Source: Cymodocea nodosa
Taxonomy: Eukaryota; Streptophyta; Magnoliopsida; Alismatales; Cymodoceaceae
Assembly: GCA_036874045.1 (NCBI GenBank)
Contig: CM072340.1
Coordinates: 2,743,001 to 2,807,000 of the forward strand
DNA length: 64,000 nucleotides
Direction of reading: 5' to 3'
In this document: piece by piece, positions 1-64,000 of the stretch
Numbering within the stretch: position 1 is the first letter of the stretch
How the letters are laid out: every line of letters begins with the position of its first letter
Notes under the pieces: model-generated
The model's input: only the letters and a program-made list of their open reading frames with translations
Told to the model about the DNA's origin: nothing
Databases searched by the model: none
Program-made: the position numbers and the translations under genes

Positions 1-960
1 TGCCATGCTCATTACAATAGTTATCCATTTGATCATTATCAAATTCAGTTCCATGATCACTCCTAAGTTTTTGAATAAATACACTTTGCTCATTTTGAAC
101 AAAATTGCAAAACATTTTAAATTTTTCAAAAACTTCTGTCTTAGATGCTAGAAAATATACCCAAGTGTATCTAGAGAAGTCATCTACTAAAACAAATACA
201 TATCGTTTACCACCAAGAGTCATGATTCTTGTTGGTCCAAATAGATCCATATCTATAAGTTCTAAGACTCTCTTGCTTGAAATATCAGTTTTGGATTTAA
301 AAGAGTTTTTGTGAAGTTTACCTAACTCACATGCATCACACATAAAGTTCTTTGAGTATTTAATCTTTGGTAAACCTCTCACTAAATGTTTTCTATATAG
401 TTTATGTAGCAGTCTCATATTTATATGCCAAATCCTTCTATGCCATAGATATGCATCACTAGTTTCAACTAGCAAACATGAATTTAAATCAACTGCACCA
501 GAAGGTAAAGATAAAATACATACAGAACCTTTTCTTTTAGCAATAAACTTAATTTCATCTGTATTTTTATCAATTATTTTGCATACATTATCTTCAAACA
601 CTACATAATATCCATTTTCAATTAGTTTTATGACACTTAGCAAATTAAATCCTAGGTTTTCTACATATAGTACATTCGAAATAACACAAGTAGGAGTTAT
701 TTAAACATTGCCCATACCTATGATTTTATCTTTGCTTTTGTTTCCAAATGTTACACTTTCTTTCATGGTATTTGTAAAATTTTGTAATAGACTTTTTTGT
801 CCGGTCATGTCACTTGACGCTCCACTGTCCAAGATCCATTTTGATGTTGTTTACTCCTGCAACAAATTAAGAAAAACTTTTTCTTGGTACCCAATGTTGT
901 TGAGGACCAAGTTCATTAAACGCATATTTCTTCTTTTCGTTTAAAAATAGTTTAACATTA
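1..960 (-). pseudogene. copia pol fragment: protease, GAG-pre-integrase, integrase start
   Basis: The minus strand shows the protease motif LDSGASSDMTG at about 838-801. The GAG-pre-integrase follows, with HRRIWHINMRLLHKLYRK and CDACELGKLHKNSFKSK, and then integrase core blocks containing DLFGP, DDFSRYTWVYFL and SDHGTEFDN, two of the three catalytic acidic residues. A TAA at 703-701 interrupts the frame just after the protease and another frame break lies upstream of it, so this copy cannot make a full polyprotein. From about 700 down to position 1 I see no further stop. The rest of pol lies beyond the window. Confidence 0.85.
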
Positions 961-1156
961 TCATTTATATTCTTATTAGTTGTAAGTACTATTGATTTAT
1001 CATTAGTTTCATACTCACATATAGCATTATTGCTTTTGCAATTATTCTTTTTGTTTTAAGATGTAGTATAATCAAGACCAAACATATTTTTATCAGTTGT
1101 TAATTTATTTTGGTCATGCTTATACATTTCAGTAAGTTCATACCAAGATTTTGTAC

Positions 1157-3073
1157 TTATATTAATATTTTCCGTACATACAAAATCTTTTTCTGCACAA
1201 GAATTTTTTGTTTTATCACATGCTCAGGTTTCTGAATTTTCAATTTACTACAATTGTCTGAAATTTTAGAAACATTAGAAACTGAATTTCCAAAACAAGA
1301 AACAAGATTTTTAGAAACATTTATAGTCATGTTAGAAGTACAATTTGACAAATCACATTGATTTATATTATTACTACATGATTCATCCCTTGAAGTACCT
1401 ACTTCTACATATTTATTACCTTGTTTCATAATAAAAGGAATTTTAGTCTTAGATTTACTTGAACTGCAACTAATAAATCCTTTATTGGCTTGAGATTGAG
1501 GATATTCAGGATAATCAAATCCTAAGCCAAATTTATAAGACACCGCAGGGGTACTAGTTAGTTTGTCTAACTTAGTTTGACTTAAATTCCATTTCTCAAT
1601 GGTAGAATTTAAATCTTGCTCTCTTAGTTTTAATTTATCTATCTCTAATTCAAGTTTATTTATATTGTTTCTCAACATTTCATTTTCAGATTCTATCTTT
1701 AATTTTTCAGCATTTATATTCTGTATTTGTTCATGCAAGATACATTTATTAAATCTAAATTTTTGCAAATCTCTAGCATGATTTTCATTATCACATTTAA
1801 ACTTTTCTAAAGTAGTAGACAGGAAACAATTTTCTTCTTCCATAATGGATGAAGATTTTCTAATATTCTTATTTTCCAGTTTACATACTTTAAGTTTTTG
1901 TAATAATGCATGATAAGCACATAATAATTCATCAAAGTTGAAATCTGAATGACTTTCAGGATCAAATATTACCTCAGACTCATCTGCCATGAAGCACACA
2001 TGAGCAACGTCTTCTAACTCTTGTTCTCCTTCTGAATGTGAAGATTTTGATGTTGATTCCTCAGATTTAGACTCTTAAGACGTGTCATCCCAAGTGACCT
2101 TCAAAGCCTTTTTCTTGTAAAACTTTTTCTGAGCCGTCTTCTTCTGATTTATCCTACTTTGCTTTTCATTTTTCCTCATAGGACAATCTGGAGAAAGATG
2201 TCCAGGTTTCTTACAATTGTAACATACATACTTTCTGGATGAAGAATTCTTGTCATTCAATGATTTTGACGTTGAGGGTTTATCATTTTTGTTCCTTTGC
2301 TGTTTCCTAGCTTTCCATGCTTTCTTGAATTTCCTAGTCAGCAAAATCAAATCCTTGTCAGAATCAGTAGATATATCAGAATCTGAATTAATTTCGAAGG
2401 CTATTTCTTTCTTCATTTTTAGTTTGTTGTGACTTAGTGATTCATTTAATTGAACTTCATAAACTGTTAAATTTCCTATAAGTTCATTCACAGTATAAAC
2501 ATTTAAATCTCGTGATTCTTCAATTGATGTTACTTTCTGAGACCATTTAGAACATAGGGATCTGAGAATTTTCCTCACCAAATCCTTCAGTTCAAAATTC
2601 TTTCCTAAACATTTTAAAGAGTTTATGATATCAAGAAATCTGGAAAACATCTCAGAAATATTTTCGTCTTCATGCATCTTAAAGAGTTCATACTTATGAA
2701 TCAACATGTTTATTTTTGTCTCTTTAACTTGAGAAGTACCTTCATGTGAAACTTCTAATGCATGCCACACCTCATAAGCAGATTTATATGCCGACACTTT
2801 ACTGAGCTATTCATAACTCAATGCACAAAATAAAATATTTAAGCCCTTAGCATTCAGAGTTTCATTTTCTTTTTCAGTAATTGTCCAAGTATTATAAGGA
2901 GTAGTTAACGGAGTATATGGTTTAGAAATCATGAACCACAACTTATGATCTATACTTTGAAGAAAAACAGTCATCTTATATTTCCAATATTCAAAATGTA
3001 TTCCATCAAATAAAGGAGTACGATTAAGATTTTGACCTTCATATAAAGAAAAATTACCATTTCCAGTAGCCAT
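1157..3073 (-). pseudogene. copia gag, broken (UBN2 domain, CCHC zinc knuckle, coiled coil)
   Basis: The start at 3,073 (MATGNGNFSLYEG) lies about 190 bases inside the PBS. The N-terminal part (3,073-2,807) carries the GIHFEYWKYKM block typical of copia gag. The next part (2,797-2,075) is UBN2-like and ends in the knuckle CYNCKKPGHLSPDC and a basic tail. The last part (1,999-1,157) is an acidic start followed by a Leu/Lys/Glu-rich coiled coil (about residues 25-150 of that piece). In-frame stops separate the three parts. The first replaces a Gln codon (CAG to TAG) that is intact in the sister copy at 63,190. Gag packages element RNA in cytoplasmic particles; this one is defective. Confidence 0.85.
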
Positions 3074-3260
3074 CTTACCTTAGATTTTTCAACTTATTTG
3101 ATTTTAAACAGTCTAAAAACTTTAAAACAACTTGAGCCTTAAATCAATAGAGTTAAACGTATGCTCAGATATTAATTTCCGTTTAAAAACAAGGAAGGTA
3201 GAATAAGCAATGATATTAAATAAGTTGGTATTGATTTTATATCAAAGATTATTCACAAAT

Positions 3261-3271
3261 CTCTGATACCA
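3261..3271 (-). other. copia primer binding site (initiator Met-tRNA)
   Basis: On the minus strand this reads TGGTATCAGAG, the standard plant copia PBS pairing with the 3' end of initiator Met-tRNA. It lies two bases inside the LTR end at 3,274. Confidence 0.9.
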
Positions 3272-3273
3272 CT

Positions 3274-3500
3274 TGTAGGATCGTATGGCTACACACGTTA
3301 ACTTAACGTTTAGCTAAATGAGAAATTAATGCAACGAAACGACTAGATATTAACTTCAGATCCAATACAGACAAGTATTTATATCCGTAAGCTTTTTCTG
3401 TATTAATTGATGATTTTAATTTCTTTTCACAAGCAATAGTAATTGAGCAAATATGATTATTTTCATTCATCACACATCATCAAAACAAAAATACTCAACA
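3274..3500 (-). repeat. copia LTR with internal deletion (227 bp)
   Basis: On the minus strand it begins TGTTGAGTATTTTTG (3,500) and ends CCTACA (3,274). It matches the two ends of the 1,581-bp LTR at 61,409-62,989 but lacks about 1.35 kb between them. The deletion junction falls in GTGTG, which occurs at both breakpoints of the full-length copy. The promoter and G-box array of the full LTR are therefore gone. Confidence 0.88.
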
Positions 3501-3634
3501 TGCATGTTTACAAATTAAAAAGGAACAAGAACTGCATTAAAACAGAATTAATAGCAAGAAGAACTATGCCTAAAAAGTTTGCTTGAACTGATACATTTAT
3601 TCCATTTGTTTCTACTTTTCAATCATGTTCTTAA
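3501..3634 (+). pseudogene. 3' end of retrotransposon-borne F-box gene (copy A)
   Basis: It encodes the same final residues as the F-box ORF ending at 58,091, with the same stop (3,632-3,634). The copia insertion cuts it at 3,500. A Trp codon present in the other copy is TGA here (about 3,583), so even this remnant is not open. Its value is that it shows the F-box gene in a second element of the family. Confidence 0.85.
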
Positions 3635-4956
3635 GCTGTGATTTTGTGTGTTTAACGTGTGTATTCTGCATTTATTTTTTTAAAAAAAAAAAAACAAACA
3701 AAACAAAATATCAATCCAGTTTGTTGGTATCTGTTCTGGGAAACCAATTGGCTTGCTTGTGAGCCACCAAAGGCATAGGAGCATGGGTTCCACACAAGAC
3801 ACTGATTTATTAATATTTGTTAAATGTTATTTTGTTTTATATTCTATGTTTATCTGGGAATGAAAAGTTTTTCAGAATCAAAAATTGGAATATGCAGAAA
3901 GAGATACAAATGGAACAAGGTATGTAACCAATTACTTATCCTGAATTTTAAATCAAACAAAACTTTATTCATGCTTGCTACAATTACTGTACTTATTGTC
4001 AAATCTTTTACATTGAGGACAATGCAAAATGTAGGTATGGGGGGGAGGTAATTAAAGTAACAGCCATGTAAGTTTGCTAATTAAAGGAATTAAAATGGTA
4101 TTGCAAAGTTTTGAGGAAATTTAAAATTTTATGAACTTGCTGTAACTATCTTAATTGAGACTGTAAAATTTTTATAAACTGCTTGAATGTTATATTTAGA
4201 AGGCTATAGAAGATGCTATAGAATTTATTATTTATGTAAATCTAGATATAGTATCTTATGATTTTTCTGAATTTCATGAGTTTAACAGTTTCACGATTTT
4301 AAAATGAAATCAGAATATTTAATGCTTAATCAGAAAATTATCTGAAGTCCTGAATGAGCTGAGATGTGAATTCTAGATTAAATGAAACACATATGATGAA
4401 AGATACATTTACTTGTAGAATGATTTATGTGTAGATCTTATTAAACTACAGATAAAGTATGAGCTTATTGTTATAGATTCATATTTTTAGTAAATGATAG
4501 AAGCAGGATTATATGAGATTGGTGTTTTACTGCATCTGTATTAATGAAATATGTGCATATACAGTATGTGATTAATGCTTTGTTTTGTGTGTGCATTTAT
4601 TTTTAGAAAAAAAAAAAAAAAACCTTGAGAGTTTATTGACTTGTTTGATCACGAGCCTTTTGTACTTGAGCAGATAGGTATGTAAGGATTGTTGACCTGA
4701 AAAAGGACTCTAAAAATCTGGCAACCTAAGATCTTGATCAGATATAGGATTGTTGACTGAAAGCTCGTTACATGGGTACATTAGAAAGCTCTTGTATGAT
4801 TCAAGCTTGTCAAATTAACTTTTAAAGTACAAATATATATATATATATAATGTTCTGAAAAGATACAAGTGTTTTGTGAAATACAGATATCTTATGAATC
4901 GAGTATATTTTCTGTTATCTAGAATTGCTGAAATATGAATCTGGAATTGACTTTTG
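3635..4956 (+). other. 3' non-coding region of gypsy copy A
   Basis: No coding potential seen. It includes an A/C-rich run near 3,680-3,710 and a G-rich polypurine-like stretch around 4,031-4,049 (AGGTATGGGGGGGAGG type) that resembles the true PPT before the LTR. About 650 bp between 4,170 and 4,840 are absent from the equivalent place in the other copy, where a short A-rich junction replaces them. Confidence 0.6.
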
Positions 4957-5970
4957 GGGCCTGTTTGTGCACCTAGAATTTGAATTCCACAGAATTTGAA
5001 TTCTAACGGAATTTGAATTCTACAGAATTTGATGGAAAGAATTCAAAATCTAGGTGTTTGTGCACGTTCAGGAATTTAATAGAAATTGAAATTTAGGTGT
5101 TTGTGCACATGACAGAATTGAAGGAAATTGAATAGAATTGATTTTTAATAAAGTTAAGTAATGAATTAAAGTAATTAGTGAAAATGTAATTAATCAAGAA
5201 ATGAATTACTTACATTAATAAATGAACATATTATTAAGTTAAATGTTTATATATTATTTATCAATTAATTAAGTATATCATTATATAAAATAATCAAAAA
5301 TTACAAAAATTGATAACTTTTTGGTTATAATACATGTTTAAAACAACAAAAGGATAATTATAAATTCTATATTGCTCGTAATGTAATAATAAATAACTTT
5401 TATAAAAATATAATTATTATGAAGTGAATAAATGAAAGTAAATAATAAATAATTATTGAAATACTTTGATTATAAAAAAATATAATTCTGAACATTTTAT
5501 TAGCCATAAATGACTTTTAAGACTTCGTTTGTGTTAACCACAGAAAGTTAGGAGAATTATATGGTTTTTGAAAATTTGATATTATATATTAAATAATATA
5601 ATATAATAAATAAAATAATAATAATAATTGAATTAAATAATATTTATGATTTTAATATTATAAAATTAAATAATATTAATAATAATAAAATAATTAATAT
5701 TTTTATTTTTAATAAACAAATATTAAAATAATTAATTAAATAAAAAATATTAACAATATATAATTCAACAAGGGAGGGTGAGCGTCGAGCGATCTTTTGG
5801 AAAATGAATTCCAACCTTTTAGGTTGGGAATTCATTTTCCCAACCTTTACACATGATTGGAATTCAAATTCCTTGGGAATTTGAATTCCAAAATGCACAA
5901 ACACCTCATGACTCGGAATCTAACGAAAAAAATTTTCAATTCCGTTAGATTCCGAGTGCACAAACCCCCC
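4957..5970. mobile_element. non-autonomous TIR DNA transposon (Harbinger/hAT-like MITE)
   Basis: The left end is GGGCCTGTTTGTGCAC and the right end GTGCACAAACCCCCC, an imperfect terminal inverted repeat. TTG flanks both sides (4,954-4,956 and 5,971-5,973). The equivalent place in the second gypsy copy (near 58,816) reads straight through with a single TTG, a natural empty site. Several subterminal copies of GTGTTTGTGCAC in both orientations occur near the ends. The interior is extremely AT-rich, with no transposase. A 3-bp duplication and a GGGCCTGTTTG start suggest PIF/Harbinger (Tourist-like), although TTG is not the usual TAA/TTA. Confidence 0.8.
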
Positions 5971-6346
5971 TTGAAGTTGTTTAATGGAAATATAATTCTT
6001 TATTCTACTTGTCTTAATCAAATTGAATTGGATTGTACTTTGATTCGTATGTTGTTGAAATTTCTTCTAGAAAACTTATTGGAAAACTCAGGATTACAGA
6101 TGATGAAAAAAAGAACAAACAATAATATAATTAACACCTATATGAAGATGATATACTTTGTATGTAATTTACATATATTCTAAATATCTTTGTAGGTTGA
6201 TTACTAAAACATACAGAATATATGTTTATGCTAAATAGAAGAAAAAAAAAACAAAAGGGGAAGAATTAATTCTAGCACTTTTTGAAAAACCAATTAATTA
6301 GATCTTAGTTTGCTAAGGGACTAGCAAAATTTAGGTATGGGGGAAG

Positions 6347-8196
6347 TGTTTAGAATGAAAAAGTGCATATTATTAACGGTTAAATGATGGTTAATTGCAT
6401 AATATTTAGCTTATCATATGAGAATTAAGCCATTATGTTATAATTGCACTGTTATATGCTTTAATTGAATAATCTGCTTAATTTTGGGGAATTAATGTTA
6501 ATTTAGTACATTTATGAACTGTCGGTAAATTGCAGGCTGTGAAATTCTTGAGTATCCGAAAATACATCTGAGCATCGGATAGTTATACCTGTAACTCTCC
6601 GAAATGTTATTTTATGTTTAAACTACTGCTGACACGTGTTGAGATCTGGTAGATTTACTTAAGTTATAACTCGTTAAGTTAGCATAACTATACGCATTGA
6701 GTTGCTATATTGAACACAAAGGCAACGCGTTAGGTTAGCGTTATAAACTTAAGTTGTTATTTTTGCACGTGTTTTATAGTTAAATCAACGAAGGAAGTAC
6801 GTTGAGTTATCTATAACTCCACGGACTATATATTTTCTAATATGCCACTATAGCGGTTGTAGGAACAGACAGTTGGAAGGAAAAACCACGTTAGCACGTA
6901 TCACGCAGGAATTCAATCGCACAGGGAGAAAGAAATCATCACCGTTGATCTGAAGGAAGGAAATCCAACCGATCATTCAAGCAGAAGCAGTTACCACTGA
7001 AGAAATATAAAAGAAAAGAAGAAAAAAAAAAAGTGTGTGATCGATGGACGGCCAGTGTATACAGAGGAGGAGCACCGAGCTTTCTGTAGACAGTATCGGC
7101 GATTCTCTGAAGTATCACACCAACCATCGTTATCACCACCATAATCACCAATCATCGGAGGTCTGTGAGGATACTTGCCTGTTGTCGGGTCGATTCTGAG
7201 CCAAACACAGTGCTTGACAACCACTGTGAGGAGTGATCGCGTCGCGGGAAGGGAAGACATTTTCACCAAGTGCCGACTCATATTTCAGGAGATCGTAAAG
7301 TTTTTAGCATTGGCTTCGAGTTGATGCCTGTATGCTAAAGAGGAGATCATCTTGCAATTCTGGACTCGCGATTCTATAGGAAGAGGAGACAGAATTGTAA
7401 GTGGTTTAATTTTCAGTGGTGTAATCGTGTTGCAAGTAGTGTCGAAAGTATTTACTGTCAAGTGAGATTACTTTACATTTCACCTTTCGCCCATTTCCAT
7501 GTTCACATCAAAACAAAAATACCAAAAATAATTTATCTTTATTTGTATGTTGTATTGTTTGTGTTGTATCGTGATTAATGTTATCTGTATCAGTTTTATG
7601 ATTGTTTTATGTTAGTTTTAATTTTACAGTTTACTTAAATTGGTTCGTACAAAACAACTTAAAGATTTTAATGGTTACTATTTGAATCATCTGAATGTTA
7701 GTATTGCTTAATGATAAATCTAATGTTAACTAGCATTAAAAAGCTTAATTGATGTTATTTACAATCTGTGGAATCGTCCAATGGTTGGCCGAATTCCTCT
7801 GTAAATAGCAGTATTATAAAGAAGAGACAGGCTCGTGGAGTTAACTTAAGTCCACGAGGATAGTCCGTTGAGTTATCCATAACTCAACGAACTTAGTCCG
7901 TTAAGTTAACTGTAACTCAACGGAGTGCTTATTGAATATAAATTTGAATTGTTCACAATCAAACATTTCTTAAATTCGTCAGCAATTCCCTATGGGATCG
8001 ACCTGTACTTGCACACTGATATAATAGACACTATGCACTTGCAGTTAAAGTACAAATTGGAATTAATATCTAAATTGTATTAAAGGTTGTTTATTTACTT
8101 CTAAAAGAAATAATAGGCATAAAGATAAATTAACTAAGTAAAAATAGAAGTAACAAATCCAAGTTTTTCTAGTGTAGTGTTGGGAAGACACGAACA
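6347..8196 (+). repeat. gypsy LTR, copy A 3' LTR (1,850 bp)
   Basis: It begins TGTTTAGAATG right after the purine tract ending GGGGGAAG and ends ACACGAACA. It is colinear with the LTRs at 47,319 and 59,189. About 200 bp of U3 are missing near 6,560, between two CCGAA repeats, and the segment 6,695-6,775 differs from the other two gypsy LTRs. That segment is nearly identical to 61,905-61,990 inside the copia LTR. Confidence 0.9.
7832..7922 (+). repeat. hairpin cluster in gypsy LTR (copy A)
   Basis: Three consecutive inverted repeats. The first has arms CTCGTGGA / TCCACGAG (7,832-7,858). The second has a 10-bp stem CGTTGAGTTA with a 4-base loop (7,866-7,889). The third has the near-identical stem CGTTAAGTTA / TAACTCAACG with loop ACTG (7,899-7,922). 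The same cluster is found in the other LTRs of the family. Confidence 0.85.
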
Positions 8197-8209
8197 ATCA
8201 TCAGTAGTC

Positions 8210-9772
8210 AACATTTGTGGTGCTTATTCATTTGTTTCTTTACTAGAACCTAAGAAAATTGAAGATGCCTTAGAAGATAAATTTTGATATTTAGCTATGC
8301 AAGATGAGCTAAATCAATTTATAAGAAATGAGGTATGGGATCTAGTTCCACCACCTGAAAATCAATCCATAATAGGAACAAGGTGGGTATTTAGAAACAA
8401 AGTAGATCAAGATGGACATATAGTTAAAAATAAAGCTAGATTAGTTGCTCAATGTTACAAGCAAAAGGAAGGAATTGACTATGATGAAACATTTGCTCCT
8501 GTTGTTAGACTAGAATCAATACAAATTTTGTTAGCATATGCTTATTATATGGATTTCAAATTATATCAAATGGATGTTAAGACTGCTTTTTTAAATGGAT
8601 ATATAAAATAAGAAGTGTATGTAAAACAACCTTCAGGTTTTGAAGATTCAAAACATCCTGAGTATGTTTACAAGCTTAAGAAGGCACTATATGGCCTTAA
8701 ACAAGCTCCTAGGTCTTGGTATGAAAGATTATCTAAATTTCTTATAGAAAAAGGGTATTCTATGGGAAAGGCAGATCACACTTTTTTTATCAAGAAGATC
8801 AAAAAAGATATTTTAGTAGTTCAAATCTATGTAAATGGCATCATATTTGGTGCAACAAATGACAAATTAGTTGAGTCCTTTTCGAAAGACATGACTAATC
8901 AATTTGAAATGAGTATGATGGGTGAACTATCATTTTTCCTATGCTTACAAATTAAGCAATTAGATCAGGGTACTTTTATTTCACAAGAAAAATATACTCA
9001 AGATTTATTAAAGAGGTTTGGTTTAAACAACACTAAAACAAAGAATACACCAATGAGTACTATCACCAAGTTGAATAAAGATGACTCTAGAAAAACTGTA
9101 GATGTAAAACAATATAGAAGTATGATTGGTTCATTACTCTATTTAACAGCTAGCCAACCAGATATTATGTTTAGTGTGTGTACTTATGCTAGATATCAAT
9201 CAAATCCTAAGGAATTACACCTACTTGCTGTTAAATGAATTTTTAAATATCTATTAGGAACCATCAATTTCGGACTGTTTTACTTTAAACACAGTTCTTT
9301 AAACTTAGTAGATTATAATGATGCTAATTTCGTAGGATGTAAGTCTGAAAGAAAAAGCATCAGTGGCACTTGTCAATTGTTAGGTAATTCTTTAGTGTCA
9401 TGGTTTAGCAAAAAGCAAAATTGTGTAGCATTATCTACAACTGAAGCTGAATATATAGCTGCTGCACTTTGCTGTGCTCAAATCCTGTGGATCAGACAAA
9501 CCTTAAAAGATTTTAATTTAGACTATGAAACAACTAAGATTTTCTGTGATTCTGCAATAACTTTATCTAAAAATCCTGTCTTACATTCACGAGCAAAACA
9601 TATAGAAGTTCGACATCATTTTCTAAGGGATAATGTTATAAAAGGAAAAATAGTATTAAATTTTGTTCCTACCACAGAACAATTAGCAGATCTATTTACA
9701 AAACCCTTAGATGAAAATACATTCTCAAAATTACGATTAGAACTTGGTATCTGTAGGTTATCTGATATTTAA
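8210..9772 (+). pseudogene. copia reverse transcriptase and RNase H
   Basis: RT blocks follow in the usual order: [61 protein letters not shown]. The catalytic region reads QIYVNGIIFG, so the usual YVDD is YVNG and the active-site Asp pair is lost. RNase H blocks are SWFSKKQNCVALSTTEAEYI and HIEVRHHFLRD. Stops occur near 8,288 (Trp to TGA), at 8,609-8,611 (TAA) and at 9,236-9,238 (Arg CGA to TGA). The C-terminus QLADLFTKPLDE is complete. Both the stops and the active-site change show it is dead. Confidence 0.92.
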
Positions 9773-11794
9773 ATGGTCATGTTCATTGTATTTTGGTTTG
9801 TTATAAGGTAGTTTTAGAATTTAAATGTCTTTATTATTAAAAAAAACAAAACAAAACAAAATAAAACAACATATCTATTTTCGAATTACATTTTTCTGGT
9901 AGTTAAGAATTTATAAAATTCTGATTTTTATTGAAGTCAATTTATTTAAGAAAAATTCAGAAAAGATTACTTAAGGAAAGTTAAATTGATTCAATGTGAG
10001 TGCCAACTATATTTTTATTACTTATGTATATGCTATTACAGAGATTTTAACAGGAAAATACATAGAAAGTATGTACTTTTTATTAAAGGAAAGTTATTAA
10101 CATTCTGTTAGAAAAATTAAGTCTTGCGGTTAACTCTAATTTAATTTACTATCTTGTTTTATTTTTATTCATTTTTTGTCTGTAATTACTTGAGTAATTA
10201 AGTCCATTGGGTGACCTTAAACCCTAGTCACTTAAACCAACTGGTTTGAGATGTGCTGATTGAAAACTCATTTTGCAAGTAATTCAAATTATATTTTAAA
10301 AAAATAAAAGAAAATTTTACCTGTTCTCACTTATCATTGAGTAACTGGTTATCTTTCCCCTAAGCAAGGGATTGTGATCACGTAAAAAGATGATATTGTG
10401 GGAGGTAATATATAAAATATATATATATAAATATAATAAAAAAAAGGAGGCAATGTACTCAAGCTTAATTTATCTTTCAAGGTGTTATAACAATCCTGAC
10501 ATAATCTGTGCATATAATCCTTGTTATTTTTGTTATTATCTACTCTTTACACATAATGTACGATATTTATTTGTCTTAAGTTGTGTACTCATTATTGAAA
10601 TCTTTTAATTTTCTATAGGTATATCTCTATGAATTATCTTTTGTAAACTAAATAAGATAAAAGTCAGAAAGTCTAAATTGTTAACTCTACTACTTATTTA
10701 TGTATTTCATTCAAATTAAAAAAAAAAAAAAGGAGAGACTCAAATATATTTAAGGCTTAGCATACTCTTTAAGTAAACTATTTGACCTTTTTAAGCCAAC
10801 TCTACTTAGGGCTTGGCAACCTAGATTAAGTACGCCATAAATTCTTTACACTACATTTATGTAGGGGGAGCAATTTCTCGTATAATAATTCATCACTTTT
10901 GAACTATTATATGTTTTCATGAAAGAATCTACATAATTTCAAGAAATACACCTTAATTAAGTACATTTCTAAACTGTCGGTGACTTGCAAGTATTTTAAT
11001 TCTTAAGTATCCGAATTTTCTATTGTTTCAGTAAGTTATATTACAAGTATTAGACATTTGTGTTTTAAAACGTTCAATAGACTATTTTATTATTTCCTGA
11101 AGTACACATGTCGAAACCATAATGCATGACTTAAGTGGATTTTCGGTAAGTTATCTGTAACTCTCCGAAATGCGTCTGAGCATCGGAAAGTTAGATTTGT
11201 AACTATCTGAAACATCTCTTTATTATAAAACTACTTAAGTACACGTGTCGTGATCTGGACGATTGACTTAAGTTATCTTTTGGAAGGTTATCTGTAACTC
11301 TTCGAAATGCGCCTAAGCATCGGATAGTTAGGTTTATAAGTCTCCGAAACTTTCTAAACACCTTAAGTTAAAATTGTGCACGTGTTGAATTTCACTGCTT
11401 TATAATGTCTTAGTTGAAACTCGAACAGTTATGTTTAAATCTTCGACTTTTCACACCTATTCCTTCAAGAAACTCGAACAGTTATCATAAGTCTTCGAGT
11501 TTTCTCACTTTTTCACTTAGCCTGAAGTTATTTTCTTTATATGCACAGTTACGCTAAGTATTCTGCAATTGTTGGTTGTAAAACTTGTACAGTTATTACA
11601 AGCACTCGAGTTATTTATCGGTAACAAATCTTATATTTATGATTTCAATGATTGAATCTGTTTATCCGTTTCTAAACTCGAAGAGTTATGAATGTTTTCC
11701 TAACAACCTTTCGTGTTTCTACCTTGGTAAAACCCTAACTTCACAATCTTTCCTTCCACTAAGTTCTACAGTGCAAAGCGAAGATTAATCAACA
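9773..11794 (+). other. copia post-RNase H non-coding region with repeated purine tracts
   Basis: No reliable ORF. Purine-rich PPT-like tracts occur near 10,438-10,456, 10,719-10,738 and 10,861-10,870. From about 10,950 to 11,400 the sequence is clearly related to the U3 of the gypsy LTRs (47,460-47,960). It shares the ACTGTCGGT-GACTTGCA block, GTCGAAACC, and the TCGG-N-AGTTA / TAACT-N-CCGA hairpins. From 11,400 to 11,620 copies of AACTCGAACAGTTA continue the theme. Confidence 0.6.
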
Positions 11795-12925
11795 ATGTCA
11801 GGACGTGGAAGAGGACATGGTAGAATGACCAAAGTGCAGAAAAGAGAGCTGGAACTTCAGAAAATGCAGAATGAAATCAACGATATTTACTCCAAGTACA
11901 CTTTTTCAAACGAAGTACTACACGAAATCAGAAAAGCTGTTCAAGATGAGAAAAATTTCTGTTGGAAATTTATTCGAAATTATGCTGAAACATAGTTTAG
12001 ACTAAAACAAACTGAACTTTCCACATTGCATTTATGGAAAAGAAATTTACAACCTAACCCTGTAGTTATAAGTTCTGTACATGTACCAGAGACATCGGTA
12101 CAGTCTATCACTTATTATGGAAAGAAGTGGGGACCAATGATCGAAAATGCAAATAAGGAATTACAATCCTTGTATTCCCAACATTATTTTCCCCCAGCTA
12201 TTTTAGATGATATTAAATAGTATATCAATGAATAGAAAACTGTCATTAACAAAATGGGCCTTCGAAGTGAAGTACAAAGAGTTTATCAACTCAAAATGGC
12301 AGAGGTGGAGAGCTTAAAACTCTATATTCCATTATTACCACCTAGGCATCATGGTGAAGGACCATCAAGACAACAGGTGCCTTTAACAGGAGAAATTAAG
12401 ACAATTTTAAAACCTCCTGAACAACCTGAAACACTGCAAACATATAGTCGGACAAAGAAAAAGACAATTGAATATTTTGGACTAACTGCAGGTGTACAAG
12501 GAATATTGCAGCAAAAAGAAGAATCAATGAAAAATGGAAAACTATGCTCCATTGCAGAAGCTGGACAGACATTTTTGTCAGGAATCCCAACAGATGTGAC
12601 AAATATTGGCTTACAAGCATATACTCTAAGGTATTGTGTCACATTAGTGCATAATGTATCTTTTAATACAATGGACAGTTTTTCACACAATGCTGCAAGC
12701 ACACATTCTTTTCCTACGGAAAGTAAGAATGTAGGAAATTTTGATGATATATATACAGATGATATCAAATTTGATGATATTATTGATGACGTAGACACTG
12801 AGTCTATGTATTTTGAAGATATTTCATCTGAAGAGGAATGTACAGATATTCTTCCTCTTACTGTATCTCGAACAGAGACTTTTGAATTTTGGTACAGTTA
12901 CTTATACTACACTTTATATGTATAG
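11795..12925 (+). pseudogene. extra ORF downstream of copia pol, first part (unknown protein)
   Basis: It opens with MSGRGRGHGRMTKVQKRELE, a basic Gly/Arg start, then a helical, charged region with coiled-coil character. Stops fall at 11,993-11,995 and near 12,218-12,220. A third segment (12,254-12,925) is Pro-rich, then acidic (many Asp/Glu/Ser at about residues 160-205). The reading frame is otherwise coherent and codon use looks protein-like. No signal peptide or membrane segment is visible, which argues against a classical envelope protein. I do not recognise the family. The location behind RNase H corresponds to the env-like ORF of Sireviruses. Confidence 0.5.
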
Positions 12926-13096
12926 TTATGTCTGTTACAATATGTCGTATACTTGTTGATAAATGTATATAATCAACAACATACACAGTTACAAATAGAA
13001 TATGATACTACCAATGTCTCACATATACAAATTTCAAAAATACAGGATGATTCTATTCCATAGACAGATATAGAACATTCTTTTATACAGAGACAG

Positions 13097-13903
13097 TTGT
13101 ATAGATCACATATAGATATACAGGTTGTTGATATACAAATTGTTATAGAGACTGTTGCTGCTGAAATGTTTCAAGAAGAAATTCAGCAGATTATTGATAC
13201 GACAATAACATATATTTCAAACATTTATACTAGTTTTGATAGAAATTCCACCAGTTCTGAAAGATCTGACAATATAGATGCTGCTGATAATATTGAAACA
13301 AGTCCCAGATCAGAACATCATGATAGGAAAATACCTAATCCTAAACAGAGTTTAGATGCAAATACACTATTATGGTTCAGAAATAATTCATATTATGACA
13401 AATTTCAGACATATAAAACTTTTACAGTTTTATATTCAAGACCAGTTAAGTTTGAAGGGATGGCACACATACGTGAACTATTTGAATTTCAAGACTTGTT
13501 GACTCTACTTCCACAACAGCCAGGCCATCTTGCTATACCCGAACTTCTCAGTTGTTTTTACTCAAACTTAATAGTGGAATAAGGTATTCATGTTTCTAAT
13601 ATACAAGAAAATGACATATATTTAACTCCAGATTTACTTCATCAGGTACTTGGTCTGAAAAATGGAGTTAAATTATCAGAAAGAAAACAGGTTTATCGAT
13701 TGGGATGGGACATTACAAGTTTAGCGAAAGATCCAACTACCAACAAACCATTGACATTACTAAATGACTTAAATGGCCAAACACATTTTATTGCAAAAAT
13801 ATTGTGTGCTACATTGTTTCAGAAGATTGGTCATGGGGCAGAAGTTGGCAGATGTTGTCTTTATGCTACATACGCATTAATCAACCATATACAGGTGAAC
13901 TAG
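13097..13903 (+). pseudogene. extra ORF downstream of copia pol, second part (plant transposon-protein-like)
   Basis: Two pieces, 13,097-13,582 and 13,700-13,903, separated by a stop and a frame that remains readable between them. The pattern of an FEGMAHIRELFEFQDLL block, LLSCFYSNLI and then LTPDLLHQVLGLKNGVKL resembles the domain often labelled putative plant transposon protein, found in many plant retroelement-associated ORFs. This is pattern recognition, not a search. It probably continues the ORF begun at 11,795. The following stretch (14,050-14,240) is rich in ACA/TACA triplets and degenerate. Confidence 0.45.
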
Positions 13904-14642
13904 TATGATATTTTTGTTTCTCATATCTTACATTTGTAGAGTAAATTATTTTATGGTGATACAATTTTGAGAATTGTGGCAAGTCAAACAGATATTACAC
14001 CTTGACCATAGAAAAAATTAAAGTCATGATCTTTCTCTGCAAAGGAACTCCAAAAATACCAAGCGGTAGATACACCTATCCTCAAACAACAACAACAGGT
14101 TCGGCAAACACAGCAACAATCCACAGAATTTACAAAAACACAGCAACATACAGATATACAACAAGATATACATACAGATATACAACAAGGTATACACAGA
14201 GAAATACATACAGCTATAGATACAGACATACATACTAAATTTTTATAGCAACCATCACAAGTTTCTCAAAATAATTTAGATCAGGCATTACTTGATCAAA
14301 TAAACAGAGTTAGTATAGATATTACTAAGAAAATTTCAAATACTTTGATTGATATTTTTCGAAGACAAAGAGGCTTGTGATTATACAAATTATGTATTAC
14401 ATGATTTATTTTTTGTAATTTGTAACCAAAACCATTATGTAAACTGTTTACTGATTTTAATGTTACGTGATTATTTTTCACAATTTATGATATTAAACAG
14501 TTTTTGCTTAATCCATAAATCCTATGTATGGTTGACACTATCGTTTTGATTAATATATACTTAGTAAGATATCCTTCCTTACATTTATAAAACTTAACTT
14601 CCTAAAAGGAGAGAAAATAGTTTGTTTACTTTTTTATAATGC

Positions 14643-14706
14643 CAAAAAGGGGGAGATATATATTATGTGACTTATTAGGTTTTGACATCATCAAAAAGGA
14701 GGAGAT
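14643..14706 (+). promoter_or_regulatory. copia polypurine tracts before the 3' LTR
   Basis: Two purine tracts, AAAAAGGGGGAGATA near 14,644 and AAAAAGGAGGAGAT at 14,693-14,706. The second directly abuts the LTR start TGTTAGG and is the likely plus-strand primer. Confidence 0.85.
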
Positions 14707-16008
14707 TGTTAGGTATTTAATTTTGATGATATATGCTTTATTAACGTATTTAAATAAGTATACATAATATTCTCTAAGTATAATAGTTAACAGATTATCA
14801 AAAAGTTTCATTTTTATGTCGGATAAATTAAAGATTTCCGAAGAGCTAGATTTACAATAGTTAAACTTTCGGATAATTAACGTTTCTTTTTTGTCGAATA
14901 CTTTATGTTAAAAACTCGTATAGTTAAGTTATCTACACATGTGTTTTTAATGTTTTAAGTTATCACGTGTTTTACATGTGCATTCGCTAAATGAAAAATC
15001 GAATAGTTAGATAACTGTTCGAGTTTTGTACGCATGGATAGATAAATGTTCGAGTTTTATAAAAGGACTAACGAACAGATAAGTTTCCTTGTTTAGTCAC
15101 GTGTTTTGCAGGTGCAAAAACTCGAAGAGTTAAAGGATAAATGTTCGAGTTTTATAAAAGGACTAACGAACAAATAAGTTTCCTTGTTTAGTCACGTGTT
15201 TTGCAGGTGCAAAAACTCGAAGAGTTAAAGGATAAATGTTCGAGTTTTGACAGGAGTTAAAGGATAAATGTTCGACTAAATCGAAGACTTAGAAGATATT
15301 CTACAAGACTCTAGGAAGATAAAGTTTCGGTGAATCTACGAGTGGAGATCGTGGAAACTCAAATTGTTAATGAAGAAAGTGAAAATTTAAATAGAAAGTA
15401 ATTTGGATTAAAGAGAAAATTAGTACGTGGATTATGGATTATGAATTGTGGATCAAGTGGATGAACATGCTGAACGTGAAAGACAATAGAGTTCGACTAC
15501 TAATAGAGAGTACGAGCTACATTACAATAGGGGATCCCAATCTCAAAAATCAAGTCTGAATATTCAATCTGGATCCCTAACTAAAAAGTTAAGTTTGAAT
15601 ATTCATATTCTGAAAAGTTCTCAAACATCAGAAGAAGTTCAAAATTCCAAGCAATTTTAGAAAAAGAGCTGCAAACGCAAGAAGTCTGGAAATTCGACAA
15701 TTGGGGAAGAAGATATACAGAAGCTAAGCAAAGAGAAAGAAAAGAGCTATGTGCATAAAGATCAGGTTTTATACAATTCAAAATTAGTTTTGAAAAAGAG
15801 CTTTGTTTTCCTATTTGAATTGTATATCAAAAAATTACTGTATCAAAACCGTCAAGAAGGAAATTGAGCTGAAAAGATATTGTAAATTCTGTCTTGAAAT
15901 AAAAGAATAAAATTTCATTTACAAGTGTTTTGTGATCTTGTTTTATCCGCTAGTTTAATTACTAAAGACACAATTCACCCCCCCTCTTGTGATACAAATG
16001 ATCCTACA
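14707..16008 (+). repeat. copia 3' LTR (1,302 bp)
   Basis: It starts TGTTAGGTATTTAATTTTG and ends GATCCTACA at 16,008, with the AATTCACCCCCCCTCTTGTG block that also closes the LTR at 62,989. U3 contains TCACGTG boxes and inverted repeats with an AGTTA core, such as TCGAATAGTTA / TAACTGTTCGA near 14,998-15,021. The flank from 16,009 is non-repetitive DNA. Confidence 0.9.
15041..15250 (+). repeat. 95-bp tandem repeat inside copia LTR
   Basis: Two near-identical 95-bp units begin GATAAATGTTCGAG at 15,041 and 15,136, and a third partial unit begins at 15,231. Each unit contains TCACGTG and an ACTCGAAGAGTTA element, so regulatory motifs were multiplied. Confidence 0.9.
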
Positions 16009-16620
16009 GAGTTGTTGGTCGAAAGGTCAAGTAAGATCACTAACCATCATCCTATATAATGGAGTCAACAATAACAATGGTGGCATTCTTGTTGAAGTTT
16101 CTTCTACTCTTGAATATGTAAGGAATTGAGATGAGTTGAAGCAAACCATGTTTAGTGTCCCTCAATGGTAGTTATTGTAGATAAACGCTCTTTGTGTCTC
16201 GATTGTAGTTTAAGCCAAGTTACTGACCATTGGCCTAACTAGGCTCGTATTTGTAAACTTTCAACCTACTTGATTTTATTTAATTTTAATTTACCATTTC
16301 ATTAAAAAAATACTTAGTGCCTTGTTGAGAACCTAAGTCTACTTGCTACAATTCTTCTTTTTGAAAAAAGTGAAACTAACGGTGTTTGGTTCAAGGTTGC
16401 AATAGCGTTTTTAGGTAAGTTGTATTTTTTGTAGCATTTTTCAGCCAACGTTTTTGAATAGGGAATGATGATGTTTGATTGGTGCAGTAACTTTTAGCAA
16501 TTGTTTTAGTAAAAATGACTACATTACTCTCTATGTTATTATGTGATTTATTTTATATTGTAATATCTTTACAAATATTAATATTTTTTCATTTATTGTT
16601 TATACTATATAAATTATTTT
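16009..16620. other. intergenic DNA, nothing recognised
   Basis: No ORF or family resemblance found. It is AT-rich, with the right-hand flank of the copia element at its start. Confidence 0.5.
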
Positions 16621-16623
16621 ATA

Positions 16624-16849
16624 CATAACATAACATAACATAACATAATATAATATAATATAATATAATATAATATAATATAATATAATATAATATAATA
16701 CAATACAATACAATACAATACAATACAATACAATACAATACAATACAATATAATAGAATACAATACAATACAATACAATACAATACAATACAATATAATA
16801 TAATATAATATAATATAATATAATATAATATAATATAATATAATATAAC
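16624..16849. repeat. compound pentanucleotide microsatellite
   Basis: Uninterrupted 5-base periodicity: ATAAC units, then a block of ATAAT, a long central block of ACAAT units, and again ATAAT. The Tyr/Ile/Leu/Cys-rich ORFs on the minus strand are translation artefacts of the repeat. Confidence 0.95.
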
Positions 16850-17631
16850 GTTACATTTGGAAAGGTTGAGAAGAGATGCATTGATGATAAGAGAAAAATT
16901 TGGATTTTTTGAGGGTAAAAAACTAAAATTTTGATCGAATTTTAAGATTAAGTAGGTAAACATGAGAAAAATACCAGCATATTTCAAACGCTATCTAAAG
17001 TGATATTTTGTAATAAAGTGTTATAAGCTTTTACAAAATCACACGTTCTTTTGAACCATTCAGTTAGAAAGTCAGGCATTTTCGGACATTTTTGACAAAA
17101 AGCATCCAAAAATGATCAACCAATCAATACCCAAGACGTTATCATACAAAAACAAGTGTAAACAGGACAACATACAAAGCATCGACAAAGATTATGGAAA
17201 TCCCATTATATAAGTAAAAACGTATAATCTAACTATTACAGAAAAAATGAATTATGAGTTATGAAATTTATAAATAAAAATTACTGCACATAATTCATTC
17301 GATTCTTAACATAACCTATCAAATCAATGCTGTTTATTTTAGATTATTATCACATCACTTTAATGTAACACATAAAACACCATAAATCTTAGATAAAGGG
17401 GTGCTTACAAAAGGCAACGAAACACATGAATGAGACAGAAATTAGAAGCGTATGGTGGTGTTTCTATTCATTAAGTCATAACACACATGACATAATACCC
17501 GACATTTTTTTGTCTGCAGAGTTCGTCTTGGTTAATAATAAGCTAGATCAAGAGAACAGATACAGACCAATGTCCTTTCCTATTAGTGGTGTACTTGCCT
17601 GGTTAGCCAGAGGAACCGGGACAAGAATCCT
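16850..17631. other. intergenic DNA between microsatellite and JAZ 3' end
   Basis: AT-rich. It includes the presumed 3' UTR of the JAZ gene below 17,632. No other coding signal seen. Confidence 0.4.
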
Positions 17632-20004
17632 CTAGTTAGAATTGACAATCTCGTTGCAACCGCTCGGTGGGGTTGAAGGTTCAACCGCAGGGCTACCTCC
17701 TCCTGGGGCCTCTGCTTTGTTGACGCTATAAGGGCTCTTGTTCACCACCCTGTCATAAGAAAATATTCATGTCAAAATGTTATGCAGTAGGTAGGAACAG
17801 TAAAATGAGTTCAAGTAAAAACCATAAATTGTGCAATTTATAAGGCCAAAAGGTTGTAACATGAAATACTACCTAAATACAATTTGCACGTGATATTCAC
17901 TAGATCATATTTATGTAAAGCAAATATGATATTCTATGACAAATTGGTAGGTCATAAATGAATTGCTCCCTCGAACCCAGATTCAATCCATCTAAATATG
18001 ATATTCTATGACAAATTGGTAGGTCATAAATATGAATTGTTCCCTCGAACCCAGATTCAAATGATTCTCGTTTCTAACATGAAATCACTTATACTCAACC
18101 ATAACCCATATTTTAAGCAAGTTGATGAGTTGAGTTTACAGGTCATGATCCATTTTACAACCTTTACTTATAAGAAATGGAACTTCACATGAAGTTATTA
18201 CAGAACAAGAGTATGTGCTATTCTATGTTGAGTATGTGCATGTTTTGGTGCCTAAGTAATATTGGCTACCTGGCTGTCAAGACAGTGTACATGATCTGTA
18301 CCATTAAAAGCCACATAAGTAAATATGAATAGCTGGCAACTCAAGAGAACTAAAAGAAGTTTATCTTCCAGTTTTGGCAGCTTAAGCATGGATGTCTACG
18401 AATAATCAATGAATTCTCCACAAAAAGACCATGTTGGGCGACATGAAAAGATGGCATTTTTTATTCTAGTTGAACAAGGCAAGAAAAAACATGCAGGATT
18501 TACGAGGTTGGAAGTACTGGACAAGATTAATCAAGAAGAACAACTCACAGTTAACAACCATCAACATCAATGAATAACTAAAAGACGTAGGCTGGCCCAA
18601 CCCATAAAATGGAAGTTATTTCTTACTTCTCATTTTGGGTGACACGGAAAGACATTTTAATTTTTCCCAAGCCAAAGTTATGCAAACTCATTACCACGAT
18701 TATGATTAAATGATTGTGAATTCTGACCATCCTTTGCAAAAGCTTCCAATAAAACTGATATTGATTCTAAAATTACTGCTAAATGATTGGCTAATATTTT
18801 TAAACATAACCAAGATAAGATCTTAAGTGAATCCTCTAGTCTAACAGAAGCAAGGAGATGGATGATCATTCATAGTCAAGAGTACTCATGCATAGGATTT
18901 TGAAGTTCAGCATTCCACTTCAAAAAAAGGACAAGTTTGAGATGGCAACAAACAATTTGTTATGTCCATGTTTACATCAATTTTAAGGATATTGATATTT
19001 TACTGTCAGTATTACAAATCATGATTTTCTACTAAAGTCATTAATGTTAAATTTAGACTAAAGATCATTTTCGGGCGATCACTAAAATGGCTGGTCACAT
19101 AGGAGAGTATTGCTTTGATATAATCGACGTAAACATAAAATATTAGTACGCACGGGGGCAATGAAAACTTCTCGTAATACTCACCTGTCACGGCGCTTCT
19201 CAAGAAAACGCTGGAGAGAGTTCCTCCTAGCAAGGGGAAGCTCTGCAAAACACAAGTTTTCATATAAGGGCTCTCACAAAAAACAGAAGAGCCTGCAGAA
19301 GAAGAACTGGAATATCTGGTTGCTTTACCTGCCTGGAGCTTGCAGAGCGTATTGCCATTGGGAAATAAATGCGGCTGACTTTGAGGATGGTGGGGTTGTG
19401 ATGGAGTAGCAACTGCCGCAGCTGTAGAACTCTGGGATGATTGCGATCTAGCCAGCACTGGTGAACCAACATTGGCAGCTGCTGCAGTAGTCGCAGCAAT
19501 AAGCATGATTGCCTGTGCCTGAAAAAGATGAGAAGTACCATCAGTTTAGTTTACCATCTTTCAATAACAGCCGGCAGCTCAAGCTGGAGAGCATGAAAGA
19601 GAACAGGAAATTTCTTGTTCACCTTCCCAGGTGTGATGGAATCAAACACACAGACGGATCCATTGTAGAATATGGTCAACTGGGAAGGGCCATTTGGAAG
19701 GAGAACACCGGACCTTAGCACCAAATCACAAACGGGAAAAAAATTATACCAACACAACAGAGGCAAAATGCGTATGTAAACCACCGAGAAGAGCATCAAA
19801 AGGCAGCTCGAACATCAAGCGAGGCAATAATAATAATAGAGATCTATATTTAAAACAGCAGGGGTTGAGAAAGAAAGAACAATACCTGCCTCCTCCATTG
19901 GCAGCTCCCCCCTCCTCTCCCTTCTTGTCCTCCTCGTCCAGCACCACTGGGCTCCGCTGCTGCTCCCCCTCTTTCTGGCTATTCTCCGTCGACAGACCCA
20001 TCAT
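17632..20004 (-). CDS. JAZ (TIFY family) jasmonate-signalling repressor
   Basis: Five exons on the minus strand: 20,004-19,886, 19,713-19,623, 19,518-19,329, 19,242-19,185 and 17,749-17,632, all with GT-AG introns and matching phases, giving 191 residues. The start is the first of two Met codons (MMGLSTENSQ). Residues 1-40 are acidic/polar and lack an LxLxL EAR motif. The TIFY/ZIM motif QLTIFYNGSVCVFD spans about residues 51-64 (dimerisation and NINJA binding in this family). A Ser/Gln/Pro-rich linker follows. The Jas motif ELPLARRNSLQRFLEKRRDR ends near residue 153 and continues VVNKSPY across the last intron; LPLARR corresponds to the COI1/JA-Ile degron. In this family the nuclear protein represses MYC factors and is degraded when jasmonate is sensed. 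The short length and KAQAIMLIAA block suggest a TIFY3-like member, but I would not assign a number. Confidence 0.93.
17750..19184 (-). other. Jas intron of the JAZ gene (1.4 kb)
   Basis: The donor is GACAG|GTGAGT and the acceptor TTATGACAG|G. It splits the Jas motif between KRRDR and the VVNKSPY tail, the conserved Jas-intron position. Reading through the donor gives Arg followed immediately by TGA, so intron retention would end the protein right after KRRDR. Short ORFs inside it are not genes. Confidence 0.85.
17922..18060. repeat. 72-bp direct duplication in Jas intron
   Basis: Two adjacent copies beginning AAATATGATATTCTATGAC (17,922 and about 17,994) and ending CCCAGATTCAA, with few differences. 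Confidence 0.9.
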
Positions 20005-20165
20005 CTGCTAACTACGAGAAAACCAAACAAGGACCGTGGATCCGCAGGCCTCCTTCCTCGGCCGCCACTTTCACCACGGCCGGCCGCAGAGAATTTTCCG
20101 TTCCCTCTTCTTCAGTCTCAGGCGGCTCCCACCTCTCCTTTCCCTCTCCTGGGCGGCGCCTACCA
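20005..20165 (-). promoter_or_regulatory. JAZ 5' leader and proximal upstream region
   Basis: This GC-rich stretch (GGCGGC, CCGGCCGC runs) lies directly upstream of the JAZ start codon and contrasts with the AT-rich DNA beyond 20,165. It most likely contains the 5' UTR and core promoter. No TATA box could be placed with confidence. Confidence 0.45.
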
Positions 20166-21530
20166 TGTCATGTAAATTAATAAAATAATTACACGTCCCC
20201 CACACAAACATTTTTTTAAAAAAAAATTAAAGTGGATTAAAAAAACCCCACGGAGAAATGTCACAAAATAAATTTTTTAAAAAAAAGGTCAACAAAGGTC
20301 GAGAAGATAAATAATAATAATTAAATTAAAAATAAAAATAGAATTACATGTTAAGCACTATCGCCTTCTTTCGTTTGTATCCGCTCAATTCCCAAAATCG
20401 TGGTTGTTAGGGTTCAAGTTGATTCCATTCAGATTCTTGTCATCACATTAAAAATTTTAACGACGAAGATTCCCTTTTAACTAAATTCATTGATAACATT
20501 AACAAAATTAGCTAACTAAAATTGGATAAGATGGATAAATCACGTAAAATTATTGAAAGTTATATGTTCCTAAAATACCAAATTAACTAAAAAAAAGTGG
20601 GCAAGCAACTATGTGATACAAATTTAGTGAAGGAAAAATTTCGCTTAATATTAAGTTTGGATACTAAAATTAGTAAATTGTCAAAAATTACTTGAGAGGA
20701 AATTCCAAATATTGAAAGGAGCTTCGGCACAAACATTCGGCACTTAATATGACGTGACTATTTTTTTTGTCTAATTTCAAATTCAAAACCTTCTTTGCTT
20801 GTATAAATTTTATAAACAAATATTCCACCGAAAAAAATAAACAACTACTAGATACTAGAATTAGTTGTTTTTCACTTTATAAAGTAAATTTTCAGTTGTA
20901 AATTAGTAAAAAAAAATCACTATTTTAATAAAAATAAAGATAAGTCTGATAATAATTATTTTAATTTAACGTATTAAAAATTGATATTAAAAAAACTATA
21001 GAATTCAATTTTTCCATTCAATGTTTTTAGTTCAAATAATGGTATTTTTTAAACTAGCATATTATAAGTGATATATTTGATAATGATTATTAGAAAATAT
21101 TAAGGTATTTTCATGTTGATTGAAATAATGTTACCAAATATTTATTCTCTAAGAAAAAGAGCAAGTAAATTATCTATTATTAAATGTCATGATTCGGCGA
21201 GGCAACATTAGGTTCGGTTGAGATTTTGAAAATCATAGGTTATGCAAAAAAAATTATTATAAATATTTAGATTAAGTAAATTATAGTGTATTATTTGAAA
21301 TGTGATGTAAAAATGTATTTATTTCTTATCGTAAGAAATATGAAGTCGAAATTTATCATTATTAAATTTCAGAATCCATTCAAATAAGTTATCCATGCTC
21401 TGCCTTTGATACTATATATTGAAATAACTAAAGTTATATATGTGATCCATGATGAATGTATTGGGTGATTGTATATTTACATTTTTCCTTGATCTTGTAA
21501 AAAATTTTCATAGACTTTCATTGAACCAAC
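20166..21530. other. AT-rich intergenic DNA
   Basis: No ORF or repeat structure recognised. Several poly-A/poly-T runs. Confidence 0.4.
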
Positions 21531-21537
21531 ATCCATT

Positions 21538-23560
21538 GAAGAATCCAAAAGTGATTGAATGAAATGCATGATGAGTTGCAAGCTATAAAAAGAAATCAAA
21601 CATGAGAACTTACACAACTTCTACCTAATAATAGAGACATTGATGTCAAGTGGGTATTTAAGGGGAAGAAGAATTAAAATAAGGAAAGAAAGGCAAAAGG
21701 CAAGGTAAGGTTGATAGCGAAGGTTTTTGAATAGCAATTGGAAGTGTTCTTTTTTATGGAAGGTTAAAAGATAATACATATGGAAGTGTTCTCTCTTATG
21801 GCACATATAGAAATTAACAAAAATGACTCTCGAAACCTAGAATATATCTTTCTTCAAATCATCATCGATTTCAATTATTCTTGTGTGACTTTAAGGTACA
21901 AGAATGACAAATAAAAAATTTATAATTAGAAAGAATAAAATGATGTATTAAAAGAAAAAAGATTATATCATATTTATGTATTATGTACTTATGCATACTA
22001 AAATTGGAAAAAATAAACTTAAACAACATTACGTTCAATTGTATCTCCAATGTTCTTTACTTTTTTATATGATTGAAGTAATGATGCAGTGTTTTTTATA
22101 TCAACCTTAATAATTACTTCACACCATCTTAAATCTAAAGGACATCCCTAAATCTTTTTCTTAAAATGTTGTAAACTTGTGTTACTGTTATTATTCTGTT
22201 GTAATTTTACATAGAAAACATTAAGCTTACAACACCATATAAGATGTTAATTAAATATAAACTTTTGTTATATTTAAAAATATAATATGTCACTTATTAT
22301 TTATTTACCTCTTTATTAGGATATGTATTGTTAGTGGCACAATAACAACCTGATTGCTAGGAGGATGTTTTTACACCAAGAAGACTACATTTTTGTAAAA
22401 AATCATAAACGTCATCACAATTTAAATTATTACCTATAGTAATCGAATACGACTTGCTTGAGAGGAGAAAACATTATATTCTTAAATAGATCACTTGAAG
22501 GAAATAGTTTACATTAAGAAACCACTAGATTTTATTGAAGTCATAAAGGAAAGGTGTATAATTTAAATAAGGTGTGTTCGGCTTCAAACAAGCTCCCAGA
22601 GCTCAGAACCATTGTGTCCACTCATTTTTTTTATGAAGTTGAGTCTCAAAAGTGCATTTTAGATAATGTAGTGTGTGTCAAGAAGAATAATAGTGATACA
22701 CTACTTGTGAGACTATACATAAATTATCTAATTTTCACCATAAGTAATGCCAGGATTGTTAAAGATCTAATCAAATCCCCAATGATAAACAGATTTGCAA
22801 TGATAAGTCTTGGATTTATGTCATATTTCCGTGGCTTAAAAGTGCAACAAGGTAAAGCTGGCATGTATTAAATCAAAAAAGATATGCAACAAAATTATTG
22901 AAAAGCTTCATTAGGAAAAGTGTAATTCTGCAAGGTTCGAATTTAAGTTGGTACAAAACTCTCAAAGAATAGCAATGAATTACTTATAAATTCCACTTAT
23001 TTCAAGCATATTGTTGTACTTATAAGGTACCTCACATATACATGATATTATTTATGGTGTTGAGATAATAATGAGAGCTTAAAACAATAATCACATATTT
23101 AAGTTGCAAAGAGAATCATGAGTTATGTAAGGAACACAAGTTCATGTGCTATTCTACACCTCAACCAATATTGATGGCCTTATTGGTTATTTGAATATTA
23201 ATTGGGGAAGAGACATGGATGATACATAGGAGTAAATTTGGTTATACCTTAAGTATGGTTTTGTTGCGTTCTGATGGACTGCAAGGAAGCAATCCATAGT
23301 TGCTACAATTTCTACATGTGAAGTAGAATATGTTACTATTGCTTCTACCGCATGTTAAGCAATCTGAATTAATCAACTTTTGAAAGAGCTACAATTTCTT
23401 CACTTCAAAGTCGTTAAAGGAAGAAATTAAATTGATTTATTGCAAATCAAAGAACAAAGGCATAGATATTTTCAAAAAGTCGTAAAAATATATATGAGCT
23501 TCATGAAGTTCAAGGTAGCTTGGAATATATGAGCTTCCAAACCAAAATTAAGGGAAGATG
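21538..23560 (+). pseudogene. heavily decayed Ty1/copia reverse transcriptase/RNase H
   Basis: Recognisable blocks in order: an ELQAIKRNQT stretch and VKWVFKGKKN near 21,570-21,670; a GFKQAPRAQN-like block followed by LLVRLYINYLIF (22,560-22,750); MSYFRGLKVQQ (about 22,820-22,855); and KQSIVATISTCEVEYVTIAS in the RNase H part (about 23,285-23,350). Stops and frameshifts are numerous. No LTRs were found. It is older than the other copia copies and unlike them in sequence. Confidence 0.75.
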
Positions 23561-23985
23561 ATGAGATATAATTCCAGTTTGATGTGGTCATTAATCCATG
23601 TAGATGTCTTAATTAATAATAAATGCAAATCTTTACAAGATGATGAGGGCATGACAATCACCACGATAAAATACAAGAGGGAATTCACATTCTAAAAAAA
23701 AAAAAAATGGCACGTAAAACTCCCCCCTATATTTTATTATAAAACTAGTACCTATAAAAGGTTTGATACAATAACCTACTAGAAACAATAAAAAAGCTCA
23801 AGATAAATTCGTAAAAAAAAAAAGCAAGTTTTTATACATGACTCCAAGTATCTCTACACCTCTATCATAATATCACGGTTTATCATGCAAGCTCATTGGC
23901 CAACAAACAATTTTTAAGTTTAGTCTAATACAATCATACACAAATACATGAGCATCAAAAGCCCAACTGCTAACAAAACATATAA

Positions 23986-25821
23986 TGTCATGACCAAGCA
24001 AGTCCACATCATCTAGCTAGCGTCCTCCCTATATACTATCTGTTGGGCCTAAATCACAACAAAATAAGAAATAAGCTAAAAAACCTAATAAGTAATCCAC
24101 TATATACAATATAACTGAAAGCAATAATAGAGGTGAGACATTGCGGTAATGTAAATAATAACGGAAATGTTACAAAACAAGTAAATAACTTCAAATGTGT
24201 TGCAATGCTATCTTGTACAGTTATAAGCTAGTTAACTATAATGTACAAATACATACTTAATAGTTATGGTATTGGCTACGGTTACCTAGATTAGCAATCC
24301 AACTCTAATCACATACAAGCTCTGTGATAGGATTCATAGTCACATATAAGTTCTGTGTCAAGTCCATGATCACATACTGAATCATCAAGTAATGCCAACT
24401 GAAATTGATCAATCATGGTAATCAATATCCCCCATGATAGAACATTTCCAAACAGGTTTAAATTGTATTCACCTACAAGTGCCCATTTCATCAACTTTAC
24501 GCTTCATTATTCATTAACTCACAACAATGAGTATTTACGAGCACTAGCATAGTGATAAACAACAATCATCACCAAGGCATTGTAATATGAAATATTCAAC
24601 CGTAATATATGATGATCAACAATAATATGCTAACATTTGACTTTCACAGATATTTTGCAATAATCTATGATAATATGTATTCATGGCCAATAATCATGTA
24701 ATAGTCCAATCCTCCCATTATGCTATTTAAGGCTAAATAGTGGTATTACTCACATACAAGAGCATCAACTCCATTAACTAAAATCTCAGGCACTGCTCAA
24801 AATACATCATATACAATTATCGCTAGTCACAACAATCATATTATGCTCAACATCAGTCAATCATACCATGTCACATTCACAATTAATAATACACGAATCA
24901 ATAATATTACGCAATATTAACAATATTACACAATAATCAACATGTCATGTTACATAAGTCAACCATATCATGCACCGACAATATCGATATACAATAATCG
25001 TCACTATTGTGTGATATCCGTCAACAATATGCAATGATCTTCAATGAATATGCACTTACAACTATATTATGCACGCAATCCTATCAATATGAAATAATCG
25101 ACACCACTAAATGACAATCAACCATATTTATATTATGTCATGTCCATTTATGATTATGCATCGATAGTCCAGATGACAGATTAATGCGCACATCTCAATT
25201 GCAGATCTGGATATAATATGAGTTGACTATGCCTTTATCACTCGCAATCACCATAATATGCATTGACTCCTATGATACATGCATAGTTGTGTACATTATG
25301 CATTATTCATCACTATTATGACGATAACCAATGTTAGCATGTAATAATCTAGCATATTGTGCAGTATCACATAAAAGAAATGCAATCATCATCAATATTT
25401 ATACAATGATCCTAAAAAAAATTGCTATTGAATCTAATTAGTAAGGTTACTAACCTAAAATATCCCCCAACCCCTCTTCTCTCTCCTCCCTCTTTTCCTC
25501 TGCCAGCAGCGACCGAACACCCTCCAACAGCCACCAGTGCCGGCCGCACGTCGCCACACACCAAGCCCGATCGAGCCATGCACCCACGCGCACAGACCTC
25601 ACGCGAAGCGGTCCACACTCGCGTAGAACCTCCGACGATCATAGCGACTTGCGACGGCGTATCTACTCGCCTAGGGCTTCAAACAGGTGGCTCGTGCGGA
25701 GGCGGGTGGAGGACTCGGTTGGAGGGAACCGGACACGAGAGGGAGGAGGAAATTTTAGATGAATCTCATAATCATCAAAAAATAAAGGGAGAATTTACAT
25801 TTTTAACCCTTAGTCCTTACA
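23986..25821 (-). repeat. candidate solo LTR (gypsy Tekay/Del-like), antisense
   Basis: On the minus strand it would begin TGTAAGGACTAAGGG and end GGTCATGACA, with a GC-rich leader-like block (25,480-25,745) typical of chromovirus LTRs, then AT-rich sequence. Flanks are TATAA and ATATA, not a clean duplication. The region between 24,300 and 25,440 consists of loosely repetitive ATATG/AATAATC sequence with no ORF. Confidence 0.4.
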
Positions 25822-25831
25822 ATATATCTAC

Positions 25832-26035
25832 ATGTATGTATGTATGTATGTATGTATGTATGTATGTATGTATGTATGTATGTATGTATGTATGTATGTA
25901 TGTATGTATGTATGTATGTATGTATGTATGTATGTATGTATGTATGTATGTATGTATGTATGTATGTATGTATGTATGTATGTATGTATGTATGTATGTA
26001 TGTATGTATGTATGTATGTATGTATGTATGTATGC
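25832..26035. repeat. (ATGT)n tetranucleotide microsatellite
   Basis: About 50 perfect units. The Cys-Met-Tyr-Val and His-Thr-Tyr-Ile ORFs on either strand are artefacts of this repeat. Confidence 0.98.
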
Positions 26036-26039
26036 ATAC

Positions 26040-27715
26040 TTTAAATTTGGAAGAACTGAGTTTTTAGTCTGTAGGTCATTTGTTCTCTTCTACTATTATC
26101 ATTCTATCCCTTTTTACGTTATCATACATATTTTGCGTAAATAGTAAATATGGTATGAATTTCACTTCAAATGTTAGTTTAGTTCGCATAAGGTTGATGA
26201 CTATTCAATGAAGATAGAGAAAAAAAACTACAATGATTTGTTGCAGATGATGTAGTGGAAACTAGATAAAGTCAGTACGCGTTATGGATGAGCGCAAATC
26301 CATTGATTTGTAGTTTATTCCATGGGGTGGTGTCTTTTATGAAGTCCTTTGTTTGAATTGAAAATATCAAAGACTTGTTGGAGTTGATGGTGGCGACGCA
26401 GGCAGAGAGCTCCAACGAGTTAGGGTTTCGACAATGACGATCAAGGGCTCTGATAGTTTCTGTATCAAGTAAAGGGTTTTCATTTCTAATGTTCAAAAGA
26501 CCCTACCATTTTTATAATGGGAGCAAAAACATCACCACTCTCTTTGCCCCCAATTGCTCCTGATTTTTCTGACGAGGTTTTCAGAGATCGTAAAGTAATG
26601 GCTAAATAATGAATGATCAAATAAGAAATAGGCTTAATAATGAATCATTATTTCTCGTTGATGTTCATCTTCTATTGATAGTTTGTGGTGTCGTACACGT
26701 CAGGTGGAAGATATGCATATTTGATGGACACAAGTGAACTCCATCTATGTATACCATTAATCTACCTTCCATTGGGTTTTAACATATTCAAGTTGGTCCA
26801 GTGTCTTGGCTACAAAACAACAGATTAAATCAATCAAATTAGGGTCGACCAAGTCTCTTCTGAGGGTAGTTGACGACCAGCAAATCTAATGGTCACGTGC
26901 ACAACGGTTGGCATAGAAGTCATTCTATACCTGTCACGTCCTACAATTAATTGAAAAAAGACAACCGTCGTACCAAAGTGATGCAATCGGCCGCCCCACA
27001 TCTAACCATGCAAATTACATCTTGGGTATGACCATTTTTTATTGGTTTTCTTTCATTCGTTGGTTTTTAGTTTGTTTCATTTGTTAATTACATCGGCATA
27101 CCATATGTCAAGGAAAATTCTATTTTCATCAAGTAACGAACATGAGACTTTTATCTCATATGAGCGAGCAAGAGACAATCACAAGTAAGCCAAACATTTA
27201 TTTATTTTTATTATCATTTTGTGCAATCATCTGTTTAACTATTATTGTCCAATTTCATGGATTGTGTTGCACGTACGTACCTTTCCTAAGTTTGATTGTA
27301 ACCTCTCAAGAAACCAAATATGTTTTGAGCCTCGTGATTCGATTTGTTCAAATAATGTAGGCACCGAGTCTCGGTATAATTGCATCTCACGCTCTGCATG
27401 TGAGATACACGTGATACCCACAATTGATAAAGTATTTAAATTAAATCTTTATCACCCATCGGTAACGCTCACAACGACAAAAATGTTATAAGCACTAACA
27501 TTTGCACTTTCTTCTGAATATATGTGCATGGATTTTGTTGATAAATATATTACTTTTATTGTAACAGACATTCAACTCAAAAACATGATTGACTATTGAA
27601 CAATGAAATTATTTAAATAATATTTTTATTTTCAATTTAAATTTAAAATTATATGACCAAGCGTATTTCTGCTATTGAATGATACTATCCTCGTCGTCCA
27701 TCTGTAACATGACTA
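26040..27715. other. intergenic DNA, nothing recognised
   Basis: Short ORFs only. No splice-consistent exon chain and no transposon motif was found. Confidence 0.4.
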
Positions 27716-27718
27716 TTG

Positions 27719-27835
27719 TTCGTAAAAATGAACATTAAATGAAATGTTCATAACGTTCATTTTTTACGAACATTCGAAAAAACGTTCGTTTTTATGAATG
27801 TTTAAATGTTGAACATTCATAAAAATGATAAAAAA
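27719..27835. repeat. nested inverted repeats (GTTCGTAAAAATGAAC type)
   Basis: GTTCGTAAAAATGAAC near 27,718 faces GTTCATTTTTTACGAAC near 27,754, and a second fold pairs TTTTTATGAATGTT with AACATTCATAAAAA. A purine-rich GGAAAGAG stretch follows (27,840-27,900). It may be the left part of the neighbouring hAT element, but no hAT terminus was seen here. Confidence 0.6.
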
Positions 27836-28289
27836 ATTAAAAGAGGAAAGAGGGAGAGGAAAGGGAAAGAAAAAGAAAGAGAGGAAGAAGTGATGGAAAA
27901 CTTTATAAATAAGAAAGAATGTTAAAGTTTCTTTTATAACTTATTCTCATTTAATATTCTTTCTTCCTTTTACAAAATAAAAATTTTATCTTTTAAGTCT
28001 TAGTTTTCAAATTTTTTAAACTCTCAAGTCAACTTCTACCTTATGTTTATAAAAATAATACACAACTTTAATAATTTTATCTTCAATAACATTGTTGATG
28101 ATGATTTTGCAATATTTAAGCAAAAACAACATTTTTAGACTCAAAACTATAAAAGGTGGAATATTGACTTCAAGTACTACTATTAAATAAAAAAAAGATA
28201 AAATTTATGATCTAATTTTACAATAAAAATGAAAGATCTGAGAGACAATATTATAGTAAAGAGTATCTACTACAATATTTGCAATGTAG

Positions 28290-29990
28290 ACTTCTCATAC
28301 AAAGTATTAAGCGATACAAGTCATTTATCTAAACATTTAGCTAGTTACTTATCTAAAAATCTTGAAAAAAATAAAATGATTTAAACACAAATTAATTTTA
28401 ACATTAAAGGTAATATAACATAATGACATTATGATTTTAAAAATACTAGAGAACTATATGCTAAATTTATTATTGTTCAAAATTTACCTATTAATTTTAG
28501 TGATAATCGATATTTTCAAGATTATATTTCACAAGCTTATTGTCCATAATTTAAAAAAGTTTCTAGAAATACAACTAGACAAAATATTATTGACCTTTAT
28601 AATAAACTTAGAATAAAATTAATTAATATAATAAGTTCTATTAATACATCTATAGCATGTACATCTAATATTTAGAAGGGTAGAACTAAAATAGGATATA
28701 TTGTTATTATTACATATTTTATTGATGATAATTGGATTTTACAAAAAATATTAATAGGATTTAGAAGAATAAATCATTCATATAATATTAAAAATATTTT
28801 TTCTACTATTATGAAAATTTTTGAATTTTATGAAATTAAAGAAAAAGTAAGTAGTATTTCGTTTGATAATGTATCTAGTAATAATGCAATTATCCTCATA
28901 TTTAAAAATAAATTAACTCTACCAAATAGTTTTGATTTATTTCACCAAAGATGTATATAACATATAATTAATTTTATAGTTCAAGTAATTGTTGAAGAAA
29001 TAAAACCTTTTGTAAAAAATATTAGAACCGCATTAGGCTAGATTTTAATCATGTATGTGATTCATTTGATTTATCACATAAGACATTTACAATGGATGTT
29101 CCTTATAGGTGCAATTTATTTTATTTAATGTTAAATAATTGTTTACATTATAAAGAATCTATAAAACTTATTATAATAGTAGAATAGATGATAGCATAAC
29201 ACTATTAGATGAAAATGATTTTACAATAGTTAATTATTTTATTAATTTTTTTAAAATATTTTATAATACAATAGAACATTTATTAGAAATATATTATTCT
29301 ACATCTATTTATGTAATTCACCATTTATATAATATTGCAAGAGTTTTTAATAATTATGGTAATTATCTATTTTTTGCACCTATAATTTTAAAAATGAAAG
29401 AATTTTTTTTTAAAATATTGGAATAAGATACCTTTTTTATATACATTAAGTGCTTATTTAGATTGTAGGACTAAAATAAAAGTTATTAAAAAACTAATAA
29501 TTACAATACAAAATTGTTTAAATATAGAACTTAATGTAACAATTAAAAATATAGAAAAATAAATAAATAATATGTTACAAAATATGGATCACAACAAATA
29601 CAAAGTACATCTTATTTATCTCAATCATCATCATCATTATCAGTATATGATTTTAATATATTTGTTGATGATTATAATGATTTTAACTCAACAAATATGT
29701 AAGAATTAATTAATTTTAATAATACTAACCATAATCTTAATTTCTAGATTTTGATGTAATTAATTGGTAGAAAATACAAAAACATACATTTCTTATTTTA
29801 TCTTTAATGACTAAATATTTATTAACAATTCTAACTTTTTCTATAATATGTGAACAAACATTTAGTATTAATGTTAACATATTAAATGATAGAAAAATAA
29901 AGTTAAAAGATGATATTTTAGAAGTATTAATGTGAATTAAAAACTAGAAGTTTGTATAGACAACAACAACAATATAACTTTACAAATGAA
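28290..29990 (+). pseudogene. hAT transposase, many stops
   Basis: Blocks in the order expected for plant hAT transposases: a YLSKNLEKNK N-terminal block; TRELYAKFIIVQNLP; YFIDDNWILQKILIGFRRI (about 28,710-28,770); ISFDNVSSNNAI (about 28,855-28,895); FHQRC and HIINFIVQ (about 28,940-28,990). The C-terminal dimerisation region includes CEQTFS and LNDRKIKLKDDILEVLM (about 29,850-29,935). At least six stops and several frame changes occur. Very AT-rich codons. Confidence 0.75.
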
Positions 29991-30759
29991 TTTGTAAATT
30001 TAAATATTTAAATGTAATTATGTAAATTAAATAGAAAAATATTTGATGTAATTACAAGTACAATGTATTCTTAATTTCAATTCAAAAATAAAATATTTTA
30101 TTTTAACTTTATGACTTGTATTTATATATGTTAATGAACGATGAATCATAAATGATAACTTAATGTCCTGATCTTAACGTTAATGTATTCACGTATCATG
30201 TATTTATAAATAAAATATTTTATTTCTTTATAAATAAAATCTAAACGTTACATTTTTTATTCTTTGAACGTGGAGTTGAACATTGCATTTTTTTTTGTTA
30301 ACCTAACGATCGGATCTTAACGTAACATTTTTATTCAATTATTAATTATTCCTTGAATGTTGCATTTTTAAAATTTTTTAACCTAACGATCAATCATTTT
30401 TTATTTTTTCTCGAGCCATAACGTTCGATCCAACCGTTCGACTGATTCTGGGGAGTCAATCGGTCGAACGTTCATTCAAGATTCCTGATTCCTGAGTCTT
30501 AACTTATAACATTTGTTACTTTTTTTTCTTTTTTATATAAAAAACTTTGATCGAACCGACGTTCTCTGCAATCATCGAAGTTTTTTTTATAAAAAAATTT
30601 GATCTGATCGAATGTTTTTATATTATTTTTTAAATTAATTAATATAAAAATTCTAGAAATTAAAACCCACATGCTAACCTGCAGGCCGCTCAACCTATAG
30701 CCCGTACGGACTTTTATTTTTTGGGCGAAGTTGCCCCGACCCGATTTATTGACACCTCT
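28290..30759 (+). mobile_element. degenerate hAT transposon
   Basis: A decayed transposase (below) is followed by AT-rich sequence and a GC-richer end. The right end, TTATTGACACCTCTA (to about 30,759), reads TAGAGGTGTCAATAA in reverse, the usual terminus of plant hAT elements. The left terminus was not found. Confidence 0.65.
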
Positions 30760-31253
30760 ACACGTGCAGGTTGACTAAGAGAATGAGCATGCTTAGACTA
30801 ATAAAATTGAAAACTACATGAGTATGATAAAGAACCGGTTTCATCGTTCTAATAACAAGGGGTTGACAACAATATATAGATTTACGTTAGTTTTTTTAAC
30901 AAACTTCGCTTAGCATTATTGCTTTCTAATATCATTCTAACCGAAAAAGATTCATGTAATGATTTGATTTATTATTCTTGTTGTATCCTTTTTGACAATT
31001 CATGTTACTATTGTACAGATTTTTCAATAATCTAATTTTGTAAATAAATGAACTGCGAAGATTTTTTGTTTTTAGTCTTGAAAACCAAGTAGCGGAGAAT
31101 AATCAATGGAAGAAGACAAAAGAAAGTTTTCTTTTTGTTAATGATTTTTTTTTTTTCTAAATTAGATCTTCCTTTAAATAAAATAAAAGATCAACTAGAT
31201 TATTGGTCAAATTTCAAAAACTATAAGAAAAAAGGGCAGAGAATTTGTCTTAC

Positions 31254-31331
31254 AATAATAATATATTTGAGATCAGTTGCTTTGCCTGTTGTCCAAATAG
31301 GAATGACAGTAATCCCACCATCGACCATTTC
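31254..31331 (-). other. orphan exon-like segment
   Basis: On the minus strand, 26 open codons (EMVDGGITVIPIWTTGKATD then LKYIII) sit between a good acceptor (ATTTGCAG) and a GTAAGA donor. I found no partner exons nearby and do not recognise the protein. It could be a relic of a gene or chance. Confidence 0.2.
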
Positions 31332-31419
31332 CTGCAAATCGCTTGTTCGTTCTATAGATGATGGTCAAACAAATATTATTTTATTCATTTATATGTTAAA
31401 AAATGAGTCAATATGAAAA

Positions 31420-32975
31420 GTATTGTTCTCTTAATCCTTACAAATTACAAATGTACTGATGCTCATATATTTTCTTTGATCATGATTAAATCATCGAGAC
31501 AATTTATCTGACTCTTCATATATCTTCTGAAACTATATTCACAAAATTTAGTAGACTTTGGAGAACATCCTTTTCCTTTTTCTCACGCCTTCAAAACAAA
31601 GATAACAAGACAGCCACTTGGATAGAGAGAGTACTACATTCTCTCTTATAAACTTCAAGGATATGCTTCACCAAAGGAGTTTTCACTTTTGATCATCTTT
31701 CTTTCAATAAAACCAAAACAAGAGGCAAGACTTTTTTGATGAACATTACTCTCGTCCCCACATTGAGATTGAAGAAAGAGGTATGCAACCAATGGCATGA
31801 ATTACTAATTTTGCGTTAATCCCTTCGACAAGGGCTTTGTTATCTAAGGTAGCAGTTATTGTCAAATTCAGGATATTAATGCATTGGTTATTTCTAATGC
31901 TTCAGTTATCACTTGTATACGCATATATAGGTGCATTTTATGTCTTTACTGACGCATGACATAAGAGAAAGCTATACAACCAAAGTAGGAGCAGGCAATT
32001 CAAGAAAGCCTAAGTCAACCAGCAAATAAAAAATGGATGAGGCCTGAGGGTTTATTCTTTTAGCAGATATCGTTTGCCTTTCTATTTGGACTTTCAATAA
32101 GCCTTTATTTGTATAGTCACCCTTTTTTTTTTCCTCTCTTAGGACTTTTATTTATGATGTACTAATGTATGGTATGACGCCCTAACCTATTTCAAAATAA
32201 ACTTGTATTGGCTTGTTTGTAATTAAAACAATTTCACATCTTAACAAAAACTAACACTTACATAACAGATTTTCACAACACACTAACACATGCTTAACAG
32301 TTTTGAAGACAAATGGTTCCCTTTGATAATTCAATAAAACAAGTAATTATAATGAACTATAATTAGTTGATAGTTATTGTTTAACTACAATAATCATATT
32401 TAGTTAATTAAGGACAGTTGTAAAAACCAAAAGATTTTCCAGAGCAAAATAGTCTTCATTCATATCTGTTGAAACTCCATGATGAACAGTCTTTATTATC
32501 ATCATTGGTGACATGCATGTTGGAGCTAATTGAATATTGAAAACTAAATCTCAATTGTAGAGATAGGGTTGTTACAAATGACTTTACCTAGCTTTTCTGG
32601 TAGTAGTCCTAAAAACAGGACCAATTGATCATTTCTGCAATTATGATTGTAGACATAATTGGCAAATGATTTAATAAATAAGACAAAAGTTTTACTTTTT
32701 TATAATCAACTAGCTTTGTTTCAAAGATTTATGTGTATAAATAAGATTTTTACACGATGCAAACAAGCACATTATGAAGGAAAAGAACATACTAAAATAA
32801 ATTTCATCAGCATTAGGGTTAAACTGTGTGCATAAGATTTAAAAAAAAAATGATGAGACTACCATACACTTGCCTTTTCTTTTCAACAATTAGACACAAA
32901 TTGCGCATCACACGCATTTTTCTGTTGTTCATCTCCATCAAACCTGGTTGTGTTACGCATGGTGACATGAACCCG
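31420..32975. other. intergenic DNA downstream of PTH2
   Basis: No convincing exon or repeat. The 3' UTR of the PTH2 gene probably lies just below 32,976. Confidence 0.4.
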
Positions 32976-35900
32976 TTACAGGAGTTTCAGCCCACCAGTC
33001 ACATCATCAACTACATCTGCAGGTCCTGCAGAAGCAGACTAATAAGCAGCTAAGACAAGACATCATACCAAACTCAACATATCATTGATTTGTTGCAGGT
33101 CAAAGACAAAGAATCGCAAGTCTCGACAGTTTCATGATAAACAATAACAAATACTATCTATTGCTTGAAAATTAAGTGTTAAAATAGATGAATTCTGATA
33201 AGGATCTTTCTATTAGATTACTTGTAATTTATGGATTACTTGTGTGTAAGGTATCTCCTATAGAGATCCTCCATTACTAACAATATCTCTTCATTCTTCA
33301 TCCTTTCAAAATGGTACCAAAATTGTCAGATTTTAGAAAAGAGAAATTAAAGAGAGGAAACCCTAGTCATCTCCATAGCCTTGGCATCCCCCTAGCATGC
33401 TGCAGCTCTCCAGCAGTTGCGGGCCGTCCAGACCATTCTCCTGCTACCATCAATCAGCCAACCACAATTGCAACCACATATTCCTGTCAATTTCCTCTAA
33501 AACACTATCTCCTCCCAGGTCTAGCAGCTCGGGCAACATTTGTTCCCAATTGTGGATGTCTTTCTATGTTGCTACTTCTGCTTCTTTGTCCTTGTTTGCA
33601 GGTCTTCAGTTGTGTACAACATGTGCCTGTTTAAGGTTGTTTTTTCTTGTTTACATGCTGGTTAGTTCATGTTCAATCTATTGTTAAGATGTCAACTTGA
33701 TTAACTGTACTCATGTTGCTAGTTGATGAACGATTATTGTAATTGATCATTTCTCGTATCCACTTGAATGGTCAACATGATTGACCATTGTTTCTACCTG
33801 CAAACATCTTGCTGCTAGTAGAAGTTAGTTTTATGTATCATTTTACCTAAATTGTGTGGAGTCCATTACAAGCTCTTCACATGAAATGCTCCAACTTGAT
33901 AATGAGTTAAAAAGAATGGATCTTTCTATTAGCTTACATATAGTTAATGAACAAATTAAATGGGTTTCTAGAATGCCCTTTTTGATTCAGGGCAGGGCAT
34001 TTCAGAGGTAATGCGTTTAAAAGTTGTGTTTCCATGGAATACCCTTTTTGGATGGAAACAATTATAAAGCAGTCCCAAGTGAGTCGCAAAATGGTGTTTA
34101 ACAAAAAAGGTAGGGCAGTTCTCATGTTCTCATCAAAAGAAACAAGTATCCCTCTAAGCCAAAAATACAGGATTGAAACATAGATTCAATAAGTAAGCAT
34201 ACATAAAACAGAAAAAAGAAGAAGAAATAAAATAAGAGTAAAAAGCTAAAGAAAAGGTACTGGTTCAGAAAATAGCATACAAATCAATTATAAATCAAGA
34301 AAGATGTCAATGCATTTTGTCCAATTTCCAAAGATATCTTCTTTCTAAAACCCATGCAATTGTAAAAAATGGAACTTCTAATTAAGCGTGAAAAATTTAC
34401 CTAATATAGCCATAACTGTTTTTGAATCTGCAAAAAAAATTAATATTTGATCAGAATGGCTAAATTTGCAGTTATTTGATAGTATATGTTGTACATAGAT
34501 TTCCATTAAAATGAAGGAAAATGGAATTACATAATGCAGACTATGTAACAAATCAAATGTACTATTCTATGCAAATTATGGACTCACTTGGTGCAATCTG
34601 TGTTCTCCCAGCATCTATGGTGATGTGTGTGGGTAAATGCAATGACTTTGCTCTTTCCTGAAAACCAAATATGGTTATTTGTGATTAGAGAAGAAAACTA
34701 TTGATTATTGTTACGAATATTCTTATTTTAAAGCTCATACACGAATCCTAGTTCCCAACTAGGTGTTTTGATAATGAAAAAACATTGACTTGTTGAAAAT
34801 GTCATCTAGCACATGTTTTGTTAGATATTATTTTACATGCCGTAAATTGAAAAATAAAGGAATGTTTTATGACTTTGAAAGACAGCTGACGTACAAATGA
34901 AGATACACACGGCAAGTAAAAGCAAATATCCAATGAAGTAGGTATACAGTGTTAATTCAAACTCAAAACTTATTACTCTTAGCATCCAATACTTGGTAAG
35001 ATAAGAAATAAATCTTTTGAATCGGTATTTCTTAATACTATTCATATACACACGTGTCAACAATTTATTTACGTAAGTCACCAAAGCTCGATAAGCAAAG
35101 TGTTAAAGCAACCGAGACATACAACCAAGAAGCATTTAGGTAAAATTTATCTGCCAAATCTTAAAACAAATTTTGGCAACTTAACAAAATACCTGCTGAT
35201 GTTGGATGATAACTTACCGATTGAAATTCAAATTCTAGAATATTTTTGCAAATCTACAAGTTACCTTATTACAGATTGCATTTTCAAGAAAGGGGACATT
35301 AAAATAGAAGGAACCACTGGAGACAAGAAGAAATGATGAAAATTATGGATTGATTGAAGTTCCCAAAAACAAAGATCAATGAAGATAAAAGTTGAAAGAA
35401 AAATATGTGGAAGGTAGCGCATAGAGTGGAAAAAGAAAAAAAAAAACAATCAGAATTCTTGAGTGCCTGCTTCCCTCTACAAGCGTGACTTACAGAAGTC
35501 AAAACTCTAGAGGATTCCTAGAGAAATACAAGAAGTGTTCTTGTTAAAGTGTTTTTTAATTCCTATATATTCTTGAATAAATTACTGATGTAAATCCTAT
35601 TGAATACTCATGTGCTAAACTGTTAACTTCATAGGTTTTTAATCACCAAGGTGTGGTAAAAAGTATTCTCAAGTTTGGGGATTTGAGAACATTGTGAGGT
35701 TGGGACCTCACGCACATAGAGTTGGAACTCTGTGTTGGAGTGTACAAGTGTGATCTTGTACCTGGTTGGGTATGCAACTAGAAAATACCACTTTGGGTTG
35801 GTATTGAGTTTGAGAAAAATACATTTGAGGTTAGTATTTAACCTAGGAAAAATACCATTAAGGTTAAGTGTTGAGCCTATGAAAAACATAATTATAAGGG

Positions 35901-38900
35901 TTGGTATTGAGCCTGCGACAATACCATTTTAATGAATTCTCAAGGTCGGACCTTGGAGAGTGGATTAGCCTATTTAGGTGAACTACTATAAGATTTTGTG
36001 TTATCTTGTTCTTTGCAATTATCATTTTTTTTTTGTGCTTAATTAACGACTACATAAGTAAAATTGAAATACTCTAATTATAAAATTGAGTGAAGATTTA
36101 AAATATATAAAAGTTAATAAAATTTACTATTCACCCCCTCTCTAGTGAAGTCATTAATCCCTAATAGTGGTATCAAAGCATACTTACAGACACAGGTTCG
36201 AAACATTGAAGATGCATTATGAAATGCATTTTTTGAGGGAAATTATTAAGGCTCTTTGAGAGACTCGACGAGGGATAAACTGATAAACTTGAAGGACTTA
36301 TAAACAGGTGATGAGTGAACACTTTAGGAACTTGTGAGGAGACAAGTAGAGGAACCTTATGAACCTGATAGAAGAAGACCTTAGGGACCTATGGGAGAAG
36401 ACGGTTAATCTTGATGGCTTTTCCTGAAAACTCAAACTTGTGAAAGATTCTAAAGCTTATTTAAAAGGATTAGTAATGTCTTTACTATCAGCTCGAACTT
36501 TTGACATAATGGTAGTCTGATTCTAACAATTATTAGATTTATTAATAGGTGTGTACATATATATAGGTTTAAGCCCTTACATAGTTGCATGGGTATCCAT
36601 ATACCCATTTACCCATACATACAAACATAAGTATGCCATGTATGACTAACATTATTTATTTTAAAATATAAATTGATAGAAAAGAAAAAAGAAATGAAAT
36701 GAAATGTGGAAGGAACAAAAATTCTCTAGAAGCTTTACCCAATTTTCTATTATGTTCAACATTCAGAAAATTACTATTGGCAACTATAGAGCTACATGTC
36801 TAGAATATTGGCACATGAAAACCTATGAAATTATTTTCTTGCGCCAATCAACCAATTTAAATATAAAAACTGCGATAACATAAACTCATTTGCTGTAACA
36901 TTGATAAAAAAACATCACTATTTATAAGAAATGGTAAACTATGGTTTTTATCATAGACACCTAGATTATTACTTGGAATAGAACACAATTCTAGATCAGG
37001 TATCCATATTTATTTATTTACTTAGCAAGAATCATGTTATTCTAAAAGATAATGCTGCTAATAATTGATTTCAAAATAGCTTCTCAATGTTTTTCTTCTG
37101 CAGTAACATGAAAACTAAACATGGTAACACAAGTAAAAATACTTATTAACATCATGCCTTGTAGAATATAGAAAACTAAATCATTTTCTTTGCTAAGAAA
37201 AGGTGGTTGACATGTAGCCCTGGAACTTTTCTAATCTAATTCACAAAGCCCCCATAGTGCTCTTCATGCTTTATCACTCAAAAAATCCTCTCAATTCTAC
37301 TGATACAAGGAATGACACTAACAAATGCATTCTTTGATTAGCTGGTTTCGGCTGGAACTTGCATTGTTTCCACTCTCCTGCTTTTACACAAGATCCTGAA
37401 ATTTTTAGTTGTCTTAGTAATTTTGTTGTGTTTATTTAGTTACAGTTGTTTGAATGTTGAAGATGTTGTTTGGTTATTTGCTCTTACCAAATATTGGATG
37501 TTCTAATTCCATCGAACAGTACAGACAATGAAAATACAAATAATTAACAGCTTCTGTTGTAAACTTTCCAAGTCAGAAGCCTTCACTATGAGGGTATACC
37601 CTTTCTTCCACAATTTCCAGAATATAATGTTCTTACAGCAAAAAGAACAACATTCAGTGGGAATTGAAGACCAAACAAACAAGGTCACGATATGAACCTG
37701 CAACACTAGCAAATCTTCTTCACTTTCACTTTTCAGGACCACTTTAACCTGCCCACACATCTCCCATCTGCCGGTTCAGAAAGAGGGAGAAAGAAAGTGC
37801 ATGTCACAGTTATATAATTGAAAATTCCATTTTCATCAAGAATTAAGTGTTTGAGGAGCTCAGTTAGATAATATAAAGAAAGTGGATGTAAAGAAAAATC
37901 AAGATGCTTTGAAAGATACCTATTTAAAGATTTTGGTGCTCTGCGAAGGAGCTTCCTATACAGACCCAAAGTTGCATGACTGTCAACAGAAAACAAGATA
38001 TCTATCAGGTTGATGTAAGATACATTACAAAAAGACATTATAAACTGGTCGAATGGACCTTGAAGTGCACAAATAAGAAACGTAAATAAAAGTCAAACCC
38101 TACAATTAAACATTTTGACAATAAATCATTGATCAAATATGCAACTTGAATGTTGATAAAATGAGTAAATGAATCAAGCATGCCCATGAAATCTCATTCA
38201 CTTGAATTCTTTAAAGTTTACAACCAGTAGAAAATAAAGAATTATTACCCACAATTCTTAGTTATGTGCAAACCCAAATACTCAAAAAATATAAGAAATA
38301 TCCATCTCAAAAGATATATAAGAAATTCTACAAAAGAAGCTAGTATAGCTAAATGTCACACTCCTGTCCCAAAACCAAGGGTGATTGCCACCCTCAATCC
38401 TATCAGCCAAGGGTCAAGGGTGAAGTAGGGAAAACACGTCCACCTTAACCAGAAAAGGATGAGTGAGCAGCTAATCCAAACTTAGCAACAACACACAATA
38501 GAAGCAACACCTATAAATGTCAACAACAAACAACGTGAGTGATCAGTTAATAATCACTCAATACACATTAACCCTAATGTGCCAAAATAAAGCAACAACA
38601 TTTCATGCACTAGAAGCCATAAATGGCAAAACATGCATGCAACACTTATGCTTTAAGCTTCCAGTCCATGGTACAATATGCCAATACTACCAACCTTGGC
38701 CCAATCACTATCGAGGGTTGGCTAAAATTAGCTGAGTGTCTTTGGCCTCTACTGAGGGTCCCCAACACTCTCACAACCATGACCATTTGCCCTAGTCTCT
38801 TGCTGCACCCATGCAAATGAGCATGAACTTCTATTTGGTGTTGTTTCCCTACACATGTCCATTTCCACTTTTGCACAAGCAAAAGAGGCTTTGGCCCTCC

Positions 38901-41900
38901 TCTCCATGGTAGGTAAATCCCACAAGTTGTTGCAAACAAATCCACCCTATGTAGGGGATGAACCTGCCTTAGATCCTCAACCAATAGGAAAGTTCAACCT
39001 TTGTTTTCATATCTCCAGTTCTAGTCTTAGCTCATTGAAGTCCTTGATGAGGTCCTAGTGTTAACTTGCACTAACTAGCACTTTATCCGATGCCCATCTT
39101 ATAAAAGGATGACGGATTCCCCACTGACCAACATAAACCCCCAAAAGGTACCATTGCTCATAGGGTGCACTCTCAGCACCCTCATGGCATTGTACCCTAG
39201 CCTCCCTTAAGAGGCACACCCCCTTCCTCATGAATGCCCATGAGCCATTCTGAAAGGATCTCCACCTACGCAGTACACCAATTCATGTGGTACTCATGGC
39301 AAGTTCAAAGTCTCATTGTGCCTTGGTTGCCTAACAACCAACACACTCCCTTACCCATGAATACCCATGAGTTGTTCCAAAAGGGACTCCACTCACATGG
39401 AACACCAACTCAAGTGGTGATCATGGCAGGTTCTGATGGCACACTCCAGATCTTAATCCTATTTCATGGAATGCGTAACTCACTACCACATCCCTTACTA
39501 ATGCCATTTCATGCTCTCATAGTTCTAGCAATGCCTTAGATTAGATGACAGGTTAATGATAAGTGCATTTTATGTAGGTTCTATAGATAGAGTCAAAGAT
39601 TGACAACATGTACCTAAACTCACACTAGCAAACTCACAAACACAACTTCTACCTTACAAGTCTAACACCTTCTTTGCCATTGACTAACACTTGCAACAAG
39701 GCTCATAGTAAAAAGGCCTTTTCTCTCTCCCATTTCTCCTGTATTTATAGACGTAAGGGTTGGTAAGAAAATCCACTATAATCATTCTATGCAATGATAA
39801 TTGTAATTCTTGAAGAATGTGCTTGCCCACACTCGCTGCCTAAATCTATTGCTCACCCTTTTCTATTGTTAAACACTAACAAAAATTTCTCAACATCACA
39901 TCTTTTCTACTGGTACACAAAGCAAGGTTCACAACTACTCCATTTCCCCACAAAGCTAACACCATCCTCCATCAACAGTAGGACTCTTACTTTAGCAAGA
40001 GTCTACCAATTGTCTGAAAGCCCCACTCTAGCTATTCCAAGGGTTAGCTAGCTAGCCATCCAAAGGTCACCTTTGACCAAATAGTCACCAAGCTACCTAA
40101 GGCTCAACTTGCAACACTCAACCCTCAATCAAGTTGTGCCTTGCCTTTGCATGCCAAACCTTCAAGATCTTTTGGCCATTTCCAAAAAAATCTTGTATTG
40201 CCATTGATATAATTCTTGATTCTCAATGCATTTCATTTTTTTGGAAGACCAATCCTCAATACGATACTAATATTTGAAATCATGTCATTTGCACCTAATG
40301 TTCCATCTAGCAAACCATACCATTGAAGGCCTTCTTGTCTTGTCACATCTAGGCCTCACATAGCCCCAGATTAACATTTCCTTGGAAGATAAGCACCCAC
40401 AACTTCAAAAATTGCTCTCTCTCTCTCTCTCCTTCTCCCTCTCCCTCTCTCTCTCTCCCTCTCCCTCTCCCTCTCCCTCTCCCTCTCTCTCTCTCCCTCT
40501 CTTTCCCTCTCTCTCTCCCTCTCTCTCTCCCTCTTTAACACTCATAGCCCAAACTTAACTATCTATTCCCTATAGATTGGTTGATAAAAATCCCATCATA
40601 CTTTAATATCACACTACCATGCTGACATCCCACAACTAAGGGTGATTGCCACCCATAGCCCTACCAATCAAGGGTGAAGCAAGGAAAACATGTCCATTTT
40701 GGCTAGGAAAGGACAAGCAAAAAACCAATCCAAACCTTGCAATGACATAATGGAAGCAACACTTGAAAATGTCAACAAGAAACAATGTGAGTGATTGGTT
40801 TATAATCACTCACTCGATACACACCCACCTTAATGTGTAAAAATAAAGTAGCAATAATTCATGCACTAGATGTCATAAATGGCAAAACATGCATGCAACA
40901 CTTATGCATTAAGCTACCTACTTATGTATTACAATATGCCAATATTGCCAACCTTGACCCAATCACTCCAAGGGTTAGCTATAATTGGTGGAAGGTCCTT
41001 GGCCTCTACTAAGGGTCCCCAACACTCTCACAATTGACAATTTGCAATACTCTCTTGTTGTACCCATGCAAATGACCTTGAATATCTATTTTGTGTCATT
41101 TCCCTACATGTCCACTTCTACTCATGCACCCACTCCTCAATAGGTAAGCCTCACAAGTTGCCCTAAACAAATCCACCCAATTACAAGGATGAGCCCATCC
41201 CCAAAGCATTAACTAATGAGAAAGTCCAACCTTCATTTTCCTATCTCCAACCACAATCTTAGCACATTAAGATCCTCAATAAGGTCTTACCGTCAGCTTG
41301 CACTTACTAGCACTTTACCCATATCCATCCTATAGAGGGATGCTTAATTCCCTATTGACCAATGTACACCCCCATAAGGTACCATTGCTTACAAAGTGCA
41401 CTCTTAGCACCCTCATGGTATCATGTGTTGGCCTCTACTAGGTTGGCACACCCCTTTCCCCATGAAAATCCATAAGCCATTCTAAAAGGGTCTCTACCCA
41501 CATAGAATGCCAACTCATGTAATGCTCATGGTAGGTTCAAAGCCCCATTGTGCCTTGGTCACCCACTAGCTAGCACACCCCCTTACTCATAAATACCATG
41601 GGCTGTTTCGAAAGGGTCTCCACCCATATAAAACACCAAATCATGCAATGCTTATTATAGGTTTTGGTGGCACACTCCAAGTCCAAGTCTTGCTTCATGG
41701 AATGCATAACTATCACATCCCACACCAATGTCATGTCATGCTCTCATAGTTCTAGGCTTCTAGAAATGCCTTAGATTAGATAGAGTCAAAGATCAACAAC
41801 ATACACCTAAAGCCTATGTACCTGAACTCAACCTAGCATACTTACAAATGCAAACACAACTTCTCCTAGCTCATAACTTTGATGCCTTCTCTGCCACCAA

Positions 41901-43766
41901 CCAACACTTGCAACAAGGCTCATAGCAAAAAGGCTCATTCTTTCTCCCATTTCTCCTGTATTTATAAACATAAGGGTTGGAGAGAAAATCCACTATAATC
42001 ATGCTGGAAAATGGTAACTGTGATTCTTGAAGAATGTATTTGCCCACACTCACCACCTAACTCAATTTCTTGCCCCTTTCTATTGTCAAACATTGGCAGA
42101 AATTTCTTAACATCACATCTTGTTTGCTAGTACACAAGCAAGGTCTACAACTACTCCTTTTCACCATGAAGCTACTAGACAGTCAAACTCCCACTAAAAT
42201 GAGAGCTTGCCAATTGTTTGAAGGTCCCACTCTAGCTATTTCAGGGATCAACTAACCATCCAAAGGTCATCTTTGACCAAATAACCACCAAGCTACCTGA
42301 GACTTAACTTACAACACCTGACTTGCAATCAAGATGTGCTCTATCTTTGCATGCTAGACCTTCAGAATCTTCGAGCATCCCAAAATCTCAGCCTAAAACA
42401 ATCACCCAAGTCAATCACAAGGGTCAAGTTCGAGAGTTATGAAATCCTTAAACCTACATTATCCTAAGGGTCACCACTCTCAATGAGACAAACACATCCC
42501 AATAGCCATCAACACCTTGTAAGGCAAAGATCACAATAAATCAAGTTTATCCATTAAGGATTTATTGAAATTTTATACAAATTTTCAGGTCATTACACTA
42601 AATGACTAAAAGGCCCATAAATTACAATTACCAATATAAATACCTCTTTGTTATTTATATAAAATAAGCTTGACTGTAATCTGCCCTTTTAAAGAGTAGA
42701 AAGAGTCAGTTAATGATTAATTAGAATTAGACTTTACATCAGCTAAGAACCTTATACTCCTAGAGTTAACTGAATACATGAAAGGGTCATTTCAACAATC
42801 TTTTCCATCTCCATACTCAGGTATCATTCAAAAATAAGCCTTTTCTTACTCTGAGCCTTATCAATTTGGGCATTTGGTTCCTCCTGTTAGGCTGTTACAT
42901 GGTAATGCCTTGCATTTAATGTCGATAGTATTTCTTTGGTTATTAATCCCAACTAGTAACAGGGCATACTAGGTTCAGGCCGGTCAATCTTAGGCTATTG
43001 CACGAACAAGATTGGCACCAAAGGCGTGGTATCCACCAAAGTACCGTAGGTAAGCCAGTTCTGAGTTTATCCAAATGGAGATCAAACTTTAATTGCGACA
43101 GAAGATGAAATTTTTTTTTTAAAAGGACAGAAGGTGAAATTCACCTTCAATTTTTTGACTCATGTGAGTATACCTGCCGACATCGCCAAAAATAATTCTG
43201 GTTAAATACTGATCCTAAGATTCGGCAGCCCGTCTAAAGAATAATGCAAGGAAAGCAACCCAGGATCATTTAGTTAACACGATATTGACAAATGTTAATA
43301 GAACTCGCCTACATTGGGCTGCAATCTTGCCTTTCCCCATCTTCAAGTCATTCCTCACAACTAGCACCTGTAAGTCAACGCCCCGATTCATTATACTCAC
43401 ACAATGCAATGGCATCCCCAAAGACGCCTACTTTGTCAAAGAAAGCCAAGTGATAAAATGCCATACCATTTTAAAATCATCGAGTATTTCCGCAAGCGCC
43501 TCGATCTCTAGTGGTTCGCTTGTCTTCTTCTTCGTTGTCTTCCCTTTCTTATCGAGTCCATCCTCCTCTCGCACCGGAGGATCGGCCGATGCATCGCGGA
43601 TCTTGAGCACGTACCCCACCCAATCCACTATGCGAAAGACGCGTCCGTCGGAAAGGAAGTAACCCATGGCAAAGCAGCTGGCACCGACGAGGAGGATCGT
43701 GGCGCTGGTGGCAGAGAGGACAGAGTTGTCCATAACCGCCAGGATTTTCGTCATCATCAACGTCAT
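32976..43766 (-). CDS. peptidyl-tRNA hydrolase 2 (PTH2 family)
   Basis: Seven exons on the minus strand: 43,766-43,467, 43,367-43,309, 37,979-37,920, 37,767-37,698, 34,657-34,588, 34,427-34,401 and 33,025-32,976. Phases join cleanly to 211 residues ending GPADVVDDVTGGLKLL. Residues about 20-38 (ILLVGASCFAMGYFL) form a single N-terminal membrane segment, followed by an acidic/Lys-rich linker. The catalytic PTH2 domain runs from about residue 98: MVLVVRNDLKMGKGKIAAQ, CSHATLGLYRKLLRRAP, HLPTHITIDAGRTQIAP, NSKTVMAILGP. These include the conserved Lys, Asp and Thr of the family. PTH2 enzymes release peptides from peptidyl-tRNAs dropped by stalled ribosomes. The membrane anchor resembles that of mitochondrial PTH2 proteins, so a mitochondrial or organelle-surface location is inferred. 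Intron 2 uses a GC donor. Start chosen as the first Met in the open frame; Met codons 4 and 5 are alternatives. Confidence 0.95.
33180..33700 (+). repeat. possible copia LTR/PBS remnant in PTH2 intron 6
   Basis: An LTR-tail-like stretch (GGTATCTCCTATAGAGATCC, then CTTCATTCTTCATCC) leads to ATGGTACCAAAATTG near 33,310, which resembles a worn Met-tRNA PBS. It is followed by an ORF-like leader with Ser/Pro/Ala-rich codons (33,311-33,634). Antisense to the host gene. Weak evidence. Confidence 0.3.
34764..36540 (+). mobile_element. truncated copia element (LTR + PBS + leader) in PTH2 intron 4
   Basis: The LTR tail TTCACCCCCTCTCTAGTG and CCCTAATA (to about 36,166) is followed at 36,168-36,179 by the PBS TGGTATCAAAGC. 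The LTR start is set at the TGTTTTGATAATG near 34,764 and is approximate. The internal part fades out by about 36,540, so gag and pol are missing. It lies antisense to the PTH2 gene. Confidence 0.7.
35779..35926 (+). repeat. ~34-bp tandem repeat inside copia LTR
   Basis: Four imperfect units with the pattern AATACC-n-GGTTGGTATTGAGCCT-n-GAAA. Each unit carries a short GGTATT / AATACC inverted repeat. Confidence 0.75.
36541..37500. other. PTH2 intron 4, unannotated part
   Basis: AT-rich intronic DNA without recognised repeats. Confidence 0.4.
38354..42597 (-). mobile_element. 4.2-kb gypsy LTR unit (solo LTR-like) in PTH2 intron 2
   Basis: On the minus strand it starts TGTAATGACCTGAAAATTTG and ends GACAGGAGTGTGACA, the TG...CA ends usual for Tekay/Del-type gypsy LTRs. 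CTAAA occurs directly on both sides (38,349-38,353 and 42,598-42,602), a 5-bp target-site duplication. No gag or pol is present. The interior is duplicated: 38,370-40,170 and about 40,625-42,370 are clearly related along their length, separated by a CT-rich microsatellite. Alternatively it is a two-LTR element with a very short internal region, but the second copy lacks its own TG/CA ends. Confidence 0.8.
40415..40534. repeat. CT-rich microsatellite (CTCTCC/CT)n
   Basis: A mixture of (CT)n and (CCCTCT)n, at the boundary between the two internal copies of the LTR unit. Confidence 0.95.
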
Positions 43767-46020
43767 GGTCGGAGTCTCCGCGTTGGAGATCCGAGAAATG
43801 GCCGATCGACCGTAGGATTGCCGGCTTACGGCGACGGTCCCAGCTTTCGACGGAAAGAAGAGAAACGGAGGACCGAGGAGCGCAGCAGAGAATGACTAAT
43901 ATTTTCTCTTGATTTTTGCTGATATATTCTAATGAAAAAAATGCAAATATAATCACAGTCTTTCCGGTTTCTCTTTTTGTATAACCCTCATTTGTCTTTG
44001 TGAATTATTTACAAAGATACTCGACCACGGTTTTTTTCGCTCTTTACTCTCATGACTACTCTTTATTCACAGTCTTCCTTGTCTTTTTAAATGACTTACG
44101 TAGATACTTGTTTCCTCTACCCCCAAGAATCACAACTCTCCCTTACTTCGTTTGTAACTATTTTTAGCACCCACAGCAGTAATTTTAAGAAGAAGAGGAT
44201 CATGAGAATGTCGGTCTTACATCCTTTTCAGATGTAGGTGCTCGACGAGGAGAGGAGAAGGTGCACCGAGCAGTGGCAAAAGTGGGGTGAGCATTTTGAG
44301 CAATCAAGAAAGGATCTTGAAGGTTAGGACAAGGCTCGTCAAAATTCTACGCAAAGATAATGGTGCTCTAAAAAATCTAGCGCCGGCACCTAATGTTGTT
44401 CATCAATACCATGAAGAGCAGTCAAGGATGATCTTGACGTAAGAGACCATCTTTATGGACCAAACCGTGTGGCTCGATCGCATCTATCGTGTATCCAACA
44501 GCTAGCTAGATATATGCATCGGGTCCGCCAAGGATCTTCATGCTTAGGGAATCATCCATTTGGGTTGTCAAATTTGTCAACATCTTGCTCAATGGCAATC
44601 ACGTCACAAAAATCGTAGACTTCCACTTCTTACGCCTCTTCTTAATAAGACTCAGCGTGCGCACCAACGTCAAGGAAAGCTTTGAATTACCTTGACTTAG
44701 AGTATTTCAAGATGTAATATTTCATTAATAAGAAAGAGAAAATGATGGTTGAAATTTAGACTCTATTTGTACCATTAGAAAAGTCAATTAAATTAAAAAC
44801 TTAAGAAAAATTTCCTAATGTTTTTAACTTTTATGTTAATTTATTCTCAACTTTCTTAAATATAAAAGAAAAAAAAATTTCAAATTTTGAACCTCTGAAA
44901 CTTTAGAAATCCTGCAACTTCTGCAAACTCGAGCTCCAACGTTATTGTCCTTTCCTTCTGAATCCCAATAGTGGCTAGCTGCGAAACTTCGATCATAGAG
45001 AATGGAGGCTTTCTGTGGTGATCCAAGGTGAGCTGTCTGTCGATGGTCATGACCGAGAAATAGGGGGTATGTGAACGACTGATGGTGGCTCTCCATGCGA
45101 GAACTACAATTGATTCACTCGAGAAGGTTGCGAAAGGACATGAATCGACGTCCGAGGCTTCCAAGCATGAGCGAAGGGTGAACATAGGAGGACTAGCTTG
45201 GTTGCCATAGTTGGAAAGGGCAACCAATACCAAAGAAGACGAGCATCTTAGGTGAAACTGTGTATTGATGGTTCAAGCTATAAAGAATAACACATATGCG
45301 CTGCAGAAGATGGCCTCCAAACTACCGCAAGGTCATCACCCTTCCAACACTACCTCCAAACCATTGTCGAGGTCATCATCGCCTTGTGTGCCACAAATGA
45401 AGGCACTATTCTTACCGATGTAGAGATCAACGAGGGCATAAATGATTGTAAATATAAGATAAATTTTTATTTGAATTAAACAGATATTGAATTAGTGATC
45501 CCTAATCTAAAGGACTTAAAATTTACTAATTTTCGTTAAATTTTAATCTTTGATTGATGATGACAAAATTATTATCAAAAAGATAAATGAAAAATACATA
45601 TCAATACAATTCAAATGCATTTGAAACTTGAAACATCAATGAATATTAGATTATGCTTTAAATTTATTAATTATATAAAAAAATTAATTATAAAAGTAAA
45701 ATAATTTTAAAAAACCATAATGAACATTTATCTTAAATATAACGTTACTAAATTAATTCTCCATGAGATGATTATTAGAGTCTCATTTTGTTGTTGTTTT
45801 CTTAAGTCTAATATATCTAAAATCTAACCAACGAACATAGTCTGTTGATAATAGGTTAAAAAATAAACTTACTCTATTGATTAGTTGGTTACCTGACAAA
45901 CTTACTAATTTTCTTAAGATAGACTTCGTTAATTGATGTTTGGGTGAATTTCGTTTGCTTATATATATGTTTATAGTATCTTTTTAGAGTAAACAAATAA
46001 TTTTCACAAATTAGATATTA
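43767..46020. other. PTH2 upstream region and intergenic DNA
   Basis: 43,767-43,900 is relatively GC-rich and probably holds the PTH2 5' UTR and promoter. The rest has short ORFs only (the longest, 45,233-44,880 on the minus strand, resembles nothing I know). Confidence 0.4.
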
Positions 46021-46026
46021 AATCTA

Positions 46027-47215
46027 ATTTATTTTTAACTGTAAGTGCATAGTGTCTATTGTATTTATATATAAGTATAAGTCGATCCTAGAGAAACTGA
46101 GTAAGAATTGTACACTATTTTAATTTTTACAACTAAAGTTTTATATGTGTTAAATTACACGCTCCGTTAACCTATTGGTAATTCAACAGACTTAGTTCAT
46201 GGAGTTACAATTAACTCAACGGAGTATCCTTGTAGACTTAAGTTAACTCTACGAGCATCATTAGTAACTTCCCATTAAATTTTGCTATTTACAAAGGAAT
46301 TCGACCATCCATTGGGTGGTTCCATAGAATGTAAATAACATTAATTAAGTTTTTTAATGTTAGTTTATCTGGTATTTATTATTAATCAATACTAGCATTC
46401 AGATATTTCAAATAGTAACTATTAAGATTTTGGGTAATCTGTACGAATCACTTTCAGTAATCAATAAAACTATTTTCTATTTTCTGAATCAAATAAACAT
46501 GAAATATTCATAATACTAACAATAATAACATTAATCACGATACAAAACAAACAATACAACACCTAAATGCTAACTATAAAAATAGATAATTAGTTTTGTT
46601 TTTGTTTTGATATGTTCTTGAAGATGAACGAAAGATGAAATGTAGAAATTCTCTCTTGATAGTAAAAACTTCCATCACTACATGTAATGCGATTACACCA
46701 CTGAAAACTTAATCACTTACAGTCATGCCTCTTCTCCCTATAGAATTGTGAATTGAGACTTGTAAGTTGATATCCTTTTCAACATATTGGCATCAACCTG
46801 AAATTAAGGTTAGAAGCTTTACAATCTCCTAAGATATGATTCAGTGCTTGATAAAAATGGTTTCCCTTCCTACGATGTGATCACTCTTCACAATGATTGT
46901 CAATCACTATGTTTGACTTGGAATTGACTTGCCATTTGAAAAGTATCCTTATAGACCTCCTATGGTTGGTGATTATGGTGGTGTTGTGGAGCTTCAAAGA
47001 ACCTCTAACACTTCTTATAGTTAGCATGGCTCTCCACTCACATCCCACCCTTTTTTCGTTCTTCTCATCTTCTTTTTATATTTCTTTCAATAGTAACTGC
47101 CTTTGACATAATGACTGGTTGGATCTCCTTCAATCGTATAAATGATGGTGATTTCTTCTTCATTCCACAAGTTAAATTCTACGTGATACATGCAATTGTG
47201 GTTTTCCTTCGAATT
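46027..47215 (-). repeat. old gypsy LTR fragment, antisense
   Basis: The reverse complement follows the Athila/Tat-like LTR from the GGAAGGAAAAACCACG block to the GACACTATGCAC block, equivalent to about 60,010-61,190. It includes a worn version of the hairpin cluster (46,160-46,260). It is much more diverged than the other LTRs, so it is an older insertion. Confidence 0.8.
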
Positions 47216-47228
47216 TCCTATTATTGCA

Positions 47229-47318
47229 TGTTGAGTATTATGTTTTGATAATATGTGCTAAATGAATGTAATCATATTTAATCAATTACTATTATTTGTG
47301 AAAGTAAATTTAGAACAT
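47229..47318 (+). repeat. copia LTR fragment, left part (split by gypsy copy B)
   Basis: It starts TGTTGAGTATTATG and follows the first 90 bp of the LTR at 61,409. It resumes after the gypsy element at 61,347. The joined pre-insertion site is colinear with the intact copia LTR. Confidence 0.85.
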
Positions 47319-49473
47319 TGTTTAGAATGAAAAAGTGCATATTATTAACAGTTAAATGATGGTTAATTGCATAATATTTAGCTTATCATATGAGAATTAA
47401 GCCATTATGTTATAATTGCACTATTATATGCTTTAATTGAAGAATCTACTTAATTTTGGGGAATTAATGTTAATTTAGTGCATTTATGAACTGTCGGTAA
47501 GTTGCAGGCTGTGAAATTCTTAGGTATTCGAATTTTCTAATATTTCGAATAGTTATGTTTAACATACCGAACAAATTCAGACAGTTATGTTTAATAGACA
47601 AAATATGTATCAGATAGTTATGTTTAAATTACCGAACAATTATGTTTAGAGATAATATTTTATTATTTCCAGATGTACATGTGTCGAAACCAGAATGAAT
47701 GTCTTAAGTGAATTTTCGGTGAGTTAGCTGTAACTATCCGAAAATGCATCTGAGCATCAGATAGTTATACTTGTAACTCTCCGAAATGTTATTTTATGTT
47801 TAAACTACCGTTGACACGTGTCGAGATCTGGTAGATTTACTTAAGTTATAACTCGTTAAGTTAGCATAACTATACGCGTTGAGTTACATGAATATACACT
47901 AAGGTAACATGTTATGTTAGCAGCTTATTTCTTTATTGCATGTATTTTATGCACGTGTTGAATTTAAATGCTTTAGAATATCACGTGAGATGCACATGTT
48001 TAACTCATTAAGTTAGTATAACTGCACGCATTGAGTTACATGAATATAAACTAAGGTAACGCGTTAGGTTAGCGGCTTATTTCTTTATTGCATGTATTTT
48101 ATAGTTATTTTCTAAAATGCCACTGTAGCGGTTGCAGGAACAGACAGTTGGAAGGAAAAACCACGTTTGCACGTATCATGCAGGAATTCAATCGCGCATG
48201 GAGAAGGAAGCATCGCCGTTGATCTAAAGGAAGGAAATCCAACTGATCATTCAAGCAGAAGTAGTTACTACTGAAGAAATATAAAAGAAAAGAAGAAAAG
48301 AAGAAAAGAAGAAGGTGTGATCGATGGACGACTAGTGTATACAGAGGAGGAGCATCGAGCTTTTTGTAGATAGTATTGGCGATTCTCTGAAGTATCACAC
48401 CAACCATCGTTATCACCACCATAATCACCAATCATCGGAGGTCTGTGAGGATACTTGCCTGATGTCAGGTCGATTCCGAGCCAAACACAGTGCTTGACAA
48501 CCACTGTGAGAAGTGATCGCATCGCGGGAAGGGAAGACATTTTCACTAAGTGTAGACTCATATTTCAGGAGATCGTAAAGCTTTTAGCCTTGGCTTCGGG
48601 TTGATGCTTATATGCTGAAGAGGAGATCATCTTGCAATTCTGGACTCGCGATTCTATAGGGAGAGGAGACAGAATTGTAAGTGGTTTAATTTTCAGTGGT
48701 GTAATCGCGTTGCAAGTAGTGTCAGAAGTATTTACTATCAAGTGAGATTACTTTACATTTCACCTTTCGCCCATTTCTATGTTCACATCAAAACAAAAAT
48801 ACCAAAACAATTTATCTTTGTTTATATGTTGTATTTGAGTGTTGTATCGTGATTAATGTTATCTGTATCAGTTTTATGATTGTTTTATGTTAGTTTTAAT
48901 TTTACAGTTTACTGAAATTGGTTCGTACAAAACACTTAAAGATTTTAATGGTGACTATTTGAATCATCTGAATGTTAGTATTGCTTAATGATAAATCCAA
49001 TGTTAACTAGCATTAAAAAGTTTAATTGATGTTATTTACAATCTATGGAATCGCCCAATGGTTGGCCGAATTCCTCTATAAATAGCAGTATTATAAAGAA
49101 GAGACAGGCTCGTGGAGTTAACTTAAGTCTACGAGGATAGTCCGTTGAGTTAGCCATAACTCAACGAACTAAGTTCGTTGAGTTAACTGTAACTCAACGA
49201 AGTGCTTATGGAATATAAATTTGAATTGTTCACAATCAAACATTTTTTAAATTCGTCAGCAATTCCCTATGGGATCGACCTGTACTTGCACACTAATACA
49301 ATAGACACTATGCACTTGTAGTTAAAGTACAAATTGGAATTAATATCTAAATTGTATTAAAGGTTGTTTGTTTACTTCTAAAAGAAAGAATAGACATAAA
49401 GATAAATTAACTAAGTAAAAATAGAAGTAACAAATCCAAGTTTTTCTAGTGTAATGTTGGGAAAACCTAAACA
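47319..49473 (+). repeat. 5' LTR of gypsy copy B
   Basis: 2,155 bp. U3 contains hairpins of the form TCGG-N-AGTTA / TAACT-N-CCGA (for example 47,717-47,741 and 47,757-47,782), CACGTG boxes and GTTAAGTTA repeats. The R/U5 side holds the CGTTGAGTTA hairpin cluster. By eye it differs from the 3' LTR by only a few bases per hundred. Confidence 0.95.
49109..49199 (+). repeat. hairpin cluster in 5' LTR
   Basis: Arms CTCGTGGA / TCTACGAG (49,109-49,135). Two perfect 10-bp stems CGTTGAGTTA / TAACTCAACG follow, with loops GCCA (49,143-49,166) and ACTG (49,176-49,199). Confidence 0.92.
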
Positions 49474-49480
49474 AGTTTTA

Positions 49481-49497
49481 TGGCGCCGTTGCTGGGG
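49481..49497 (+). other. primer binding site, tRNA-Asp type
   Basis: TGGCGCCGTTGCTGGGG, matching the complement of the 3' end of plant tRNA-Asp with one mismatch. This is the PBS usual for Athila-like elements. It lies 7 bases after the LTR end and is followed by a GAATT repeat (about 49,498-49,545). Confidence 0.9.
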
Positions 49498-49588
49498 AAT
49501 TGAATTGAATTGAGTCGAAGTGAATTGAATTGAATTGAATTAATATAAGTAACTGTTAGAGATGTTTCGTTTTAATAGCTAGAGTTGT

Positions 49589-50290
49589 GTGTTTTCTTTT
49601 GTAATTAAGAATATGGCATATGCTTATGCTCAAAGATTTCTGAAACCTTTAATTAGCATATGTGAATTCTGCAATTCTGAAGGACACGACATTTCTGATT
49701 GTTTGAAATTGAGACATTTACAGATTGTTAGATCCCATGAACAACAAATGAATTATCCTCAATATAATAGAGCCGAGTATGAGAATCCTATAGTTTACAT
49801 AACTGATGGTCAGTATAGAATGTGTAATATGATGAGAGACACTGAAGTTTGGGATAGCTATGACAGATTGGAGTATAGTATAGAGCAAAATCAGGATAAA
49901 CTGGAATACTTTGTGTGTCAACAACAAGAAGTCAATCGGTTAAACTATAAGGAGGCATATTCAGAACCTAAACAGGATATAATTTACGAAACTGAAAAAG
50001 TCATAAAGAAAATTGATCAAAAATTGAATGCAATGAAATTAGATGATCTGGAAACAAAATTAAAAGCATTAGACAAAAATGCAATGAAAATACAAGTTTT
50101 GCAACACGATAATGAAAATTATAATGTTATAAACCTACACAACTTGCAAAATATACAACAAACAGAAAACATTAATGTAAGAGAATTTAAAGAATGCACT
50201 TTAAAACTAAAAATAATTGAAGATCATAATCACAAAATGATATATAAAAATATCATGAAAGTAACGAAAATCTGGAAGATGTATGTGTAA
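49589..50290 (+). pseudogene. gag C-terminal part: zinc knuckle plus helical region
   Basis: Near the start is CEFCNSEGHDISDC, a CX2CX4HX4C knuckle. After it come Gln/Glu/Lys-rich helices, probably coiled coil (about residues 85-165). The capsid-type domain that should precede the knuckle in Athila/Tat gag is absent here and is found downstream of integrase. After the stop at 50,290 the coding sequence continues in another frame up to the protease (50,290-50,586), with a further stop, so the link to pol is broken. Confidence 0.75.
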
Positions 50291-50504
50291 CATTAAGATC
50301 TAGAACTGATATACCACCAAGAACTCAAAATGAAAATGATATGAAGGTGGACAAGAGTAAAAATCAAAATGATAATGAAAATGTAATAGCTGAAAATCTA
50401 GAAATCACTGAATAACAATCTAAATCTGCAATTGAAGCTAAAAATGATCAAACAAATCAACTGAAAGAAAAAGAATCTTTGAAATCAAAATCTTTAGCAC
50501 CCTA

Positions 50505-53500
50505 TCCTAAAAGATTACAACAAACAATTCCTGAAAAACAAGAAAAAATCAAAGAAATTTTTGAAAAAGTATAAGTTAACATTCCTTTGTTAGATCTATT
50601 GCAGAATATGCCACCTTGTGCTAAACTTCTGAAGGATTGGTGTACTAAGAAAAAGGAGCGAAAAGTTCTTAGAAAGGTCTTTTTAGCTAAGCAAAGTAGT
50701 TCCCTATTTCTGCCACAAATTCCTAAAAAGTTATCTGATCTTGGAATCCCTGTTATATCATGCACCATAGGAAATACCATTCTAGAAAGAATCTTAATAG
50801 ACTTAGGTGCAGGTATAAATGTTATGCCAAGTGATATATTTGCATCCTTAGGATTAGAAGGCTTAACTCCTACTAGTACAGTTATTCAATTAGCTAATAA
50901 AAGTATAAGATATCCTAGAGGAAAAATAGAGGATGTCTTAATTAAAATCAAGAATTTTATATATCCTATTGATATTGTAATTTTGGATTCCCAACAAATT
51001 AAGCATAAAAATAGTGATACATCTTTAATTTTAGGAAGGCCATTTTTAGCAACATCAGGGGTTGTTATAAATTGTAAAACTGGAGTAATGAAGTTAGCAT
51101 ATGGTAATGAGGATACTCAATTAAATATTTTCAAACCAGAAAGGTTTGAGGAGTTAGAAATGTCCTTACATACCATAGACTTTTTAGAGGATGAAGGAGA
51201 TATGTTAGATGATGTGATTCAAGAAGAATTCAATGGTCAAATCAATTCTGAAACTTTAGAAGAAAGTGAAAGCATAAATATAGAAGGAGATCGGGAAGAA
51301 ATTAATTTAAAAAATGATGATGTTTAATTAGGAGCTCTAGCTTCTAATGGGCAGCATTTAGAGTTAAAACTTTTACCTCCTGAATTAACCTATATATTTC
51401 TGGAAGATAAACGGACTTGTCCAATTATTATTGCTTCAGATTTGAAAAAGGATCAAATAGCCTAATCCATGTAGTTCCTAAGAAATCAGGATTAACTGTT
51501 ATTAGGAATGAAAGTCAAGACTTGATAACTACTAGAATTCAATCAGGTTGGAGAGTATGTATAGACTATTGAAAGCTGAATGCTGTGACTAGGAAAGATC
51601 ATTTTCCCTTACCTTTTATAGTTCAAATGCTGGAAAGATTAGTAGGGCAAAAATATTTTTGTTTCCTAGATGGGTATTCAGGGTATAATCAAATTCCAAT
51701 AGCTTTAGAAGATCAAGAGAAAACAACTTTCACCTGTCCTAATGGAACTTATGCTTTTAAAAGAATGCCATTCGGATTATGCAATGCGCTAGCTACCTTT
51801 CAAAGGTGTGTGCAGGGCATATTTACTAGAATGATTGAAGAATTTTTAGAAATATTTATGGATGATTTTATTGTATATGGTAACTCATATGAAGTGTGTT
51901 TAAGCAATTTAGACCAAATATTAAAACGCTGTGTGGAAAAAAATCTGGTTTTAAATTGGGAAAAATGTCACTTCATGGTTAAACAAGGAATAGTCTTAGG
52001 GCATGTTGTTTCTAAAAAAGGGTTGGAAGTAGATAAAGCTAAAATAGAAGTAATTTCTAATCTACCAGAACCTAAATCAGTAAAAGATATTAGATCATTT
52101 CTAGGACATGCTGGTTTTTATAGAAGATTTATTAAAGACTTTAGCAAGATAGCTAGACCTTTAACTAGTCTATTAAAAGATGTTCCATTTAACTTTGATA
52201 AAAATTGCAAGGAATCATTTTTCAGATTTAAGACTAGCTTAATTTCAACTCCTATAATTCAAGCACCTAATTGGAACCATCCATTTGAATTAATGTGCGA
52301 TGCTTCTGATTTTTGCTGTAGGAGTAGTGTTAGGACAGAAGATAGAAAAATCTCCTAGAGTGATTCATTATGCAAGCAAAACCTTAAAATGATGCTCAAG
52401 TTAATTACACAACTACTGAAAAAGAATTATTAGCTGTTGTGTTTGCTTTAGAAAAGTTTTAGATCATATCTGATTGGAGCTAAAGTAATAGTATACACGG
52501 ATCATTCAACTCTAAAACATCTAATAAAGAAAAAAGAAACTAAACCTAGATTGATCCGATGAATATTATTATTGCAAGAATTTGATTTAGAAATTAAAGA
52601 TAAAAAATGTTGTGAGAATGTAGTAGCAGATCATTTATCAAGATTACAAATAGAAAAATCAAATATTGAAATTAAGGATAATTTTCCTGATGAATAATTA
52701 ATGACCATCAACACAATGCCTTGGTATGTAGACATAGTTAATTACTTAGTTACTGGTTTAACACCTAAGGATTGGAATAGACAGGATAAGAAATTATTTT
52801 TCTCAAGAGTAAAAATATTACTATTGGGAATAACCCTTACTTATTTAAGAAATGTCCTGATCTGGTTTTAAGGAGGTGTGTTCCAGAAACTGAATATTCG
52901 AGCATATTGTCTTTCTATCATGACCAACCTTGTGGAGGACATTTTGGTTTAGGGAAAACTACTGCAAAAATTCTACAATGTGGGTTTTATTGGCCAACAC
53001 TATTCAAAGATGCTCATAAATATTGCTTAAGTTGTTTAAGATGTCAACAAATAGGAAGAATATCAAAGAGGAATATGATGCCTCTTAATCCTATTGTTGA
53101 GGTTGAAATCTTTGATGTGTGGGGAATAGATTTTATGGGTCCATTTCCTATGTCTAATCAATTTAATTACATATTGTTGGGGGTGGATTATGTATCTAAA
53201 TGGATAGAAGCTATTCCTACAAAAACTAATGATAACAAAGTGGTAATACAATTTATAAGAACAAATATATTTGCTAGATTTGGAATACCTAAAGCTATTA
53301 TTAGTGATAAAGGAACTCATTTCTATAATAGAAGTTTTGAAGCCTTAATGAAGAAATATGGAGTAAACCACAAAATTGCAACATCATATCATCTGCAAAC
53401 AAGTGATCAAGTAGAAAGTGCAAACAAAGAAATTAAATTAATCTTGGAAAAAGTAGTAAATCCTACTAGAACAGATTGGGCTAATAGATTGATAGATGCA

Positions 53501-54025
53501 CTTTGGGCTTATAGAACTACTTATAAAACGAGCTTAGGTATGTCACCTTTTAGGCTAGTATATGGAAAAAGTTGTTATTTACCTGCTGAAATATAACATA
53601 AAGCTTATTGGGCATTAAAAACTCTGAACACTAATTTAAATCAAGCTGCTGAAAATAGGAAAATGCAACTAATTGTATTAGAAGAATTTAGAAATGAAGC
53701 TTATTCGAAGACTGTAAGAGAAAAAGAGAAAATTAAATTCTAGCATGATAGAAAAATTATTCCTAAAAGCTTTGAAATAGGGCAAGAAGTATATCTTTAT
53801 CTAGCTAGACTCCATAACCATCCAGGAAAATTAAGATCTAGATGGGCAGGACCTTACATAGTTCGAAATGTTTATCCTTATGGAGCTATTGAAATTGAAA
53901 ATCCTAAAAATCAGAATATATTTAAAGTAAATGGACAAAGACTTAAATCTATTCTGAAAACACTAAAAAGCTCCTTTGGAATTATAGAAGAAGTCAGAGT
54001 AGAGGACTACTCAAGCTTTACTTAG
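50505..54025 (+). pseudogene. gypsy pol: protease, RT, RNase H, integrase
   Basis: Protease (50,587-51,327): PVISCTIGN then DLGAGINVMPSDIFASLG and LILGRPFLATSG, the Athila/Tat pattern. RT (about 51,450-52,300): KDHFPLPFIVQMLERL, CFLDGYSGYNQIPI, MPFGLCNALATFQR and the active site EIFMDDFIVYG. RNase H (52,310-52,680): [11 protein letters not shown] and DHLSRLQ, spread over three frames. Integrase: zinc-binding YHDQPCGGHFG ... CLSCLRCQ, then core blocks GIDFMGPFP, ISDKGTHF and ESANKEIK (DDE complete), and a C-terminal part to the stop at 54,023. Breaks: Arg CGA to TGA near 51,571, frameshifts near 52,313, 52,388 and 52,460, and stops at 53,594-53,596 and about 53,742. Confidence 0.93.
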
Positions 54026-54156
54026 TAAGAAATCAATTTTTATGCTTATATATATATGTTTAAAAAAAAAAAATTTAAAAATATATATAAAACATAAAAA
54101 TAGTTGCAGTTCAACCGACTGGATCCATCGGTATGACTGGAACATTAAAAAAAAGT

Positions 54157-54416
54157 TGTATATTAATTTTCAAAAAAAAATATTGGTTTTACCGAAACAT
54201 AATATCGGTCCAACCGAAAGAAAAATAAAAAAATAAAAAATATTTCGGTCTGATCGAAGCATAGTATCAGTTAAATTGGTAAAAAAAAATTGTATATTAA
54301 TTTTCAGAAAAAAATATTGGTTTTACCGAAACATAGTATCGGTTCAACCAAAAGAAAAATAAAAAATATTTAGGTATGACTGAAGCATAGTATCGGTTAA
54401 ACCGGTAAAAAAACAG
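54157..54416 (+). repeat. 134-bp tandem duplication
   Basis: Two units starting TGTATATTAATTTTC at 54,157 and 54,291. Each contains two GTATCGGTTNAACC-like elements and TTGGTTTTACCGAAACATA. Confidence 0.85.
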
Positions 54417-54470
54417 AAAAACTATTCTCTGTAATATTTTTATTATTATATTTGCTTGTACGGGGAGTCC

Positions 54471-54560
54471 ATTGAGTTACGCTTAACTCAACGAGCATAC
54501 TTCGTTAAGTCTTGAGTTAGTCAACGAGCTTATTCCGTTGAGTTAACTGTAACTCAACAG
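54471..54560 (+). repeat. hairpin cluster in pol-gag spacer, first
   Basis: Stem ATTGAGTTA / TAACTCAAC with loop CGCT (54,471-54,492), a worn middle repeat, and CGTTGAGTTA / TAACTCAAC with loop ACTG (54,536-54,558). Same consensus as the LTR cluster. Confidence 0.88.
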
Positions 54561-55085
54561 AGTACTGTAGCTAAGACCTAAAATTAGAAAAACTCCAGAA
54601 GGAAGTAGATGAATTTAGGCATAGAGATTAAATTGTATTGTTCGTCTACTTGTGTAAAATTGTATGAAATTGTATGGTGTACTTGTAATGTAATTGATTC
54701 ATATTAATGAATATAATTTTTCAGATGCAATTTTCATACGTATTTGGATGTGAAATGAATGGAATTTATTGAATATTATGTAATTTGTGGAACTTTATGA
54801 ATATGTAACAGATTTACAATTTGCTGAATGATAGGATAACTAAAAAATTTTTGCATGTTATAAGGTAAAATGTAAATTTTGCATAACGTAAAATGATCTG
54901 CAAGTTAAATCTTTATATAATGTTCAGATTTAAATATATTTTAATCAAAATGAGGCATTAATGACATAGATTTAACTTTATTACAATTAGCAGAATGAAA
55001 AACAAAGAAAAAAAAAAAAACAGAATAGAAAACTTACGAGAGTGAAACTTAGATGTTGCCAAGTGTTAACTCAACGAAGTAAGTC

Positions 55086-55226
55086 CGTTGAGTTAACAAT
55101 AACTCCACGAGGTCCGTAATATAATATAAGGTCACTCCGTTGAGTTATTTGTAACTCAACGAAGTCAGTCCGTGGAGTTAGCAACAGTAACCTACTGTGT
55201 TCTGTTGAGTAATCTGTAACTCAATG
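55086..55226 (+). repeat. hairpin cluster in pol-gag spacer, second
   Basis: Three stems: CGTTGAGTTA / TAACTCCACG (55,086-55,109), a perfect CGTTGAGTTA / TAACTCAACG with loop TTTG (55,138-55,161), and TGTTGAGTAA / TAACTCAATG-type (55,203-55,226). They sit just upstream of the gag-like region. Confidence 0.88.
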
Positions 55227-55305
55227 AGGTTAGTTTGTGGATTAAGCAGAACAGTTATTTTTTTAACCACAAACGAAACTTCGTCGGTTTAGCGGTTACC
55301 AAAAT

Positions 55306-56812
55306 TTGAAATTAGTAGTGGTACACGTACCCATAAAAATAGGAACCATGATGCACGTTGCAAGCCACGTTCTTGCAATGAGATTTATTCACTTTATGGA
55401 TGTGCAGTATATATATGAAACAAAATGTTATTTACGAGTTACTAGCATTTTTAAAAGAAAGGAGAAAGCGTTGGAGGAACTGGAAGGAGAAGCAGCTGAT
55501 TCAACCTTCATCCGACAACAAATTTTTATAGAATGGAAAGCTTCAGACTGGTATGTAATTAATCTTCTGCTATTTATTTATGAGCACATGGACTCGTTCT
55601 CTAAGCACTAAATGATTAGTAAGAACACCTACCTAGGAATTTTTATTGCAGAGGAGTACTGAAAAATTTTCTGAACTAAACTTTAACGAAATTCTTTGGG
55701 GTGTAGCTGACCTTTCTTTAAAAGAGAACGTAGAGATGATTGCTCTAGTAGAAAAACCATTAGGAGAGATTCTGTATCCTGAATTAATTGATGAACCTTC
55801 ATGTATTCGATTGCCAAATTTTGAGGGAGATAGGTTTGAACTGAAATCTAATTATATTAGTTAATTGCCACATTTTCATGGATTAGAAAGAGAGGATGCC
55901 TATTTCTTCCTTAAAGAATTTAACGAAGTTTGTCAAATGATGAGAATGCCGAACATGAGTATAGATGCTATTAAACTTAGATATATCCCTTTTGCTTTAA
56001 AAGATACAGCTAAGAGATGGTTATATACTCTGTCGCCTGATTCAATTTCTACATGGACTGAATTTTGCTATATTTTTTTGGAAAAATACTATCCAACACA
56101 TCAAACGATTAAAAAGAAGAAAGAAATATTAATGTGTAGCCAAAAATAGGGTGAATCATTTTGGAAATATTTTGAAAGATTTAAAGATTTACTGACTCAA
56201 TGTCCACATCATGCAATGAGTAAAGCACAATTAATAGGCATAATTTATGAAGGCATAGATGTTTCAATGAAATCTTTATTAGAATCTACTTGTCAAAATG
56301 GATTTTTAAAATTATGTAGTAAAGAAGCATGGGCGTATTTAGAAAATTTTGCAAAAAGAACTACACAGTGGGAAAATTCGGCTGAAGCTATTGCAGATAA
56401 AAGATTATTGCCAAGAGGAATGCATGAAATAGATTTCAATACTATGCTTGAGGTGAAATTAAATGAATTAACAAAGAAAATAGAAGAGTTATCATTAAAT
56501 CAAAAGCTAGCAGAAAAGAATACAAACATAAATGACTTAGATATTATTTATGCTAGAAACCAGAGAGAACTTGGGAAATTCTTATAATCCTAATTGGAGA
56601 AATCACCCGAATTTATCTTGGAGAAACAACAATTTCCACACTTAGATAGAAGGAACCAATGGAAGTTAGACCTACTAGAGGATTGCCAATACAAGCTATA
56701 CCTAATCCTGTCAATAGAATGGTTAATGAAATTGATACCTCTTCTAGGAGGGCAGTTGAATGAAGCAGCATATCTGAAGCAACTATCTGTATGTATATAT
56801 GTTTTATTTTAA
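55306..56812 (+). pseudogene. Retrotrans_gag (capsid-type) region located downstream of pol
   Basis: A leading ORF (55,306-55,611) is followed by a possible intron (55,551 to about 55,653) and then the Athila/Tat gag core: LPHFHGLEREDAYFFLKEF, LRYIPFALKDTAKRWLYTL, WKYFERFKDLLTQCPHH, AYLENFAKRTTQWE. The tail has the NPNWRNHPNLSWRNN motif in a shifted frame (56,586-56,640). Stops at 55,862-55,864, 56,147-56,149 and 56,585-56,587 plus a frameshift break it. The zinc knuckle that normally sits between the core and the NPNWRNHPN motif is missing here; the only knuckle of the element is upstream of pol. It was either moved here or came from a second element. Confidence 0.85.
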
Positions 56813-56942
56813 GTTAATAGTATCGTAGAGTTAATTTTTAACTCAACGAACTTAGTCTGTTGAGTTATGCCTTAACTCCACGAGGGTGTGCAGTAGTTAT
56901 GTTAATTTTTGTCTCTACTAAATTTTTGTTTTTATTTTACAG
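56789..56942 (+). other. possible intron linking gag and F-box
   Basis: Donor ATCT|GTATGT and acceptor TTTATTTTACAG|AATCG, both phase 0. Removing it joins the frame 56,594-56,788 to the F-box frame. A hairpin pair (56,824-56,882) lies inside it. Prediction only. Confidence 0.45.
56824..56882 (+). repeat. hairpin pair between gag and F-box
   Basis: CGTAGAGTTA / TAACTCAACG with loop ATTTT (56,824-56,848) and CTGTTGAGTTA / TAACTCCACGAG-type (56,857-56,882). Confidence 0.85.
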
Positions 56943-56951
56943 AATCGACAA

Positions 56952-58091
56952 ATGGAATTAATGCAATTACCGTTGGATGCACTAAGGGAAATACTAAGTA
57001 ACATGTCAGCTAAAGATCTGTGCAAGCTGTGTTGTGTATCAAAGGAAATTAAATACTGTATTGAAGAAAAATATTTTCAGGGACTACAAGCTGCAAAAAT
57101 GACTAAGATTAGAGATGGATTCATATGGAGGTCATTTAATCGTAGTTTAAATACCCATAAATATCTGGCTATGTAAGAAACTACTGGAATTCCACCCAAT
57201 GCATTAGAAGGAATGAGTCATATTATGGGGATAGATGAAGGATTAATCATAAACAAGACGAGACCAAAGCATGCAAGTTTATCATTACCTGATATTTTGA
57301 TAAGAAATCCTATAATAGGAGAAGAATGGAATATATGAAGACCTAATAGATTTGAAGCACCAACTGTAAATTGTGGGTCAACTTTAATATTTTTTGATAA
57401 AAATTCTACAATTTCTGAAAAATTATATTATTGGAGACCTATAGGAAATTGGGGTGAAGATTTATGCTTAAGTATGTATAATTTTCTGAACAGATCTTGG
57501 AATGAAAACATTATAATATATCTAGGACAGAAATCATTAATTAACCAAACACATGTCATACTTAATAGATATATCTATTTAGTCACGGAGATATCATTAG
57601 CATATGGATCTGATTTATACATAGTGAGCATAGACAGTTATGATGATTATATAGAAATTTTACCTGTATCGAGTGAAATAGCTAAACCACCATCTGTAGA
57701 ATTTAATGAAATTCAAATAGGAATGTGGTATAATGAAGAAGATGATCCTACTTTATGTCTGATAAGATGGTGGGATGAATTGATGAAATTTCAAATATGG
57801 ATTGTGGAAGACATGAATGAATGGAAGTGGGAAGAGGAGTATATTGAAATAGAGGTAGAAATAGAAACTGCTACATTACCTTGGAACCAAAAAGGATCCC
57901 TTTCTGCATTACATATCATTAATGGTAATACACTCGTATTTGGAATTTATAATATATTGCATGTTTACAAATTAAAAAGGAACAAGAACTGCATTAAAAC
58001 AGAATTAATAGTAAGAAGAACTATGCCTAAAAAGTTTGTTTGGACTGATACATTTATTCCATTTGTTTCTACTTTTCAATCATGTTCTTAA
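56952..58091 (+). pseudogene. F-box protein gene carried by the gypsy element
   Basis: One frame of 380 codons with only two stops (TAA 57,174-57,176; TGA 57,336-57,338) and no frameshift, better kept than pol. Residues 1-45 form an F-box: MQLPLDALREILSNMSAKDL, then CKLCCVSKEIKYCI. In cellular F-box proteins this part binds SKP1 in an SCF ubiquitin ligase. The C-terminal two thirds have repeated Trp- and Leu/Ile-rich beta-strand segments (ILPVSSEI, GMWYNEEDDPTLCLIRWWDE, FQIWIVEDMNEWKWEEEY, LHIINGNTLVFGIYN), resembling the F-box-associated/propeller region of plant FBA proteins. Position is that of env, after gag and before the PPT. Probably captured from the host; the same 3' end in gypsy copy A shows it spread with the family. 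Confidence 0.82.
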
Positions 58092-59188
58092 GCTGTGATT
58101 TTGTGTGTTTAACGTGTGTATTCTGCATTTATTTTTAGAAAAAAAAAAGGAATTTTGAAGTTTTTGATGTTCATTTTATAAAAAAAAAAACAAACAAAAC
58201 AAAATATCAATCTAGTTTGTTGGTATCTATTCTGGGAAACCAATTGGCTTGCTTGTGAGCCACCAAAGGCATAGGAGCCTAGGTTCCACACAAGACACTG
58301 ATTTATTAATATCTGTTAAATGTTATTTTGTTTTATATTCTGTATTTATTTGGGAATGAAAAGTTTTTCAGAATCAAAAATCGGAATATACAGAAAGAGA
58401 TACAAATGAACCAAGGTATGTAACCAATTACTTATCCTGAATTTTAAATCAAACAAAACTTTATTCATGCTTACTACAATTACTGTACTTATTGTCAAAT
58501 CTTTTACATTGAGGACAATGCAAAATGTAGGTATGGGGGGGAGGTAATTAAAGTAACACCCATGTAAGTTTGTTAATTAAAGGAATTAAAATGGTACTGC
58601 AAAGTTTTGAGGAAATTTAAAATTTTATGAACTTGCTGTAACTTTCCAATAATTGAGACTGTAAAATTTTTATAGTACACAAAAAAAAAGAAAAAAGAAA
58701 AAAACATATACTGTTCTGAAAAGATACAAGTGTTTTGTGAAATACAGATATCTTATGAATCGAGTATATTTTCTGTTATCTAGAATTACTGAAATATGAA
58801 TCTAGAATTGACTTTTGAAGTTGTTTAATGGAAATACAATTCTTTATTCTACTTGTCTTAATCAGATTGAATTGGATTGTACTTTGATTCGTATGTTGTT
58901 GAAATTTCTTCTAGAAAACTTATTGGAAAATTCAGGATTACAGATGATGAAAAGAAGAACAAACGATAATATAATTAACACCTATATGAAGATGATATAC
59001 TTTGTATGTAATTTACATATATTCTAAATATCTTTGCAGGTTGATTACTAAAACATACAGAATATATGTTTATGCTAAACAGAAGAAAAAAAAACAAAAG
59101 GGAAAAGATTAATTCTAGCACTTTTTGAAAGACCAATTAATTAGATCTTAGTTTGCTAAGGGACTAGCAAAATTTAGGTATGGGGAAG
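58092..59188 (+). other. 3' non-coding region with two polypurine tracts
   Basis: A first G-rich tract (AGGTATGGGGGGGAGG, about 58,531-58,546) follows TTGAGGACAATGCAAAATGT, the context usual for Athila PPTs. A second (TTTAGGTATGGGGAAG, 59,173-59,188) abuts the LTR and is the functional PPT. The ~600 bp between them is non-coding. Confidence 0.8.
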
Positions 59189-61341
59189 TGTTTAGAATGA
59201 AAAAGTGCATATTATTAACAGTTAAATGATGGTTAATTGCATAATATTTAGCTTATCATATGAGAATTAAGCCATTATGTTATAATTGCACTGTTATATG
59301 CTTTAATTGAAGAATCTACTTAATTTTGGGGAATTAACGTTAATTTAGTATATTTATGAACTGTCGGTAAGTTGCAAGCTGTGAAATTCTTAAGTATCCG
59401 AATTTTCTGATATTTCAAACAGTTATGTTTAACGTACCGAACAAATTCAGATAGTTATGTTTAATAGACCGAATATGTATCAGATAGTTATGTTTAAATT
59501 GCCGAACAGTTATGTTTAGAGAGAATATTTTATTATTTCCAGATGTATATGTGTCGAAACCAGAATGAATGTCTTAAGTGAATTTTCGGTGAGTTAGCTG
59601 TAACTATCCGAAAATGCATCTGAGCATCGGATAGTTATACTTGTAACTCTCCAAAATGTTATTTTATGTTTAAACTGCTGCTGACACGTGTCGAGATATG
59701 GTAGATTTACTTAAGTTATAACTCGTTAAGTTAGCATAACTGTACGCGTTGAGTTACATGAATATACACTAAGGTAACACGTTATGTTAGCGACTTATTT
59801 CTTTATTGCATGTATTTTATGCACGTGTTGAATTTAAATGCTTTAGAATATCACGTGAGATGCACATGTTTAACTCGTTAAGTTAGTATAACTGCACGCG
59901 TTGAGTTACATGAATATACACTAAGGTAACATTTTAGGTTAGCGGCTTATTTCTTTATTGCATGTATTTTATAGTTACTTTCTAAAATGCCACTGTAGCG
60001 GTTGCAGGAATAGACAGTTGGAAGGAAAAACCACGTTTGCATGTATCACGTAGGAATTCAATCGCGCATGGAGAAGGAAGCATCGCCATTGATCTAAAGG
60101 AAGGAAATCCAACCGATCATTCAAGCAGAAGCAGTTACTACTGAAGAAATATAAAAGAAAAGAAGAAAAAAAGGTGTGATCGATGGACAACCAATGTATA
60201 CAGAGGAGGAGCACCGAGCTTTTTGCAGACAGTATCGATGATTCTCCGAAGTATCACACCAACCATCATTATCACCACCATAATCACCAATCATCAGCGG
60301 TCTATGAGGATACTTGACTGATGTCGAGTCGATTCCAAGCCAAACACAGTGCCTGACAACCACTATGAGGAGTGATCGCGTCGTGGGAAGGGAAGACATT
60401 TTCACCAAGCGTCGACTTATATTTCAAGAGATCGTAAAGCTTTTAGCCTTGGCTTCGGGTTGATGCCTGTATGCTGAAGAGGAGATCATCTTGCAATTCT
60501 GGACTCGCGATTCTATAGGGAGAGGAGACAGAATTGTAAGTGGTTTAATTTTCAGTGGAGTAATCGCGTTGCAAGTAGTGTCGAAAGTATTTACTGTCAA
60601 GTGAGATTACTTTACATTTCACCTTTTACCCATTTCCATGTTCACATCAAAACAAAAATACCAAAAACAATTTATCTTTGTTTGTATGTTGTATTTGAGT
60701 ATTGTATTATTTGTGTTGTATCGTGATTAATGTTATATGTATCAGTTTTATGATTATTTTATGTTAGTTTTAATTTTACAGTTTACTGAAATTGGTTCGT
60801 ACAAAAAACTTAAAGATTTTAATGGTGACTGTTTGAATCATCTGAATGTTAGTATTGCTTAATGATAAATCCAATGTTAACTAGCATTAAAAAGTTTAAT
60901 TGATGTTATTTACAATTTATGGAATCGCCTAATGGTTGGCCGAATTCCTCTGTAAATAGTAGTATTATAAAGAAGAGACAAGCTCGTGGAGTTAACTTAA
61001 GTCCACGAGGATAGTCCGTTGAGTTAGCTATAACTCAATGAACTTAATCCGTTGAGTTAACTCAATGGAGTGCTTATGGAATATAAATTTGAATTGTTCA
61101 CAATCAAGCATTTCTTAAATTCGTCAGCAATTCCCTATGGGATCGACCTGTACTTGCACACTGATACAATAGACACTATGCACTTGCAGTTAAAGTACAA
61201 ATTGGAATTAATATCTAAATTGTATTAAAGGTTGTTTGTTTACTTCTAAAAGAAAGAATAGGCATAAAGATAAATTAACTAAGTAAAAATAGAAGTAACA
61301 AATCCAAGTTTTTCTAGTGTAGTGCTGGGAAAACCCAAACA
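59189..61341 (+). repeat. 3' LTR of gypsy copy B
   Basis: 2,153 bp, colinear with 47,319-49,473. The hairpin cluster (60,983-61,070) is intact except for the third hairpin, which has lost its loop and reads as a continuous palindrome CCGTTGAGTTAACTCAATGG. Confidence 0.95.
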
Positions 61342-61346
61342 AACAT

Positions 61347-61408
61347 CAACTAATACAGAAAAAGTTTACTGATATAAATACTGTCCATAATAGATCTAAA
61401 ATTATGCT
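61347..61408 (+). repeat. copia LTR fragment, right part
   Basis: Continuation of the fragment at 47,229-47,318 (CAACTAATACAGAAAAAG onward), cut off where the next copia LTR starts at 61,409. The younger copia therefore seems to have inserted into an older LTR of its own family, about 150 bp from its start. Confidence 0.8.
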
Positions 61409-62989
61409 TGTTGAGTATTTTTGTTTTGATGATGTGTGCTGAATGAAAATAATCATATTTGCTCAATTACTATTGCTTGTGAAAAGAAATTAAAATCATC
61501 AATTAATACAGAAAAAGCTTACTGATATAAATAATTGTCTGTATTGGATCTGAAGTTAATATCTAGTCGTTTCGTTGCATTAATTTCTCATTTAGCTAAA
61601 CGTTAAGTTAACGTGTGTTTTTATTGAAAGGCATGATATGTTTTAATGTTATATCTTCTGTATCATGAACAGTGCACGTTTAGACAACTCGTTAAGTTAG
61701 AGTTTTGTTTGTATAGAGGTCACGTGAGAACTCGTTAAGTTAGAGGCTTAAAGGTTAAAATAGGTCACGTGATAACTTGTTAAGTTAGTGAGTAAAAGAA
61801 GAGACGAACTCGTTAAGTTAGTGTTATACACGTGGTGAAATTATAAGTTATGAATGTTGTATTGTATCACGTGAGGTGCACATGTTTAACTCGTTAAGTT
61901 AACATAACTAAACGCGTTGAGTTGCTATATTGAACACTAAGGCAACACGTTAGGTTAGCGTTATAAACTTAAGTTGTTATTTTTGCACGTGGTAATATTC
62001 TTATTATAAAAACATTTGTTTATTACTAGTTCGTTGAGTTATCATAACACAACGGAGATGGTTCATTGAGATAGCATAACACCACAGACTTAGTTCGTTG
62101 AGTTAGCTACAGTACTTGTCACATGAAATGGCACATGAGGAACTCGTTAAGTTAGAAACATTAAGTTATATATATACTTGTGTTACTCGTTTAGTTAACA
62201 TTAAAGTAACGACTTCTTATTACACTGATGAAAAACTTTTGGACGAGAAAGTTTATTTCGCAGGAAATTTTTCAGAGATCCAAGACTGATGATTAAAGGA
62301 AATTCGAAATATAAACGTGGGGTAGAACGTGTGTGTTTCGATGAAGGAAAAAGAAAAGACGTGGAGAAGTGGAAAACTAGTAGTGGTTAAACGTGAAGGA
62401 TATGCATGAAATAAAGATACAGTATAAAAGGCATAGAATTCTCATTGATCAATTTATTCTTGCACACAAAATGAAAAATCTTTTCAAGGATCAAACCATC
62501 CCTGCACACCAAAAGAAAAATCTTTTTCAAGGATTAATAACACCTTCTCGAGGAAAATCTCTCAAGTGGAAGAAAGTTCAGTGAAGCATAAAAAGGTAAG
62601 ATTTTCGTCACTGAAGATTTGAAGTATCAGAAGAAAGCAAATTCGGTGAAGCATGAAAAGACAAGATATTCGTCACTGAAGAATTGCTGAAGAAGAAAAA
62701 GAAGAAGAAGAAAGATCTCAAACAGAGAGAAAAGTTTTAAATTCTATAAATTAGTTTTCTCTATTTGTAGTTATGAAATTGTTTAGATGATATATGGTAT
62801 CGAAATATAATTGCATCTACAATTTCTGAGGAGAATTGAATTGTATATTGTAATTGAAACCTTGAATAAAAATGATTTTATGAAAACAATGTCTCGACTT
62901 GTTTTTGAGTTTTAAAGTTTCAATTATATTTCAGAAAATATTAAAAATACACAATTCACCTCCCTCTTGTGTAGCCATACAATCCTACA
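61409..62989 (+). repeat. copia 5' LTR (1,581 bp)
   Basis: It starts TGTTGAGTATTTTTG and ends AATCCTACA. It contains a module array of G-boxes and CTCGTTAAGTTA (61,688-62,154) and a degenerate CGTTGAGTTA hairpin region (62,030-62,105). An ~85-bp stretch (about 61,905-61,990) is nearly identical to the gypsy LTR of copy A. Confidence 0.93.
61688..62154 (+). promoter_or_regulatory. array of CACGTG boxes alternating with CTCGTTAAGTTA
   Basis: CACGTG at 61,721, 61,766, 61,829, 61,868 and 61,986. CTCGTTAAGTTA or one-mismatch copies at 61,688, 61,731, 61,776, 61,809, 61,890 and 62,143. CACGTG is the plant G-box/ABRE core bound by bZIP and bHLH factors. A stress- or hormone-responsive U3 is an inference. 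Confidence 0.75.
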
Positions 62990-62991
62990 AG

Positions 62992-63003
62992 TGGTATCAG
63001 ATC
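62992..63003 (+). other. copia primer binding site
   Basis: TGGTATCAGATC, two bases after the LTR end, pairs with initiator Met-tRNA with its last bases worn. Confidence 0.9.
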
Positions 63004-63189
63004 TTTGTGAATAATCTTTGATATAAAATCGATACCAACTTATTTAATATCATTGCTTATTCTACCTTCCTTGTTTTTAAATGGAAATTAATATCTGAGC
63101 ATATGTTTAACTCTATTGATTTAAGGCTCAAGTTGTTTTAAAGTTTTTAGACTGTTTAAAATCAAATAGGTTGAAAAATCTAAGGTAAA

Positions 63190-64000
63190 ATGGCTACTGG
63201 AAATGGTAATTTTTCTTTATATGAAGGCCAAAATTTTAATCGTCCTCCTTTATTTGATGGAATACATTTTGAATATTGGAAATATAGGATGACTGTTTTT
63301 CTTCAAAGTATAGATCATAAATTGTGGTTCATGATTTCTAAACCATATTCTCCGTTAACTACTCCTCATAATACTTGGACAATTACTGAAAAGGAAAATG
63401 AAACTGTGAATGCTAATGGCTTAAATATTTTATTTTCTGCATTGAGTTATGAACAGTTCAGTAAAGTGTCGGCATATAAATCTGTTTATGAGGTGTGGCA
63501 TGCATTAGAAGTTTCACATGAAGGTAGTTCTCAAGTTAAAGAGACAAAAATAAACATGTTGATTCATAAGTATGAACTCTTTAAGATGCATGAAGACGAA
63601 AATATTTCTGAGATGTTTTCCAGATTTCTTGATATCATAAACTCTTTAAAATGTTTAGTAAAGAATTTTGAACAGAAGGATTTGGTGAGGAAAATTCTCA
63701 GATCCCTAAGTTATAAATGGTCTTAGAAAGTAACATCAATTGAGGAATCACGAGATTTAAATGTTTATACTATGAATGAACTTATAGGAAATTTAATAGC
63801 TTATGAAGTTCAATTAAATGAATCATTGAGTCACAACAAACTGAAAATGAAGAAAGAAATAGCCTTCGAAATTAATTCAGATTCTGATATATCTACTGAT
63901 TCTGACGAGAATTTGATTTTGCTGACTAGGAAATTCAAGAAAGCATGGAAAGCTAGGAAACAGCAAAGGAACAAAAATGATAAACCCTCAACGTCAAAAT
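63190..64000 (+). pseudogene. copia gag, broken, continues past window
   Basis: Starts MATGNGNFSLYEGQNFNRPP, then GIHFEYWKYRMTVFLQSIDH and a UBN2-like helical domain. A TAG at 63,724-63,726 replaces the Gln codon present in the copy at 1-3,500; after it the frame stays open to the window end with an Asp/Ser-rich acidic stretch (about 63,870-63,915). The stop at the equivalent of 2,806 in the other copy is a sense codon here, so the two copies decayed separately. Confidence 0.88.

Follow-up and report, generated by a model that had tools for sequence, protein, structure and literature searches.

In LTR retrotransposons and retroviruses, the position of gag before pol is regarded as fixed, because, as is generally understood, the fusion of the two sets the Gag:Pol ratio and brings Pol into the particle. 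The locus described here raises the question of whether an LTR retrotransposon lineage has given up that order. It lies in a window of 64,000 nucleotides (the whole stretch of DNA that was analysed) from Cymodocea nodosa, and all positions below refer to this window, with every feature on the forward strand. With a probability of about 75%, we favour the explanation that the element is a decayed member of one family in a host-resident Ty3/Gypsy LTR retrotransposon lineage, in which a complete gag would have made a single early move, from a site before protease (PR) to one behind integrase (INT).

Architecture of the Window Element

One LTR element occupies positions 47319-61341 and is organized as knuckle-PR-RT-RH-INT, followed by gag and then by an F-box gene. 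The 5' LTR (47319..49473) is preceded by the target-site duplication (TSD) AACAT at 47314-47318, and the 3' LTR (59189..61341) is followed by the same letters at 61342-61346. Both LTRs run from TG to CA and are 93.6% identical over 2171 columns (K2P 0.052). A primer binding site (PBS), tggcgccgttgctgggga, is found at 49481..49498, and a like site also follows the 5' LTR region of L045 and L065. A polypurine tract is found at 59171..59188, with a like tract ahead of the 3' LTR of subfamily S7. Paired direct LTRs, PBS, polypurine tract and TSD are those of an LTR retrotransposon, and the integrase lies 3' of reverse transcriptase and RNase H as in Ty3/Gypsy elements; the Ty3/Gypsy rule of gag before protease (GAG-PROT-RT-RH-INT) is broken by the gag behind INT. 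The original prediction had placed the element exactly, with a knuckle before pol and the gag core after integrase inside one AACAT-flanked LTR pair, and both the Pfam matches and the LTR/TSD comparison agree with it.

The first ORF past the PBS (49613..50287) begins with a methionine, the sole upstream in-frame one, which is followed after 16 residues by the CCHC zinc knuckle CEFCNSEGHDISDC; the gag core is absent from it. An LRSRT piece at 50248..50412 is, by eye, the putative equivalent of the LRSGK motif that canonical relatives have between the gag tail and PR. Protease (50575..51324; PF13650, 1.1e-5) is followed by reverse transcriptase with the start of RNase H (51573..52355; PF00078, 2.1e-25), by RNase H pieces with frameshifts and stops (52388..52694; PF17917/PF17919 on 52388-52459), and by integrase (52790..54022; PF00665, 7.6e-14), in which H2C2 and rve cover 52790-53593 and the C-terminal pieces to 54022 were assigned by eye. 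Beyond a spacer (54023..55636) comes the gag capsid core (55637..56584; PF03732), which contains two in-frame stops and gives Retrotrans_gag matches in two ORF pieces (4.6e-8 and 8.6e-6). The NPNWRNHPN part of gag (56541..56642) is in a different frame from the core, and the interval between them lacks a knuckle, as had been predicted for this copy. The F-box gene (56952..58088; PF00646, 5.5e-11) also has two in-frame stops. An Rfam search of 45000-64000 gave no match.

In comparison with other copies, the window element lacks around 234 nt of RT, present near 51461 in L041 and L043, and around 158 nt of the gag tail after the NPNWRNHPN part. The gag core frame, interrupted in the window copy, is uninterrupted in L015, L028 and L031. 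The INT-gag spacer of L041 contains about 2.3 kb of extra sequence at point 54578-54582, encoding a coiled coil and a weak PF20167 match. A second copy of the family, consisting of the 3' part only, is found at 3501-8203, and several truncated and inverted elements lie in the surrounding region. This copy, the two deletions and the F-box domain after gag were absent from the original prediction.

Recurrence of the Pol-Then-Gag Order

At least 39 other loci in the same genome (374.6 Mb) carry the window gag at 97%. Of the 30 loci read, one of them the window copy, 29 have the INT-gag spacer upstream of gag and 28 have the F-box downstream of it; the F-box is absent from L013 and L016. Three further copies that were read piecewise keep the pol-then-gag order, with INT matched in two and absent from one. 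In L033, pol is missing between an LTR and the spacer and gag that follow it. Among the matches listed, a PR place lies within 8 kb for 61 of 216 gag places. In 59 of these 61, gag is downstream of PR on the same strand, at a median distance of 3.8 kb (53 at 3.6-4.1 kb), and in the other two the genes are on opposite strands; among these matches, gag is upstream of PR in none of the 61, and no PR lies within 2 kb past gag.

A one-off rearrangement or nested insertion that brought a gag fragment into the window copy from an adjacent element would suit both the truncated and inverted elements nearby and the decay of this copy. It can nonetheless hardly be credited, given an identical order at dozens of loci, a near-constant PR-gag distance and a single TSD that encloses the whole unit. 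The original prediction had called for a search for other copies with pol followed by gag. These were found, and together with the 59 of 61 same-strand pairs among the matches listed they refute the one-off. Recurrence at dozens of loci rules out chance; the placement of gag behind INT is real and group-wide.

Six subfamilies besides the window family (family F) share this layout. The 5' ORFs of S3-S6 are 42-54% alike to that of S2, and in S4 a search for gag some 3.85 kb beyond PR, made at two places, was successful each time. An LTR pair around the whole unit is seen for family F and S7, and for S2-S6 the layout means adjacency of pol and gag; in a search for LTR pairs, an S3 copy yielded none and an S2 copy proved to be split by a window-like element nested within it. 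In S7, a pol frame of 1491 codons and a gag frame of 454 codons are open, and 16 of the 123 S7 pol matches listed lie in frames of at least 1450 with no stop inside the match. The S7 locus with that long pol frame forms part of a tandem remnant and lacks a TSD.

Two Knuckles and the Extent of the Proposed Move

A CX2CX4HX4C knuckle stands at the start of 15 of the 17 5'-ORF regions read, with all seven subfamilies represented, and in 12 of these 15 a methionine lies 14-22 residues ahead of it. No such knuckle turned up in L043 or L047, and that of L051 is out of frame with PR. No gag core was found in any of the 17 regions. Among the best 120 of 1448 public relatives of the S2 5' ORF, nine have a knuckle, of which eight also have WRNHPN by pattern search; the ninth, P0098, has a WRNHPN-like motif, recognized by eye, between knuckle and PR. 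Because of these motifs, no second host for the knuckle-first layout is recognized among those 120.

The downstream gag of S2, S4, S5 and S7 has both core and knuckle, with WRNHPN where read, and the knuckle of the 5' ORF is thus a second one. The idea that gag had been split and its N-terminal half relocated gives way to a move of the whole gene. The gag knuckle is absent from family F and from S3, and S3 is the sister of the knuckle-bearing S2 (98/91); the lack of a knuckle in the gag of the window family looks like a later loss.

Relationship to Canonical Elements

The closest canonical gag relatives include two public plant proteins, P0003 and P0005 (the latter from Tasmannia lanceolata), at 38% and 49% identity, and P0003 is also close to the lineage in PR. 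They differ from the lineage in that a single protein holds gag, LRSG and PR in the canonical arrangement, with a knuckle in P0003 only. In the gag tree, the nine rows of the lineage form one clade (99/98) nested within a group of P0001-P0006 (100/100). In the PR tree, the nine rows fall on one side of a branch (100/99) with P0003 next to them, a split that is unrooted and has long branches. P0005, a neighbour of the lineage by gag, groups with P0020/P0029 by PR. With around 20 public proteins in each, both trees keep the lineage together.

These relationships bear on the suggestion that the 3' half, from gag to LTR, was acquired by template switching from a second element and that the chimera then spread. 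The knuckles in both the upstream and downstream parts of S2, S4, S5 and S7, as if there had once been two gag regions, would fit such an origin, as would the position of P0005 near the lineage for gag and away from it for PR, and the hairpin repeats in the INT-gag spacer of family F, which resemble an R region. An unrelated donor is disfavoured because gag and PR both place the lineage near P0003, and because scans of the spacer for internal remnants gave no PBS in any of S7, S2, S4 and F, nor an LTR match in the first three of these; family F yielded the hairpin repeats only. The suggestion as a whole is unlikely. A switch between close relatives is kept as a possible version because P0005 adjoins the lineage in the gag tree only, and a switch between tandem copies of one element, on which the S7 tandem remnant bears, is possible too.

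The downstream gag might also be a second gag, carried by non-autonomous elements whose Gag-Pol is supplied by canonical elements elsewhere in the genome. Such a supply could make the separation of Gag and Pol tolerable, and a rare canonical family could lie outside the matches listed. When the genome was queried with P0003, a canonical gag-plus-PR protein from another plant, all 67 matches listed ended at residue 417-443, before LRSGK (454) and PR, and were gag matches only; none of the 67 reaches into PR. With no PR within 2 kb downstream of gag among the matches listed and with both pol and gag frames open in S7, reliance on canonical partners is very improbable, and neither the P0003 query nor the gag-PR pairing among these matches lends it support.

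The F-Box Gene

The F-box frame, of 389 codons, is open in other copies of the window family, and a homologue search with the fragment 57339-58088 found none. Selection on the two genes within family F is weak, with pooled dN/dS values of 0.80 for gag and 0.86 for the F-box, and some of the evidence runs contrary to it. Differences fall most often at codon position 1 and least often at position 3, a pattern not expected of a constrained gene, and in the F-box of the window copy pN (0.0516) exceeds pS (0.0329). We regard the F-box gene as an accessory addition that most copies of the window family carry and that perhaps derives from the host.

Proposed Origin and Mode of Expression

The observed architecture, its recurrence, the open ORFs of some copies and the unity of the lineage in two trees are brought together by the single early move of gag that we favour, from which we infer how Gag is expressed and Pol packaged. 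The relocated portion would have extended from the start codon of gag to just before the LRSGK motif. The 5' remainder would have become a stand-alone Pol ORF, consisting of a methionine, a short lead, the CCHC knuckle and PR-RT-RH-INT, and Pol would therefore have a nucleocapsid-like knuckle of its own. Two families would later have lost the knuckle of gag. As the first ORF, Pol would be translated from the full-length RNA, and it may be packaged by binding genomic RNA with the aid of its knuckle and with no Gag-Pol fusion, in a manner comparable to foamy-virus Pol.

Gag, together with the F-box protein in the window family, would come from a separate 3' mRNA, probably spliced. Separate expression of Gag is plausible; the acceptor-like sites 5' of gag are candidates chosen by eye, and splice-site-like letters common to the copies were left out as evidence, since recent common descent predicts them. 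A doubtful variant accepts the gene order and has Gag made from an internal promoter instead of by splicing, with a part played by the R-like hairpin repeats that precede gag and the F-box. The hairpin motif CGTTGAGTTA..TAACTCAACG, directly 3' of the TATA-like box of the LTR (49077-49084), does recur in like form at 54474-54566, 55067-55161 and 56839-56880. Set against this, the LTR and leader show no similarity to the INT-gag spacer in S2, S4 and S7, and promoter calls are weakened by AT-rich DNA. More broadly, the lineage would do without the gag-pol plan, having Pol first and independent, with a knuckle for RNA-guided packaging, and Gag late and on its own mRNA; in one family, the F-box protein may act on host silencing or protein turnover. 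We consider the chances of this wider picture to be evenly balanced.

Comparison with Known Systems

If the proposal is correct, both jobs of the gag-pol fusion can be achieved in another way, by a lineage that has spread to well over 100 of the places listed in one genome, with frames still open, and which offers a direct test of the role of a pol-borne knuckle. Searches for a published report of gag behind pol or of an F-box in such an element, mostly by exact phrase in open-licence papers, found none, which is weak evidence of absence.

The lineage resembles the Athila/Tat (OTA) group of plant Ty3/Gypsy elements in its PR-RT-RH-INT order and TGGCGCC-type PBS, in a gag with Retrotrans_gag core, CCHC knuckle and NPxWRNHPN, in the LRSGK before PR of its public relatives, and in the additional ORF of L041 with weak similarity to PF20167. 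It differs in that gag lies behind integrase, pol begins with its own knuckle and no gag-pol fusion was seen in the loci read or among the matches listed. The Athila/Tat succession of knuckle, NPxWRNHPN and LRSGK-PR in one reading unit is here distributed over two ORFs. The survey PMC6317226 reports GAG-PROT-RT-RH-INT for its 8453 Ty3/gypsy polyproteins, and annotation rules based on such a domain order would call the present elements gag-less or rearranged.

Plant LTR elements such as Retand, Grande and Athila (env-like) are described, in parts of PMC7264820 and PMC11963269, as having extra coding sequence between pol and the 3' LTR. As far as those parts go, these ORFs add to the usual gag-pol order, whereas in the present lineage the gene behind pol is gag itself, and the window family also has an F-box gene; searching PMC7264820 for the term F-box gave no match. 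Polerovirus P0, described in an excerpt of PMC6593998 as an F-box-like silencing suppressor, offers, on that description of the motif, a likeness to the window family in being an F-box-like protein of a plant genetic parasite.

In foamy viruses, gag still stands before pol. Their Pol comes from a spliced mRNA, whereas in this lineage Gag would be the downstream gene, and the likeness is one of description. The portion of PMC3705302 that deals with foamy-virus Pol reports that Gag sequences have no part in its synthesis and that genomic RNA aids its packaging. The present lineage would, if our proposal holds, represent a retrotransposon counterpart of this strategy with the gene order reversed.

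The window element and its family

The element at 47319-61341, on contig C12 of an assembly searched over 374.6 Mb and 28 contigs, lies in a window of 31.7% GC, the genome being AT-rich. Its LTRs, of 2155 and 2153 bp, run TG...CA and are flanked by AACAT. The 5' part contains, in order, the PBS, a knuckle ORF, an LRSR piece, protease (PR), reverse transcriptase (RT), RNase H (RH) and integrase (INT), and the pol ORF carries a CCHC zinc knuckle 16 residues past its Met (49613). The 3' part is made up of a spacer, the Retrotrans_gag core, NPNWRNHPN, an F-box gene (Pfam PF00646, 5.5e-11), the PPT and the LTR. The LTRs are 93.6% identical (K2P 0.052), which at substitution rates of 1.3e-8 and 7e-9 per site and year corresponds to an age of about 2.0 or 3.7 My, respectively. 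This copy is interrupted by frameshifts and stops, and compared with other copies its RT is short of about 234 nt and its gag tail of 158 nt. Between INT and gag, loci L041 and L039 hold a block, at most 2.3 kb long, that is missing from the window copy and from the copy on contig C1 (L043). In L041 (5790-7988, about 2.3 kb) it codes for a coiled coil together with a domain of weak similarity to PF20167 (8.6e-7; 29.5 bits, below the cut-off of 45).

The same arrangement recurs in other loci of this family, here called F, and a one-off rearrangement of the window copy is thereby rejected. The gag stretch 55637-56650 has at least 40 genome matches (itself and 39 at 97%), listed among 3881 first-look candidates. 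Thirty family F loci, the window copy among them, were examined with about 1.5 kb per flank; the INT-gag spacer lies 5' of gag in 29 (the exception is L012) and the F-box 3' of gag in 28 (the exceptions are L013 and L016). At L033, an LTR directly precedes the spacer, with pol absent between them. Three other copies, on C19, C23 and C1, each read on both sides, follow the order LTR, knuckle-ORF region, PR, RT, spacer, gag, F-box, 3' region and LTR; INT was matched in two of the three, the C19 copy being without INT and most of RT. The F-box gene is carried by most copies of F, and the 389-residue frame of L044, used as a query, gives at least 106 matches, 33 of those listed being stop-free inside. 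An open gag frame of 423-454 codons is found in 3/30 loci (L015, L028, L031), and strong selection on gag or the F-box was not seen in the family F sequences.

Several other repeats occupy the window. A second family F copy at 3501-8203 represents the 3' part only, with pieces 85-97% alike to 57958-61348, and is cut at 3501, where it adjoins a Copia-like element in minus orientation. An inverted, older LTR-like stretch (45959-47213) stands directly ahead of the 5' LTR and resembles the LTR of the element at about 71%. ORFs at 12236-13582 resemble by eye the extra-ORF protein (LLWFRNNSYYDKFQTYKTF...) and perhaps represent a non-autonomous relative. Copia-type sequence at 62968-64000 is 96% alike over 1033 bp to 2263-3295 in opposite orientation, the ORF at 63184-63723 contains Retrotran_gag_2, and 38367-42371 holds a side-by-side duplicate of a 1.6 kb stretch (74% identity).

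Gene order across the lineage

All eight loci scored highest by the Pfam gag model (of 150 listed) have INT coding sequence immediately 5' of gag, and their DNA is just 65-68% alike to family F where matched. Seven subfamilies, F and S2 to S7, were delimited by eye and by tree from the loci read; S3-S6 share 42-54% identity with S2 in 5'-ORF matches, in a list without F and S7. A CX2CX4HX4C knuckle opens 15 of the 17 5'-ORF regions examined, with every subfamily represented, and was not found in the other two, L043 (F) and L047 (S3, decayed). An in-frame Met stands 14-22 residues ahead of it in 12 of the 15 and 13 residues ahead in L050; the piece of L057 starts within the lead, and L064 is broken at that point. 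Neither the gag core nor WRNHPN was seen in the 5' ORFs read. L049-L052 were picked since their S2-query match started only beyond residue 100, a possible hiding place of canonical elements; all four have the 5' knuckle, with knuckle and PR of L051 in different frames.

A separate knuckle is present in the downstream gag of S2, S4, S5 and S7 and absent from that of F and S3, and in S6 the frame is broken at the expected position. By eye, the gag N-terminus of S3, S4, S6 and S7 (Met, a few residues, W-x-R...) is like that of the canonical gags P0001-P0004 from public plant proteins, and the tail of S2, S4, S5 and S7 stops shortly past a (P/T)NPR stretch, which in P0003 stands directly ahead of LRSGK. 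Because both ends resemble canonical gags, the moved unit looks like a complete gag, where one of the two readings in the original prediction had a split one. LTR pairs were observed for F and S7 only.

Two lists of gag matches (150 and 67) merge into 216 places and two of 5' ORF/PR matches (114 and 123) into 235, covering the matches listed only. A PR place lies within 8 kb of 61 of the 216 gag places, and among these listed pairs gag is on the same strand downstream of PR in 59 and upstream in none; the median distance in the 59 is 3799 bp, with 53 between 3600 and 4100. In the other two the nearest PR is on the opposite strand, and one of them (C14:15531980) also has, by listed coordinates, a same-strand PR 3787 bp upstream. 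No PR occurs within 2 kb after a gag among the places listed. Family F copies are among the 155 unpaired gag places, the PR queries having come from other subfamilies. The canonical query P0003, a gag+PR protein of another plant with LRSGK at residue 454, identifies at least 67 places, listed among 12198 candidates. All 67 end at residue 417-443 and none of the best gag matches listed continues into PR, in a list that holds gag matches only and cannot show that canonical elements are lacking. For S4, gag was sought about 3.85 kb beyond PR at two places outside the gag lists and found at both; at one of them, L063, the INT end is immediately upstream of gag.

Intact members

One S7 locus combines a PBS with one frame of 1491 codons that begins at Met-knuckle and reaches the INT C-terminus (Pfam scores are 1.1e-28 for RT, 1.6e-35 for RNase H and 2.6e-19 for rve) and, by the match table, a stop-free 454-codon gag frame behind it. 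The letter-by-letter reading of an S7 gag comes from L064, another copy, whose pol is broken. Of 123 listed S7 5'-ORF matches, 16 fall in frames of at least 1450 codons and have no stop within the match, and 17 of 67 listed gag matches, not all S7, are without a stop. The LTRs of the 1491-codon locus show 4 differences in 1536 sites. However, an identical 271 bp plus PPT precedes its 5' as well as its 3' LTR and no TSD was found at this locus, which thus belongs to a tandem remnant and gives no clean age by the identity of its LTRs. In an S7 element, L067:3-674 (minus strand), located after gag and before the 3' LTR, contains antisense frames that resemble, by eye, a Copia integrase/pol fragment.

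Origin of the reversed order

In the gag tree, our nine rows form one clade (99/98) nested in the P0001-P0006 group (100/100), and in the PR tree they fall on one side of a branch (100/99) that P0003 adjoins; both groupings are unchanged without S7. P0003 and P0005, the latter from Tasmannia lanceolata, hold gag and PR within one protein in the usual order. Six public proteins are shared by the two trees; of these, P0003 lies close to the lineage in each, and the simplest reading of these sequences is that gag moved once, within a single lineage. Less probably, the arrangement arose by a switch with a close relative, which would fit P0005, close to the lineage in the gag tree but not in the PR tree; the other near gags (P0001, P0002, P0004, P0006) have no PR for comparison. 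As to a possible route of the move, a tandem pair, LTR-gag-pol-LTR-gag-pol-LTR, would turn into LTR-pol-gag-LTR by deletion. A tandem remnant, that of S7, is present in this genome, but no PBS remains in the spacers scanned (S7, S2, S4, F). Gag probably lost its knuckle on two occasions, since S2, which has it, is sister to S3, which does not (98/91), and S7, which has it, branches before F, which does not (92/89).

Proposed working of the elements

Gag is distant from the cap and unfused to pol, and it would therefore need its own mRNA, and Pol another entry to the particle. The Gag mRNA could arise via splicing or an internal start, and acceptor-like sites ahead of gag are suggestive only. 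The knuckle at the start of pol would fit a role in packaging Pol with genomic RNA, and in F and S3, where the gag knuckle is gone, it would be the sole one. A hairpin motif, CGTTGAGTTA-loop-TAACTCAACG, perfect or near-perfect, stands right behind the TATA-like box of the LTR and recurs ahead of both gag and the F-box gene (49143-49201, 54474-54566, 55067-55161, 56839-56880); it may act as a signal in the RNA or as a regulatory repeat.

Comparison with known systems

By pol order the element is filed as a Ty3/Gypsy LTR retrotransposon, one that departs from the gag-first feature. Gag is placed first both in PMC7264820, which reviews extra ORFs, and in the systematic survey PMC6317226. The open-access literature, searched for this order and for F-box carriage and mostly by exact phrases, yielded no paper with gag behind integrase, so that the absence of a published description is weakly shown. 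F-box-like silencing suppressors occur in some plant viruses, as PMC6593998 describes, and may serve as a lead for the F-box gene of family F. In foamy viruses, according to PMC3705302, a spliced mRNA without Gag gives rise to Pol, whose packaging requires genomic RNA. Pol thus reaches the particle there without fusion to Gag, and we propose that the knuckle-first pol of the present elements may fit likewise.
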